Assembly (NCBI GenBank): GCA_038503075.1
Contig: JBCAML010000020.1
Span: forward strand, 1,178,001 to 1,242,000
Origin: Gyromitra esculenta
Lineage: Eukaryota > Ascomycota > Pezizomycetes > Pezizales > Discinaceae
Reading direction: 5' to 3'
Length of the DNA: 64,000 nt
The notes beneath the pieces are model-generated. The model did not search any database and was not told the origin of the DNA. It was given only the letters and a program-made list of their open reading frames with translations. This document shows, one piece after another, positions 1 through 64,000 of this stretch; within the stretch, counting starts at the first letter, position 1, and each line of letters opens with the position of its first letter. The translations under genes were made by a program, and so were the position numbers.

Positions 1-2248
1 ATCGGCGGCCTAGTAGGTTTGTTAGTTTATACTACCAAACTTAGAGATGAAATCTAATTCCTTACCTTCTCAGAAATAGCATAGATGGTGGATTGAATGT
101 GTGTGGCGGGTGTCATCGGGATGATAGAACCGTCAACGATGCTCAAATTCTTGATGCCGTATACAAGCAAGTCTGAACTGACAACACCACCGTGTTCGCG
201 CCTCAACATGGAACAAGTAGAACTAGGGTGAGCGAAAGTTGGAACCAAAGACGCTCTAATTGCCGCCTTAATTTGGTCATCAGAAGAGAGCGCAGGGCTA
301 GGACTTGTGCAAACAGCGCCGAGCTCCTGGAGGGCAGGGGTTTGGTAGAGCTTCCAAATGAACTTAACTTGCTCCACCATGATGTCGAGATCGGCTGGGT
401 TAGAGAGAACACCATAATCGACTACGGGAGCGTTCCATGGGTTTGTTGAGTTAATGTTGATTGTTCCACGACTGTAGGGCTTCTCCAGACCAATAGCCAA
501 ACCGGATCCTCCCCCAAAAGCGATTTCCTGCACAGCAACCCGACCAGACACCATGTAGTTCGCAAGAAGCTCATTTTGTCGGTGATAACCCTCGACAACA
601 GTGGAATCAGCATTCTTGGGAAGGTAGTCGGCAGGGTTCTGGCGCTGAACGGAGCTGATGATACGGTTGGCGGTGCTCTCGGAACTAATATCGACAAGGG
701 TATTGAAAGCGACAGAATTTCCTCTGCTGATAGTGTACGGGCCCTCACGTTTGTCTACATAAAACTTCCACATCTCGGCGGCGAATGTTGCATTGGTGGT
801 AATGTTTGTTGGGTTAATGCTATAGTCCTTGGAAACTGAGATGGTCAGACTGAGAACATGCACAACAAGAGATGAGGGATTTCTTACAGGTTCCTCCGAC
901 ATAAAGGACTGGGTGGTCTTGGAAGTTCTTTCCTACACCGGGAAGATCAACGACTGTGTTAATTCCGAGACTTTTCAGAAGGTCCTTAGGGCCGATTCCA
1001 GACAACTGCAGAATCTGAGGTGTGTGAGCAACACCAGCTGCCATGACAACTTCCTTCTTGGCAGACACTTTGGTGACCGGGTCACTTGCGCTGGCAGCAA
1101 ACTTTGGGAAAAGGTCAGCATTCACAAATTTAAGCTCAGTGATAGTTACAGTTGCATGTTGAGTACCAACCTCGACGCCTGTTACTGTGGTCCCAGAGAG
1201 CACAAGCTTTGTCACAGTCCTACCTGTGATAAGATGGTAGTTGGGTCGTGTCTTGCTGATCTCATAGTAATTCCTTGCATAAGATCGAGTTTGGCTCACT
1301 GAATCTAGAGAGTTGGGAACCCAGAAAGCACCAATTGCGCTGCCATTTGCACCATCCTTGGGAATTTTGATGCCAAGCTGCTTGAAGGCGCGGAACCAAT
1401 TTTCTAAGTAAATCCTAGTTAGTTTGACCCTGTAGATAATGGTGCTAGTGTGTACATACTAACTGCCTGGTACTGGAAATTCGGGAAACTAGATTTTATC
1501 GGGCCCGAGGTGCCATGTGCGCTTGGGTCATATTCAATTCCAAACTCTGCCGCCATTTCAGGATGCGGAGGAGTAAACGTTTCGCTCTATATATAATTAG
1601 TTGAGAAAATCTACTTGAGTGTTTTCATATATAACCAACCTTTTTGAAATAAGGTAGCAATCCTGACCAACCCCATCCTGGATTACCTAGTCCCTCCCAA
1701 AGATCGTAGTCTCCAGAAGAACCTCTATCGAAGAACATACCATTCACTACAGTTCCTCCTCCAACAACATGGGCTGCAAGAAGGCTGTATGTGCGGTTGT
1801 TAATGCCCTTTTGGGGAATACATGTCATGTTGAACATGTATTTTTGGCCAGTACCACCAGCTCTCCCGGGAACCAGGACACCATCTTCTCGGTCGTCCCT
1901 AACAAAGAGTGTCAGCCAGAAGAACACACATGGAGACGCCAAGACAAGACAACCTACAAATTTCCGGATTCAATGACGAGCACAGTTTCTGGATGGATTG
2001 CGTCAGTAGCCGCAGCCAAAAGTAACGTAGCCGTGTTCCATGTGTTTTCTGGGGTACAAACTGGATGAATTCTCAGAAAGCCTGTCGGCAACGATCAGAC
2101 CACTCGTTCCTCCTCCAACAACTACATAGTCGTAGGAAGACAGTAGCGCGGTATCACGCCCAACAAGTTGTGCTCTTTCGATAGGTGACGCCAAAGTGAA
2201 GGAGGCCAGCGACAGCGCAGAGAGCAAAAAAGTTGACAATCCAGGCAT
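1..2248 (-). CDS. Secreted GMC (glucose-methanol-choline) FAD oxidoreductase, aryl-alcohol-oxidase-like; 3' end cut by window edge
   Basis: FAD-dependent alcohol/sugar oxidase or dehydrogenase of family AA3. Exons, read on the minus strand: 2248-2062, 1988-1958, 1898-1640, 1586-1460, 1403-888, 835-66 and 9-<1; reading phase is kept across all six introns, giving 633 residues before the window ends. The protein opens with a hydrophobic signal peptide ([21 protein letters not shown]), then the ADP-binding Rossmann motif [23 protein letters not shown] signature 1 reads [14 protein letters not shown] and signature 2 [17 protein letters not shown]. The two conserved C-terminal histidines appear in HPSSTCSM and in PATHIQS. 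The last visible exon encodes only AAD after EK, matching the usual end of the family, so only a short tail is missing. Secretion and oxidase chemistry follow from the family; the substrate (aryl alcohol, glucose or other) cannot be told. No neighbouring gene suggests a cluster. Confidence 0.93.
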
Positions 2249-2371
2249 TTTGAATAATGTGCGTGTTTTTAAACGAATGATGGTGAACCTAGTAGGGATT
2301 GAAAAGACAGGTAGGATATGATGGTGGTATGAAAGGATGAGTTGCTGGGAAAAAAGATTCTAAAGAGACAT

Positions 2372-2379
2372 ATTTATAA
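2372..2379 (-). promoter_or_regulatory. Candidate TATA box of the GMC oxidoreductase gene
   Basis: On the minus strand the sequence reads TTTATAAATA about 125 bases upstream of the ATG at 2248, a normal distance for a fungal TATA element. This is seen by eye only; the transcription start is not known. Confidence 0.4.
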
Positions 2380-3579
2380 AGGTTCGTGATAAAAATCATA
2401 GTTTAATACCCTGCGCCACGTTTCTGCACCGGGTATCGCGTGGGATTCGCGTGGGATTGGAAATAGTGGGGACTCTGGGAATTCTCGGATGTATCCCGGA
2501 GCGAGCAGGACCTTCATCTCTCAGACAACGGGTAGCAAGTGGAGGCATATAGAGAAGTAGCACCATTCTTGTGAATACCTGCAGCACCGTAGCATGTCTA
2601 GGGGTGGTGAGTTATTGAAAGGAACCGTGTGTTATTTTTTGCATACTCACTTCTTTACCACTTTTCCACATTGAGTTTATAGACATTGTTAAAGCGGTAC
2701 AATATTCTTAATAACAGACTAAACGAGAATGACGGGACGCTCCACTACAATATAAATCATCCCTAATTAAACTTGCCACGCAAGAGGCCTCGGGGCCCCC
2801 TAGTGGCTAATTTTTAGAAATTTGCTTCCTACTTAAGCATCCTCGCCCCTAGGTGTCGAGGCGGATACGTTATTGTAGGTGAGAGTTCTGAGAGTGTCAT
2901 GCGATGAGCTTTCAAACAGACAAGGGGTTCATTTCAGAGCAAAGGACCAGCTCGAAAGGTAGAATCCATGCACAGTTTTCGAAGGCTCTCGATCCCTACA
3001 TGGGGATATGATAAAGCCAAGCCTTAATCAATGCATATAGGCATACCAACACCCAATTTTATGAAATTTTTAGCGGATATACAGACTAGTGGTAATGCCA
3101 TGGTATGAGCACAAAACTGAAAGTCTAGGTACAAACCTAGTTTCGAGATAGATAATTGAGATTCACAGATTCACAGATAAACAACATATTTTTCACCCTA
3201 AAAAGACGTTTCTACGATCTAGGATGACTTGGTAGTTGACTTCTCTACAAGTCCACCATAAGGCACCATGCACCTCCTATCTTTGAAATTTGTCCTGGCT
3301 TGCAAAAATCAAGGAGAATACACCAGAATCTTGATAAGACAATCGATTCGTTAGTGCCCTTTTCAATTAGCCAGATCAGTAATTATCAAGACTTTAGCCA
3401 ACCAAAGACTACGCTAGTATGAATGAGGTGTTGAGGTACTATACAGCAGCTAAACCCTGGGTATATTTAGGGGGACAACTGCTTATCCCAGTATGTAATG
3501 AGACGCCACATTGTAAAGTACCTGTTGGCAAGGACCCAATTGAACATACGAGAGTAGAACCTACTTCTTGACAAGAATA

Positions 3580-3678
3580 CGAACCGAAAAGCAGGGGTGT
3601 GTGGGTGTGGCTTTGGATGCTACGGGATCGGGACGTTGGTTCTGCAGCGGAAAGCCATGCATCCCTGCTTTCGGTTCG
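3580..3678. repeat. Short inverted repeat around a 66-bp spacer
   Basis: The left arm at 3580-3596 (CGAACCGAAAAGCAGGG) and the right arm at 3663-3678 are reverse complements apart from a one-base indel. The spacer is richer in G and C than its surroundings. It could be the remnant of a small inverted-repeat element or a hairpin; no target-site duplication is evident. Confidence 0.45.
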
Positions 3679-6600
3679 GATGCTCGCCTACGAGTAGCAC
3701 TAGCGGTTTAAGATTTAGCATTATGCCAGACTCTGAACCGGGCTGGCTCTCTACCTCTCACCGCTATAAGCATATCCCTAAAGGTATTTCTCCTAAGCCA
3801 CACTCTATTCCGACTTCCTGGCGTCAGTCGGCTCCAGTAGGTAATTACTAGCTACAAATAGTTAGGACCTACAGACTGCAGTAGCAAATACGTAAGATTT
3901 ACGGCGGCTGTTACAGTTTGATCTCCCACCATTATCCCCCTTAGCACCATGCTTAGTGGTAAAGTCACCAAGACCAAGAAAGCGGAAGCCTCGTTGTGAT
4001 CAATGGTATATGTATAGATACTAGCATCTATATAAGCTATTATCACAGTCCAGTGACTAGATCCGTTTATTCGTTTATGAGCCCCAGCATAAATTTTTAG
4101 CTAAGAAAGAAGAGAGCGTAACGGGCACCGATGCATGGAAAATTATAGACACATAACGTAACAAGAGGATTCTAACGCGTCTAAATAGAAATAAAAATAA
4201 AAACGCGATTTAGTCACTTAGTACTAAAAGGAAAGAAGAAACGAAATAGCAGGGTCAATAGCTATAGCCCTCTTATTTGTACTCAACTGCAAGCGTGGTC
4301 GTAAGAATCGGAAAAGGCGCGCGGCCGCACCATTGTTGTACAGATATATGAAGACAAGGATCTGGATCAAAGCCCTCCGGTTTTTGCGTTACCCATGTGC
4401 ACCTCTCGAGCAGAAAGGATCACTTCTTGCACTAGATTCGGTTTAGTATGTGGATCTGACTGTTGCTCGATACATGTAGTTATCAGGTGAATATAGCTAT
4501 GACCTGCGCGATAGCTGCAAGCTGGGAAGCTTTTTATCACGGACATTTTGATACACCATTTCCACGCACACTCCTCCTTGCTCGCTAAAATCATATCGGC
4601 ATTCTCAGTCAGTGAAAAGAGGTCTTTTAGAATCCGCATCTTCAAAATATTGATTTATATGGCCTGTTATTGCATACATCACGTAACACCAAACAGAAAT
4701 TAATCATTCTTGTCTCTATCCCGAGGCTGTTTGCTTTTAAGTACATGTATATGTACGATGTACGTACGAGGGAAAAAACACGTACTGACCGCCTCAAAAC
4801 TTCATTTGGTATATCTGTGATTATAACAGTAGAAACTCGGCCCTAAGTATTGTACATGTAGATAGCAGATGATTTATTTGTCTCTTCTTGGACCACATGT
4901 TATGCGTTATGATGTTCGGCAGTTTGAGAAATCTACGATAGGAATTGAAGTGCCGGTAGCTACATGTAACTGAACCCAAGATTCGGAAAACGTGGTTCGG
5001 CTGCTCCCTTAATATTTTATAAGAGTCTTATGGCACCATCCGAACTTTCAAGACACGGACATAGGGGAAAAGAAAAAAGGCAGCATCCGTACTCGCTTCG
5101 TTTCGGATCTCGGATGTAGAAATTAGTAAACAGTACCGTTGAGGAAAGGAGCATCCCCGAATCTCTTGGCTAGAGAACATATTGCAAGGCCAAGCAATTA
5201 AGTTGCCTAGTCGCCTGCACTATACTATTTCCGAAACAAAAGAAGCAACAGAGTCGAGACACTATTAATAAACTTTAGTTGGGGAACCCAGAACGTCCGA
5301 AATTTGAAGACATACATGTATATTCCCTCACGGTGCAATCGTGTTTGCTTATTCTACGCAAAAATTCCCACAAAACAGCCTAAAACATGCAAGGCCTTAT
5401 TTTGGCCAAAAGAGGCCCTTTTTTTAATTTTTACCGAGGAATAGCATCTGGTTGTAAAAACGGCCTGTGTGGATGTTCAAACGAGATCGAAGCCAACGAT
5501 TATGTATGTAACAGCAAGATTCTAGTCAGGAGCCAAGATACGGGAGGACCTACTTGTCCATTATCTTGGTATGAGGGGGTCTCACGCTTATCCTTGACCA
5601 ATTCAGCATTCGATAGCACACACTGTGTGGAAGCTTTCCCATTGCCCCGGTAGGAGATAAAGACAGCTTATGCATCCAAGTTCTCGAACCTGTCAATAAC
5701 ACGGCTCCGGGAAACACCCCACGTGTAGACGAACAAGAGTTCATCAATAGGTAGCCGAGCTTTTGGGACCTATTTGAGATATCCAGATTCCTTGCGTAAC
5801 AGTTGAACTCTGCCATATCGAACACTGGTCACTTGGTAACTCGATATTCAAGCAAAAGTGGCGAGGACTGGAAATACAGTGCAAGGGACAAAAGGAAGTG
5901 TCTGGAATAGTATCGGAGGAATGAACAGACGAAACGATTGCGTTCTAAGACAGTCTTCACTCCACACGATCACGACTTTCACTTACATGGCGTTAAACTG
6001 ACGCCTGCTCGGCCATTATCATCCAAGATGCCCCTAGGCTGGCGCCTGCTTCATCCATTACTCTAGTGCTGACCTGTCTAGAGAAAAAACAGCATGCTGT
6101 GATGTGAAGGAAGAAAAGAAAAGAAAGGTGCTCGCTTCTCCTGTAACGTACTCTGTCGATTCTTCCCACCCGTATTTCTCCTGATACAGGAATCAAAAAA
6201 TGTCACATCTGTACCCGGGTTTTCAGATACCTGCAGCTGTAGAAGCGGCCAACCCCCAACTCCCCGAGGGGGCAGGTGCATATGTATACAAGAAAGATAA
6301 GTTCTAGCCTATAGAGGTGGTACTAGTAGCACATACAGTACCTCACTAAGCATGCTTGCTTGCGAAGGAGCTGAACCCGCCTGATTTAAGCGATTTTTTA
6401 GACGACTTTATCTCTATTTCGGCAACTTACCAGTAGGAGCATCGCTACAGCACTCTATTGCCTTCTTTTGTATAGATGGTGCTCGGATCGCGATTTTAAT
6501 GAGATGCATGACAAGATCAGTATGTTCGCAATTCGACTCGCGCAAAGTCGACCACGCTGATTTCCAATTGATCTCGAAATCTGCTGCTCCTCGAAAAGAT

Positions 6601-6866
6601 CGAGTTTTTGACGACTATATTGGTCCTTATAACGTAACGGTATATGAACCGCGAGTTCGATGGGAGGTCCGTGAATTACTAATTTCAGACCTAGAGAAAT
6701 TTTGGAACCCTGTTTGATTTCGAGCCAAAACCCGCCACACCAGGAACCTGCTTCCAAGACCAAATTCTGATATCATACAAAGCATTTATGCATATATTCC
6801 GGGTGATGTGGAAGGGCGGGCCAGTGATTAATTCCTCGGTCGGTACGCGTATCAGGTCTAGTCTCA

Positions 6867-6876
6867 GGAATATATA
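6867..6876 (+). promoter_or_regulatory. Candidate TATA box of the rhodopsin-like gene
   Basis: AATATATAGA lies about 160 bases before the ATG at 7033. An A-rich CAAAAACAAAAAC tract follows at 6908-6930 and probably lies in the leader. Position and composition are the only evidence. Confidence 0.35.
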
Positions 6877-7032
6877 GATACTTGGAAGTAACTCTAGCAG
6901 CCTTCACAAAAAAAACAAAAACAAAAACAATTCAAGAGAGAACTTTCTAAAGCCAATGTCCGACATCTGGAAAGATCCGGCCCAAAGGTTTTTGTCTCGA
7001 TTCTAATCTGTCTTTGTACAAACGGAAGCGTT

Positions 7033-8594
7033 ATGGCAGCAAACTGGCCAACGCCCAACTATGTCGATCCGCCAACCCGAGCACCTATGGTGGTGGGCGT
7101 CAACACGGGCATGATTTGCGCTTCACTCTTCTTTGTGTGCTTACGAAGCTTCACAAGGTTCAAGCTCACCGCAATTGGCGCTGATGATATTCTGATATGC
7201 GTCGCATGGGTGGGCCAAAAGAAACCCTCCATTTGCGCACAGTTTTTGAGAAAAACGGTGGTTCTGACGCTCTATTCTGCCTCTAGTTATTTTCATTCGC
7301 AATGACCTTTTGCATTGCTCTCGGTAAGTTTGGAGTTCTTCGTAACTTCCTCGAGTTCGCTTTTTACTAACCAGTTTAATAGCAACAAAATATGGTTCTG
7401 GAAGGCACATATGGGATATTCCACCTCCCTGGTTTAACACAAACGGAAAGGTATTTCTAGGCTTTGAGTGAGGTGATTCACGGCAGGTGCTGATACTCTA
7501 TGGTTACAATAGCTAGCTTATGCGTTCACGGCCTTCTACAATCCGACTCTCTTGATGACAAAAGTTTCGATACTCACGTTCTATTTGAATAAACTGGGCA
7601 CCGAAAGAGGATTCCGAAGGATCTGCTGGGGGGTTATGTGTTATGTTATTTGCAGCAGCACGTCCATCTTCTTTGCAAACATTTTTCAGTGCAGACCCAT
7701 AGCAGGTGGATGGAATAGACAGCTTCCTGGGCGTAAATGCATCAACGTAAGAACGACTCTCCATTTGATGGTCTCTGTTTTTTTGTTTTTTTGTAGCTGA
7801 TTTTTCTTTGCAGACCACACCACTTTACTACTTTTCGGGAGCAAACAATCTTGTCACCGATATAGTACTGCTCTTTCTTCCAATGCCAATCATCTGGAAA
7901 CTCAAACTACCAATCAGGCAGAAGATAGGCTTGGTCTTTGTCTTCTCAATGGGCGCTTTGTGAGTTTGCTCTAAATTGTATTTTTCACACCGCTTTTTTC
8001 TGGTTCGCTAATATGATTTTTCTAGCGTAACTGGCGTCAGTATTATTCGCATTCACATGGTGTCGATCGCAGTTACCAGTAATGATCTACCCTGTGAGTA
8101 ATTGACTTGTGCATAGACATAATCGTACTTCTTTATTTCAACTAACGTGAAAAACTCACATAGGGGACGGTGCCGTTTCCTCTACCTGGTCCGCAGTCGA
8201 GCTCAACGTCGCAATCATCTGTGCCTGCATGCCAGCATTCAAGCAGTTTCTATCTTGGGTAGCACCGGGAATACTAGGATCTACAATAAAAAAGAGCCAA
8301 TACTACGGCCCTGGAGGAAGCAGTGGAGGACTCAAGTATCACGATGGGACAAATGGGCGGAAGAGCGTTCACGGACTAAAATCTACACGCGCGGCCGGGC
8401 CTCACACCACAACAATAACTGCGACCCACCACGACGGAGATAGCGAGGAGTACATTATGCATGACCTTAATGATGCTCGTTCAGGGGGCTCGGGGTCGAA
8501 TTCGGGTATCAGTAAGACGGTGGAGGTAATGGTGGAATCGGAAGAGCTGAAGGATGATATTCCCCAAACTACCGATGGTGGGAAAAATTGGTAG
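7033..8594 (+). CDS. Fungal rhodopsin-domain (Pth11/SAT5-like) seven-transmembrane protein
   Basis: Seven exons fit the splice signals and keep frame: 7033-7209, 7287-7323, 7383-7450, 7513-7746, 7814-7959, 8026-8093, 8164-8594 (386 residues). The start ATG is followed by a short extracellular N-terminus, then hydrophobic segments typical of the large fungal integral membrane family related to Pth11 and satratoxin-cluster SAT5. Hallmarks are GADDILICVAW after the first helix, the KYGSGRHIWDIPP loop, TKVSILTFYLNKL, a Cys-containing stretch (IFQCRPIAGGWN), and the late helix STWSAVELNVAIICACMPA. The C-terminus is long, hydrophilic and rich in Gly, Ser and Asp, presumably cytoplasmic. No CFEM domain precedes the helices. 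Relatives are thought to act as surface receptors or to sit in secondary-metabolite clusters, but no biosynthetic gene is nearby, so ligand and role are open. Helices were judged by eye. Confidence 0.9.
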
Positions 8595-11500
8595 GCCCTA
8601 AACAAGGTTGGCCTACGTCCATATCTTCTAATAGATCATATTATTGTTTCATTTGTCAGGTAATTTTTCATGAATTCGGCGTTATGACAAACTCGCATCT
8701 TTGTCCGTAATGATCCTGCAATGTACGTACGCGTTATCAAATTAAAGTAGATATTAACATTTATTTATCTACTTCTGTTAACTGCCACTAAGAAATTGTG
8801 ACAAACAACCACCATATAATGTGATATACAACTAATAGTTCCTATCTATACCTAAGGGTATACCGAGGGGCCCGAGACATTAAGCATGGGAGGCAATCCC
8901 GCTCCTAGGAAGCGCTGAGTACTAAACTCCAGTTCAAGGATCAGACACACACCGCTACGATGACCCGGCGAAGCGATGCAAAACCAAAGTATCCCGACAA
9001 AGAGTGACACTACAGAAATCGAAGCCGAAAATAAAGCTTAGCAGAGACATATATGTAATTCAGTGCTGCAGTGCTGCAGTACCTTCTTAGCCCTGGTTCA
9101 GGCCTTACATGATAAATTCAATCATCACCCTATATAGTCGAAAGGCCTAGGAGGTATCCAAGCCTCATTTCGATCTAGGATAGACCTAGGAACTCATACA
9201 ATTAACACTATCTTCTCTATTGCATCAATACCTTTCATCTCATTGATCTCATCTCCTGGCTCGCCCACTCGTATGTTTATCACCCTCCCACAGGATCACC
9301 TGTTCGAACCGAACCAAAGCTACGGGTTTGAATCGTCTTGGCTTGTGGGGGGTTAGGCATGGAGAATTCTGAATTAGGCATGGAGCTATAAAATCGAGTG
9401 AGTTCTAGCGATATTACGGCGTCCGGAGCAAGGTTCTCTAGACAATGTCTCTAGCATTTCAAGACATGAAAAATCCCATATGCGAGTTTAATGAACAGAA
9501 GCACCTGTTGACGGGGTACTTTGGAAAGTGCTTGGGAATCTAAAAGGACATACCGATGTCGATGCATACAGATATTAGTTCACTATATGATTATTAGCGT
9601 CTTGGGTCGGGTTAGGATGGTGGGGGTGTAGGCTGTTTGAGACACAGGCTTGCATGCGCCCTAGTCAGCGGCGCCCACCCGAGTCGCCAAGGCTCTGGGG
9701 TACCGAACCGCGTGTAACGGGGTGCAAAGTCTCAAACGCCACAACCGTAGTTCCACGCGATTCACAGAGACTAAGAAACCCAAACTCGCCGGAACAAGGA
9801 AACACAAAAGCCCGGAGACGCCACTGCTGTCACCCCAGGGAATGTGGACACCCCAACACCCCTCTGAACCACTTTTATAAAAGCTACTTCGCGCTGCCGA
9901 ACTTTCTCGAAGCCTCCCCTGCAGCTAATTCCATGGGGGGTGCTAGACATTGAATCAGTTAATGTACCGTTCTTCGCATGGACAGGCGGTCATATCTACG
10001 TTCGAGCGTTCTAGGGTATGCAAACGTCTCCCTCTACAGCTAAAGCTGAAGCTTACAGACATCCCTTGGCAGTAACACAAGATGGAACCTACAAGGCAAC
10101 CCAATTTTTGGTATGCGATCCACGGAATTGTCTGGCAATGGAGTGGCATGACCCTGACTGATTCCACTAAATAATGATATCGCCCACAAATCCCGAGTTA
10201 GGAGCTCGAGTATTGAAAACCGGGTCTCCCCAAAACTTATATTGCATGACACATGCTATGGCCACTCCCAAAGAAAAAAGAGTAAATATCAGATGAACGG
10301 GATCTATTCGGGGACTTTCGGGAACTTTCGAGTGCGCATAGAAGCCGTGCACGCATGAAAATCGGCTGTTGAAATCTGAAGCCAGTCTATAGTGATACCA
10401 TAACCTCCTCCTGTTCGATGCACTTATTAATCGCTCACAGTAACGGAATACGGTTAATCGAATCTCGAAAAGTAGGTCGAGGCTCAAGTGGGAATATTTG
10501 AAATTACTGTGCCAGAGGTGCTCAGGTCCAAGCTGAGGAATACTCGAATGGCTATGTCGATTAGCTGTGAACTAGGCATCCAAGACCACTTTTCAGGTAG
10601 TATTGCAAGCTAGTCCAGAGTGTCATTCCTATCAAAAGATATCTCGTAGGTCTAGATCCACAAACTAAAACACAGTACGAGAAAATGGGGTGAATCTGCT
10701 ATTGTATTGTTAGGAAATGCAAGCTTGATTCTGGAGAATTACCGTATTTACGCTAGGAATCCAGTATTGCATCAGCATTTTTCAGAATGCCGCACATACG
10801 CAATACCAATTGCACCCCCTTTCTTGATACCATAGTCTATTAAACCTAGTAGCAATTACCATGCGAGAAAGCGAAATATATTAGAAGAGTAAACGTCTAG
10901 AAACAGATTATCTCGAGGACGCGTTGAATGATCACCAGTTGATCATGATCGCTACGAATAAATATTTTTTATAAATCTCAACTAAGAAGAGATGTTTGGA
11001 ACATCTAGACAAGTCTCGGTTTAGAGTCCCTCCTCGCTAGAATACAGTGTCTGAGAAGACGACAGGGAGAGTTGTCTCTCCATAAGCAAGCCACCGATCC
11101 TTGATTTATCATCTAGAACAGTCCCGTAGAAGCTGAGCAAATGCAGACCGCTGCCAAGAGGGGGCATCTGGGATACTATCCTAACAACAGAGGGTAGTAG
11201 GCGAGTTTTCTCTGCAAACAGACCCCAACACTCTCAGCTGGGCCGATTTCCCCTCGGTTTTGGCGTAAATCGATCCTTCAAGAGGTATAGTATTCCAGAC
11301 GTCTCCTCTCGGCAGCGTTCTATATTTCACCAGCTTCTACGGTATCTAAGCTTACGGTAAGACATTCAGAAAAAGATCTTTAACTACCAGCCGTTAACGG
11401 GACATAATTACACCCTCGACTTGTACTCCAGAAATATTATACGTTACGGTGACACACACCGCATTTTCTAGTAACTATACACGTGTATTGACTTCCTCAC

Positions 11501-13300
11501 GTGTATTATACTATTAAATTTTGATGTAGGACCAGCAGTACCGGTTTGTGGGTTCAACAAATATCCAGCTTGATATCTAGCAGTTCTGAAATACTTGAGT
11601 CGAGCTCGAGCCCCCCTAACACAGGCTTCATAGCTGGTGGATATTCTTACTGACAAGCGTGGGTTTGTATGCTCGCCGCTTCACCCTCACGCCTCAACAG
11701 ATAGTGCTTGTGAGCAAGACATACTTAGTTTATAGAACTAGGGGGCGACAGAGAGTAATCACTACGTCGTATTCTTCCCCGAATTTCTTGAGTGCCAGAG
11801 AAAGATAAGCCCCTATACCAAAAGGAGATCTGGTTCTAAGTGGGGAGATGCTTCACTCAGCTCATCGGGCAGTACATGGTTATCGGGGCCGCTGAATTTA
11901 ACATACCACTTCTGGGAGCATCGCTGTGGTGATACCATTTAGCTATAAGTTCCATACTATTTTCAGGCCCCTAAGTCCAAGCTACTACCACGCTCAAAAA
12001 GAAATCCTAGGCTAAACCTAGGTCTATATCCAAGTCTTGAGTACTAAGAAACTTCTCCAGTAACTAAGCTCAAAAACTAAGTCCGCCACAAACCCGAGTG
12101 ATATCCTATGACAAATCACACACATCTTCATGCCCAACCAGCTACAAGTACAGTAAAACCACCCAGAACAAACCGCGCTCATCAACCCAAAAAATCCATT
12201 ATATCAAAATACCCATTCAGTCCTTCTCAACCTTCCAACCCATACAGCACCGCCAAAAACACCGCCGGCCAACCTCCGCATTAGCTCGTTATAAACCCCT
12301 CCAGCAGCATCTGCGCCACAACTTCACCACCCCGCCATACCCTCCCTCCACTGCACCACCCAGCAGGTGCAGAGCACCACCGTGCTCATCGCACTCCGCC
12401 AAGTAAGCTACTAACGGCGATAGAGCCACCGAGTCTGATGGTGGGGGGTAGTTCCACGAGCGCCTTGTTTGGTCTCGCCGTGGGGTGGGCGTTGTTGGCA
12501 AGGATGAATGTGGGTCAGGGCTGTGGCTGTGGCTCGAGATGGTGATTGTCTATGTGGAGGGGGAGGGGGGTTGACTGGTGAGGTGAAGTGAGGTGAGATG
12601 AGGGGGGGAGGGTTGACGGTGGTGGGGTTTGCGGAGGTTGCATATTCTGGATTGGAAATCGACGGTGATGGAGTCGCTGGATAGGTTGGGGTTAGGACAC
12701 TGGGTATTGGAGAGGATGCGGAGGGTGAGAGCGAGGCTGTTGGATGTTGCGGTGTAGTGGAGTGTTAAAGAAGTGGGGGGGGGCGGAGAGATGCTCACAA
12801 GCCTGTATTATGGTAGATATTGCACTGAAAAGGTATTCTGCGGTGTGTGGGATTCTGATAGTGAAGTCTGTCTCATCGCCCAGTAGGAGATGCAAATAGA
12901 GGCCCAGATGTTACACGGGAACGCTCACAGCTGTCTACCCAGAAGAGTAGGTGGGGCTGATTTACCCCTCGTATGCATAGCTGTATCCAAAAATACCTGG
13001 CTGCTCAGAGCCGAGGAGTGTTTCTAGAATTTGAGAGGACAGGTTGCTAGATTTTAAGCTCTCTGAGATTAGGATTCTATCGTCTCTATATCGTTATATT
13101 GACCAAACCCGCACCCTCTCCACGAAACCAAAAAGCCCAGTTACTCATCGTGTCCTATTCAATTTATCTCCTCATCTCTCTCTATAAAAAAACACCCAAA
13201 CATACATATAGCTCAGCAACAGTACAGTAGCAATACAAGAATACAGGAACACATTCCAGCAGAATTACCATCCTATTATCCATTCTAGTCCTCCCCCCAC
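8595..13300. other. Intergenic stretch, no supported gene
   Basis: About 4.7 kb without a gene I can support. The patch 9650-9950 is more GC-rich and holds TGTAACGGGG followed by a TATAAAA box about 160 bases later, which resembles the start of some fungal LTRs, but no end or second copy was found. At 12420-12520 a short frame encodes a hydrophobic stretch (SALFGLAVGWALLAR) like the tail of a GPI-anchored protein, but no upstream exon could be joined to it. TACCGTATTTAC near 10739 matches the tip of the inverted-repeat element at 41353. Confidence 0.55.
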
Positions 13301-13909
13301 TCAATTCTTCACGCGAATACTACCAACCATAATCTGCCTCGGTCTCGTCCGGGGCAACCCATCGCCATCCGGATGGACCCCGCTCTCCAAAAGCATCCCA
13401 ACAGCCTTCTCGTCCCCCTGAAACGCCGCCAGGACCAGCGCATCGCCAGCCGAGGTGGGATACTCGAACGCCCCGGTATCCAGGACGCGCTTCAAGAGCG
13501 GGTAGTGTTTGTGCTCGATGGACCACGAGAGGGCGGTGACGTTCTCGCAGCTCTCAGAGTCCAAGAGCCGCAGCTTACCCTGCTGGTTCATGATCCACTC
13601 CAGCATGACGGGGTCACATGGCGCGGGGGATTCGAGCGCGATGGTGAGGTGGGAGGTGCCGCGCGGCTTGGTGATTCTGATGTTGGGCGCCGAGGCGAGG
13701 ATGTGGGCGGCGAACGAGGGGTTGCTGTGCAGGACGGCCCAGAAGAGTGCGGGGAAGGAGTGGGCCGGGTGGGTTGCGAGAACGTGGAGCTGGGAGGTCA
13801 GGATGGCAGAGAAACGGCGACTGGTGCGGACGAGAGAGCAGACATCGCGGATGGGCAGCTGCTCGCCGATCAGGAGGATCAGTTCGTTGGGGAGCTTGTT
13901 GAGCGACAT
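13301..13909 (-). CDS. F-box protein with ankyrin-like repeats
   Basis: Single-exon gene of 202 residues starting at the ATG at 13909. Residues 1 to about 45 form an F-box (LNKLPNELILLIGEQLP, then DVCSLVRTSRRF), the segment that binds Skp1 in SCF ubiquitin ligases. The remainder carries degenerate ankyrin-type helices: HSFPALFWAVLHSN, NVTALSWSIEHKHYPLLKRV, GDALVLAAFQGDEKAVGML. The layout matches the many small fungal F-box/ankyrin proteins that act as substrate receptors. It is short for the family and holds only two to three ankyrin units, so it could be a trimmed copy, but the frame is intact and GC-rich relative to its flanks. The target substrate is unknown. It stands alone in a gene-poor region. 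Confidence 0.85.
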   Translation of the reverse strand: MSLNKLPNELILLIGEQLPIRDVCSLVRTSRRFSAILTSQLHVLATHPAHSFPALFWAVLHSNPSFAAHILASAPNIRITKPRGTSHLTIALESPAPCDPVMLEWIMNQQGKLRLLDSESCENVTALSWSIEHKHYPLLKRVLDTGAFEYPTSAGDALVLAAFQGDEKAVGMLLESGVHPDGDGLPRTRPRQIMVGSIRVKN

Positions 13910-16900
13910 GGTATGGGGGGCTTACGGCGATGATGGGGGGGTTGGAGGTGTGTAGTGAGTTTTGGAGTTTTGGCGAGTTTGGGTATCACTCCTTGTTCTA
14001 GAGCCGTGCCGATGAACGGCCATGGCCTATCACGGCCTTACTCCACCTTGACAAAATAAAGTATCAGGACCGCGGGTAAACAGGATGGCTGATATGAGGG
14101 AGAGATTGATGATAAACTAAACCTCCCACCTAAGAAAAATACACCGCAGCGCTATCGCTATCGTACTGTCTCCTCGAGCACATTATGCTATCCGCTTACA
14201 TCACCATACAGCTTGGTGCGACAAGGACATCTTCAACTGCGAAGAACAGTATTCGGCTATATTCAGAGAAGACTGAAGGGCAATGGGGTACGATGGGCTT
14301 AAAGAGCAGTCTGTCGATAAAGGCTAATTACCCTAATAGAGTGATCAGAATGCGATATCCACATACGAAGGAACGCGTGCAGAAACTAGAGGAAGCACAC
14401 AAGCGATGAGTAAGTAGAGCTCATGAGCCGAAGCCGCAAGCAGGGAAATATTCACCGACAAGATCAATAATAGTTTCTGGTTTAATAATATCAGGGTTAG
14501 GGTTAACAGTTGACTACATGTTGTCACAGAATATCACTCGTGTTTTCGAGTATATCAGAAAACCGATACCACCGAGCTGCTCCATTACAGTGAAGTCCCA
14601 AAGTCCTTTTACTAGCCATAGCTTTGTGCTATAGCCCTCTGCTCTGCTGCCGAGGTCTCGATGCTACGACGTTGAAATTACCTTTATAGGAAAGGCGGTG
14701 ATGGAATTCCGGCATGTTAGCCGTTTTAGCGGATGTTTCACTACTGGAGCTTGGCTTTGAGCATCTGTCCGAGACTCCGAGCACAAGAGCACGCTGGAGT
14801 GGGTTAGTGATCTGTAAACGTGAGCTTGCTAAATGCTGAACAGAAGACGGTTACGAAAGGAGCTCGTCGGAATGTAAGGCCTGTAATAGTGGGAATCTAT
14901 GGGCGCTAGACAGTTGGTCGACATGGGCGGATAATGGTAATGGCCAATTGCGAGAAACGAGGTGCAGGTTTATGTTATCTTAATATGTGTCGGGGTAGTT
15001 GGGGCGGCATAATACTCTCGTGAGCATGTAGATAGATAAGATATTTTATGGAGTTCTCTGATCGTGACCAATCATACATTTAAACAAACACTTACAATAA
15101 AGCACAAAACTATCCCCGTATCCCTATTAACCTATGCCATACCTATTATATCCTTAGAGCTATATATCTCATCTCTTAATCCGTTCCCTTACTAGCCGAC
15201 CACTTGATAACTAACCATCATACGATCATCCGAGTGATCCCTTGTGCAACCCAACCCAACCCAACCCCCGATACCATCACCCGCCGCTGAAAAGCTAGCC
15301 GCATGGATAAATTGCTACGACGTAGCTTCGGGAGCAGACTTGTTTTTTTGTATTTAAGAATGGTCCGGTGTAGGGCGCTAGTATGTGCATCCAAAGACGG
15401 GGTAGAGCTGTTACTGCGTATGAAGGGGGGGTTTAGCTTGGGTCTTGCGCTAATACGGGGGATTATCAGAGTGCTACGATGGCTCTATCCTTTTTGTTTG
15501 TGTTGTGGACTTGCGCATGCTGGGCTTGGTCGTGTGTGTGCTGTGTGGGTAGATGGGTAAATAGTACTCTCTACCTACGCGTAGGTGTTTTGATGGATCG
15601 TTGTCTTGGTTGGGCGTGGTTTGAGAGGTGGTTGTTTCTGGTGCTAGACCTGTTTAAACGGAGTTATTATGGTAAAGAGAGAGGCCAGAGCTCAGGTATA
15701 TATAATTCATCATCGGCTTCAGTGTTGCTTCCGGGGATTAGTATATCCCGTATGTATCGCCTTACGTAGACGTGTTGGTAGTAGGGACATGGACGTCACC
15801 TTTGTCATATTAGGTAATCGGTACACGCGGAGCCGTCTTGCTCTGCTCAGATGGTACCTGAACACTCACAGATTGCATTGCAGCGATATTACTTCACAGC
15901 TATGAGAATGGCAGTCTGTATGGCAGCTAGCGACAGCCTACAAAACAGTCAGACATAACTGTATCTGGCTGTAACCCAACATACCTCCCTCTCTGCTTGC
16001 GGAGCCCTTTCGATTGATCTAGGCTAGTTGTTGAATAAGTATGAATTATTGAATTAAGACGATGTCGGATTTAATTACATGTACAGCCGTGTAAGAAAAG
16101 TCTTGACACCCACCTCACTAACAAGACAGCGACTGGGGTGTCAAGACTTTTCTTATACGGCTGCACTGCCGGAATTCACTTTCGTCAGGATCACAGTTGC
16201 TATACCTGCAGTACCCGAATCCAGATATCAACGCCATTGCCCAACCCTCTACCCAACCCCCAATCTCCTAGCGAACAAGTAGCAAGCCACCTATAGTGGA
16301 TACCAGCACTAAGACCTAGAATCAACATTAAACGAGTTGTCACAGCTGCACGAAATATCACTCGATCTCCACTACGACCTTGATCAAGCCAGGGGATGGT
16401 GTAGCTACAACACCCAAACCAGAACCCGCCTGCCCGCCTGCCCAGAACCTACAGATTTTACAATCGAAATGCTTAGCTAGCTTACCGGATCTAGGCGCAT
16501 TTGCGTTTTTACAGAGGGTGGTGTGATTATCTATCGATTCTCGCCAGGGTGGGAGTGGGGCGGGAATCAGGTATATTAGCGATTGCGGGGTTGGAGAGAA
16601 GGCGGTAGCGCGGTGAGGAGGAGACAGCTGTGTGCTGCGGTGGATTGAGCAGAGCATCCTGCGCTTGATACTGGAGTTCTTTTTTGGTGTAGGGGGCTCA
16701 TCTCTCTGGTGGTTCTAGATTTCGTTTTACATAGTAATCTTCTGGTTAGGGGGTACTTTCTCGGTTATATCCTGTCGAGAGATTTCATCAACAGCTGGGT
16801 TGTATACGCTGTGAGTGGTACGGTTACTGCTGGGCGTATTTTTCGCCCACTTGTCGATTAGTGGAAAGCTGGAAAGACAAGAGACAAATACTGTGTTAAC

Positions 16901-18661
16901 GATGACTGATACACGCAGTCTTGAAGGGTTCCAATGAAACGTCTCAATAGACCTCAAACAATTTCGTCTTCTGGAAGCGAGGGACACGTCAAGAATTCGG
17001 ATTATCTCCGGAGCCTCAAAGCGGTAAAGCTCCCGAACTAGGCATGGTGATAAAAGACGTCGTCTTGGGAGGCCCATGGGATTCGCACCTTGGAACTCAA
17101 TTCTGCGGATACTGGTTAGATATTGGTACGGTACAGCGCCGTCACATCTTTGGTTTCTGCCCAGGTTTCCTGAAACAGGATTGTGACACCAGGCTGAAAC
17201 GCGATTGGCCTCCTTCCCAGTGTCGCGTACGGGCGCATGCATGTCGAATCGGAGTCCCACCATCGCAACTAGGACTCTGGCGCTTCTAGAATTGTGCCTA
17301 CTTACTCGTATTGGAGGAAGGCATTCGAATGTTCAAAGTGTTGGAGGATCAACCTGGTCGCTTATCGGTATCTCGTGTCGTGGATCTTTCGCAATTGAAT
17401 TGTTTCGCGCGTGGACTATGTAGACCTCTCAATAGTGTTTGTTACCCTGTACTTGTCCAGAGCCAAAGCCTGTGCTTACCCCCAGCTGGCGATGCTGGGT
17501 TAGTTATACAGTCCTCTTCGTTAACTTCTGCGCCTGTCACTCTCGCACCTGCATCAGTGTTCCAGATCACAGTCTCATATGCCCTACCCTCCTGATTCCC
17601 CTCTACGAAGAACCCCTCTTTCCCCTTTGAACAGCCACTGACGTTACATGGTATGTACCGGTGTTGTACAGTAACACTATGAAATCCAACCGTCACTTCC
17701 CAATACGGCTCCTAACCTTCCCTCGCCGAAGGCTGGGGGCAAGATAGGGAGCAAAGAGAGAAAGAGCATATTTTACGCTCCGACCTCTCTCTTCTCTTTC
17801 TCTCCCCTTTTCCCGTTTCCTCCCCCTCTAGCGCCGATAGGCAATTCAGTTCATTACGACGTTTCTTTCCTTCTTTGTTTCTTTTTTTTTTTTTGCGCAG
17901 GCAAGTCCTCAGCTGCACAGTCCTAATTTGTAAATTTTCTCACGGATCCCTTCCTCCTTTTGGCTGTGCACTTTTTCTATTATTACTATTATTACTATTT
18001 TCATTGTTATTATTCTTTTTTTATTTCGCGATTTTGGCTGTTTTTTTTTTTAGGGGTTGGGGCCTCATACATACTCTTCGCCTTTTATCTTTTCTGTTTT
18101 GCCTCAACGCCAAACTTGCAGAAGGGCTCGAGTCTGGACGCGTTCGAAGTAATAATCGGATTTTCCAAGAGACTCTCTTGTAGGAAAAAGGTTCGTTACC
18201 GCTTTTGTCATATCAACCAATAGTGGTAGTTGCTTACTGGTAACAACTCCAACAAACAGTAGGGCGCTTAGTACTGCTATCGAGTGAGTGAACCCACGTT
18301 CTTCTTTCGCCTCGTTTTTTCTTTCTTCCAAATTACGGTTGGGGGCGGACTGGTATGGTGGAGAAACATTACTTCGGTTTTTCCTATTATCTTCTTTTTT
18401 TTTTTGCATGCATCGTTTTTTTCTATGATCTAACTGTTTTTCCCCCCCACCTCTAGGGTTTGCGGATAACGAGGTTGGGTCACCTAATAGCTACGACTGG
18501 TTCGGGACACATTCATTTATACAGTCTCTTTTTTTTTCTATCTATAATTTCAAAACCGCTTTGAGTATACCACACCTGAAGCCCGGGGGAGTGGGGAGTA
18601 AAAACCTCATTAGTATTACTTCGAAACTAAGCTTCGAAGCAGGAAGCAAAGAACAGTCGTC
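13910..18661. other. Intergenic stretch upstream of the giant gene, no supported gene
   Basis: About 4.75 kb. It includes a two-unit telomere-like TTAGGG run at 14493-14505, CCAAC/CCCAA repeats near 15247-15270, and the inverted repeat at 16084-16163. An open frame of 178 codons with an ATG lies at 17263-16727 on the minus strand but resembles nothing I know. From about 17700 to 18600 the plus strand is unusually rich in T and CT tracts, a pattern common in promoters and leaders of strongly transcribed fungal genes; it leads directly into the giant gene. Confidence 0.5.
16084..16163. mobile_element. Near-perfect 28-bp inverted repeat, probable MITE remnant
   Basis: Arms at 16084-16111 and 16136-16163 are reverse complements with one mismatch (CAGCCGTGTAAGAAAAG against CAGCCGTATAAGAAAAG read inward); both continue into GTCTTGACACCC. 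The spacer is only 24 bases. The left flank is TA and the right flank CA, so a TA target duplication is possible but imperfect. Such a pair fits a collapsed terminal-inverted-repeat element of the Tc1/mariner type, or simply a stable hairpin. Confidence 0.55.
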
Positions 18662-21600
18662 ATGGAAGCCGCCGGTGTTCTATCTGTAGCTTTCGGACTG
18701 TATAGCCTACCTATCCCCCCCTCCCCTCCCCACTCTATCTTTTCGGCTGACAGAGAGGTGTAGCGGACTTCTACTCCATGCCTCACAAACAGCATTCTTC
18801 GCTGCAACAAGAGGGTACATAAAGACGCTATTCGTGCACCGTCGAAGGCTGGTCCTTCTCGCTTTCTTCCTCTGCGTTTCTATATTCTCCATAACGCAGT
18901 TCGCGACGCTATTACTGCTCGATGACGCATCCTGCGGGGTGATGGTGCGGTTCACGCTCTTCTTCGACCAGGCTGCGCGGGTTGCTGCGCTCGCGCTCGT
19001 GATATGGAAGGTTTGCGATAAAGGTGGGTCGCGGGGCGAGGGGGTGATGTGGGTTTCGATTATTGTGCTGCGCATACTCATGGGCGGCATTATGATCGGG
19101 TTCACCGGGATGACGTTTATGCCGGTGTGTTTTCCGCAGCCGATGCATCTGGTGGTTGGGATCGTGCAGACTTCGTTCGATGGGATTGTGTTGGCGGTGT
19201 TGGGGTGGAGGATTATTGGGATTTGGATGCTGTTTGTGGATCAGGGACGGGGGAACGGGGGTGGCAAGAGCCAGGGGTATGGATTGTTTTTGATCGTGTT
19301 GGGATTTGTGGGGTGGACTATTGTAAGTTCTGGATGGATGGATGGGGATGGGGATGGAGACGAGAAGAGGATAAGGGAAAGGCTGACTAGTTGGTAGGGG
19401 AGTTTTCCGTATATGATGGGTGTTGGAGCAAGTATTTTCATCAGAATGGTTCCACATATCTTGACACTTGCGCTTGCACTTGGTAAGAAACTCTACGATT
19501 ACTTCAAGAGGATCATGCTAACCTAGCTATTTCCTCCAGGCGTCCTGACTTGTTTCCCATCAATTGCAGCGTCCAAAGACGATGATTCTTACAACTCCCA
19601 CAAACTGCGACGTTTCGGATCATCTGTTTCCAGTCCTCCAAGACGAGGCAGATCCGCATCCTCGCCCACCTACCCGAACGACATGGAGGCGAACAAATTC
19701 ACAACCTACGGAATAAGCGGCTTCGACAAGAACTATAACGGCCCGCGCAACAGCCAGATGTTCAGAAGCATCCTCGGCGCACCAATCGTCCACCCAGGCA
19801 GAGTCCTTTCGTGGTCACTCGACAGGGATGTTCCAGAAAGCATCACTCGACCGAAACCCGTGAAGGCACCGGAGAATACCAGAAGACCCAGTGTGGCACC
19901 TTCCCATGGTGGAAAGGCGAGTATATCTGGACCGATAGGGCCGATATTGAGGAACGGGTCTTTCGACGCGACGGAAGGAGCGGCGGAGGGGCAGGTGCCG
20001 ACAAGTAACCCATTTGGAAAGGTAAAAACAGTGGATCTGAAGACTGCAGCAGAGGCAGAACGACAGCGGATAGATGCAGCATTTGAGCGGGAACAGGAGA
20101 AGAGAGCAGCTACTCCGGCCTCAACACTGAGTAGGAGCATGGACAGGTCGACTAGTGTGAAGAGGAAGCCATTGGTCTCACAGCTTCCATCAGGGCCTGC
20201 GGCGTACAGAGCTAGCGCCGTTAGTGGGCTGCGTGGAGCACCGCGGGAGAGCGGACAAGGTAGTTCATCGAGTGTGAGGCAGTCGGTGTATGCGGGAGTG
20301 GAAGGAACAGACTGGGAGAGGTACAGCACGCATGCGAATAGCATATCGACAGAGGACGACGATACTACACGATATACAGTTGTTTCGCATGCCCCGTATA
20401 ATCTTGGCGCACCACCGCGGATTCCGCAACTGGAGGGAATAGAAAGTGATGCAAAGGTCATGTTTGTGAATGAGATTGTGTATGATTATCCAGCACTAGT
20501 AGATTCGCTCGTGGGGAGTTCGCTCGTGGGAAAGACAGATGTTGCCATGACGACCTCGAGATATTCGCAATCCACAGGAACAACAGTACGAAGGAGCCCC
20601 TCATCAGCTTCCAAGCAGCTACCCGGAATGCTCAGCCCTACTAGAGAGGTTGATGAGCCGTTTTCAAACTCTTCGAATTCGACACCGGTTATCAACAGAC
20701 CGAGAAATGTGAAGCAGGAGCTGGAGAGGGGGATTTTCCCGCCAAATAGGGATTCTGAGTTGGCTGCAGAAATGAAGTATAAAAAGAAGCATCTGACTAT
20801 GAGTATGGAAAGATCATCGAATCTTCCCTCATCAGTATCCACGAAACCACCATTCTCCCCGCCGACACAGGAAGCGAAGGTTAAGAAAAAGCCATCTAGA
20901 GAGATGGTGTTTCCTGTTCCTCCCATCAGGCCAACTTCCACCAGGAAGCCAGCTCCTCCTCCACTCACGATAATTATCCCAACAATCTCCTCCCCGGAAA
21001 TTATACAAAAGGTACTCACCCCTGATGCGGTCAACATCCCAGAGCAACTCCCAAGCGCGAAACCTGTCATTCCTAAGAAATCTGATAAGCGTATGATGCC
21101 TCAGATCAGCGATCGCAAAATTGTAGACAAGGAATATGAAGATGCCGCTTACGAGACTGCACAAGCATGGATGGATAGTGTTGAAGAGAACACAAATCCA
21201 TCCTATTCTGAGAGCATTATTGAACCTCTTCCCTCAACTGCATATAACCCCCAGAGTGGTATCAGTTCAATAAGCAGTTTGAACATGTCAGGCTTTACGA
21301 CTAGCACAATTCTTCGAAGGAGTTTAATATCACTTACGACATCACCAAAACCTAAGGAAGACGATGAGGGAGAATTCACTGATATCGACATCGATTCTTG
21401 CTCTGAAATGGGAGAAGACGAAGACGAAGAGGTTGGCTCCGGCGAGCTAACTCAGAGCGAGATAGATGAAATGATTATGAGTGGTGGAGAGGGTTACTCG
21501 ACAGAGGAAGAGTCCTACGAGGAAGATTACTTCACTGACAGCGACGAGGAGCGAGGATATCGCGATGACGGGGTTGTGATCTCTGACGTTGAAGACGGGA

Positions 21601-24600
21601 CCAACTACGATAAAATCGCACTAGCAGAACGAAAACTCAATGCAAAAATGTACCCTTTTACGGCAAACACTCTTGCCATCCCTCGCCACTTTCAGATCGG
21701 AGATCGAATTCCCACGTTCTCGGAAAGTCGACGCAAGTATGGGAATCGGAGAAAACCCCCGCCATCACCGATAGGGTTCCTTATGCGCCAACGACGCGAG
21801 TCTCAGCAGATCCAGACAAGACTCATGATGTTTGCTGGGAACCCAAATCTTGGCCCTTTGGAAGATCTTATGAACAGGTTCCCTACTAACAGTAAGAGAG
21901 ATACTCGAATGAGCTATACCTCCGACGGTCGTAACTCCCTCATTGCTCGTCTCGAAAGAGAGATGGGGCAACAAGAAAGCCAATGGAAGGGTATGCACCA
22001 GGACTTGAAAAGAAGTTCTGTAGGATCCAGTGAAGACTCTCCAGCGCAGAGAATGTCAAGACTATCTCAGAATCTTGCCCAGCGCCGCTCGCTCTTGGCA
22101 AAACTTAATAGTGGAATTGAAAGAAGGCTAGGTAATGCGCAGGCAACAATGACTTCTCAGCCAAACACTTCCGCGTCTTTCTCCGGTGCTTTGCAACAAC
22201 TAACAGAAGCCCACATGGAGTATCTGGCACAAGCACCATCGTTTTCAAGTAATGTAAATGAGTTATCACTCAAGCCCATGACTATCTTGGCGAGCCAGCA
22301 CACGCCAGTCTCAGTAATTTCGGAATCAGAGCTTGACATGGGTATTGAGTCCCCTTTGAATATTCATGATGAGACCCAGAGGAATTCTTTCTATATGAAT
22401 GATAATTCGAACTTTGTAATAGAGGAAGAGGGAGAGGAAGACGAGGGAGAGGTGATTGAAGACTACGAAGTAGAATATGAGGATGATGAAGATGACGGTG
22501 AAGAGGAAGAAGAAGAAGACGAGTATTATGAAGAAGAGGAAGCTGTTCAGCCATTGCAGGCAACCGTATATTGCCCTAGCATTCTCTCCGCCAGCATTCA
22601 GCTAGAATCTCCAGCCCAGATCTACTCCTCAACTATAGAAGCTTTCTCGCCAATGACCAAGCCACCTGTCTCTCTCCTTTGGAGCCCACGCATCCTTCGG
22701 GAAACAGCCTCCGAAACCAACCAACTATGGAGCTATCGCCCATTGACACCAAAATCCACTTTTATCTTTCCTCCTGCGGTAGACCTACGACCAAAGCAAC
22801 GTATTTCCACCGCACCCTTAGTAAAGCCCACAACAAATCTATGGACAAAACCCCGTTCTACCCTTTCCGCCTCTCCAACTAGATTATGGCGCAATCCGAG
22901 GGAAGCTAGAACGAAGAGTATCATTGTTTCTTCGTCTGGAAATGGCCGGACAAGACGCTCTCTCAAAAGAGTAACGTTTGTGGAAGAAGTAATAATTGGT
23001 AAGTTCAGTATATATCTGCAAAGAAGATAAATTATCACTAAATATTCTTAACAGTTGAACCCACCGGTCTCTTTGGAAAACTCAAGAAGCTCTGGGGAGC
23101 AACCAAGAAAGCTGCTCCAGCCGCTGTGCCAACTATGCCAAGATCCCTCATGGCCCAGACTCAATCCAAGGTCGAGGAGAACCCTATTAAAAGGGCTCTG
23201 GATCCCATTGCTGTCAAGTATGCAAACAAGATGCTTCCGCCAATCCCAGTTGAAGAATCCGAGGAACCCAAGAAGCATTCACAGAATATCACCCGTAATG
23301 TGCTCTGGTCAAAGAAGGATAATATGGCATTGAACACGATCAATACAGAGCTATGGGTTCCTACCCCAACCCCTGCACTACAGTCCGAGCAGGCAGTGTT
23401 CGCCAAAGATGCATCAGAAATCCGCACAATATCCAGAGTAGCCGTACTCGCGGTCCTAGAATCAAAAAACCTCTGGGGAATGGACGAAACCGCAGTACCA
23501 GCCACACTCTGGGCCAAACCACATTCAAAATATCTCTGGCCTCAAGGTCCATCTATTGCGGCCCCCATGGGATATCTCTGGCCATTTGCTTCCTCACTAC
23601 CAGTCATTGAGTTTAGTTCTGCCCCTCGATTCGGTCGGGCACCACCGACGCTCGCTCTAGCATCCCTGGAATCCGCCGAGCTTTGGAAAGCTACAGAATG
23701 GAGACTCGAAGAATCCGCGGGACTTTGGTCTGGCAGTTGTGTCTGCGCTCATGAAGTATATTCGTCAGAGCCAGTGGATACCATCCCGGTCGACTACCTC
23801 TGGCCCGCAGCTGCTTCTCTGCCAGCTTTATATCTAATCGTTGATGCAGCACTATCTGTTCGATCTCGCCCATACACCACTCTAGAGACCCTGAAGTCTC
23901 GCAAACTCTGGCAGCCAGCATCAAATGTTGCTGTACTAGCGCTATGGTCAGCTCCGATGAAAAAGAGCTCGTTATGGCCACAAGGTGAACTGGCTAGGAC
24001 GGCTGCAGGAAGCCTCTGGCCTTCTGCTGCATCGCTGCCATTCGAGGCTCAGGTCCTATCTCGCACTCACAGGGTGCTCTCGGCACCACTAGCATCCTTG
24101 GAATCTACCGAGATTTGGAAAGCGATTGTTAAGCAAAAGGCGCAGGAGTCAACTGGTCTCTGGTCTAGTGAAGCCAAGCGGTCTTATGACGAAGAGTTGT
24201 GCTTTAAGGGGCCTGTGCAGACTCGTTCCGACTACCTTTGGCCCACGGCTGCTGATCTGCCGACTTTGTATCCTATTGATACACCACGACTGATTCGATC
24301 TCGCCCGTCTACTCTAGAGGCCTTGGAATCGTGTAAACTCTGGCAGCCATCAACCATCACTGTGGGGCTATGGACTACCCCGACTAAAAAGAGTGCGTTA
24401 TGGCCACAAGGAGAAGTCACAGCCCCCACGGGGAGCCTTTGGCCTTCTGCCGCTGAACTATCATTCGAGGTTGAAGTTGTACCACGCTTCTATAGAACAC
24501 CATCAACGCTGCCATTGGCGCCACTGGAGTCTAATAAACTCTGGGAAGAGGCTATTAAGCTACAGGCAAAAGAGTCAACTGGACTCTGGTCTGCTGAATC

Positions 24601-27600
24601 TGCGTTATATTATGCTCAAGAACTGTGTTTCGAGGAGCCTTTACAGACTCGTTCTGACTACCTTTGGCCCACGGCTGCTGATCTGCCGTTTCCGCATTTT
24701 GTCGGCGCACCAAGACCTATTCGATCTCGCCCGTCTAGTCTAGAAACCCTAAAATCACGTAACCTCTGGCAGCAGTCAACTACAACTCTAGGGCTATGGA
24801 CTGTCCCGATCAAGAAGAGCGCGCTATGGCCACACGGAGTCACAGTCTCAACAGGAAGCCTCTGGCCTTCTGCTCCATCACTCCCATTCGAGGCAGAAGC
24901 TATACCAAGCTATTATAGAGCACCATTAACACTGGCGCTGACACCTCTAGAGTCTACTGAACTCTGGGAAGCAGTTATTAAGCCAGAAGCGAAAGAGTCA
25001 ACCGGGCTCTGGTCTACTGAACCTATCTCTCTCTATGAAGAGTTGTATTTACAAGAACCTACAGCTGTATCCAGCTACCTCTGGCCCACAGCTGCGTCTC
25101 TACCAAGTTCATATACCGAAAAACCATCCCCAATCCGGTCTCGCCCAGCTGCTCTTACGACTCTAGAATCGCGCCAACTCTGGCAACCGGCATCTGCTGT
25201 TATTACACCACGCTTATGGTCACCCCCAAAAACAAAAAGCGCGTTATGGCCCCACGGAGAGATCACAGCATCTGTATCTGCTGGCTTATGGCCTTCTGCA
25301 GCCGACCTACCAACCCAAACTGGTACTGCAATTCGGTTCTATAGAGCATCATCAACACTATCGTTGGCATCACTGGAGTCTACTGAGCTCTGGAAATCAA
25401 CTATTACATCTGAGGTCTACCCGTCAACCGGGCTCTGGTCCGGCCCCACCACTGACATCGCGGAGTCGTGTTTCGAAGAACCTACACAGACCATCCACTA
25501 CCTCTGGCCTACAGCTCCCGTTCTACCACTACCGCACCTATCTGTTCAGGAACGTATTACTAGATTCCACCCACACACCACCCTCGCAGCCCTCACATCC
25601 AGCCACCTCTGGGGAACATCAGTAGCTACACCAAGCCTATGGACCACCTCAACCCCCGCCCCAAAGTCCCTACTATGGCCTTCTGCCGCTCCAGCAGCCT
25701 CATCACCAGCCAACCTCTGGCCTTCCGCCGCCTCACTCCCACACTCACTCCCGCTCGACCCCGTCCAGCCCCGGAGCTATAGAGCACAACCAGCCCCAAT
25801 CTGGGCATCTATACAGTCCGCCGCCCTCTGGAGCACACCCGCTCCGCAGGTCGCCAAAGCACCAACCGGGCTCTGGTCTACTGATCCAGCAGAGGTTGTA
25901 CAGACGCAGACCTACCTCTGGCCTTCAGCCGCAGCTTTACCAGTGCTGCGCTTGGCTGCAGTACCATTCCGATCGCGGCCGGCGGCTAGGGCTAGGGCTG
26001 GGGTTGCTGTTGTTGTTGTTGCGGAATTGGGGTCTCGGGAGCTATGGAAGGCGGTAGATGATGGTGCGAGGACGAAGGGGCTGTGGATTGCGCCGGTTGG
26101 GAGAAGCAGGTTATGGCCGCATGGAGCTGCGAGAGTGGATGGGAGACTGTGGCCTTCTGCGCCTGCTCTTTGTGTAGATATTGCGGGGAGGGCGGTTTTG
26201 GATACAGTGAGGTCGCGGCCGCAGGGGGTGGCTATGGGTATAACGTCTACGGCGCTTTGGAGGAGGGAGGAGGGAGGGGAGGGGTTGTGGAGTATGGAGA
26301 AGAGGAGTGGGCTTTGGCCACATGGAGCGGTGGAGAGGAAGGTGCGGGGAGGATTGTGGCCGAATGCGGAGGTGGAGGTTGGGTACGGAGGGGGTTGTAC
26401 GGAGGTTCATGGGAAGAGGAGGGTGCTGGAGGAGCTTGCGGAGGTGGAGAAGGGGGGGCTTTGGAGGCCGGTGGGGGTTATTGAGGAGGAGGAGGAGGAG
26501 GAGGAGGAAGAAGAATTGGTTAACACTAAGCTTTGGGCAAAGACACAAGATGCGCCTACTATCACTTCTGGACATCTTTGGCCCTCAGCACACTCGCTAC
26601 CCACATCATCAAACCTACCTTTAGCAACTATTCACTCCCGGCCCAACGCCCCTCTGCAGCTTCTCGAATCTACAAAACTATGGTCTCTAGAGCCTACCCA
26701 AACACTCTGGTCCCCCCGGTCCCCCCACACTCTTCTCTGGCCGTCCGGAAAGACTACCAAAATCACTACACTCTGGCCCTCCGCCTCACCACTCCCACCC
26801 ACGACCCTCCCCCCAAACACCCACAGACCCCACCACGACCCTCTCGCGGCTCTTCAATCCTACCACCTCTGGAACTCGGAACCGCCCAAAAGTAGCCTCT
26901 GGACCGCGCCAAAGACAAAGAGCGCGCTCTGGCCACACGGCTGCCAAGCCGCCGAGTCCAAACTCTGGCCGTCCGCGCCCGCACTGCCGGCCGTGGAAGG
27001 GTTGGGTCGCCAAGCAGTTTGTAATTTCCGAACCGAGACCGTTGAGGTTGTGTCAGGCCGGCTTTGGAGCGGCAGTGTGGAGACGGGGCTTTGGAAGGGG
27101 GTTATAAAGAGTATGCTGTGGCCAACGGGAGGAGTTGAGAGGGTTAAAGGGAGTCTCTGGCCTTCTGCGAGAATGCTACCTTCACCACCCTCACTGCCTT
27201 CACCACCCATGGGTGCTGTTCGTGCTAGGTATGTACAAGCGGATGTTGCGGAGCTGGAATCGAAGAGTCTGTGGAAGAAGGGATGTGGGCCATCACTGTG
27301 GACGAAGCGCCAGGAGGAGGGTGGACTGTGGCCCAGCGGCGAGAGGGAGGAGGGAAGTGATGGTCTGTGGTGTGCACGAGATAACGCGATGATCGAGAGA
27401 AGGTCGAATCTTACGTTGAAGATGACCGTTGACGAGAGGGTGGTCAGAAGGAAATATGTCTCCGGTGCGATCGCGATTGCTTCAGGCTTACTATGGACCC
27501 GGCCGGAAAAACCGCGATCACAGATAGATTGGCTCCTGGGGAGGCAGGAGATCCACAGCTCATCCAAAAATACCCCGGACATCGCCTCCAGCGCGCCGGC

Positions 27601-30600
27601 AGTAGGGCTCTGGATCGAAGCATCTCCCGTGCCTGGCATTCTCACCGAACAGCTCTGGCAGCGCAGGGCCGCCACCGGAGCACCTAGGGTTAGGTTCACC
27701 GCCCGCGATGGTGGGAGGGCTCCACGGAGGAGAGCGCTTCAGACCGCCCCATCGGGCGCCCTTGGCCCTCTTTGGCATTTACCCGAAGGATCCCTCGCGC
27801 GTCAGCGCACATGGGCGCCAGCTCCGCAGCGAGGCCTGTGGGCGGCGACTGCACGTCTCGCGCAAATCAACGCGCGCGCGCACAATAATAGGTCGCTGGG
27901 GGCGAAAGCCGGCAGTGCTCGCAGCCCATTGCAAGCTGCCACGGGCGCGGGCGGTGGGGATCGCATCCACGCGGCAAACACCGAGCCCGTCACGGCGGCA
28001 GCTCGGGGTTGGGCGGCCGATGCTCCGAGGATGCTGCTCTGTGACAAACCAGCGCAACTCCCGGAGTTTCCGGGGCCAGCAATCCCTGCTCCGCACTCCC
28101 CATCGTCGCGATCGCAACGGGTGAATAAGCGAGCACCGATTATTGCTCCCCCGCTTTTCTTGGCGCCGCTGACCCAGAGCCCGACGTGGGCCGCTTCGAA
28201 ATCGCTCTCCCGTCCACGTGGGCCATGGCGCCCGCCAATATCAGGTACGGCCACCGCTCTCTGGTCCTCCGACAACTCTGCTTCTTCTCTGGAGGCATTG
28301 ATCAAGACTGAGCCAAAGCCGCACTCTGCTCCATTGCTGTTCTCCGACATCTCGAAGCAATCGATCCGGTCCGTCAGGAAGCCAGCTGCCCCAATCACCG
28401 TTTCTATGGAAGGCCCACTCTGGAAATCGCCAGTCGACAGTGCCCCGTGGCGCAAGAAGGATGAAGCCTCGCCGCTGTGGTCGGTCGACGGCATCGCTGC
28501 GGTGCCCGTGCCTGCCTCTGATACTACCCATCTGTGGTGTGAGAATCCGAGTGCCACGGCACCCATCTTCGCCGACTTGTCACTTGAGTCGTCACGCAGT
28601 CGGCGTGAACTCACCGTCGAGACACTCTCTGCCCCGCCCGAGGGACTGTGGGAGAATCAGGTGAGCGGGCCGGTGGTCGAGGAGCCGATTACTGGGCTCT
28701 GGGGCGCGGTGGAACGTGAGCCGGTTGTTTTGAATATTCCCGAGGGTGTCCTTTCGCTGTGGGAGAAGGACAGCGCTGCAGCTCCCATGTTTGCTGATTT
28801 GCCCGTTGAGTCTTACCGATCGAAGAAAGACCACTCGACCGTCACGTTCCCTGTCTTCTCGGAGGGCATGTGGAAGAAGCGTGCTGCACTTCCGGAGAAG
28901 CCCCAGCTGTGGAAGCCGACACCTAAATCGACATATCTGTGGGACAGCAGCTCAAAGACAAAGACGTTAGCGCAGATGTTGTTGGAGAAGAAGGCAGAGG
29001 AGATCAAGAAGCCACTATGGACGAAGAACCAGGCCTCGAGGACAACCACCAAGGCTCCGCAGAGGTCGCTTTCCATTGTGCGGATATCAGATAACACCAG
29101 CCTTCCAAAGGTCTCTGGTGGTCTCTGGAAGCCAAAGGCGGCTGTGGAGCAAAAGCCAGAACTCTGGACTCTACCGAAAGCTGCTACCAAGACACAGAGG
29201 CCAGCTGGGTCACCGTTGTGGATAAAGGGTCACGTATCAAGGACAACAGAGGCGGTTCCAGAAAGGACAAAGGTCTTGTTCACACCGTCAGACGCTCCGC
29301 TCCTTGTTGTGTCCGGCAACCTCTGGAAGCCAAAATCACCAGAAAAGAAAGCCGGACTCTGGAAACGCCCCGTCAAGACTGTGGCTACATATCGCCACAC
29401 GAGCGTCTCTGCTCCACTCTGGGCAAAGGAAACTGCCTCCCGCACTACCGCAACCCGGCCCGAACGTCTTGCTTTCGCTCCGAAGAAGAAGGAAGCCTCG
29501 ACGACTCTCACGAGGGCCTCGGGCTCACTTTGGCAACCCAAGGCCGCCCCACCTCTAGACAAGCTCTGGGAGACACCTCCACCAGCACCCAAGCCCCGCC
29601 GCGGAAGTCTTCTGTGGGCAAAACACTCAGCCCCCCAACTCGCCGTGGAGCTCGTACGCACGACTGTTCCAAAACACCTAATTGATCCGCCTCTCCCCGT
29701 CGTCTCCGGCACACTATGGCACCAGAAACCCACCGAGGACCCCAAGAGTCTCTGGAAACCCACCGCCGAAATCTCTATCCCCCCTCGTTCCACCTCTACA
29801 CCGCTCTGGTCAAAGGAACACGCATCCCGGACCACGACCGCCCGACCTTCCCGCGCCCCATTCGTCCCGAAGCCCAACCCCAAATCCCACATCCTCCCCG
29901 CCGCAACCGGCACCCTCTGGAAACCAGCACCATCCGCACCCGCACCCCTCACCCTCTGGACTCAGAAACCCGTCTCCACAGGTTCCGGCGTCTGGGACGC
30001 CGAAGGCCGCACTCCATCGCTAGCTGAAATCAAACGCCAACTAGCAGCCCGTCAAGACCTATGGCAGCGCCGATCAGTCCTTACCTCGAAAGCCGCGTCC
30101 ATTGCTCCGTCACCGAAGCCTATCAAGAAAATCAAACTCCCCACAAATTCAAAGCCCGTTCCTCCGGCGCTGGGGAATCTATGGCAACCTATCTCGCCGG
30201 TTATTCCGAACTCGGTTATGTGGATTACGAGGTCGTCGCGTAGTAATTCGCTTGAGGATTTTGCATCACCGGTTTTGTCGCGCGCATCGACGGTGTCGGA
30301 TGTTAGCGAAGATGAGCTTTCCCCAACTGCGGAAGACGGTGGGTTCGACGACGTTGGGATCACGAGGATCCATTCTACGAAAGCTAGTATTTCATCCGTG
30401 GGAGGCGCAGAGATGTTGTGGCGGCCAGCAGGAGGGCAGGAGAAGAAGGAAGTGCTGTCACTGTGGTCCGGAGAATCGGCGGAGGGCGCGAAGAGGAAGA
30501 GCGTACTGGTTACTGAACGGCCGTCCAAGATCCCATTACCAGGAGTGGAGACAGAGGGAGAGTTAACGGTGTTCGACGCAAGCCATACACTATGGAAGCC

Positions 30601-31190
30601 CGCCACTTTGGCAGAACCGAAATCATCACTATGGACCTACGGTCCCCATGACGAGTGTGGCTCCGACTCCAGCTCCAGCTGCGACGAAACTGACTTCCAT
30701 GACGCCGAATCCCACGACGAATCGCATGGCGAGTCGGACTTCCATGATGCCGAGTCACAGCTCTCGGAAGACGATCATTATCATGACTTCGACCATGTCT
30801 CGCCTCAGCGCGCTACTTTCCCGGACAATCCGTCGCATGTTGTGGTTGGACAGTTTCGGCGCGATAATTATATCCCTCGTAACTCCCCCCCCCCTCCTCC
30901 TCTGTGTGCGTGTGAGTTGTGAATAGTGTGCTGACCGGGTAGACTCCAACCAGTCTGAGCAAACTCTCCCGGAAGGATCTCCGTTCGCGAGCAGTATCCG
31001 GATTAAATCGTTAAGGAGAAAGTTGAGGCCAACCATTACACATCCGGATGAGCGGAGAGCTGCTACCGCGGCGGAGGAGAGTTTGAGAGGGAATTTAGAG
31101 GGCGTTTCTGGTGGTGACGGTGGTAGTGGTGGGGAGACGGGGGCGGTGGTACCGGGAGTGGGGTGGTTGTGGAGTAAGGGGATTATCTAA
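18662..31190 (+). CDS. Giant (about 4,072 aa) multi-pass membrane protein with a long Leu-Trp repeat tail
   Basis: Six exons fit: 18662-18699, 18758-19322, 19398-19482, 19540-22998, 23055-30878, 30943-31190; phase is kept throughout (12,219 nt with stop). Residues 1 to about 235 hold several hydrophobic segments (VLLAFFLCVSIFSITQFATL, FTLFFDQAARVAALALVIW, WVSIIVLRILMGGIMIG, HLVVGIVQTSFDGIVLAVLG, LFLIVLGFVGWTI, ILTLALALGVL), about seven by eye. Residues 240-1270 are polar and look disordered, with Asp/Glu-rich runs near 21360-21600 and 22420-22540. From about residue 1276 to the end I count roughly 110 Leu-Trp dipeptides, mostly LWPSA, LWPTA, LWPHG, LWKP, LWSK or GLWS, in tandem units. The final residues (GWLWSKGII) repeat the theme. 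I do not recognise the family. The plan suggests a membrane-anchored flexible tether or scaffold carrying many identical Trp-based docking motifs; that is inference. The N-terminal splice joins are the weakest part: the tail could belong to a separate gene starting at 19683. Confidence 0.8.
23792..26330 (+). repeat. Tandem protein repeat class A (about 138-146 aa per unit)
   Basis: Within exon 5 of the giant gene, the YLWP(T/A/S)A anchor recurs with its preceding codon at 23792, 24230, 24656, 25073, 25496 and 25910, that is every 438, 426, 417, 423 and 414 bases. Each unit carries the same ordered motifs: RSRP, LESxxLWQP, LW(S/T)xP, KSxLWPHG, GSLWPSAxxLP, a YRA element, LExTELWK, STGLWS, an acidic E-rich patch, then the next YLWPTA. 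Later units up to about 26330 are more diverged and purine-rich. Confidence 0.9.
29011..29830 (+). repeat. Tandem protein repeat class B (about 64-68 aa per unit)
   Basis: The anchor PLW(T/A/S)K followed by ASRTT recurs at about 29011, 29212, 29416, 29608 and 29800. Each unit continues with a basic Pro-rich segment, VSGxLWKPK, and one more LW before the next anchor. Order and spacing differ from class A, although both use Leu-Trp cores. Confidence 0.85.
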
Positions 31191-32701
31191 ACTTGCTTTT
31201 TTTTTTTTTATTGTATTTTTCATACTATTTTTTTTTATTGAGGGATCGTTTTGATCGTGAGTTTGATAGGCTGTGTTTGAGAAGGAGGTTTAGGGGTGGA
31301 AGAAAAAAAATATTGGAGGAAGAAGGAGGGTGGGGAGAGAGGATGGAGGGGATTTCTGTCTGTGTTTTTTTTTGGGGGGTTTTTTTTTTCTTCAAGGAAG
31401 GGGGAAAACCGCAGGGGGTGGTAGTGAGTTGAGAGCGGGGCCGTGCTGGGTTTGTAAATGGCGTCGGGTTTTATTGCTTTTTTTTTTTATTTCATCGTAT
31501 GCGGGATTGCGTGGTTTTTTGTTTTTTTTTCCTTTTCCTTCCCCCCTCTCTCGGGGAAGTGGGTAAGAGACGTACGGGGGGGGGGTTGTGTGTGTGCGGA
31601 AATGAACTTGCATTGTTCGGCTTCTTTATTTTTTATTTTTCTGGTCTGGTATGGTGGAGGGCAGTTAGTAGCTTTGTTTTTTTTCTCGCTTATTTATCAT
31701 TGCCTTTCTGGTCTAGTTAGTTTGCGCGCTCCTTTCAGGAACATAATTTAAGCTTTTTCTTCTCCTTCCCCTTCCTCTTCTTCTACTTCTTCTTCTCGAA
31801 GGGATGGTATATATATTGCCGCCGCCGGCTCAGTTCGGTTTCGAATCGGAACCTGGGATAAAGTGGAGTGGAGTGAGGGTTTGTTTGGGGAAGGGTTTTT
31901 AGGCTCTGGAGTCACGAAGTATCACTCGGCGAGTTTTATGCAACGTCGTGTTGTCAGTAGCGTTCCCATTCGTCGTGGGCTTGCTCTGCGGTGGGGGGGG
32001 TTAGGGGTAGGGGATGTACTTCTTAAGCTCAGCTGAGACTTTCTTCGTCGGGGCTATAAGAGACGTGATGCACCCACCCCGTTCCCGGGTTCGCTCTAGA
32101 CAAGGACGTTCGTCTGGGTTAAGGCGGTAGGTAAGGTACATGTGTATTGGTAATGTCCCTACGAGGGAGTGGAGGGAGGGAGGGAGGGAGGTGGGCTTGG
32201 AGATGCGATCTGAGGCGAGTTTTACAAAAAAAACCCTTTCTATGATTATAACTAGGACTACAGCTGGGGGGGGGCGAGGACAAAGAAGCTAAGTGGAGTT
32301 ACATCCCAGAGTCAGTAACTAGCTACATAACGGATTCAAACTCGATTTCGACACGCGAGTGATATCTCATGATGTGTCGAATTCAGCAACACTGTTGAAT
32401 GAAAGAGGACGGTTTTGTTCGCGGTATCACGCATAGGATTCGGAGTCCGTCTACGCAATCTTGGAAGCCTGTTAATCTTCCAGCGTTGCGGTTCAAGATC
32501 TGCACGGATTTCCAACATGGTTCCCGCCAATCCAATATATAACAAAGACCACCAATCACAACCCCATCACCGCCACCACCGCCCTCTCTGTCTTCCTTCC
32601 CTCACCACCACCACATCCCCCCACCCCCCATAAATAACCCCTCCACTTCACTCTGCTTACGAGGACACAACCCAACCCAACCCAGCCAACCAACCAAAAC
32701 C
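31191..32701. other. Intergenic stretch with low-complexity tracts
   Basis: About 1.5 kb. T-rich and G-rich homopolymer tracts follow the giant gene's stop codon (31197-31560), consistent with a 3' untranslated/terminator region. A GGGA tandem lies near 32171-32192 and CCACC/CCAAC repeats at 32560-32700 run up to the next start codon. No further gene seen. Confidence 0.55.
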
Positions 32702-33301
32702 ATGGATCAACCAAAACCCTACATCAGCCGCTTCACCGAGCACTTCGACCCTCTCCCGCTCAACACACGCGTGGTCAACGTCGCCCTCTCCGAATCGCTG
32801 CGCCTCGAGCTCGCCGACGCCCAACAGACCCGCGACGCAATCGTCAAGGCGCTCACCCCCGTCTCCGCCGAGCTGTGCTCCCTCGCCCAGATCCATCGGG
32901 ACCTGACCGCCGTGCTGGCCAACTACCACCACTTCTACACCTCGCGCGGCCTGCCGCCGCGCCAGGACCCCGCCAAGCCGCTGAGCCCGCTCGACGCCCA
33001 GGCCCTCGAGCTCGGCGACAGGGTCGCGTACCTAGCCGAACATAAGCGCCTGCTCGAGGAGCGCCTGCGCTGCTGGAACTGTAAGGTGGATGCGCTGAGG
33101 GCGAGACTGCGCGCGGCGTGCCATATGGCGGCGTATGCGAAGAGTCCGCTGGCTCTGGCGAGGGCGGAGAATGAGAGGCCGCGAACACGCTGGTTTAGGC
33201 AGCTTGCGAGATCCCCGCCTCCTGTGCCCCCGGCGAGGTCCCCGCCGCCGCCGCCGCCCCCCGTTAGGTCGCCGCCGTCGCCTCCGTCAATGGCTTCGTG
33301 A
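32702..33301 (+). CDS. Small coiled-coil protein with proline-rich tail, function unknown
   Basis: Single-exon gene of 199 residues; the ATG at 32702 is preceded by AAACC, a good fungal start context. Residues about 25-145 are rich in Leu, Ala, Glu and Arg with heptad-like spacing (for example SLRLELADAQQTRDAIVKAL and EHKRLLEERLRCW), suggesting an alpha-helical coiled coil. Residues about 165-199 form a Pro/Ser/Arg tail with repeated RSPPP units, the kind of segment bound by SH3, WW or profilin domains. The codons are very GC-rich compared with the flanks. I recognise no named family. Soluble, no signal peptide; a small adaptor is a possible but unproven reading. Confidence 0.7.
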   Translation: MDQPKPYISRFTEHFDPLPLNTRVVNVALSESLRLELADAQQTRDAIVKALTPVSAELCSLAQIHRDLTAVLANYHHFYTSRGLPPRQDPAKPLSPLDAQALELGDRVAYLAEHKRLLEERLRCWNCKVDALRARLRAACHMAAYAKSPLALARAENERPRTRWFRQLARSPPPVPPARSPPPPPPPVRSPPSPPSMAS

Positions 33302-34134
33302 ATGTTCGTTCTTTTCTTCCTGTTTTCTTATGCTTTTTTTCCTTTTAGAGATCTTGGGTTTCAGCTTCATAGTAGACTGAATTATAGAGATTTGGTCATT
33401 TTTAGTGGGTTTTTTGAGAGAGAGGCTTTTTGTTGATTGGATCATCATTCACTAGAGTGGTCTTAGATTTTCTGCCTTTGTTTGGTGCGAGTTGGTGCGT
33501 TTTCTTAGCACTGGAATAGAAGTGTACTGGGCTATTAAATACGAGGTAAATCAAGAAATTACCAGCTACTATTATGGATCCTCATCATGAGATGCTATTT
33601 TGAATCCCTTTCTCACGGTCGTTTGTATTGGTCTAACACTTCGCAGTTGGAGTAGAACATGCAGATAGTAGCAGTAGGCCGAATTGGTCTTCTCTTCTGG
33701 CAGATTGGCTGCCCTAGGCTCTGGCATCTGTCTGACTACCGAGTGATACTTGGTGAACATACTATGTTTCTAGCTTCTGACATTCATTAGTCCAATAACC
33801 CTTCTAAAAATTAATCAAGTCCTAAAGAAAGTCCTAATTTTATCTAATGAAACAAATCCAATAAAAAATAACTTTAACTAAACCCTCCGGTTAATAACCC
33901 CGTATGAATAATCCTAGGTATACAGTAAGTTCCTTCCCAATAGAAAGCATCAAAGCAAGCCCAAATAAAGATTAAAAATAAACAAAACCTCGCAAATTCT
34001 ACCAAGACCAATGTAGTATTCGTCTTTCAACCCACGTTAAAAGGTGGTTCACAAACTAAGGAATTCCAGCAGTCTTCATATTCGACCGCTCGCAGCAATC
34101 GCTAGGTCGACCCCGTTGCTCTCACATTCCAAAT
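33302..34134. other. Convergent intergenic stretch, no gene seen
   Basis: About 830 bases between two convergent genes. It is AT-rich, especially 33780-34010 with AAATAAA-like motifs on both strands that could serve as poly(A) signals. No open frame with support. Confidence 0.5.
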
Positions 34135-36732
34135 TTAGAGAAAGGCCACTGTAATATCTCTCTTCTCCAGTGTCACTTTCTCTCTCGATGCCTCCTTCCA
34201 CCCCATCTCCTCACCACCAGCAACAACTGGCCCAAACTGCGAGTTAACTGCATTTTCAATATCCACACTCGACATCTGGCTCAACACACTCCGACTGCGA
34301 TAAATTACTGGCTGCAACCCCAACCCCTGACTACCAGATCTGAGCATATTTTTGCCCTTGAACTTTTTGCCGTCCTTGGTATTGCTCTGTGACTCGTTCT
34401 CCTTGTTTTTGAGTTTGAGACCGGGACTGTAGTTTTGACTGTTGTTACTAGGAGTAGTCCTAGGTGTATTTTTGGGAGTGTTATTATAGTTCTCGTTACT
34501 AGTAAGAATACTGCTGCGACTCCAGTTCGGACTGTAATCTTTAATTTTGAGTCCACTTTTAATCTTCATCTTTGTTGCAGGGGCATTCAGGTTACTATTG
34601 CCAACACTGCGGTGCATATACTCACTACGTCTCTGTGGTAGTGGTGGGATTTTCTCCGGTGGAGTGTTAGTGGTGGTGCTGCGAGTATACACACTTGAAG
34701 TGCTTATATTCATATTTTCCATAACGCCAGTAGCTTTCCTATACCGGCTTGGTGTCGACTCCCTTGCCTCTTCGTCAGCAGAGCTCGAGTAAGGGAAGAA
34801 AGTTGATGCAGATTTAGCCATGCGCAGTTTCCTTTCTGGTGTGGACATCGACTTAGTCGGAGTAATATTTAATGGCGCCGGTGTAATACTATCACGGTTG
34901 CTATCCTGGCTAGTTCTCATCCTTGAATTCATGTTCATAATTCTCTTTTCCGCTTCTGCTGCTGGAGTCCCACTTAGCCACACGTTAGTGCCGCTCGTAG
35001 TCTCATCAGCATTCTCCTGTCGATAGAAAATCGGTAACGCGGGTATTGGCGGAGAATAAAACGACTCGTTTTCATCCCCGGAGTTCTGTCTCAACTTTCC
35101 ACTATTCTTCCTAATAGCAGTAACTACGGTGTTTGTTGATGCAGCTGTGTATGGTCTTTCAAACATACCTTCCTCCTCCGGCCGCAGTCCCAATCCTGGT
35201 GCGTAGTAGTATCCAGGTCCATGAACATATTCTGCCTCTTCCCTCTTCGCGCGAGGCGAACCCCTATCTAGACGCTTCATTAATGCGGAGTAAACTCTTT
35301 TTGCTTCGTAGCTTTTCTGAGTCTGCTGCTTCTCAAAAGACGGTGGAGAGTAAATATCCTCCTTTACTTTGTTTGGCATGTTCTCGTCGATTATAGATAG
35401 TCGCTTCTTACCTGCCAGATAGTTTCTATCCAGCGTAGCATTCCATGTCGACATCCCGTCTGTAAGTATTGACATATCCCGGTGAGACGGTGGCCTCGGC
35501 GGGGACGCCTCCCCAATCGATCCTGTGACAGAATGCACCATTTCATATGATGGAACATGCCTAAAAGTTGGAGCCCTCGATACGACAGCCGGCCGAATCG
35601 TCAAATTATTCGGGTCTGGAATATCTAAGATATTCTCATGCAATTCATTAGGCGAGACATAATCCCTAAAATGCTGTCTTGTGCTCGTGACGTGCTGCTC
35701 TGGAAATGCCGGTTCCATCTTAACCTGTTTTCCAAATGCCCTCCTCATGGTGTCAAAGAAGGAGGCCGACATTTTTCTTGCTTTTTCACCAACCACCTTC
35801 TTAACCGAATGTTCCTTCTCATCACCTTGCTCTTTTTTCTTTCCACGAACTGTCTCAGGGAATGCAATCGGCTTCTGCCCACGTCTTGATGATGCGGAGA
35901 GATAAAACGACTTTCGTTCCTTCACAATTGGTCTTTCCTCTGCGTACTGCCGCCTCAGCGACTCTGGCATGAAATCCGTTCCTCCACGAAGAAAAGACAT
36001 AGATTTTCTCCGGCTGCCAACACCCTCTGGGGACAGCTTAGAAGAATAAACCACAGACGACGGATATTCGTCACTCGGTTGTTGTTGGAACACCTGTCCA
36101 ACACTAAATACAGACTTCGTCTTTCGAAGTCTACGATATGAGGACGGAGTGCTAGTCTCAAAAGAGCAGTCTTCGGAATCGGTTGTCGTAAAATTCATCG
36201 AATGGCGAGCACGGGGCGTGAATCGTTGCTGCTCTAAACTCTCCTGCATGCCCCATCTCCTTGCCTTGGCAGTGTCGGTCTCACTAACATCCCCAGGAGA
36301 TGAAGAAGCGTCGTAAGACATCCGCCCATTAACTGCTGCAGACACTTTAGTAGTATTAGAAACATTGGCTATGTTAGCTGCTTTAGAAACAGCAATTGTA
36401 GTGCCATTAGACAAGATTGATGGCCCATTAGCAGTAGCTGTTAAGTACCCATCATCACCCTTTGCGTCTGCTATACCCTCGTCTAGATAGCGGTTATCAA
36501 CAGGAGTCGAAAACCTGACTATCTGGGATTTCCGACGTTGCAAGTAGTCACCGTAGGCACGTTGAGCTGCAGCAACAGCCTGCTGGCTCCTCTCCTCGGG
36601 TGCCAGCATCTCGGATCTAGTTGGTGTAGGGTGCGAGACAGTTTTGGCTCTGCGGAGCCGGCTGCTGCGGCGGATAGTGGCATTCGCAGTAGCTGGGCTG
36701 GGTGAGGAAATGGTATTGCGGCGAGAAAGCAT
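34135..36732 (-). CDS. Large disordered Ser/Thr/Arg-rich protein, function unknown
   Basis: Single-exon gene. I place the start at the ATG at 36732 (MLSRRNTISSPSP), giving 865 residues; the in-frame codons further upstream lack an ATG. The protein is hydrophilic, has no signal peptide or membrane segment, and looks intrinsically disordered. The N-terminus is strongly basic (RRSSRLRRAKTVSH). Several RKS/RRKS/RKT sites resemble basophilic kinase sites. A helical patch with EERSQQAVAAAQRAYGDYL lies near residue 50. The C-terminus ends in a mixed-charge helix, EKVTLEKRDITVAF. No domain is recognised; fungal proteins like this are often scaffolds or cell-cortex/septum factors, but nothing in the sequence proves that. 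Confidence 0.75.
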   Translation of the reverse strand: MLSRRNTISSPSPATANATIRRSSRLRRAKTVSHPTPTRSEMLAPEERSQQAVAAAQRAYGDYLQRRKSQIVRFSTPVDNRYLDEGIADAKGDDGYLTATANGPSILSNGTTIAVSKAANIANVSNTTKVSAAVNGRMSYDASSSPGDVSETDTAKARRWGMQESLEQQRFTPRARHSMNFTTTDSEDCSFETSTPSSYRRLRKTKSVFSVGQVFQQQPSDEYPSSVVYSSKLSPEGVGSRRKSMSFLRGGTDFMPESLRRQYAEERPIVKERKSFYLSASSRRGQKPIAFPETVRGKKKEQGDEKEHSVKKVVGEKARKMSASFFDTMRRAFGKQVKMEPAFPEQHVTSTRQHFRDYVSPNELHENILDIPDPNNLTIRPAVVSRAPTFRHVPSYEMVHSVTGSIGEASPPRPPSHRDMSILTDGMSTWNATLDRNYLAGKKRLSIIDENMPNKVKEDIYSPPSFEKQQTQKSYEAKRVYSALMKRLDRGSPRAKREEAEYVHGPGYYYAPGLGLRPEEEGMFERPYTAASTNTVVTAIRKNSGKLRQNSGDENESFYSPPIPALPIFYRQENADETTSGTNVWLSGTPAAEAEKRIMNMNSRMRTSQDSNRDSITPAPLNITPTKSMSTPERKLRMAKSASTFFPYSSSADEEARESTPSRYRKATGVMENMNISTSSVYTRSTTTNTPPEKIPPLPQRRSEYMHRSVGNSNLNAPATKMKIKSGLKIKDYSPNWSRSSILTSNENYNNTPKNTPRTTPSNNSQNYSPGLKLKNKENESQSNTKDGKKFKGKNMLRSGSQGLGLQPVIYRSRSVLSQMSSVDIENAVNSQFGPVVAGGEEMGWKEASREKVTLEKRDITVAFL

Positions 36733-37137
36733 GGTGATAGTGATTGGTGAATGATTCACAATTATTGTTGATGAAGTTTGTGGCTATAAAACCATGAGAT
36801 GAGAGCTTAAAGATCAATGAGATGCCTTCGAGACGTATTATTTGAAGTTATATCACGCGCAAGTGACCTGCTAGCGTGAACGTCACGAGAGGTCACTCGA
36901 GCCAAAACACAGTAACGGACCATTTCAAATGCATTCTGGGAATATCGAACGGCTATTCTAGATAACTTGTCTATCCACTAAAAATCGACAGCCTTCCCTA
37001 CTACCACGCTCAACCGGAGGGAAAAAACAAGACCAAAACCGGTCGATGAAAATTAGAAAATCCCAAGAATGAAATCGCGTTCCTTCGTGCAACCACAGAA
37101 TTTTACAGCGCATTTACACAGACCTAAAATCCATCAA
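36733..37137. other. Intergenic, no gene seen
   Basis: About 400 bases upstream of the 865-residue protein gene and just beyond the 3' end of the peptidase gene. It presumably holds the promoter of the former; no clear TATA box on the minus strand. Confidence 0.4.
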
Positions 37138-38898
37138 CTAAGCAAGACTTCCCATAGGATCCCACAACGGCAAAACAATAGGATCCTGCTTAAGCACGTC
37201 TAAAATCTCCTTGCTAACAAACGCAGGGTCAACCACTGCTTGATAGCAGTACTCGCTCATCCAATCGTCGCTCATGATAAGATAACCCTTCTCGCCAGAG
37301 GTTTCACCCCACGAGTTCTCTATCCGCCATTTTACTGGCTTCCCGTCAACAATGTGAACTCCACTGAGAACCATGGCGTGGGTCATTGAGCTCTCGCCTG
37401 TGAGAAGCCTTTGCCCTTTGTCCATCCCTAGAGTGACATTGAATCCGAGTTCGTAGTCGAATAGGTTCGTGTCTAAGACTCCCTTCTGGGTTTCTATAAA
37501 TTTGCCAACATCGCATCCAAAAAAGATAGGGCGCTGCGCTTTGATCATGGCGATACAGGCTGCTTTCATGGTCTTTTTTCGGTCAGCTTTGTCATACAAT
37601 TATGGAGGTCAGGTGACTCACATCCATGTCAACGTTAACATATCGTATACCCCTCCCACCAACGATATTTCCCAGGCGCTCTACGGTTAATAGCCTATTA
37701 TAGGGATTTCTCGGGTCGTTGACCAACGAGAATCTCTCCCCGACACCTTTATCGCCGGAACCCATGATATCGCCTCCCAAAACATTATCCAAGATCCCAG
37801 CAGCACCGATCGAGACAGCCCCAATGTTCTCCTTGTAGAAATCTAGTGGAGTGATGGTCAGGGAATGAAATTTCCCGTCCTTCTCGTAGTAGTTCCATGT
37901 GAAAGTGTCATCAGGCTTAGGAGGGACACCGAGTGCGAGGACGAGAATACCGTAGACTTGCTGGACGATTTTGGCTTTGTATGTTTGGAGCTCATCAGAC
38001 TTGCTGCTGCTGGAGGAGCTCGCGATGTCACGGCTGCGGGAAAAATATGTTAGTCCGATATACCAATTTTGGAGAGGAATCACACTTACAGGATTAAAGC
38101 AGCTTCGCGAAGCTTGGCTGTGATAAGCCAATTGATGCGGGATGAGGCCTTGGCGTTGAATGAATCAGGGTATAGAGCTTGAGGGACCAATCCGTATTTC
38201 TCAACTAGGTTGACAACCATATCCCATTGCCCACCATCCCCAACGGGGGAGTGAAGCAGATACTGTACCAGCCTGCCATCCAACGGTTGATCGACAGTAT
38301 CGATAACCTCTATCCAGAACCGTCTTCAATTAGCAAATGAATTTCAAGACCCCTCATATTGAATAAACTTACGCTCTAAGAAAAAGTTTGCCTTCTCTAG
38401 TTTATCCCAGAAAAATAAATAACTCTGTGACAGCTGGAATCCGCCAAGTTTGTATTTCTTGATCAGGCCTATACGGAAGACGTTGGTACTCGCGAAAAGC
38501 CAGCATCTTCCTGAAGACATCTGGTTTGTCACCGGAGAGCCCTCCGAGTCGATCTTGTCACTGAAAATGTGGGTGTCATTCAGCAGCACCGATGGCCTTT
38601 GCAAGATAGATGTGGCAGCGTGTGTGCTGAGCGCAGCAAGTGCAAGTCGATTCTAGATACGATTTGTTAATTACAGTCAAACGTGAATAAATACTAGGAG
38701 CCGCACCTTGGGATTCGCGAAAAGCTTCTCTTCCCACTTTACCACCGCCGAGAGTCGGAGAGAAAGTGAAGGTTCGATATCTGAATCCCCACTTTCATCA
38801 CGGAAGGACAAATCGCTGAGTTTTGAGTCTAGGCGTGTTCTATCCTTCTCGGAAACGGGATATGTAGTGACACGCGACTTGGAGTGAGAGGAACCCAT
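37138..38898 (-). CDS. BLH1: Bleomycin hydrolase-type cysteine aminopeptidase (peptidase C1B)
   Basis: Exons on the minus strand: 38898-38707, 38652-38373, 38309-38090, 38033-37622, 37572-37138 (512 residues, close to the family's usual length). The papain-like active site is complete: Cys in MSSGRCWLFAS, His in MTHAMVLSG, Asn in ENSWG, with the oxyanion Gln in NQMSSG just before the Cys. The family (yeast Lap3/Gal6, human BLMH) forms hexameric cytosolic barrels that trim peptides from the N-terminus and detoxify homocysteine thiolactone. The C-terminus ends in MGSLA; in relatives the C-terminal tail sits in the active-site cleft and confers aminopeptidase action. The N-terminal extension begins MGSSHSK, matching the N-myristoylation pattern (Gly2, Ser6), which would place the enzyme at membranes; yeast Lap3 also has an alternative N-terminal form. 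A TATATA element lies about 80 bases upstream. Confidence 0.95.
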
Positions 38899-38975
38899 TT
38901 TTTTTCTCTCGCTGAAGTAGAAACAGAGCAGTATGAGGGAGGGAGATGAGGTTGCAGAAAAGGAGGGAGAATGGC

Positions 38976-38983
38976 TATATATT
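38976..38983 (-). promoter_or_regulatory. Candidate TATA box of the bleomycin-hydrolase gene
   Basis: The minus strand reads TAATATATAG about 80 bases upstream of the ATG at 38898. Position fits a core promoter; not tested. Confidence 0.4.
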
Positions 38984-41352
38984 ATTGACGGACAGGAGGG
39001 TAAGAGCTGCTTATCTATCAAGGGACTCAGAATAGGCTAGGGACAAGACACTACAGTGGGACAAAGCCTATGCAAGGGTTCTGGGATATGGCCGTCTCTG
39101 CATGTCTTGATACGCTCTCTGTAGAGCCGTAAAATGATAGAATATCGCAGAGTGCGTCCAATTGCTGCGCCTTCTCCGCATCCTTCGGCACGCTAGCAAC
39201 GCTTCCCCACGCCCATCAGCTTGAGCTGTCCAACAAGGTGTTGTCGGGGCCACGCGAATTACGAAGATAACCGATGGAATCGTCCGATAACACTCACTAT
39301 GCTATTTCCAGCCAGCAAGCAATGTCTGTCACGAGCACCCTTCGAAACCGTGTGTGCCAAGACCCCCCCAGACACATATCACCACAGCAACAGTAAAGTA
39401 CCCAACGACCTCCATTCTCAGCGTTGCTTATTGTGATGGGGAGATTGGTAATTTGGGGTATTTACCAATTTACGACTTGATACTCGCTATTGCAAGTTAC
39501 TTTTTTTTATTTGTGCATCGAGCTCTTTGCCTCATCGCTAGGTTTTGGCATTGTTGTCGTGATACTGGCGGAATCTTGCGTCAAGCAGAGCCCAGCACAT
39601 GGCCCGGATCTCCTCGCACTCAACCGATAATGTCCAATTCAACCGCTCCTATTTCTAGCCGTTTGCAAGGGTGTACGTGAGATTGATCGATCATGATCAG
39701 GGCGCATTGCCTGAATCTACAGGGGATCGGTCTCAGAAATGAACGTTCTTGCAGGATGTTATTGCATAACGGAACGGAGCATCAAGATCTAACGTGTCCC
39801 CTTTTCGGCATTCCGGGAACTCAGGTGCAGATGCGAGGTGATATCAGAGGGATGTTTTTATTTGGAGTTCTGGATTCGAGGTCTGGATTGAGATGCCTAT
39901 TTGTGCGGCTTAAAGTCAACGGCTACGTTTTAAACCTGAAATCTAGCGGCATTGAGATTTTGACCTATGAATTGGTCAACAAAAACTTCGTAGTTCAGGT
40001 ATGGATCACATGGTTTTGTGTCTTTCCCATGATAACCCAGCATCATAAATGGTCTTAACCAATCTCGCTGGTCGAGTCTACGAATACAGTATTAGATCTT
40101 TAGACGGTACGCCTAACTCGCATGACCAGAAATATTTGCAGCTGAGAACGATATGATTAAACCTGGCCCATAGCACCATACATCATCGCTTATATTCCAG
40201 CGAGGGCTCAGCTACATGTAGCTCACGCTTTTACCCTAGCTGATAACATCAAATAGGAAGATTGATCTACGTGTCAATAAAATAAGGATCTGATGGGAGT
40301 TACAGTTAATGTGGTACAGTTCTTTCAATTGTATCCCACGTGAACTTTCTTCGTTCATCATCCTCTCATCTATATTCTAGTGTTGCACATTTCCTAAAAT
40401 CTATATTTGTATTCTCATTAACAAGAGTCGCATGTGATCGAGTGTCGGCCCAACCTAAACTATAACATGATTAAGCTTTGCCAGAAACCAGAAGCCTGCA
40501 GCACCCATTCTATTGCCGCCGCTGGCCCACCAATAACCCGCATCAAATGATCTAGCTTAGCCCTAATGAAAAAAACTCTTGTAAATATTATGCCCTACGC
40601 CCCCCTCGCTCTTTCACTTCAACGTTCAACCCCCAGCTGTCTCCTTCCTCACTACTCTCCATCTCCACATCGAACACGACAGCCAGCAGTACCATCTACT
40701 AACAGAGTGAATAAACCCCATCCTACTGCTGCTCTCTTTCGACTGGTTAATTGATTGGGCTAATTGGGGCTTTCTAAGCTATTTTCGAGGGTTAGTGATA
40801 TGGTACGCTGTTTTCCATCGTGGTGAGAGCTGATGAGCGATGTGATAGTTTTTTTTAGCAGCTATCTTGGAATTGATGGCGTTTAACTTAATTTTGATAG
40901 CAACGTCTGCTGTTAATAGCTTTTCCTATCTCTCTTTCCCTCGCTCCCAATTTCTCGTACAACCGCTGATATATTTCGCTGCACACTGCTAGACGACTAA
41001 TTTAACTCGCCAATCTACTAAGATCACCCTCTCCATGTTTTACAGAGTCATTTTTCTAGATTCGCTAACTTGCTTATTTAGCGATAGGCTTGGTTTAGAT
41101 ACGGTATCAGTAATTATCCACACCAATCGCTATCACGTTTACTCCAGCCGAATTCATTGATATCGGAGTATATATCAGTTTCAGCACAATCCACCTCTTG
41201 GGAGCCATTTCCTTCGGATATCTCCTAACTGCGTCTGACCGAATATAGGTTGCACTATAAAATATCTCCCATTTTCACCAACGTTTTGGGTATCCCACAA
41301 AGCTCTATGATGAGTGGAGCGGAAGATCCTACATCCTAGAATCGACAACTGG

Positions 41353-41650
41353 TACCGTATTTACTAGGTTATAAGCAACTCGGATTTTAGAGTCCAAATA
41401 AAGTTTTTGTTTCAGCCACTATCGGGGATCCGGGAGCATGCTCAAATAGATATCAGAGCCGAAATCAGAGGCTCACAGACCCTCCCTCGGGCTCAAGGAG
41501 CTCATTTTGGGACTTTAGCCTCCTCAGGTGACCCTTTTGGGCAAGAATTGGCGGAAAGCCTGTGCTTTTGTAACCATCGAGCACGGACTTTGTCTCAAAC
41601 TCTATTTTGATCCTAAAATGGGAGTTGGTTATAACCCAGTAAATACGGTA
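41353..41650. mobile_element. Non-autonomous DNA transposon (MITE-like), about 298 bp, TA-flanked
   Basis: The two ends are long terminal inverted repeats: about 47 of 57 bases match between the left end starting TACCGTATTTACTAGGTT and the reverse complement of the right end starting TACCGTATTTACTGGGTT. Both begin with TA, so a TA target duplication with CCGTATTTAC termini fits a Tc1/mariner-pogo type element. The interior of about 190 bases has no transposase frame, so it would need help from another copy. The arms differ at several sites, so the insertion is not recent. Confidence 0.75.
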
Positions 41651-42396
41651 TTACTTTTGGCGTAGGGGCTTATATTTCTCTCTGGGCTGAACCTGTGCAA
41701 GTCCTTACCTAGATATGCATACTTCACATCTAGATGCATTCCATACTCTTTATTCTTGACCAGTATCTATCTCACCTCTATTTAACTTGGCTAATGATGT
41801 TCAAGATCACATGAATAAGTAAAATAACTGTTAATCTCCAGGCGCTTAACTTTGGATTATACTAGGTTGAGGTAATTTTAAAGTTTATCACAGTTGTGCG
41901 TATTCTATGGCTTTACGTAAACGCTCTTCCTCGCAAAGAGCCTTTTATTCTTTAACTATAAAGCTAGATAAGAATAGTTTATCTCCAGTTGACACTATTG
42001 ATAGAAAAGAGAGGAGAAGCTTTGGAGTTATGCAGTTATCTAAATACTGATCTGAGCAAGATATTTTCTATCTATGAACGGAGAAACAGGGAGAGATCCT
42101 TGGAACTTCTTGCTCGCAGCAAAGAAAACCTCTATAAAAAAAAAGAGGTAGCTCAAGCCAGCCATGATAACCCCCCAAAAAACTCCGGAGACATACGGCA
42201 GGATCCGCTTTCATTCTCACGGTCTCCTAAAATAAAGTTTGAATATAAAGATTTCCTAAGAAGGGAAATTAATCCTTTCTTCATATTCGCAAGGGTCGTT
42301 GAGCTCTTCGTCGGATAAATATTGTCAATAAGATTACCACATTTCAGGATCAGTAATCAATAAGAAAACAAGAACTTCACAATTTCTGTCCGGCCT

Positions 42397-43357
42397 CTAA
42401 ACCACATTGCAATCCACCATCATTGTGAGTACAATGTCAGGTCCAACAGGGTACATCTCATGCACCCTAATCATCATGATCTCCTTGATCTCTGCATAGA
42501 ATGGGCTCAGCTCCGATGCCATATAAAGGAATGTCGCAACTGCCATGCAATGTTGAACATTAAACGTATTTCGTCCTGAGAAATATTTCGATTAGTTTAG
42601 AAGATAGATAAATAGAAGAATAAACCGCTTACCAAGCGCAGACTCTAACATTTGACAATAAATAGGATACCAGGTCGGTAGACTCTTATAGTCGACGCCA
42701 TAGGGGAAATGCATGGGTACGGACTCGGAGCTGTGATGTGCTTGTATGAAATTTTCGACAAAGCTCTTGACAAAGCAGATCGCATTGAAAGCGTAGTCTG
42801 GCCCCTTTAACTTCGCAAGACTTCGGATCTTCCATTCAAGCCAAAGCGCCCGCCGATCGTTGAGCACAGGATAATTATTTTGCTCCGAATTCAATTGTGC
42901 TTCAGAGACAGATCCGGCGACTGCCCGTGTATCCGAGCTAGCATTCGATCTAGAGCAGGACTCGGGACCTGACTCGAGATCAGACTCGGATTCTGGTTTG
43001 GAATCTGGCCCTAAATCTGACACAGCATCTGGTACGGTATCTGCCCGACGTTAATATGGATGATAATTAATGCGAATTTGGATAAGAATTACCAGCGGTT
43101 CCCTCAGGTTTAGTAGTGTAGCTCGTATCGATAATCGCCATAGCGGCTCTTTCCTCGGGTGTTACTAGGAAGATGTCTATGTGTGGGACTGCACCTTCAG
43201 TAGTATCTTCATGGTATACTTGAGGTTTCTGTCCGGTGTAGGGATATATATATCGATATCGAGGTTGTGGGGACGATGTATTATATGGAAGAGAATACCA
43301 TGCTTCACATTCTCCGTCTGGGTCGCAGCCGTAAAAACAGTAATTGCTGCAGGGCAT
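42397..43357 (-). CDS. Hypothetical protein with acidic Ser/Glu/Asp linker (three exons)
   Basis: Exons on the minus strand: 43357-43093, 43040-42633, 42575-42397 (283 residues); both introns have GTAATT/GTAAGC donors, clear CAG acceptors and conserved phase. I chose the ATG at 43357 because the in-frame codons upstream lack an ATG. The N-terminus is cysteine-rich (MPCSNYCFYGCDPDGECEAW), which may bind metal or form disulphides. It is followed by a Tyr/Pro-rich part, a low-complexity acidic linker (PDSKPESESDLES), and a C-terminal folded-looking helical part with RALWLEWKIRSLAKLKG and FLYMASELSPFYAEIKEIMM. I recognise no family. The intact splice sites argue for a real gene. It is transcribed divergently from the SRR1-like gene. 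Confidence 0.6.
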
Positions 43358-43818
43358 ATTGAGCCAGCTGCTTTTTGGGGTTTTCGGTTGCAAGAAGGAA
43401 GGGAGTGAAACCTGAAGTATTTCAAGTCCAAGCTGGAACCCTATTCTTTTTTAGGGTGGATTTTAATGAGCGGGTGTGACATTTTGGACAGGGCGAGTTA
43501 GCCCAGCCGATGTAAAAAGCGCCTGGTTAGTTTGGGCGAGTAGGTTCGCATAGAATCTCAACAGTGCTCGACTTAATTATATTGCTCGTATATTGTATCC
43601 CGTTGAGCATTGTATTTCTTGAGTGACTTATGGTGGTGAGGATTTTGATCGCAATTTTGGGTCACAATTCATCACTCAGCTAAGCTAGTCAGAAATTCTA
43701 TTATTAGTAATCGATACTGTGGTTTCGTAGCCTCGTTACCCGGCAACCCACCAATAATTCAAGACAAAAATTCTACATCACACATCCCCACTCTGTTAAG
43801 CTCGTGGAATCTAAACCT
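43358..43818. promoter_or_regulatory. Divergent intergenic region
   Basis: About 460 bases separate the starts of the three-exon hypothetical gene (minus) and the SRR1-like gene (plus). It presumably serves as a shared promoter region. No operator-like repeat or clear TATA box stood out. Confidence 0.35.
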
Positions 43819-45045
43819 AGTATGTACCACCTAATTCGAGCTTACAAGATCTAAAGCAGCTAATCGATATCTATCAGTGTCCCGCCGAAATAATAGGATC
43901 ATAAATTCGTTAGACGGCTGGAGTAATGTTATTGGCAAAGGACGTTCACCACTTCGAAAACCATCGGAGCTTAATAAGCTAGGTCCCTGGGATGATCCAA
44001 TAATTCCAATCGACTATGAGAAATGGCGTAAAGAGACAGAATCAAGTTTGGCGGAGAAAGCGGCCGAGATAAAGGAATCGGAGCTATGGGAAGCCATCAA
44101 GAACGAAACCCAGAAATTCGCCGACACTAGGAGTGCCAAAATCCGAAATGTTGTTGTCTTAGGGCTAGGGAGTCTTTCCGGGAATACAAAAGAGAGCAGT
44201 CTCTACCAGCTAGCTTTGATTATGGAGATTTGCGCACTGCTTCGTAAGTTTCTTACTATCTATCCTGCTCAATCTAGGCTCCGCTAACGGAAATCGAATG
44301 AGACCAGAAAGCCGCAATGAACACCACTGCTGCTATTCGGTTTACTTTCAAGATCCTGCTTTCACCTCAGCAGATGTTAGATTCTTCCAGGAAGAAAGAA
44401 AGGCAGTAGTCCTTCAGCACCCCGAGGCAGAAACTCACATTGATGGAGAAACGCTACTCTATGCTCCGCATCTCGAATACGAAATCCTTCAAGCCACCCT
44501 GAAATATCGCCCATCACTCGTTTTCTGTAACGACATGCAGAATTTTCTTGATACGTATGTTAAATACTCCGACCATCTAATGAAGTTTCTCCCTAATTTA
44601 CGGAAGCAGAAAAATCACGAGAGGAAACGAATACCTGGAATTCAAAGATTTTATTAAAGATTATAATCATTTCGTGCTTAGAAACGTCGATAAGCATCAT
44701 GACATCGGCAATGGCAGGGCGTTTAATCATTCCGCTTTATATTGGCACAAACAAAAGCCGACTTCCGATGTTGAGAGTACGAAAGGCGGGCAGGAAATGG
44801 AATCTACGTCCAGCAAAACCAAAAAAATTATAGGAAGTTCCGAGGATGGGATAAAACAGTTCGATGATGAAAGTCTTCAAGAGATCGTTGTGAATATGAA
44901 AAGCTATAACATTTACGTTGAGAACTCCCATTATATTGATCAAAGGGATAGAGCCTTCCACCTACCCGTTTTTCCGACCGAGTCGGCTGAAAATTCCATT
45001 CAAGAACTAGATTACATTTCTCTTGTCTCGGATCAGACTCGGTAA
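43819..45045 (+). CDS. SRR1-like domain protein
   Basis: Exons: 43819 (the A of ATG), 43878-44243, 44308-44554, 44610-45045 (349 residues). The core matches the SRR1-like domain: VVVLGLGSLSG, then QLALIMEIC, VYFQDPAFTSADVRFF, and DGETLLYAPHLEYEILQATL. Plant SRR1 acts in phytochrome-B and circadian signalling and yeast/animal relatives affect heme or transcription; in filamentous fungi the domain is common and poorly understood. There is no in-frame ATG before residue 115 of the open frame, but an intron at 43820-43877 (GTATGT donor, GCTAATC branch, ATCAG acceptor) joins A to TG and makes an ATG followed by SRRNNRIINSLDGW. Intron 44555-44609 joins the frame into TRGNEYLEFKDFIKDYN; without it the frame stops after RFY. 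If the start intron is not real, this may be a pseudogene. Confidence 0.8.
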
Positions 45046-45340
45046 CTTTCTGTGAGGCAACTAGCAAAGCGGACAAGCACTTCTTGAGGATAAAACTAAT
45101 TGCTACAACAATTCTTATCCGAGGACCCACAAACTGTTCTAAACCTGCCATTAACAATGAAAAATCTTGTTATAAACAAAAAAACCTCCACCCAAGGGAC
45201 TTTTCGCTTATCTAGTCCCTAGAATCCAAAAGGCTTGTTTTTCTGCTTCTTCAATCCCTTCCTTCCCCCCTTCATTCAAATGAAGAATGAAGAAAACGCC
45301 ATTGGAGTCAGCTTGTATGACATATGCGGCTAGCTCTTTA

Positions 45341-46159
45341 TTAACTTAAGAAAAGCCCTTGAGTCTTCGCATGCTCACATGACTTGAGAAAAGCTTGCTC
45401 TCTATCACTTCCGACTAACCAGAACTTCTGCCATGCATGCCATTGCGTTTCTCGGACCGTTATCCCAGTCCACTTTGCCCCCTGATAGTAATTCTGTGTC
45501 CCATGTTGCGGCCTACCGTCGCGGAGCATCATTTGCATAAAGCTGTAGATTTCCATATTCCGTGGCTGCAATGACAAGGAGTTTGCATCAACTTTGGAAA
45601 AATAGGCATCGAATATCTCGACGAGCTTCATTTCTCCAGATATCGCTATCGGAAGATATTCGCTGCATCCAGGGATATTGTAAAGGTCGATGGGGCCACC
45701 GAGCCAAAAATAGCATGTGAAGAAGCAATTGCTGTTAGGTGTATTTGAGATTTGATATTCGAGAGGTGAAGCTAGTGGGGACTGGTTTCCATATTGGAAA
45801 TAAGTGTCTGGCATGCATTGCCCGTGAGAAGCTTCTAGTATCCCCTGCTCTTGATAAACATGTTCCCATTCAGACGGATACTGATGAAATATGGATCCAG
45901 GAAGTTGATATAGTCTTTCCCACTCGACTGGCTGCAGCACGTGGTTTTGAAGTTCTGGCAATTCAGATGTTGGCCCTTGCGGAAGTACTGGGGCAAGTTG
46001 TGTCAGGGCTTCGTGCCGACCACGATATGTACCAGCCATCTCGGAAAGTTCCTCTTCAAGCTCCTCCCATAAATATGTCTCCCACAAACAAAACTCTTTA
46101 GGGATTTCCGAGCCAAACGTTTCCGGACTTAATGTTTCCGACGTGTTTGTTTCTGACAT
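45341..46159 (-). CDS. Hypothetical protein with N-terminal FCLW motif
   Basis: Single-exon gene of 272 residues starting at the ATG at 46159 (MSETNTSETLSPETF); the in-frame codons upstream include only a GTG. Residues about 20-50 read EFCLWETYLWEELEEELSE, followed by a conserved-looking RxxHEAL, a pattern also found near the start of the protein at 48247-47756. The middle is rich in Gln, Pro and Tyr. The C-terminal half looks folded (NCFFTCYFWLGGPIDLY, LVEIFDAYFSKVDANSLSL, WHAWQKFWLVGSDREQAFL). No named domain recognised, no signal peptide. It converges with the SRR1-like gene, 295 bases away. Confidence 0.6.
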   Translation of the reverse strand: MSETNTSETLSPETFGSEIPKEFCLWETYLWEELEEELSEMAGTYRGRHEALTQLAPVLPQGPTSELPELQNHVLQPVEWERLYQLPGSIFHQYPSEWEHVYQEQGILEASHGQCMPDTYFQYGNQSPLASPLEYQISNTPNSNCFFTCYFWLGGPIDLYNIPGCSEYLPIAISGEMKLVEIFDAYFSKVDANSLSLQPRNMEIYSFMQMMLRDGRPQHGTQNYYQGAKWTGITVRETQWHAWQKFWLVGSDREQAFLKSCEHAKTQGLFLS

Positions 46160-47755
46160 ACCTAATAGCCGAAACCCACTCACGTTATAACTATTAGGTG
46201 TTTCGATAGTGAGTGACCACTCTTACACAAAATCTAGGACTAGCTTCTTCCGTCCGATGAGTATGTAGAAAACCTAGGGTGAGATAATTTTAGACAGACT
46301 CTGGTTTAGAGTGACACACTGAGACTAACTCAAACTGACCAATCGTGATAAATTGCCGTGCAAAGGGGTGTGAGCTGCGAAAATCTCGATGAGGACCAAT
46401 GTAGTTTGGAAATAGTCGTTGTGGGTATTAGCAGGATGGGGTGCATAAATTGAGTGGAGTTGAGCACTAGATCAGATGGCTCTCATTCCAGGAGCTTAGG
46501 ATGGGATGTTCCTATATTCTGCGAAAATCACCGAACCAGAGGAGAGCGTGTTAAATACATGTATTCCATCCCCATCCCCATTCGGATCCAGGGACAATAT
46601 CCATTCTGACCTCTTCAAAATATCCACGCGAAAGTCTGAGGTATCACCTAAGGCTTCACCACTCAACAGCATGGAAGTTAGGAAACTTCTAACATTCCGT
46701 AATATAAGCGAGTGATAACGCATGATTTTTAATATTTCAATGTATCCAAATTTCCCGACTCGCCTACCAAAAGAACGAAAATAGGATCGTGTCATTTCTT
46801 TTCCTAATGCTAACTCTATTCATTCAACACTCCTACTCCAATTAGGCCATCAAACCCAAAAACGGACTATATATAGGTTGTTTTAGCGCTAGTGACGAGA
46901 ATTTTATGTGTCCTACGAGAATTTGCACCAACACCCCGCTTCCCTAAAAAAAAAATTTGAGTGATATAGTTGGAGCACGCGTTATCAGCACGAAATCTCG
47001 CTTGGGATAACCGCTAAAGGTCTACCTCACGAGGGAAACAAGACATCCTACAGCTACACACTTCCCACTAAAGAACGTTAGGGGCCACTATTTCATAAGC
47101 TAGACTATAATCGCGACTAATAAAGGCTTGAATAAATCCATGGTAGCCTCTAGGAAGTAGAAGCAGAATAGACGACGTCAAGCTTTGCCCTAGCAGGTAT
47201 TTCCTTCCACGGTAACAATCACCACACGCTTAAAACTGCTCAATATGCGCAGATGCTCTAATATACCAAAAGCTTGTTTAGCGAAGAGCTTAGATCGTAA
47301 CCACATGGTGAGCTACACGTACTCCATATTTCCCGAGCTCTAGCTGTAAGAAACATTCTCTGCGAGCGTATTCTGAATAAGTAGTTTATGAACTGATTAT
47401 TAGCTAATCATTCGGGACTTCTGCTTCTAATTTCATGATTACATGTGCTCGTGCTATAGACTAGCGTGTTTATAAAAGGCTACTAGCTCTCTCTGTAAAT
47501 AGACCAAATATAGCTAGCAGGCTGGCCACTTCTGAACTGTCATCCTCGATAGACGAATTAGAATACATGCGATGACAATCGAGTCCCAAAACACCGTATT
47601 GGAAGTAACCGGAAGCCATCCATCCCCAAATAACCAAATGAAGGAAGCCCGTTTTCGATCCTCAAAACTAAACGCCAGAGAGGCTATCATTCCGAAAAAG
47701 GGACTATCTTCATTCAAACTTAATTACATGCACATGATATCCGAGACTCGCAGCT
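46160..47755. other. Intergenic stretch between the two FCLW genes
   Basis: About 1.6 kb containing only the doubtful 99-residue frame. The part 46880-47500 is AT-rich with many stops in all frames. No RNA gene or repeat was recognised. Confidence 0.45.
46496..46795 (-). CDS. Small ORF of 99 residues, doubtful
   Basis: An open frame begins with ATG at 46795 (MTRSYFRSFGRRVGKFGYI) and contains mixed hydrophobic and charged residues (FRVDILKRSEWILSLDP) that read like protein rather than random translation. No family is recognised, and no neighbouring exon could be joined with confidence. It could be an orphan gene, a gene fragment, or chance. Confidence 0.25.
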   Translation of the reverse strand: MTRSYFRSFGRRVGKFGYIEILKIMRYHSLILRNVRSFLTSMLLSGEALGDTSDFRVDILKRSEWILSLDPNGDGDGIHVFNTLSSGSVIFAEYRNIPS

Positions 47756-48247
47756 CTACATTCTTTGCTCGCCCTCAAGCCCCCAGCGTAAGCAGTGCAC
47801 GGATTTAGACCCAGCAGACGTAGAAGGCGACGGTAATTTTTCAAAATGAGCGCGCAACTTAGCTTTCCGTCGTCGCACAGCTGGTGAACTCCACAAACCC
47901 TTCCGACTCACTAATGCGGAACAGTTTGACTGGACGTAGCAAGGGGCATCAGCCGACAAGGCGGATGGATTCTGTGAAGTCGAGGCCAGAGGCTTTTTAT
48001 CTACATGCTCGGAATCCTCGTCCGAATGTTGATGCTCAAACGATCTTTTCAGTGCAGGATTTTCTGTTGTTGAATCGTCCTTTTGTCGAACTGGGGACTC
48101 TTCTTCAATCGGCGGTACCATTGCTTCGCAGTAACCCTCTAGTACAGCATTCTTCATGGCATCATGTTGTACGCGGACCGTGGGAGCAATCTCAGCAAGT
48201 TCTTCTTCGATCTCATACCATTCGTCCCATAGACAAAAATTTTCCAT
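47756..48247 (-). CDS. Short hypothetical protein with N-terminal FCLW motif, paralog-like
   Basis: Single-exon frame of 163 residues with ATG at 48247. It opens MENFCLWDEWYEIEEELAE, then RVQHDAM, closely paralleling FCLWETYLWEELEEELSE and GRHEAL in the gene at 46159-45341 once a two-residue gap is allowed. After that the two diverge: this one is polar and Ser/Glu/Lys-rich, with a basic patch (SPAVRRRKAKLRAHF) near the C-terminus that could be a nuclear localisation signal. It is about 110 residues shorter than its partner and lacks the folded C-terminal half, so it may be a truncated copy or a missed multi-exon gene. Confidence 0.5.
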   Translation of the reverse strand: MENFCLWDEWYEIEEELAEIAPTVRVQHDAMKNAVLEGYCEAMVPPIEEESPVRQKDDSTTENPALKRSFEHQHSDEDSEHVDKKPLASTSQNPSALSADAPCYVQSNCSALVSRKGLWSSPAVRRRKAKLRAHFEKLPSPSTSAGSKSVHCLRWGLEGEQRM

Positions 48248-49531
48248 TCGCTGTTCGTTTAGCGTCCTATTTTACTAGGAGGTGGTAGTTAGCAGGATGC
48301 AGTGAGGGGGGGGGGTTTCTTTGGAATGCCCAAGGGAAGCTTTGGGAGATCTGGAACTCACTGTATCTGTCAATAAGGAAAACAGTATCCAGGGTGTTGA
48401 TCTCTTTTTAGTATTAATGATCATATGAGAAGGCTTAGAAGTGGGGAAAACTGGAAGACGAGTTAAAACACGGAGGAAGTCAAGAGCTATCGATATCTAT
48501 TCACCTCTAACTTGGCTAGGGGCATAATGCATAGGAGCCCTAATAGTGATGGCTATGAAACGAACTGAGGTATCGCACCAACAGTTGCTTATTTCCCCGA
48601 TCACTTAGTGTGATCTACTTAATTTAATACCGAGAAGGGATGCATGGCCCCAATCTACCAACCAGTCATAGTGGCTCGGATCCCTAAGAATTGGAATCAC
48701 AGAAAAAATTCATCAGACTATTTTCCTAATCAGTTTAGTGATTATATACATAGTAGCTGACAATTCATCATGATCAAGACTAGCATTTAAGGAAAAATAT
48801 TTACTGCACACGGGTGGCGGTCAGGGAAAACCCCATAGCGCGGTTGCGGCCGGCTTCGAGAAAACCTCATCCAAAGTTGATCAACAAATAATATAGTTGA
48901 GTAAATAGAAAAAAAAGATTTAGCTCTGTCTATGAGTGAGATACATTTCCAGGAACTTACTAAACCGATTTTTGGCTGTCTTGGCGAAACTTTTGTGTGC
49001 TCATGACCTCACTAGGATACAACTACCCCACCCCACCACCCTCACCATCACCACCACCCTTGATACCACTCTACTACTAACATTCCATCACTCCCTCACC
49101 ATCAATACAACATCCTCAGTGTTTGATTCTACAGAACTAGATGATGAACTGTTGGCCGTCATGGTTTTGGGATGTCTTTTGGTGGGCAGCATTAGTGAAA
49201 TCATTTTGCTTCATCTATTGTAGCAAGTTTTTTTTCTACCAAAGAAAGATATTAAATGCTCCCAATATTGAAGGCAACGGTCACAACCCACATCAACTCT
49301 CTAAAGCCTCACTTAATGCACCTTTAAATTATAAGCTTTTTAAAAAATAAAAGAGGGTTTTTTCATTTCCACCCCTCAAACAACAATAATCTCCCCAAAT
49401 CCCCGATAAATTAATTCTACACTATTCAGAATAATTTCTATCTTATATAATACTAATTTAATTAATTTGTCTGCATTGATGTTATTGTTGCGCTACGGGG
49501 TTTTCGCTAACCGTTGCCCATTTATACATAG

Positions 49532-49792
49532 TGTCACGACAGAGTACTCCATAGCACGCTTGAAGGCTCTATATATAGTCCCTAAACCCCTTTCATAGCT
49601 CGATATACTTTATTCCTACAATAAACTCTCTTTTGAGTTTTATTTGCTTTGTGTATCACGATCTTCAGTGGTTAGCGTCTGGATCAGTGAGCGGGGCCTC
49701 TCACACAGGGTCAAGACCTTCTCATTATGAGGTCAGACAGAAATCCTCTTGTGACTCTCTGTAACCCTATTCCATATTGTAGTATAACTACA
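49532..49792 (+). mobile_element. Candidate solo LTR of a retrotransposon
   Basis: The segment begins TGTCACGACAGAG and ends CTACA, giving TG...CA ends. It has a TATA-like CTATATATAG at 49569-49578 and an AATAAA poly(A) signal at 49620-49625 in the right order for an LTR promoter and terminator. GGTGGTGCC lies about 60 bases after the end, where a primer-binding site could be. No second LTR, no pol frame and no target-site duplication were found, so the boundaries are guesses. Confidence 0.35.
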
Positions 49793-50299
49793 GCTCTACT
49801 CTAGATACTTAAGTGCAAGATATCTAGGTCTTGTCTCTGATTCAACCCAATCAGGTGGTGCCAAATGAAATAATAAATAAACAAATAACCCAGAGCTTAC
49901 TAACAGTCAATCAGACATCCACTTCCTCTACAACAAATACCTTCCGGGAACTTCAAGAAAGCGGACCCCAACCACTCAGACGAACAAATAAACCGGGATC
50001 CATTGTTTCTCCCAACCCCCTCTTTATCAAGAAAAAAAAATAGCCCACCCCAAATTTCGAAATCCGGCACCAACGTGCAAAGGCCAAGAGCCGGGCACAA
50101 GGATTCCCTTGCATCATAACAAACGTGCTTGTATTAGGCTCTGGACGTTTTTCGACCAAGAAACTTTCTAAGTTTACGATTTTTAGATAGCTTGATGATG
50201 GTATTTCTCGCTCACCCAAGATAGGTTTATGAATATCTCTAAATTGGTTAATAGATGATGTTGCTAAAACAACCCTCAGGATTAGATGTGGGGAGAGTA

Positions 50300-51960
50300 A
50301 CACATCAACCAGGATATCAGAACCTCGACGACAAGTCACCGACCAAGATAGAGGCCGCATCCAGCATTTCGGTAACATAGAGCGTCGTATCCAAGGAAGT
50401 CTGCGTGCAATCTTTAACGCGTTCGGTGAAGCTTGCACCGATAGATGCCCTGTTGACTGTATCGGAAGTACTTGACTTCAAAAATTCTCCTGAATCAAAG
50501 GACTGCAAACGGGAGGTTGCCTGCTGGTTCACAAAAATAGCGGAGTGCTCATGGCAACGAACACGCCCTCTTGAACAGCCGAAGCTTGCAATACGTAATA
50601 TGCCTGTCCCTCATTGTTGTTCGAACGTGTGAACATTTTCATAACCTCGACGTCTGCATCTGCTTTATTCCACCTGTATTGAAAAGCCGAAAAAATTACA
50701 TCCGAGCTCTCGATGAGTTAGCATGCCACTCTACCATCAAGAGTTACTTCGTGCTAGTCAACTAGCGACACAAAAGCGAGTATCCTCCAAGGCGCTAGTA
50801 TCTTCCGAACAATACCAAGACAATTTCTTGGCCAAGGTAGAAAATGAACATTCTCGTCAAAACTTGGTACTTGATCATCAGGGTTACTCTGCTGATAGCA
50901 CTCGCAGAGCTTTCCGAATGACAACGTAAAGGGGGTGCCAAACAGAAACCGCAAGTCATACAACCCGCCATCTTCCCATATATGTGTTTTTCCTCCACAC
51001 CCGCCGACGGCTCTAGGCGTGCCATCCGCTTCAGCTCCCCATACATCAGAGTCTTGAGTGCTCACCCCGAGCATAACGAGTCCAGCTCTTGTGTCACTTC
51101 TTGTGAGGACACTTCCCCGAACTCGGCCCTGGTGTCGACCATACTGCGGGTCGCCAAAAAGATGGCGTTCCATAGTCAGGTCGATCCCCTCGACTGCTGA
51201 TTTGAGAAGTTGGTAATCTTGGGCATCGCTGTTCGGTGGGGGAAGTGGCGAGCTCTAGCCTGCCATCTCTACTACCAAACAGAGACGACCATGTTTCCTC
51301 GAGGCAGCACGATTTTTTGAAGGCTATTTCCAAATAACTTGGGAGCCGATCTCATACGAAACCCCTAAGCCGATTACTTTTGAAGCAAATTCTGCAAGCC
51401 AAACCGGACTAGGTCGCTGGGACGATTTAAACTTGATGATCGCATCTTGACCTGAAAGCATGGTAGCTATCGCATAGATAGCCGCAGCCAAATCCTGAGC
51501 GGGAGGAGGAACCGTGATATTTCTTAAATAAGGTGAATGTTGTCCGATAGCTTATCCGTGCAGCTTCTCGGTCCCCCATATGATACGACTGATTTCTGGG
51601 CCGATTGGACGGGCAGCAACTTCATTACTGAGAGCTTGAAGCTGGCTAGTGGATGATATTGAGATCCTAGGTGGTCTTTCAAAGAAGCGTAACCACTCTG
51701 ACAATACTCTCGCTGTGAAAAGAAGCGCGGAGAGACATGGTCGCTACAGCGAAAGCTATCCTTCCCTTCGCCTTTGCGAGCAGCGAAGGTATCAAGGATA
51801 TACCAGTCCCAATAGAAAGAATATCGGCAGAAAGTCCAAACCGTTTTGCTCGAACGAGACTTGTCTCGACGTTGTCGAGGTGATCGCTTTGTATGTTAAG
51901 AGACTAACCGTAAAATTTGACAAGCTCGATAGTATATTGATCTATCCTAGATTGCGCTAG
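50300..51960 (-). pseudogene. Decayed protein-coding region of unknown family
   Basis: On the minus strand, protein-like stretches follow one another in changing frames, broken by stops: NFTVSLLTYKAITSTTSRQV (about 51925-51865), SEWLRFFERPPRISISSTSQ running into LQALSNEVAARPIGPEISRI (about 51700-51580), AAAIYAIATMLSGQDAIIKF and WLAEFASKVIGLGVSYEIG (about 51500-51340), DAQDYQLLKSAVEGIDLTME (about 51225-51165), then ELKRMARLEPSAGVEEKHIY (about 51035-50975). At least four in-frame stops or frame changes occur. The last part is faintly reminiscent of helical regulatory domains in fungal incompatibility proteins, but I cannot name the family. Confidence 0.4.
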
Positions 51961-53234
51961 CAGACTGATCGGTGTGCTATTGTTATTGAAGCTAAGGAGA
52001 CCTGGTCAACTGTGCCATTCTGAATGAAAGCCATCGACAGTTAGTAAATTGCTTCTATAAATAGAATCAGTTAGTAAAATTAATAAAAACAACTAGGTAG
52101 AGGAGCATCCTACTAAGGTTCAGCAAAAATCTCTACTAATTTGTTAGAGAAGTAGGTAGGCGAGAAGTCATACCGACAATTAAAGTTTGATAAGCATCAG
52201 TAAGGAGTTCCACTCTTGATATGGAATTTTCAGGCAACTACGCAGCCCCGCTCCCTGCCAAGGTCTGTCACAAAAATCCCGAACACGGAGGTGTGAGATG
52301 ACCAATGAATCTGTCGGTGTGATAAGCAAGGACGAATCGAAAAAAACATTTACCAGAAAAGACCTATCTTGGGTAGTGTGGGTAGTTTCAAATTGATCCA
52401 ACTCATGCAAATGATCGCAGCCCCTCCCTAATTTGGAAAATATTAAAATCTCATAACGTATTTGACGGGGTTCTGAGTTGTGTTGTGGGCCGCATGGCAA
52501 CAGGCTAAAATCATCAAATTCTCAGGACCCACCAACTCAAACATAACATCAAAGCTCTCAATCGAATATAACATTTTGCTAAGTCTCCCGCCATAAACCT
52601 ACCTAACGCATCGCAAATAATAAAGATAGCAAGGCCGTACAAGGTCACAATATCTAAGCAAATATATCAATCTTTAGTAAGTGACTAAGAGATTTAAGAG
52701 ACAATTCTACGAATGCCCTGAATACTGCTTGTCTACGAGTAGAAAGGTACTCGCCAATTAATAACCCAAATTAGTTACTACATGCAAGCAAGTAGAGGGG
52801 ATGGATCTTAGAACAGAATTTTTTTCCGAAAAACGCAAGACCACCTTGCGAGAAGGACTCAAAAATAGTGCCAGCAGCTCAAGACCTGCAATCGCAAATA
52901 ATAAAATCCACAAACTACAGGCATTCTCGGCACCGCCATGATCAGTCTGCTGTTATCAAGGCCAATTTCAAACTACCAACAGATCATGCCTCCCTCCACC
53001 TCACTCAAGGGACTATAGCATACCATCTATTTTTATATGGCCATTCTACCCAAGACGACTGTAGCAGCGAATTTGGAGGCTGTAAACGTTATCGCAAACT
53101 GTCCATCAAGCAATCAACCACAACATGCTAATGTAAAACCCAACCGTCCAAAAGAATATTCCATAACTATTACTATTAGGTATTGAAATTTCTGAGATAA
53201 ATGAGACTGAATAAAATAACTAGCCGAAAGAAAA

Positions 53235-56200
53235 TCAAGCCCACATCGCCTTAAACTTGTGATCGAACGTCGCCTTCAAAATCTGAAATCCCGTCAAAAC
53301 TCTTGCCAATCCAACCTCATTCGTATCGAAATCCTCCTCAGTTTCATCTTCAGATGAACTTCCCCAGTCGCTTTCATCGATGCTGTCTTCTTCCTCATCT
53401 TCCTCATCCATCTCCACAAAACTTTCGTCATCCGTATCTAGTTCCTCCATATCCCCTAGCCCAACATCAAAGGCATCGTCATCACCTTCACAAGCCATAA
53501 AGTTCGTCAAACTGGTAATGATAGTCGCCAGCACTAGACTAAAGTCATTTAACGCGAACCAGACGTCACTGCGTCGGATTTCATTCTGCCTTATGAGAGT
53601 TTCGATCTCTCCGTGACGATAAAAATCAAGGAGATACGAATTGAGTGTAGCATCTCCAGTGTCGACATATGGCACGGCTGCCTTTTCGAGGAAAATTCCA
53701 GCACGAACCGAGTCAGTGAGATCAGATATAGAGCTGAATGTATCGCTAAGCCCAGAGAGCGCGACGAATGACGATCTAGCCACAGCTGGAGGAAACGGCA
53801 TCACCGGCGCATCTTCCGGTGATATCTCAGTAGAAGATTGTCCGCATATTGAATGACTGAAAGGCAGGATATTGTCTTTAGTACCTTTGCAGTGCTCCGC
53901 GGAAAACGTCTTGACGTAGTTCGTGTAAATATGGAGGGTTTCACGATTATGCCTTTTCAAGATCGTTGTGGCTCTGCTAGGGAGAGGAGGTAGCTTCCTG
54001 ACAGGGCTTGTCTTCTTACACGGAAGACGATCAAACAAATGTGCCATTACGAGCATGATTTCCCGGCAAATTTTTTGTGGCTTCGTCTTGATGTCAACGC
54101 AAAGGGAATGAAAGAATCCAGAGCGCAAAAGAGCATGAAAAGAAAAACTGCTATTCTCGGTGTAGTATAAATGGCCTGCAAGTCCTGCAAAGTTGAGTGG
54201 CTCGCCTCCAGGCCCCAGAAGTTTCTGCCGGCGAAGATACTCAATGGAGAATCGAAGGTGATGCAGAACCTGCTCTTTGAAAGAATTACCCCCTAGATAC
54301 AGTCTCGGCTGTGAAAGAAGTCCGTTGATAGCCCTTATTGCATGTTCTGAATTGTTCGAGTCGTGGAGAAGGTTGAAGAGGCGAAGTACAAGCGAAGTCG
54401 TAATCGGAAAGTGGCCCGTGAGAGATGGAAGTTTCGAACTGATGAGTAAGCGGGCTTTATTTATCGGAATCCCAAGGAACACGACATTTCCCAAGTTATC
54501 AAAACCTCGTCTCCCAGCTCTCCCAGACGCTTGGCGAAAGTTTAAGGCTGTCAGCCATACACTGTCACCTGTAAAGACGACAGTTTTGCAAGGCATGTTG
54601 ATTCCCAGAGAAAGAGTACCTATTTCAGAGTCAGACTACATTCAACCCCTAATAAAAGTTCAACTGAGCGAGCTGCCCCCAAAAAGCAATCTTAATATTT
54701 ATCCAACTTACCGGTTGCAATGACAACGCGCAAATACCCTTTTCTGAAAAGCATCTCAACCCTGAAACCCCTTGAGCGTTAGCATCATAAGCAAACAAAG
54801 AAGGGGAGACAAATTGCAAATGAATAATTTGAAAAGTTGACCTACGTATAGAGGTACACACCTATAGAAATACCGATCGTTAGTAAACCCGAAAGCTTTC
54901 TCACACAACTACGAGCAGGAAACTTACGATTAAGTCCAGCATGATGAACACCAATTCCACGTCTCAAAGCATGCAGTAAGTAATTTGAGCATTTCGTGTC
55001 CAGAGACTTGATATCCTCCTTTAGCTCTCCGTCGCTATACTTGCTCTTATCTGCGAACGAAAACTGAGGCAGCGGATCTTTTGGATTGAAAGAGTCAAAG
55101 AAGCTTGAGCTTTCCTCCATATGTTCCCGTGCCCTTTCCTCTTTCGAACCTACTTCATTTCTTGCAGCAGCTTTAGCTTGTTTCTTTGCTGCTCGAGAGT
55201 TTTTTGCTTCTATGTGTTCCGCCCACTTGCGGAGGATTGTTGCCCATTCAGGTGATGTTTCTCGCCACAACTTCTCGGCCTCCTTTAACTGATTCCAAAG
55301 ACTGAAGCATAGCTTATCGCAAATAGCACGATCGTAGGAGAAAAGAATGGCGGGGAGGGCGTTTCGATTGTTAAGTTCGTCGAGCATAGGGAGGACCTTC
55401 TCAAGTAGAACTGGAAGGTCGCTTGCTGCTTCAACAGCATCTTCCAAAGTTCTTTCGCGTTTTTGGTCCTTGTCGACTACCTTTTCTCTCTTAAGCAAAC
55501 CTCCCTCCTTTAAATCTTCCTGACGCAGTTGAGCGGACCTCTCGACGAGTTTGCTCCCCAATTCCTGGACGACGCGGTCAAAAGGCGAGTCAGTCGATTT
55601 CATCCAGTGCCGAAGTTCGTTTTTGAGTTCCGTTTCCCACTTGATCATATCCACCTTAGCAATTACCGGAGAGTTTACGAAAAAGATCTCTGGATCAAGA
55701 CTCTTTCGCAGCTGATATTTCCTTGTCGAACGTTTTTTCATAGCCAAATAAAGAGACAAACAATCTCTAGGCTCCAAAGCAAGATCTTCAGGCATACTGC
55801 GAGATGAGTCGACCAAGGAAGCGATTGGATGCATTGGAATAAAGCATGACGAATTTTCCAGATTCTCAAACACCGAACCCGTTTTCAAGCCAGTAAATTT
55901 GTAGGTTTCTGGATGGTTATATAGAATCTTACGCAAATCAGAGTGCCGATGGTGATGTTGCACCATGGTAAGTTTGATACCCAAGGATTTTTGCGTCGAG
56001 TGCATCCAGCTATTGAACTCCTCTGGGTTTCCAACTGTTGCTGATAGCGCAATTATTGGGCATGGAGAGAGCAGTAGTAATTGTTCCCATATGACACCAT
56101 CCTCGGCCTGGCCAATACAGTGGATTTCGTCAAAGATGATACGTTTCACCCGTTTTGACCAGGAGTTTGCGTTGCTGGGTGAAAGAAGCATGATCTGCAG

Positions 56201-59088
56201 AACATGGGGCAGTGTGACGAGAATCTGACACCCGGTAGAGTTGTGAATACGCATATCCCGAGTGTGAATTCCCCAAACGGTCCGTCCAGCGTGCGGATAT
56301 GTCTTTCTGAAACGTGCCATGACTTCTGCGGCGATTTGATTAACCTGTAAGATTCATTAGTCAAAACTATCTTGCTAGACAGGTGATATTTGCGCGTGTG
56401 TGGCTCTAAGCAAAACATACCAAAGCTTTGGTTGGCGCAATGTAGACCAATACACCTTCATCACCGGACCTTAGGACCTATAAATCTAGTTAGCATTAAT
56501 AAAGGTATACGTAGTTCTGGGGACCTTTTACCTGTTCCATAGCGTAAAACGAAATAAATGTCTTTCCCGCGGATGTCGGCGCCACAACGAACACTGAGTT
56601 ATTCCGATCAATCTCATCCAGAACCTTCCTCTGCCATCCATCAGGAACAAAAGATACTCTAGGGTCCGGTTTTGGGTCTATGTTTCGATCCATATATGGT
56701 CCACAGTACCTTAGTTGAAATTCCGTCGAGGTCATCTGTAGTCCGATATCTGTTACAGAAGTTCCATCCCAAGCCAGGTCGACAGAGAGCTTGCTGTCCA
56801 GTATAGCATTCGAAGAATTGCGTGGTGGTAGCGGAATACCCAGCGCCTGGAATAGGTTCTTCAATATGCTATTAATTTTATTTGTGAGTCCACTCGAAGC
56901 CAGCACTTTCCTTGTTTCATCAAAAATCACTGCTACAGCCTGGTAGCCGTTGTTCTTCAAACCTGCCCTGCGGAACTTAGCCCAAACCCTCTGCAACGTC
57001 CTGATTTTGTACAGTCTAGCTTCACACTCTACGACAGAGCCTTTCTCAGACGCCGTAGAGTCGATATTATCCAAAAACCGATCGAGTTTTAAGATCTTAG
57101 CCTCGTCATCCTTTAACGCATGTCTTTCGCGGTAGAGTGCCTGCCACATCCTCTGCAACGTCAAATCACCCTTCCCCAAGATCTTCTTATTATTCTCAGC
57201 ACGAATAATATCTCTCTTACTCATCGGTTTAGCTTTACTACCCCCCTTATCCTTCTTCCCAATCAGGCCAGAGCTTTGCTTCTCAGATAACCCTTTAGTT
57301 GCGAGTCGCGAGCTTATGGGGTTATTTGTGACAACAATCGGCTCAAGCATCTTCCCTTTCACTCCGACAAGGGAAGCTGCATATTTCGCCATCCGTGAAA
57401 GCCGTATCTGCTCGTACTTCTGCGCCTTTCGAACAAGCCGCCTGCTATTACTATTTACAGCTCCACCTATCTTGGGCTCGAGGAGTCTTTGGCTGTGCCA
57501 GTGGGTAGTCTCCCGAAAGCGTTTGTCGCGTCTATCGATATCGGATGCAGCAGGGGACGAATCGACCGCAAGTTTGATTTGCGAGAGAAACACGTCGAAT
57601 GTCGGGTTAGAGAACGGTAGAACTGTTAGATCTGTATCACTACACGTTGCTCTGGAGAGAGACTTTCTTCGATTTGAGGATCTGTTGATGCTGCTGCGAG
57701 TCTTGCTCGGTAGCGAAATAGCGCATCCAGAAATCGTCTCCACTGCCCCGGCCATGCGGACGAAGTCGCTGAAAACAGGCTCTGGCAACGATAGTGAGTT
57801 TCTTAGCTGGACATGAAGCTCGTTGAGTAGTCTCCCGTCGATATAGTCGTGGATGTTGGGCGTCAATTGGGCAGCAGCTTGCTGATAGCTCTTGTCCTCG
57901 AGGAAGTGGCGAGAAACAGCGATTATCCTTCGAAGCACCCCATCGAGCAACTTCCGTTCCCCAGGCCGTAATCTTCTGGGTTCAAAGCTACGCTGTGGTA
58001 GAGATAGATGGTTGAGGAAGGCAATATGCAGTAGGAACGTAGCTAAATGTGTTGCCTGCGTATCCGAACCCAGCCGTTTGATATTTGCAGACACCGCAGC
58101 GACGGCCATGAGCTCTCGCTCTGAGAAAACTGTGCCCGAAGGGATATCGGGGAATTCATAGCTGTATTTGAGGCGACTGCCACTACTCTGAGAAAGACCC
58201 TCGTAGATCAGACCAGAAGCCTTCTGGATGTCCTTGGCTTTAAATGCCGTCTTTGATCCGCCTTGTACGATCGCTGTCATAACCTAGTAGAGCTATCAGT
58301 CTCATTCCAAAATAATAAAATGAGGCTGGTAGATATACTTTGCTATCCCGAAACTCAACCTCGTTGATTGACGCAACATTATACCCCGCAGCAACCATCC
58401 TCCATACGAAACCCTTCAGTAGAAACTGTACATTCTTATCCCCCAAGGCATCATCACCATCATGACACATGACGAAATAGGGTCTAGTCTTCGCTAGATA
58501 CTGCTGAAAGTCATCGTCATCAGGAGACTGGAATTGAAAGACATTGAAAGGATCATCTGGTTCAGCGCTAGATTTTGAGGTTATCGTGAGATGCCGTACT
58601 ATTGCAGAACGGGCAAATAGATATTTGTAGCTGCTCTGAGTGGGTATGTGCGAAGGTATGCAAACGAAGCTATTTTCTTTATGATTGAAGATAGTTTAAT
58701 AACGAGTTCGGTTGAGAGACCAACTTGAGGGGGGGACCCCAATAGTACTAATGGATAGCAAGGATGAAATACCTTCGAAAAAGACTAAATGGAAAGCACA
58801 CTTCCGCTTCTTCAGGTTGGCTAGAAAGGATTCGACAACGTAGATAGCATGTAGTAATTGGAATCCGTCTACAAAAAAAAATCAATTAGCCAGTCCAAAA
58901 AGCCAATTACTAGAGCTCCATATCTAAATACCTTTCATATCAATCCTAGAATCACTGAAAGCAAGCCGCAGCAGTGAATCTCCATCAACAAAGAACAATT
59001 CCTGACCAGCATAGTCCCCTACCAGATCTACTCGAAGCAGATGTAGTCGCTGGTGCCAGTCATTGAGTTCACCTGCAAGCGCCGACAT
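53235..59088 (-). CDS. DDX60: DDX60-like DExH-box RNA helicase (Ski2-like superfamily 2)
   Basis: Nine exons on the minus strand: 59088-58932, 58868-58773, 58676-58339, 58283-56532, 56477-56421, 56344-54928, 54861-54846, 54761-54712, 54619-53235; they sum to 5,268 nt, 1,755 residues, in phase throughout. The N-terminus has the family's typical start (DLVGDYAGQELFFVDGDSLL, then RPYFVMCHDGD), a PIN-like region. Helicase motifs are complete: I APTSAGKTF, Ia APTKALVNQ, II FDEIHCIG, III ALSATVGN, then HHAGLNR, VVIATGTLSLGINMP and motif VI QASGRAGRRG. A lysine-rich insert separates the two RecA lobes, and an Asp/Glu-rich tail (ELDTDDESFVEMDEEDEEED) precedes the end. Human DDX60 is an interferon-induced antiviral cofactor and affects translation from some IRESs; the job of fungal homologs is not established and may concern RNA surveillance or virus control. 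Cellular ATPase/RNA binding is inferred from motifs. Confidence 0.95.
54846..54861 (-). other. 16-nt micro-exon inside the DDX60-like gene
   Basis: This exon supplies the codons between HHAGLNR and VEMLFRKGYL. It is bounded by CTATAG upstream and GTAGGT downstream on the minus strand. Reading it as R-VYLY-T keeps both flanking exons in frame and fills exactly the spacing expected in DDX60 proteins. Skipping it would shift the frame. Confidence 0.75.
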
Positions 59089-60669
59089 AACGAATAATAT
59101 TGCAGTTGGATAGCTGTATACCGCGGTGTAAAACCCCGAAATCGATAATTCAAAATTTCCTTTACAGAATTTGATCCCGAGTACTCAATGCGAAGCCTGG
59201 CTTTTTCTCCGTTCAGTTCCATGGCTCCTACCTCCACCATATATAGGAGTTTTTTGGGGGGAGTATTTTTTTTGGACCCCCTCCGTGAGTTTTCTAAGGT
59301 CCGAGTGATCATGAAGAGTGGCAACTGTAAGGCATCCGGGAATCACCGCTAGACCGCAAAACCTTCTTCCTCCCCCCAATATACAGCAACTTAACCCTCT
59401 TTAGAGCCCATACGTATATAACCACCACGGATACAGTACCCCAAAACTGCCAACAAGACAAACCAGCGCACGCATGCGCTAATAGAGCCCGCCTCTAGCC
59501 AAGAATTACGTGATCGAGGCATAGAGAGGTTGTTCAGGCAACCCATATTGCCTCCTTGGGAGGAAGGAAGGGAGGGGATCGATAAAGCTCCATTCCCGCC
59601 CCCCGATCCTGTAAAAGACAAACGGGCAGTCCGATGCGATGCGATGCGGCGCTCCGGTTTTATCTTTCCTATAATCCGTTCGCCCCTCCAAGCGGTTAGA
59701 AAAACATTCGATATACATGGAACCCTTAGTTGGATGCCTGAAAAAAAAAAGTTCTATTATGGGGCGCGGGTGGAAGAGAAGGGGGGGTGGAAGGAGAAAA
59801 TCATCATCGTATGGCGGCCAGTAGCAACGAAGGATGAGACGAGTGATGATTCGTGATTCTTCCGAACCTACCATCCAACATAACCCCCGTGGGACCATAC
59901 CCGCTCATCAAAAAAAAAAAACCAATCCGCTAAGATTTAAAATAATTCGATAATTACCCAACTGCGCGTGTTCCCCTACTCTCCTTTTTTTTGTAACGCT
60001 TTTGTTGTCTCACCCACCTGCTACAACCCAGCACGCGACAGTTCTTAGCACGGGGATAAAGAAGGCCTCAAGTCTAACAACAAAGTCTACCAATAACTAT
60101 AGCTCCATCTAATAAAAAATCTACAACCCTAAGGCCGGCGCTTATATGGGCTTGGGCTTTTGGTCCAATATATATACCACACGCGCGCTGTAGGCACCCC
60201 AAGAAAGAAAAGGGGGGGAATACATCCTCCGAATCCGCCACCCGGAGTCAGGCATGTAGCTCTATCCGTGCTTCAGGCCCAGCATTTCCTGAACATTGAC
60301 TCCAGCTAGATAGGTCCTTAGCAACAAGACCCCATCCCGATTTTAGCGAGATAGTAAGTCAGGCTACCGTGACGAAGACCATGGTCTTAGGCAAGCGGCG
60401 TTTGGGCTAAGACGGGGCCTTCGATTCATGCAGTTTGCCATTCATTAACCGTTTTTTTAACTTGGCCTGCTTAACACGGCATCCAAGGAAACATCACCAG
60501 TTAGGAACTGATCATGTGACTTCACTGAAACCGGCAGTATTGATCATTTGTCCTGAAATGCAAATGGCGACATAGTGCATAAAAAATATCACTTTTCCCC
60601 CACCGCCTCAGGCAATCAATCGCTCGATCAGAGGGGAAGGGGGGAAAAAAATAAGATCAAAAAATTGAG
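59089..60669. other. Intergenic stretch upstream of the helicase gene
   Basis: About 1.6 kb. It begins with the probable promoter of the DDX60-like gene; homopolymer G, T and A runs at 59250-59275, 59740-59760 and 59910-59920 are notable. Frames on both strands around 59500-59900 overlap each other and carry no motif. No gene supported. Confidence 0.5.
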
Positions 60670-60753
60670 TCCCTTCGACCAGAGTCGAACTGGTGACCAA
60701 CCGGTAGATGCAACAATTACAGCCGGGTGTGATACCAACTACACCACAAAGGG
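60670..60753 (-). tRNA. Intron-containing tRNA, anticodon provisionally GTA (Tyr)
   Basis: Minus strand, 84 nt. Acceptor stem CCCTTTG pairs with CGAAGGG (one G-T), discriminator A. The D arm carries an A-box-like TGGTGTAGTTGG. The T arm is perfect: ACCAG, loop TTCGACT, CTGGT, giving the B box AGTTCGACTCT. The anticodon stem CCCGG pairs with CCGGT except for its outermost C-T. The loop region CTGTAATTGTTGCATCTA is 18 nt; removing an 11-nt intron after position 37 leaves CTGTAAA with GTA at 34-36. Tyr tRNAs of fungi usually have an intron there, but the D arm looks more like Glu/Gln tRNAs, so the isotype is uncertain. Confidence 0.72.
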
Positions 60754-63700
60754 ATATGTGTATTTTCGGATAGAAATGCGTACTTGATTGTTCGAAACAA
60801 TGAGCGCAAGATGTGACAGAGATAAAGTATTTGAAAGGCTGAGAATTGCTCGTACCGGCTTGGATTCCTATTCGCCGTGTGTAACCGATTTGCCGATTAA
60901 GCACCACCCTGGCAGCCTCCTTCTCAGCTTTGTAAGGCGGACTTTGAACCAATCTGGTACGTTTCTGTAATACAAAATCGAGTTACAGTTGCTCCTGGGG
61001 GAACGACGAGACTGGGGAAACGACGAACAAGGGTTCGGCTCGGCACCAGCAGTGAGCTCAACCCTTCATGTGAGGTAAAACCATAGAGTGAAGGCGAACG
61101 AAATCAAGTGAATCTAAGGCCTGCAGATAAATTCTATCGCAAATACTAGGAGAATAGAAGCATAGTTCTTTTAAACCGTATAGTAGCATGTACTCTATAT
61201 CGGTGAAATCATATATGTACTATTTTTAATTGTAACTGAGGGCCCTTGTTCTTCGTTCCCCCAGTTTCGCCGTTCCCCCAGGGGCGACTGTACTCGTTTC
61301 CAGTCATATGAACCAAACGACAGGGAGATGCGACCATATACCACAACACCATTCTTAGGCCACACGCTATACGAAGCCACTTCCATAGCATACAAAGCCA
61401 CATTTCCCTATTTCCGGTTCATACATGTATCCTCGAGAACAAGTACTGACAGTATCGAACGCGCCACCCCCGAAAGAGGTAGCTAATAATCTTCATAAAA
61501 AATCACTCGCCACTGCTTATTCTCAAGTTTCTATGTTTCAGTGACCTACCCTATAAATCACATTCAGCTCTTAAAATATACTATCCTAGGTCAGCCAAAT
61601 ACTAGGACAGCCCATGTGCCATGAGGGGTTGATCGTATATTTCGTTGAATAAAAATTGATTACTCTGCCGGGCCTAAGCAGGTTTCCCTACCAGAATCTG
61701 TGTTCTAGCATTTGGCCCGTCCTAGCATTTGGCTGGACGAGGATAGAGTTCTCTAAACAACAGCATCCGAGGGATGAACCAGTCACCATAGCCCTGAACG
61801 ACCGGTTACTCCTTACTGTTTCCACATCTCAGCCCACGGTTCCACTCGCAAAATCCCGGCCTCCGTGACTCATAGATACCACCTCCACAGCAATTCCACA
61901 AACTCTAGCTCAAGTTCAGCAGGGCCAATATAGCGTAAGACCACCTCAAACGGTTCCACGCCACGAATAACCCATAAGCCCCATTACTGCTGAGCCTCCA
62001 TCATGCCTTGGAAGTACCTGTTTCTAGCTTCAATGCCTTTCAGAGATTTTATCCTCCGATTCCCACCAACACTACATGTACCCATAAAACAGGATCCAGG
62101 AATAAAACCGGGAAACTTCAGCCATTTTAGTCCTTAATAGTCCAGGTGAATAAGGGGTACGTCTTCGGCGTTGGTGTTCCTCGTAGTCGGTAGCATGAAG
62201 GTAAGTTGATTTTGCGTCATGATGAAAGCCGAGTTATGGTATCTGGCTGTCGAGTAATGAAATCCGAGTCTTCGTATTCGGTCTATCTAGTAATGAAATC
62301 CGAGTCTTTGTATTCGATATATCTAGCAATAAATCAAGCCATGAAATCCGAGTATTCTTACTCGGTCTATCTAGTAATGAAACCCGAGTCTTCGTCGTCG
62401 ATCAAGTAGTAAACCTAGTTTATCACCAGTCAGTCGAGTAAAAAAATGCTGCATTTCCTCTTCAGTTCATCAATTAAACACTCAATACGAATATCGGCTA
62501 TTCCATCGAAAAACTCGCACACCTGGAACCCAGCGTTAGCAAGCCCAATCAAAATACCACAAATACACCTCTCGGATAACCCCGACAACCACTGAACACG
62601 TCAGACAGCATGATACCCACTAGTACCCTTTCAATGACAGAACCGCAGCGTGCAGTCTACTATCTCCATCAAGTATTGCTCGAATGACTCGATGTTTTGA
62701 ATCTAGGTGATTTAGACAAGTCAGCTACAGAGAAGAAGAAGGAAAGGATCAGATACAAAAGACACTCCCTCTCGTGATGAAATGCCAGACGACGGCCTGG
62801 ATTCGTTCGTTCGTTCGGTTGGTTTGTGGATTGAGTGCTAGCAATAGCAAGGTAGGATAGACTGTGATCGACTCTGGTCAGCAGTGTGTCTGTGATAAAG
62901 GGTGGGAAATGCGGTAGCTATAGATGAGACATCGAATACTATGATGAACGCTGCGACGGATAGATGGTGAATATGATTGCTGAAAGTTAATGTGGTTAGG
63001 AGATGGTTGACACACGAATGGTCAAGTAGTAGGTGATGAATACGATGGTGGGGATGACGGTGAATGGTACGGTTTGGTAGATTCAATGCTGAGTAGTGGA
63101 ATTAGGGATCGGGAGAGTGATAAAGGTAGAGGTGGTGGAGAGATGGTGAATAAAGCGATGAGTATGGTGGGGGGTGTGGGGTGTGGAGGGGTGGTGGAGA
63201 GACAGAGAGAAGATGGGATGGTGGAGGAAGGGTGGGGTGGGGTGGTAGACGCAACCAGCAGTGATGGAGTGTAGACGCCCAGCCCAACCCTAACTCGTCC
63301 GAACGCCAGTGTGTCCAGCTCTCACGATAACCACTCCCCCCGCTCAGCTAAGCCGAATAAACCCAACCCACAAAACGAGAGCTCAGCCATAGAGCCCCCA
63401 GATGAATCCATCCCAACAATCCACGCCCATAATCAAACAATCACGACACATCACTCGCCACCGGCTCACGGCAGCAGAACGGATAACTGCTGTGCTGCAT
63501 CTACTCCAGCAAACCTATATGCACATGTATATAACGTTCAATCCCATCTCGGGAAATACAGATCCACCATCGCCATATCTACCTCCACCCCACAAACCCC
63601 ACAGACCACAGACCACCCCACGGACCACATCCCTTCCCCACACCCAACCCTGCGCAGATCTCAACCCTAACCCTGTCACATCCGCGTGACGGCGGGATAT

Positions 63701-64000
63701 CGGGCCCCTCCGCCTCGACGAAACGGCATTGATTTCCCGAAAGCGACAGAGAAAAGATGGGGGTTGCACAGAGGGGCGGTGTAAAGCTTGAGTAGAGTGT
63801 GCGTGGGTAAGATGCTGGAAGCGGTTCTCGGCTAGGGGGGTAAAAATAGCTAGGATAAAATGGTGCGATGGAGGGGAAATCTGGGGAAATGATTGGGGAC
63901 GCACACATGAGTATCCAGATCCACTGATGGGTGACGGGGAAACATTTAATCGACAAAACAAACGGACAGCGAATACTACCCCCTTTCTACATAGCTGTCT
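60754..64000. other. Terminal stretch with simple repeats, no supported gene
   Basis: About 3.2 kb. Open frames on both strands lack motifs. The minisatellite at 62222-62410 is listed separately. From about 62830 to 63275 the plus strand is G-rich with GATGGTG/GGTGG repeats, and from 63280 to 63680 it is C-rich; long frames there are caused by this composition. A CCCTAA-type doublet lies at 63663-63674. Confidence 0.5.
62222..62410 (+). repeat. Minisatellite, about 36-bp unit, five copies
   Basis: ATGAAATCCGAG-containing units start at 62222, 62257, 62293, 62341 and 62377. Three neighbouring spacings are 35, 36 and 36 bases; a 12-bp insertion gives 48 between the third and fourth. The consensus continues TCTTCGTATTCGGTCTATCT. 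Copies differ by a few substitutions. Because the unit is a multiple of three, an open frame runs through it (repeated MKSESSYSVYL), but there is no other sign of a gene. Confidence 0.85.

Follow-up and report, generated by a model that had tools for sequence, protein, structure and literature searches.

A giant predicted membrane protein with 111 Leu–Trp motifs in Gyromitra esculenta, a candidate docking scaffold

The window analysed here, a stretch of 64,000 nucleotides from Gyromitra esculenta, contains what appears to be a single gene for a giant protein of unusual design: a hydrophobic head, predicted to cross the membrane several times, is followed by an acidic spacer and by a long tail in which the dipeptide Leu–Trp (LW) recurs 111 times. 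We conclude that this architecture is real and has been selected, while the function of the protein is a matter of inference. We give an even chance to the idea that the LW protein is a membrane-anchored scaffold that faces the cytosol and docks its partners in a multivalent manner.

As far as can be read from the DNA, the gene occupies positions 18662-31190 of the + strand, where three long open stretches (18690-19397, 19527-23030 and 23042-30922) underlie six exons, which together form a single frame of 4,070 residues with a mass of about 446 kDa. The five GT-AG introns (18700-18763, 19323-19397, 19483-19539, 22999-23054 and 30879-30942, of 64, 75, 57, 56 and 64 nt, respectively) leave this frame without an internal stop. 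Exon 1 (18662-18699) provides the start codon, the ATG at 18662, and consists of 12 codons and 2 bases; it is the weakest of the exons, but an exon is needed here because no ATG occurs in the frame of exon 2 from the preceding stop to transmembrane segment 1. On the basis of the hydropathy peaks, exon 2 (18764-19322) encodes transmembrane segments 1-4 and most of segment 5, the remainder of which is encoded, with most of segment 6, by exon 3 (19398-19482, 85 bases), placed by its flanking introns and its frame. Composition, charge and LW positions assign to exon 4 (19540-22998) the end of the head and the acidic spacer (residues 241-1273), followed by the first 4 LW (22677-22884). Exon 5 (23055-30878) carries the LW array, with 106 LW, and exon 6 (30943-31190), which the last intron joins in frame, encodes the C-terminal part, with the 111th LW (31167), and carries the stop codon.

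Introns 2 and 3 are of textbook form (GTAAGT..CTGAC..TAG and GTAAGA..CTAAC..CAG). The length of about 4,072 residues given by the earlier note results if intron 1 ends at its second in-frame acceptor (18757), whereas the acceptor that we chose gives 4,070; this acceptor and exon 1 are the weakest part of the model. Intron 5 has an alternative in-frame form, a very short one of 31 nt that starts at 30912. Splice consensus by itself does not discriminate: a strict scan of the region gave, on either strand, three start sites, and it recovered only introns 2 and 3 of the five. The motifs are more informative: those of exons 4 (n=4), 5 (n=106) and 6 (n=1) lie in two genomic frames that match the splices exactly, which supports introns 4 and 5. 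The link between head and spacer depends on introns 1-3 and is less secure. The presence of two separate genes was considered and rejected, as LW is found on both sides of introns 4 and 5, in the frames required by the splices; moreover, the open frame of the head stops about 290 bases before the spacer frame has its first ATG, a distance that is probably too short for an ordinary promoter. The sequence supports the single phase-consistent gene proposed at the outset: our six exons share one frame, and LW continues across introns 4 and 5.

The tail (residues 1274-4070, 2,797 residues) begins with the first LW, at residue 1274 (22677); the last one is at residue 4064 (31167). Leu precedes 111 of the 124 Trp of the tail, while 2,000 shuffles of its composition gave 12.7 +/- 3.3 LW, and 26 at most. 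In the region 22600-31200, the frame of exon 5 contains 106 LW and the other five frames 3, 4, 7, 7 and 14, which excludes chance or the shadow of another frame as the source of the motif; of the 14 LW in the richest of these other frames, 5 belong to this very gene, being those of its exons 4 and 6. All six Leu codons occur across the 111 LW. Two successive LW are never less than 9 residues apart, although a geometric distribution would give about 26 shorter gaps out of 110; the gaps are of 9-16 residues in 56 cases and of 32-40 residues in 28. The motif was described earlier as about 110 copies on about 2,800 residues, in fixed contexts, and the counts bear out both statements: LWPSA occurs 12 times, LWPHG 5 times and LWPTA 4 times. 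Pro follows Trp directly in 30 cases (11.7 expected), and Ser or Thr is enriched before LW, both at position -3 (51 of 111, 20.9 expected) and at position -2 (40, 20.9 expected), so that phosphorylation beside LW could regulate binding. There is no enrichment of Ser/Thr-Pro sites themselves (41 compared to 55.8 expected). In residues 2818-3115 (27365-28258, +) the LW are sparser, with one gap of 141 residues, and these may be decayed units.

Several classes of tryptophan motif were compared with the array and rejected. The LIR motif, which binds Atg8, is W-x-x-[LIV], a pattern found at 6 of the 111 LW (21.1 expected). Binding to Pex14 involves WxxxF/Y, and Phe or Tyr is found four residues after Trp in none of the 111 (3.1 expected). 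In the clathrin W-box and in the adaptor motif WxxF, a Trp or Phe lies three residues after the Trp; here this is never the case (0 of 111, 6.5 expected). A W-acidic array is equally excluded, with 6 of 111 compared to 10.4 expected.

The array is in part periodic. Alignment, profile, periodicity and repetition at the DNA level all define 18 consecutive units of about 71 residues, u1-u18 (23576-27364, +), which span residues 1555-2817 and hold 64 of the 111 LW; the earlier ones pair into blocks of about 142 residues. The distances between LW peak near 71 and 142: the peak at 142, of 42, is above all of 500 permutations of the gaps (36 at most), and that at 71, of 39, equals the highest of 500. 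The array also contains a duplication detectable at the DNA level (24207-25021). Three LW columns of the 18 aligned units are kept in 18, 17 and 18 units, and a fourth in 11. Between units two apart (16 pairs), pS is 0.42-0.91; dS is saturated in 7 of these pairs, and the other nine, whose dS can be estimated, have a dN/dS of 0.15-0.75. That the LW columns are kept despite saturated dS, and with all six Leu codons in use, argues for selection on the peptide and not mere copying of the DNA. Judging from the sequence, LW is thus selected as protein in the aligned part; the LW before residue 1555, in 2818-3367 and after 3702 lie outside the aligned set. A constraint on the motif array is supported at the protein level by these columns and their pS.

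Five units of a second type, of about 67 residues (LWxK..ASRTT....SGxLWKPK...LW), occupy 29015-30019 (+, residues 3368-3702). Outside its training set, the profile of the first type of unit detects a partial unit at residues 1507-1547 (22.6 bits); in the second half of the array its best scores are 13.2, 9.6 and 8.4 bits, the others being lower, while 20 shuffled tails gave at most 4.7 bits and several of the second-half matches are no better than these. Both halves share a pair of LW, roughly S-x-x-LW followed after 10 to 15 residues by another LW. A common origin of the two halves is not established, since the comparison of their profiles gave a probability of 25% only.

In the head, hydropathy reveals about six hydrophobic segments between residues 42 and 236, with borders set by eye, in agreement with the multi-pass membrane head that had been predicted; whether there is an extra hydrophobic stretch, at residues 5-17, depends on exon 1, which is uncertain. 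With borders set in the same way, the successive loops contain 5, 0, 2, 0, 2, 0 and 7 Lys and Arg. Positively charged loops generally face the cytosol (the positive-inside rule), so both ends are probably cytosolic, which suggests that the tail is cytosolic too. There is a Cys in each of the first two putative outer loops and also in the first inner loop, and charged residues occur within the segments taken as membrane spans 2, 4 and 6. A single-sequence AF2 model of the head exon is entirely helical and of low confidence (pLDDT 54.2, pTM 0.29); this pLDDT is too low for a comparison of folds, and a Foldseek search with the model returned 16 matches, the best with an E of 2.3, none of which is meaningful.

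The spacer (residues 241-1273) is mildly acidic, with a net charge of -39, and falls on the disordered side of the charge-hydropathy plot, consistent with the predicted disordered acidic spacer of the earlier note. Residues 1274-3905 have a net charge of +76, and the pI of the tail, which is rich in Ser, Ala, Pro and Leu, is 9.5. The chain that carries the motifs had been described as flexible. AF2 predicts no fold for one block (9 alignment rows), only coil and one short helix (pLDDT 56.5, pTM 0.14), in line with this description; on the other hand, the array lies slightly on the folded side of the charge-hydropathy plot (0.461, with the boundary at 0.424), which is evidence against simple disorder. 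From a polymer formula, the tail would have an rms end-to-end distance of about 54 nm and a contour length of about 1,007 nm.

No named family was known to have such a design, and our searches of Pfam, NCBIfam and PDB sequences agree; no Pfam-A or NCBIfam family matched at its curated score. In Pfam-A, the best match of the spacer exon is Thoc5 (10.7 bits, below the cut-off of 29.4) and that of the head exon is Strabismus (5.9 bits, below the cut-off of 25), while the tail exon has no match at E up to 1. NCBIfam, which is a library for prokaryotes, contains no match to three parts of the protein (E up to 0.1), and neither the tail exon nor the head exon matched any PDB sequence. When the genome of the fungus (47.1 Mb in 23 contigs) is searched, the head matches only itself at E up to 0.001, and so does the spacer exon at E up to 1. 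A collection of viral contigs gave 3 pattern matches to the head exon and a collection of contigs from prokaryote genomes gave 93 to one block, with no relative in either, as expected from the viral and prokaryote nature of these collections. Long LW-rich hypothetical proteins, some with an odd enzyme name, are found in other filamentous ascomycetes, and the LW protein may represent an uncharacterised family rather than an orphan. The titles and the first lines of abstracts in the literature consulted mention no LW-repeat protein.

Regarding the neighbourhood, a frame of 252 codons with a proline-rich end (32543-33301, +) lies just downstream of the LW gene and matches nothing in Pfam at E up to 1. 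That frame aside, the next long frame downstream is a Ser-rich one of 882 codons (34135-36783, -), for which Pfam gave no match at E up to 0.01. Pfam matches above the cut-off in the window are a GMC oxidoreductase (54-1458, -), a C1-like peptidase (37592-38164, -) and a DEAD-box helicase (54842-56353, -); the frame at 56496-58283 (-) has a DEAD match below the cut-off (19.1 of 26 bits). The window also contains a tRNA-Leu with anticodon TAA (60669-60753, -) and a tandem repeat with a period of 36 bases (62222-62335).

In the mechanism that we favour, a head of about six helices would anchor the protein in the membrane with both ends in the cytosol, and the acidic, disordered spacer would keep the array off the membrane. 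The approximately 110 LW, about half of which are 9-16 residues apart, would act as short linear motifs that bind one reader protein, or a few, in many copies; each would be a site of low affinity, the number of motifs supplying avidity, and the bound readers would be concentrated or tethered within some 50-100 nm of the membrane, which could be the plasma membrane, that of the septal pore or the surface of an organelle. The multivalent docking scaffold or tether of the earlier note appears to fit this anatomy, whereas the sites that it named, a septum or a cytoplasmic body, derive solely from an analogy with Leashin. Could the array instead be mostly spacer, grown by duplication in an ordinary member of a widespread, uncharacterised fungal family? 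The duplication at the DNA level and the LW-rich proteins of other ascomycetes go in this direction, but a neutral spacer would not hold LW in 53 of the 54 cells of three columns at such values of pS, and we regard this as very unlikely. It is highly improbable that the protein is secreted or faces the cell wall, as an adhesin whose extracellular tail binds polysaccharide through LW: Trp often stacks on sugars and a membrane anchor is present, but the positive loops suggest a cytosolic tail, the whole protein has 9 N-glycosylation sequons compared to 13.8 expected, and Cys are few (16 of the 2,797 tail residues). The main rival, which we consider rather unlikely, is a condensate made of stickers and spacers, in which LW side chains would bind each other as the Phe-Gly of nucleoporins do, so that the anchored tail would cohere into a layer, or into a plug, at a membrane or pore with no dedicated reader. 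FG-repeat nucleoporins are long chains that carry spaced aromatic dipeptides too; the LW protein differs from them by having LW instead of FG, a multi-pass head and longer recurrent motif contexts. Aromatic residues at least 9 apart, in a chain of this composition with no predicted fold, are consistent with stickers, and disordered proteins accumulate or aggregate at septal pores in this fungal group according to the excerpts of PMC10023807 and PMC5309816, which report long disordered stretches in 13 of 23 SPP proteins and disorder in SPA proteins; by their description, these have disorder in common with the predicted state of the LW protein. On the contrary, the recurrent contexts (LWPSA, LWPxG, Ser/Thr at -3) and the 71-residue units exceed what stickers need.

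The last alternative, quite unlikely in our opinion, is that the LW protein ties Woronin bodies or another organelle to the membrane, as a lineage-specific functional counterpart of Lah. On the same contig (1337571-1337771, minus strand), a HEX1-like frame matches the solved major proteins of Woronin bodies (E 1.5e-67), which suggests that Woronin bodies are made. The HEX1-like domain ends an open frame of 673 residues and covers 407-571 of the 575 residues translated (1477-3201, -, in locus L003); the preceding part may belong to the protein as a long extension of its N-terminus, or it may come from an intron or from upstream sequence that is open by chance. Six stretches match Mpv17_PMP22, a family that includes WSC. 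The N-terminal region of Leashin binds Woronin bodies through WSC, and its C-terminus has a coiled coil; the N-terminus of the LW protein is a putative membrane head. The comparison with Leashin and septal proteins draws on excerpts of PMC2690989, PMC5345055, PMC7275032, PMC10023807, PMC5309816 and PMC5656841. In those of PMC2690989, HEX is tied to Pezizomycotina, and the Leashin family is described as having a highly acidic, PELS-rich central region that is thought to be elastic; predicted homologues have 5,936-7,480 residues, more than the 4,070 of the LW protein, yet its 446 kDa is within the range of LAH-1 and LAH-2, which run at about 400 and 450 kDa. Like Leashin (LAH-1 and LAH-2 in Neurospora, Lah in Aspergillus), the LW protein is giant, repetitive and apparently membrane-anchored at one end, a tether by its anatomy, and Leashins are described as having a common function but not always a common sequence (PMC5345055, in excerpt). 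The same source places a membrane-spanning segment and a putative extracellular domain of Lah within its C-terminal 288 residues. The LW protein has its multi-pass anchor at the N-terminus, and no 19-residue window with a mean hydropathy above 1.5 after residue 1649; its array is basic where the middle of Lah is acidic. Membership of the Leashin family is rejected on these two features, the position of the anchor and the acidic middle: the LW protein may act like a tether, yet by these tests it is no Leashin.

Returning to the docking scaffold, we suggest, tentatively and with some doubt, that it could represent a new class of membrane scaffold in filamentous fungi, in which an array of about 110 LW and a dedicated LW-binding domain would build a dense layer of clients on one membrane, distinct from Leashin, from FG nucleoporins and, by their description, from SPA proteins. 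If the LW protein is a docking platform, it would be a natural array in which one tryptophan motif is set with unusual density, and a giant scaffold other than Leashin would join the proteins that organise the periphery or the septal pore of the fungal cell. If it associates with itself, it would be a natural counterpart of FG repeats, based on an aromatic dipeptide of another chemistry.
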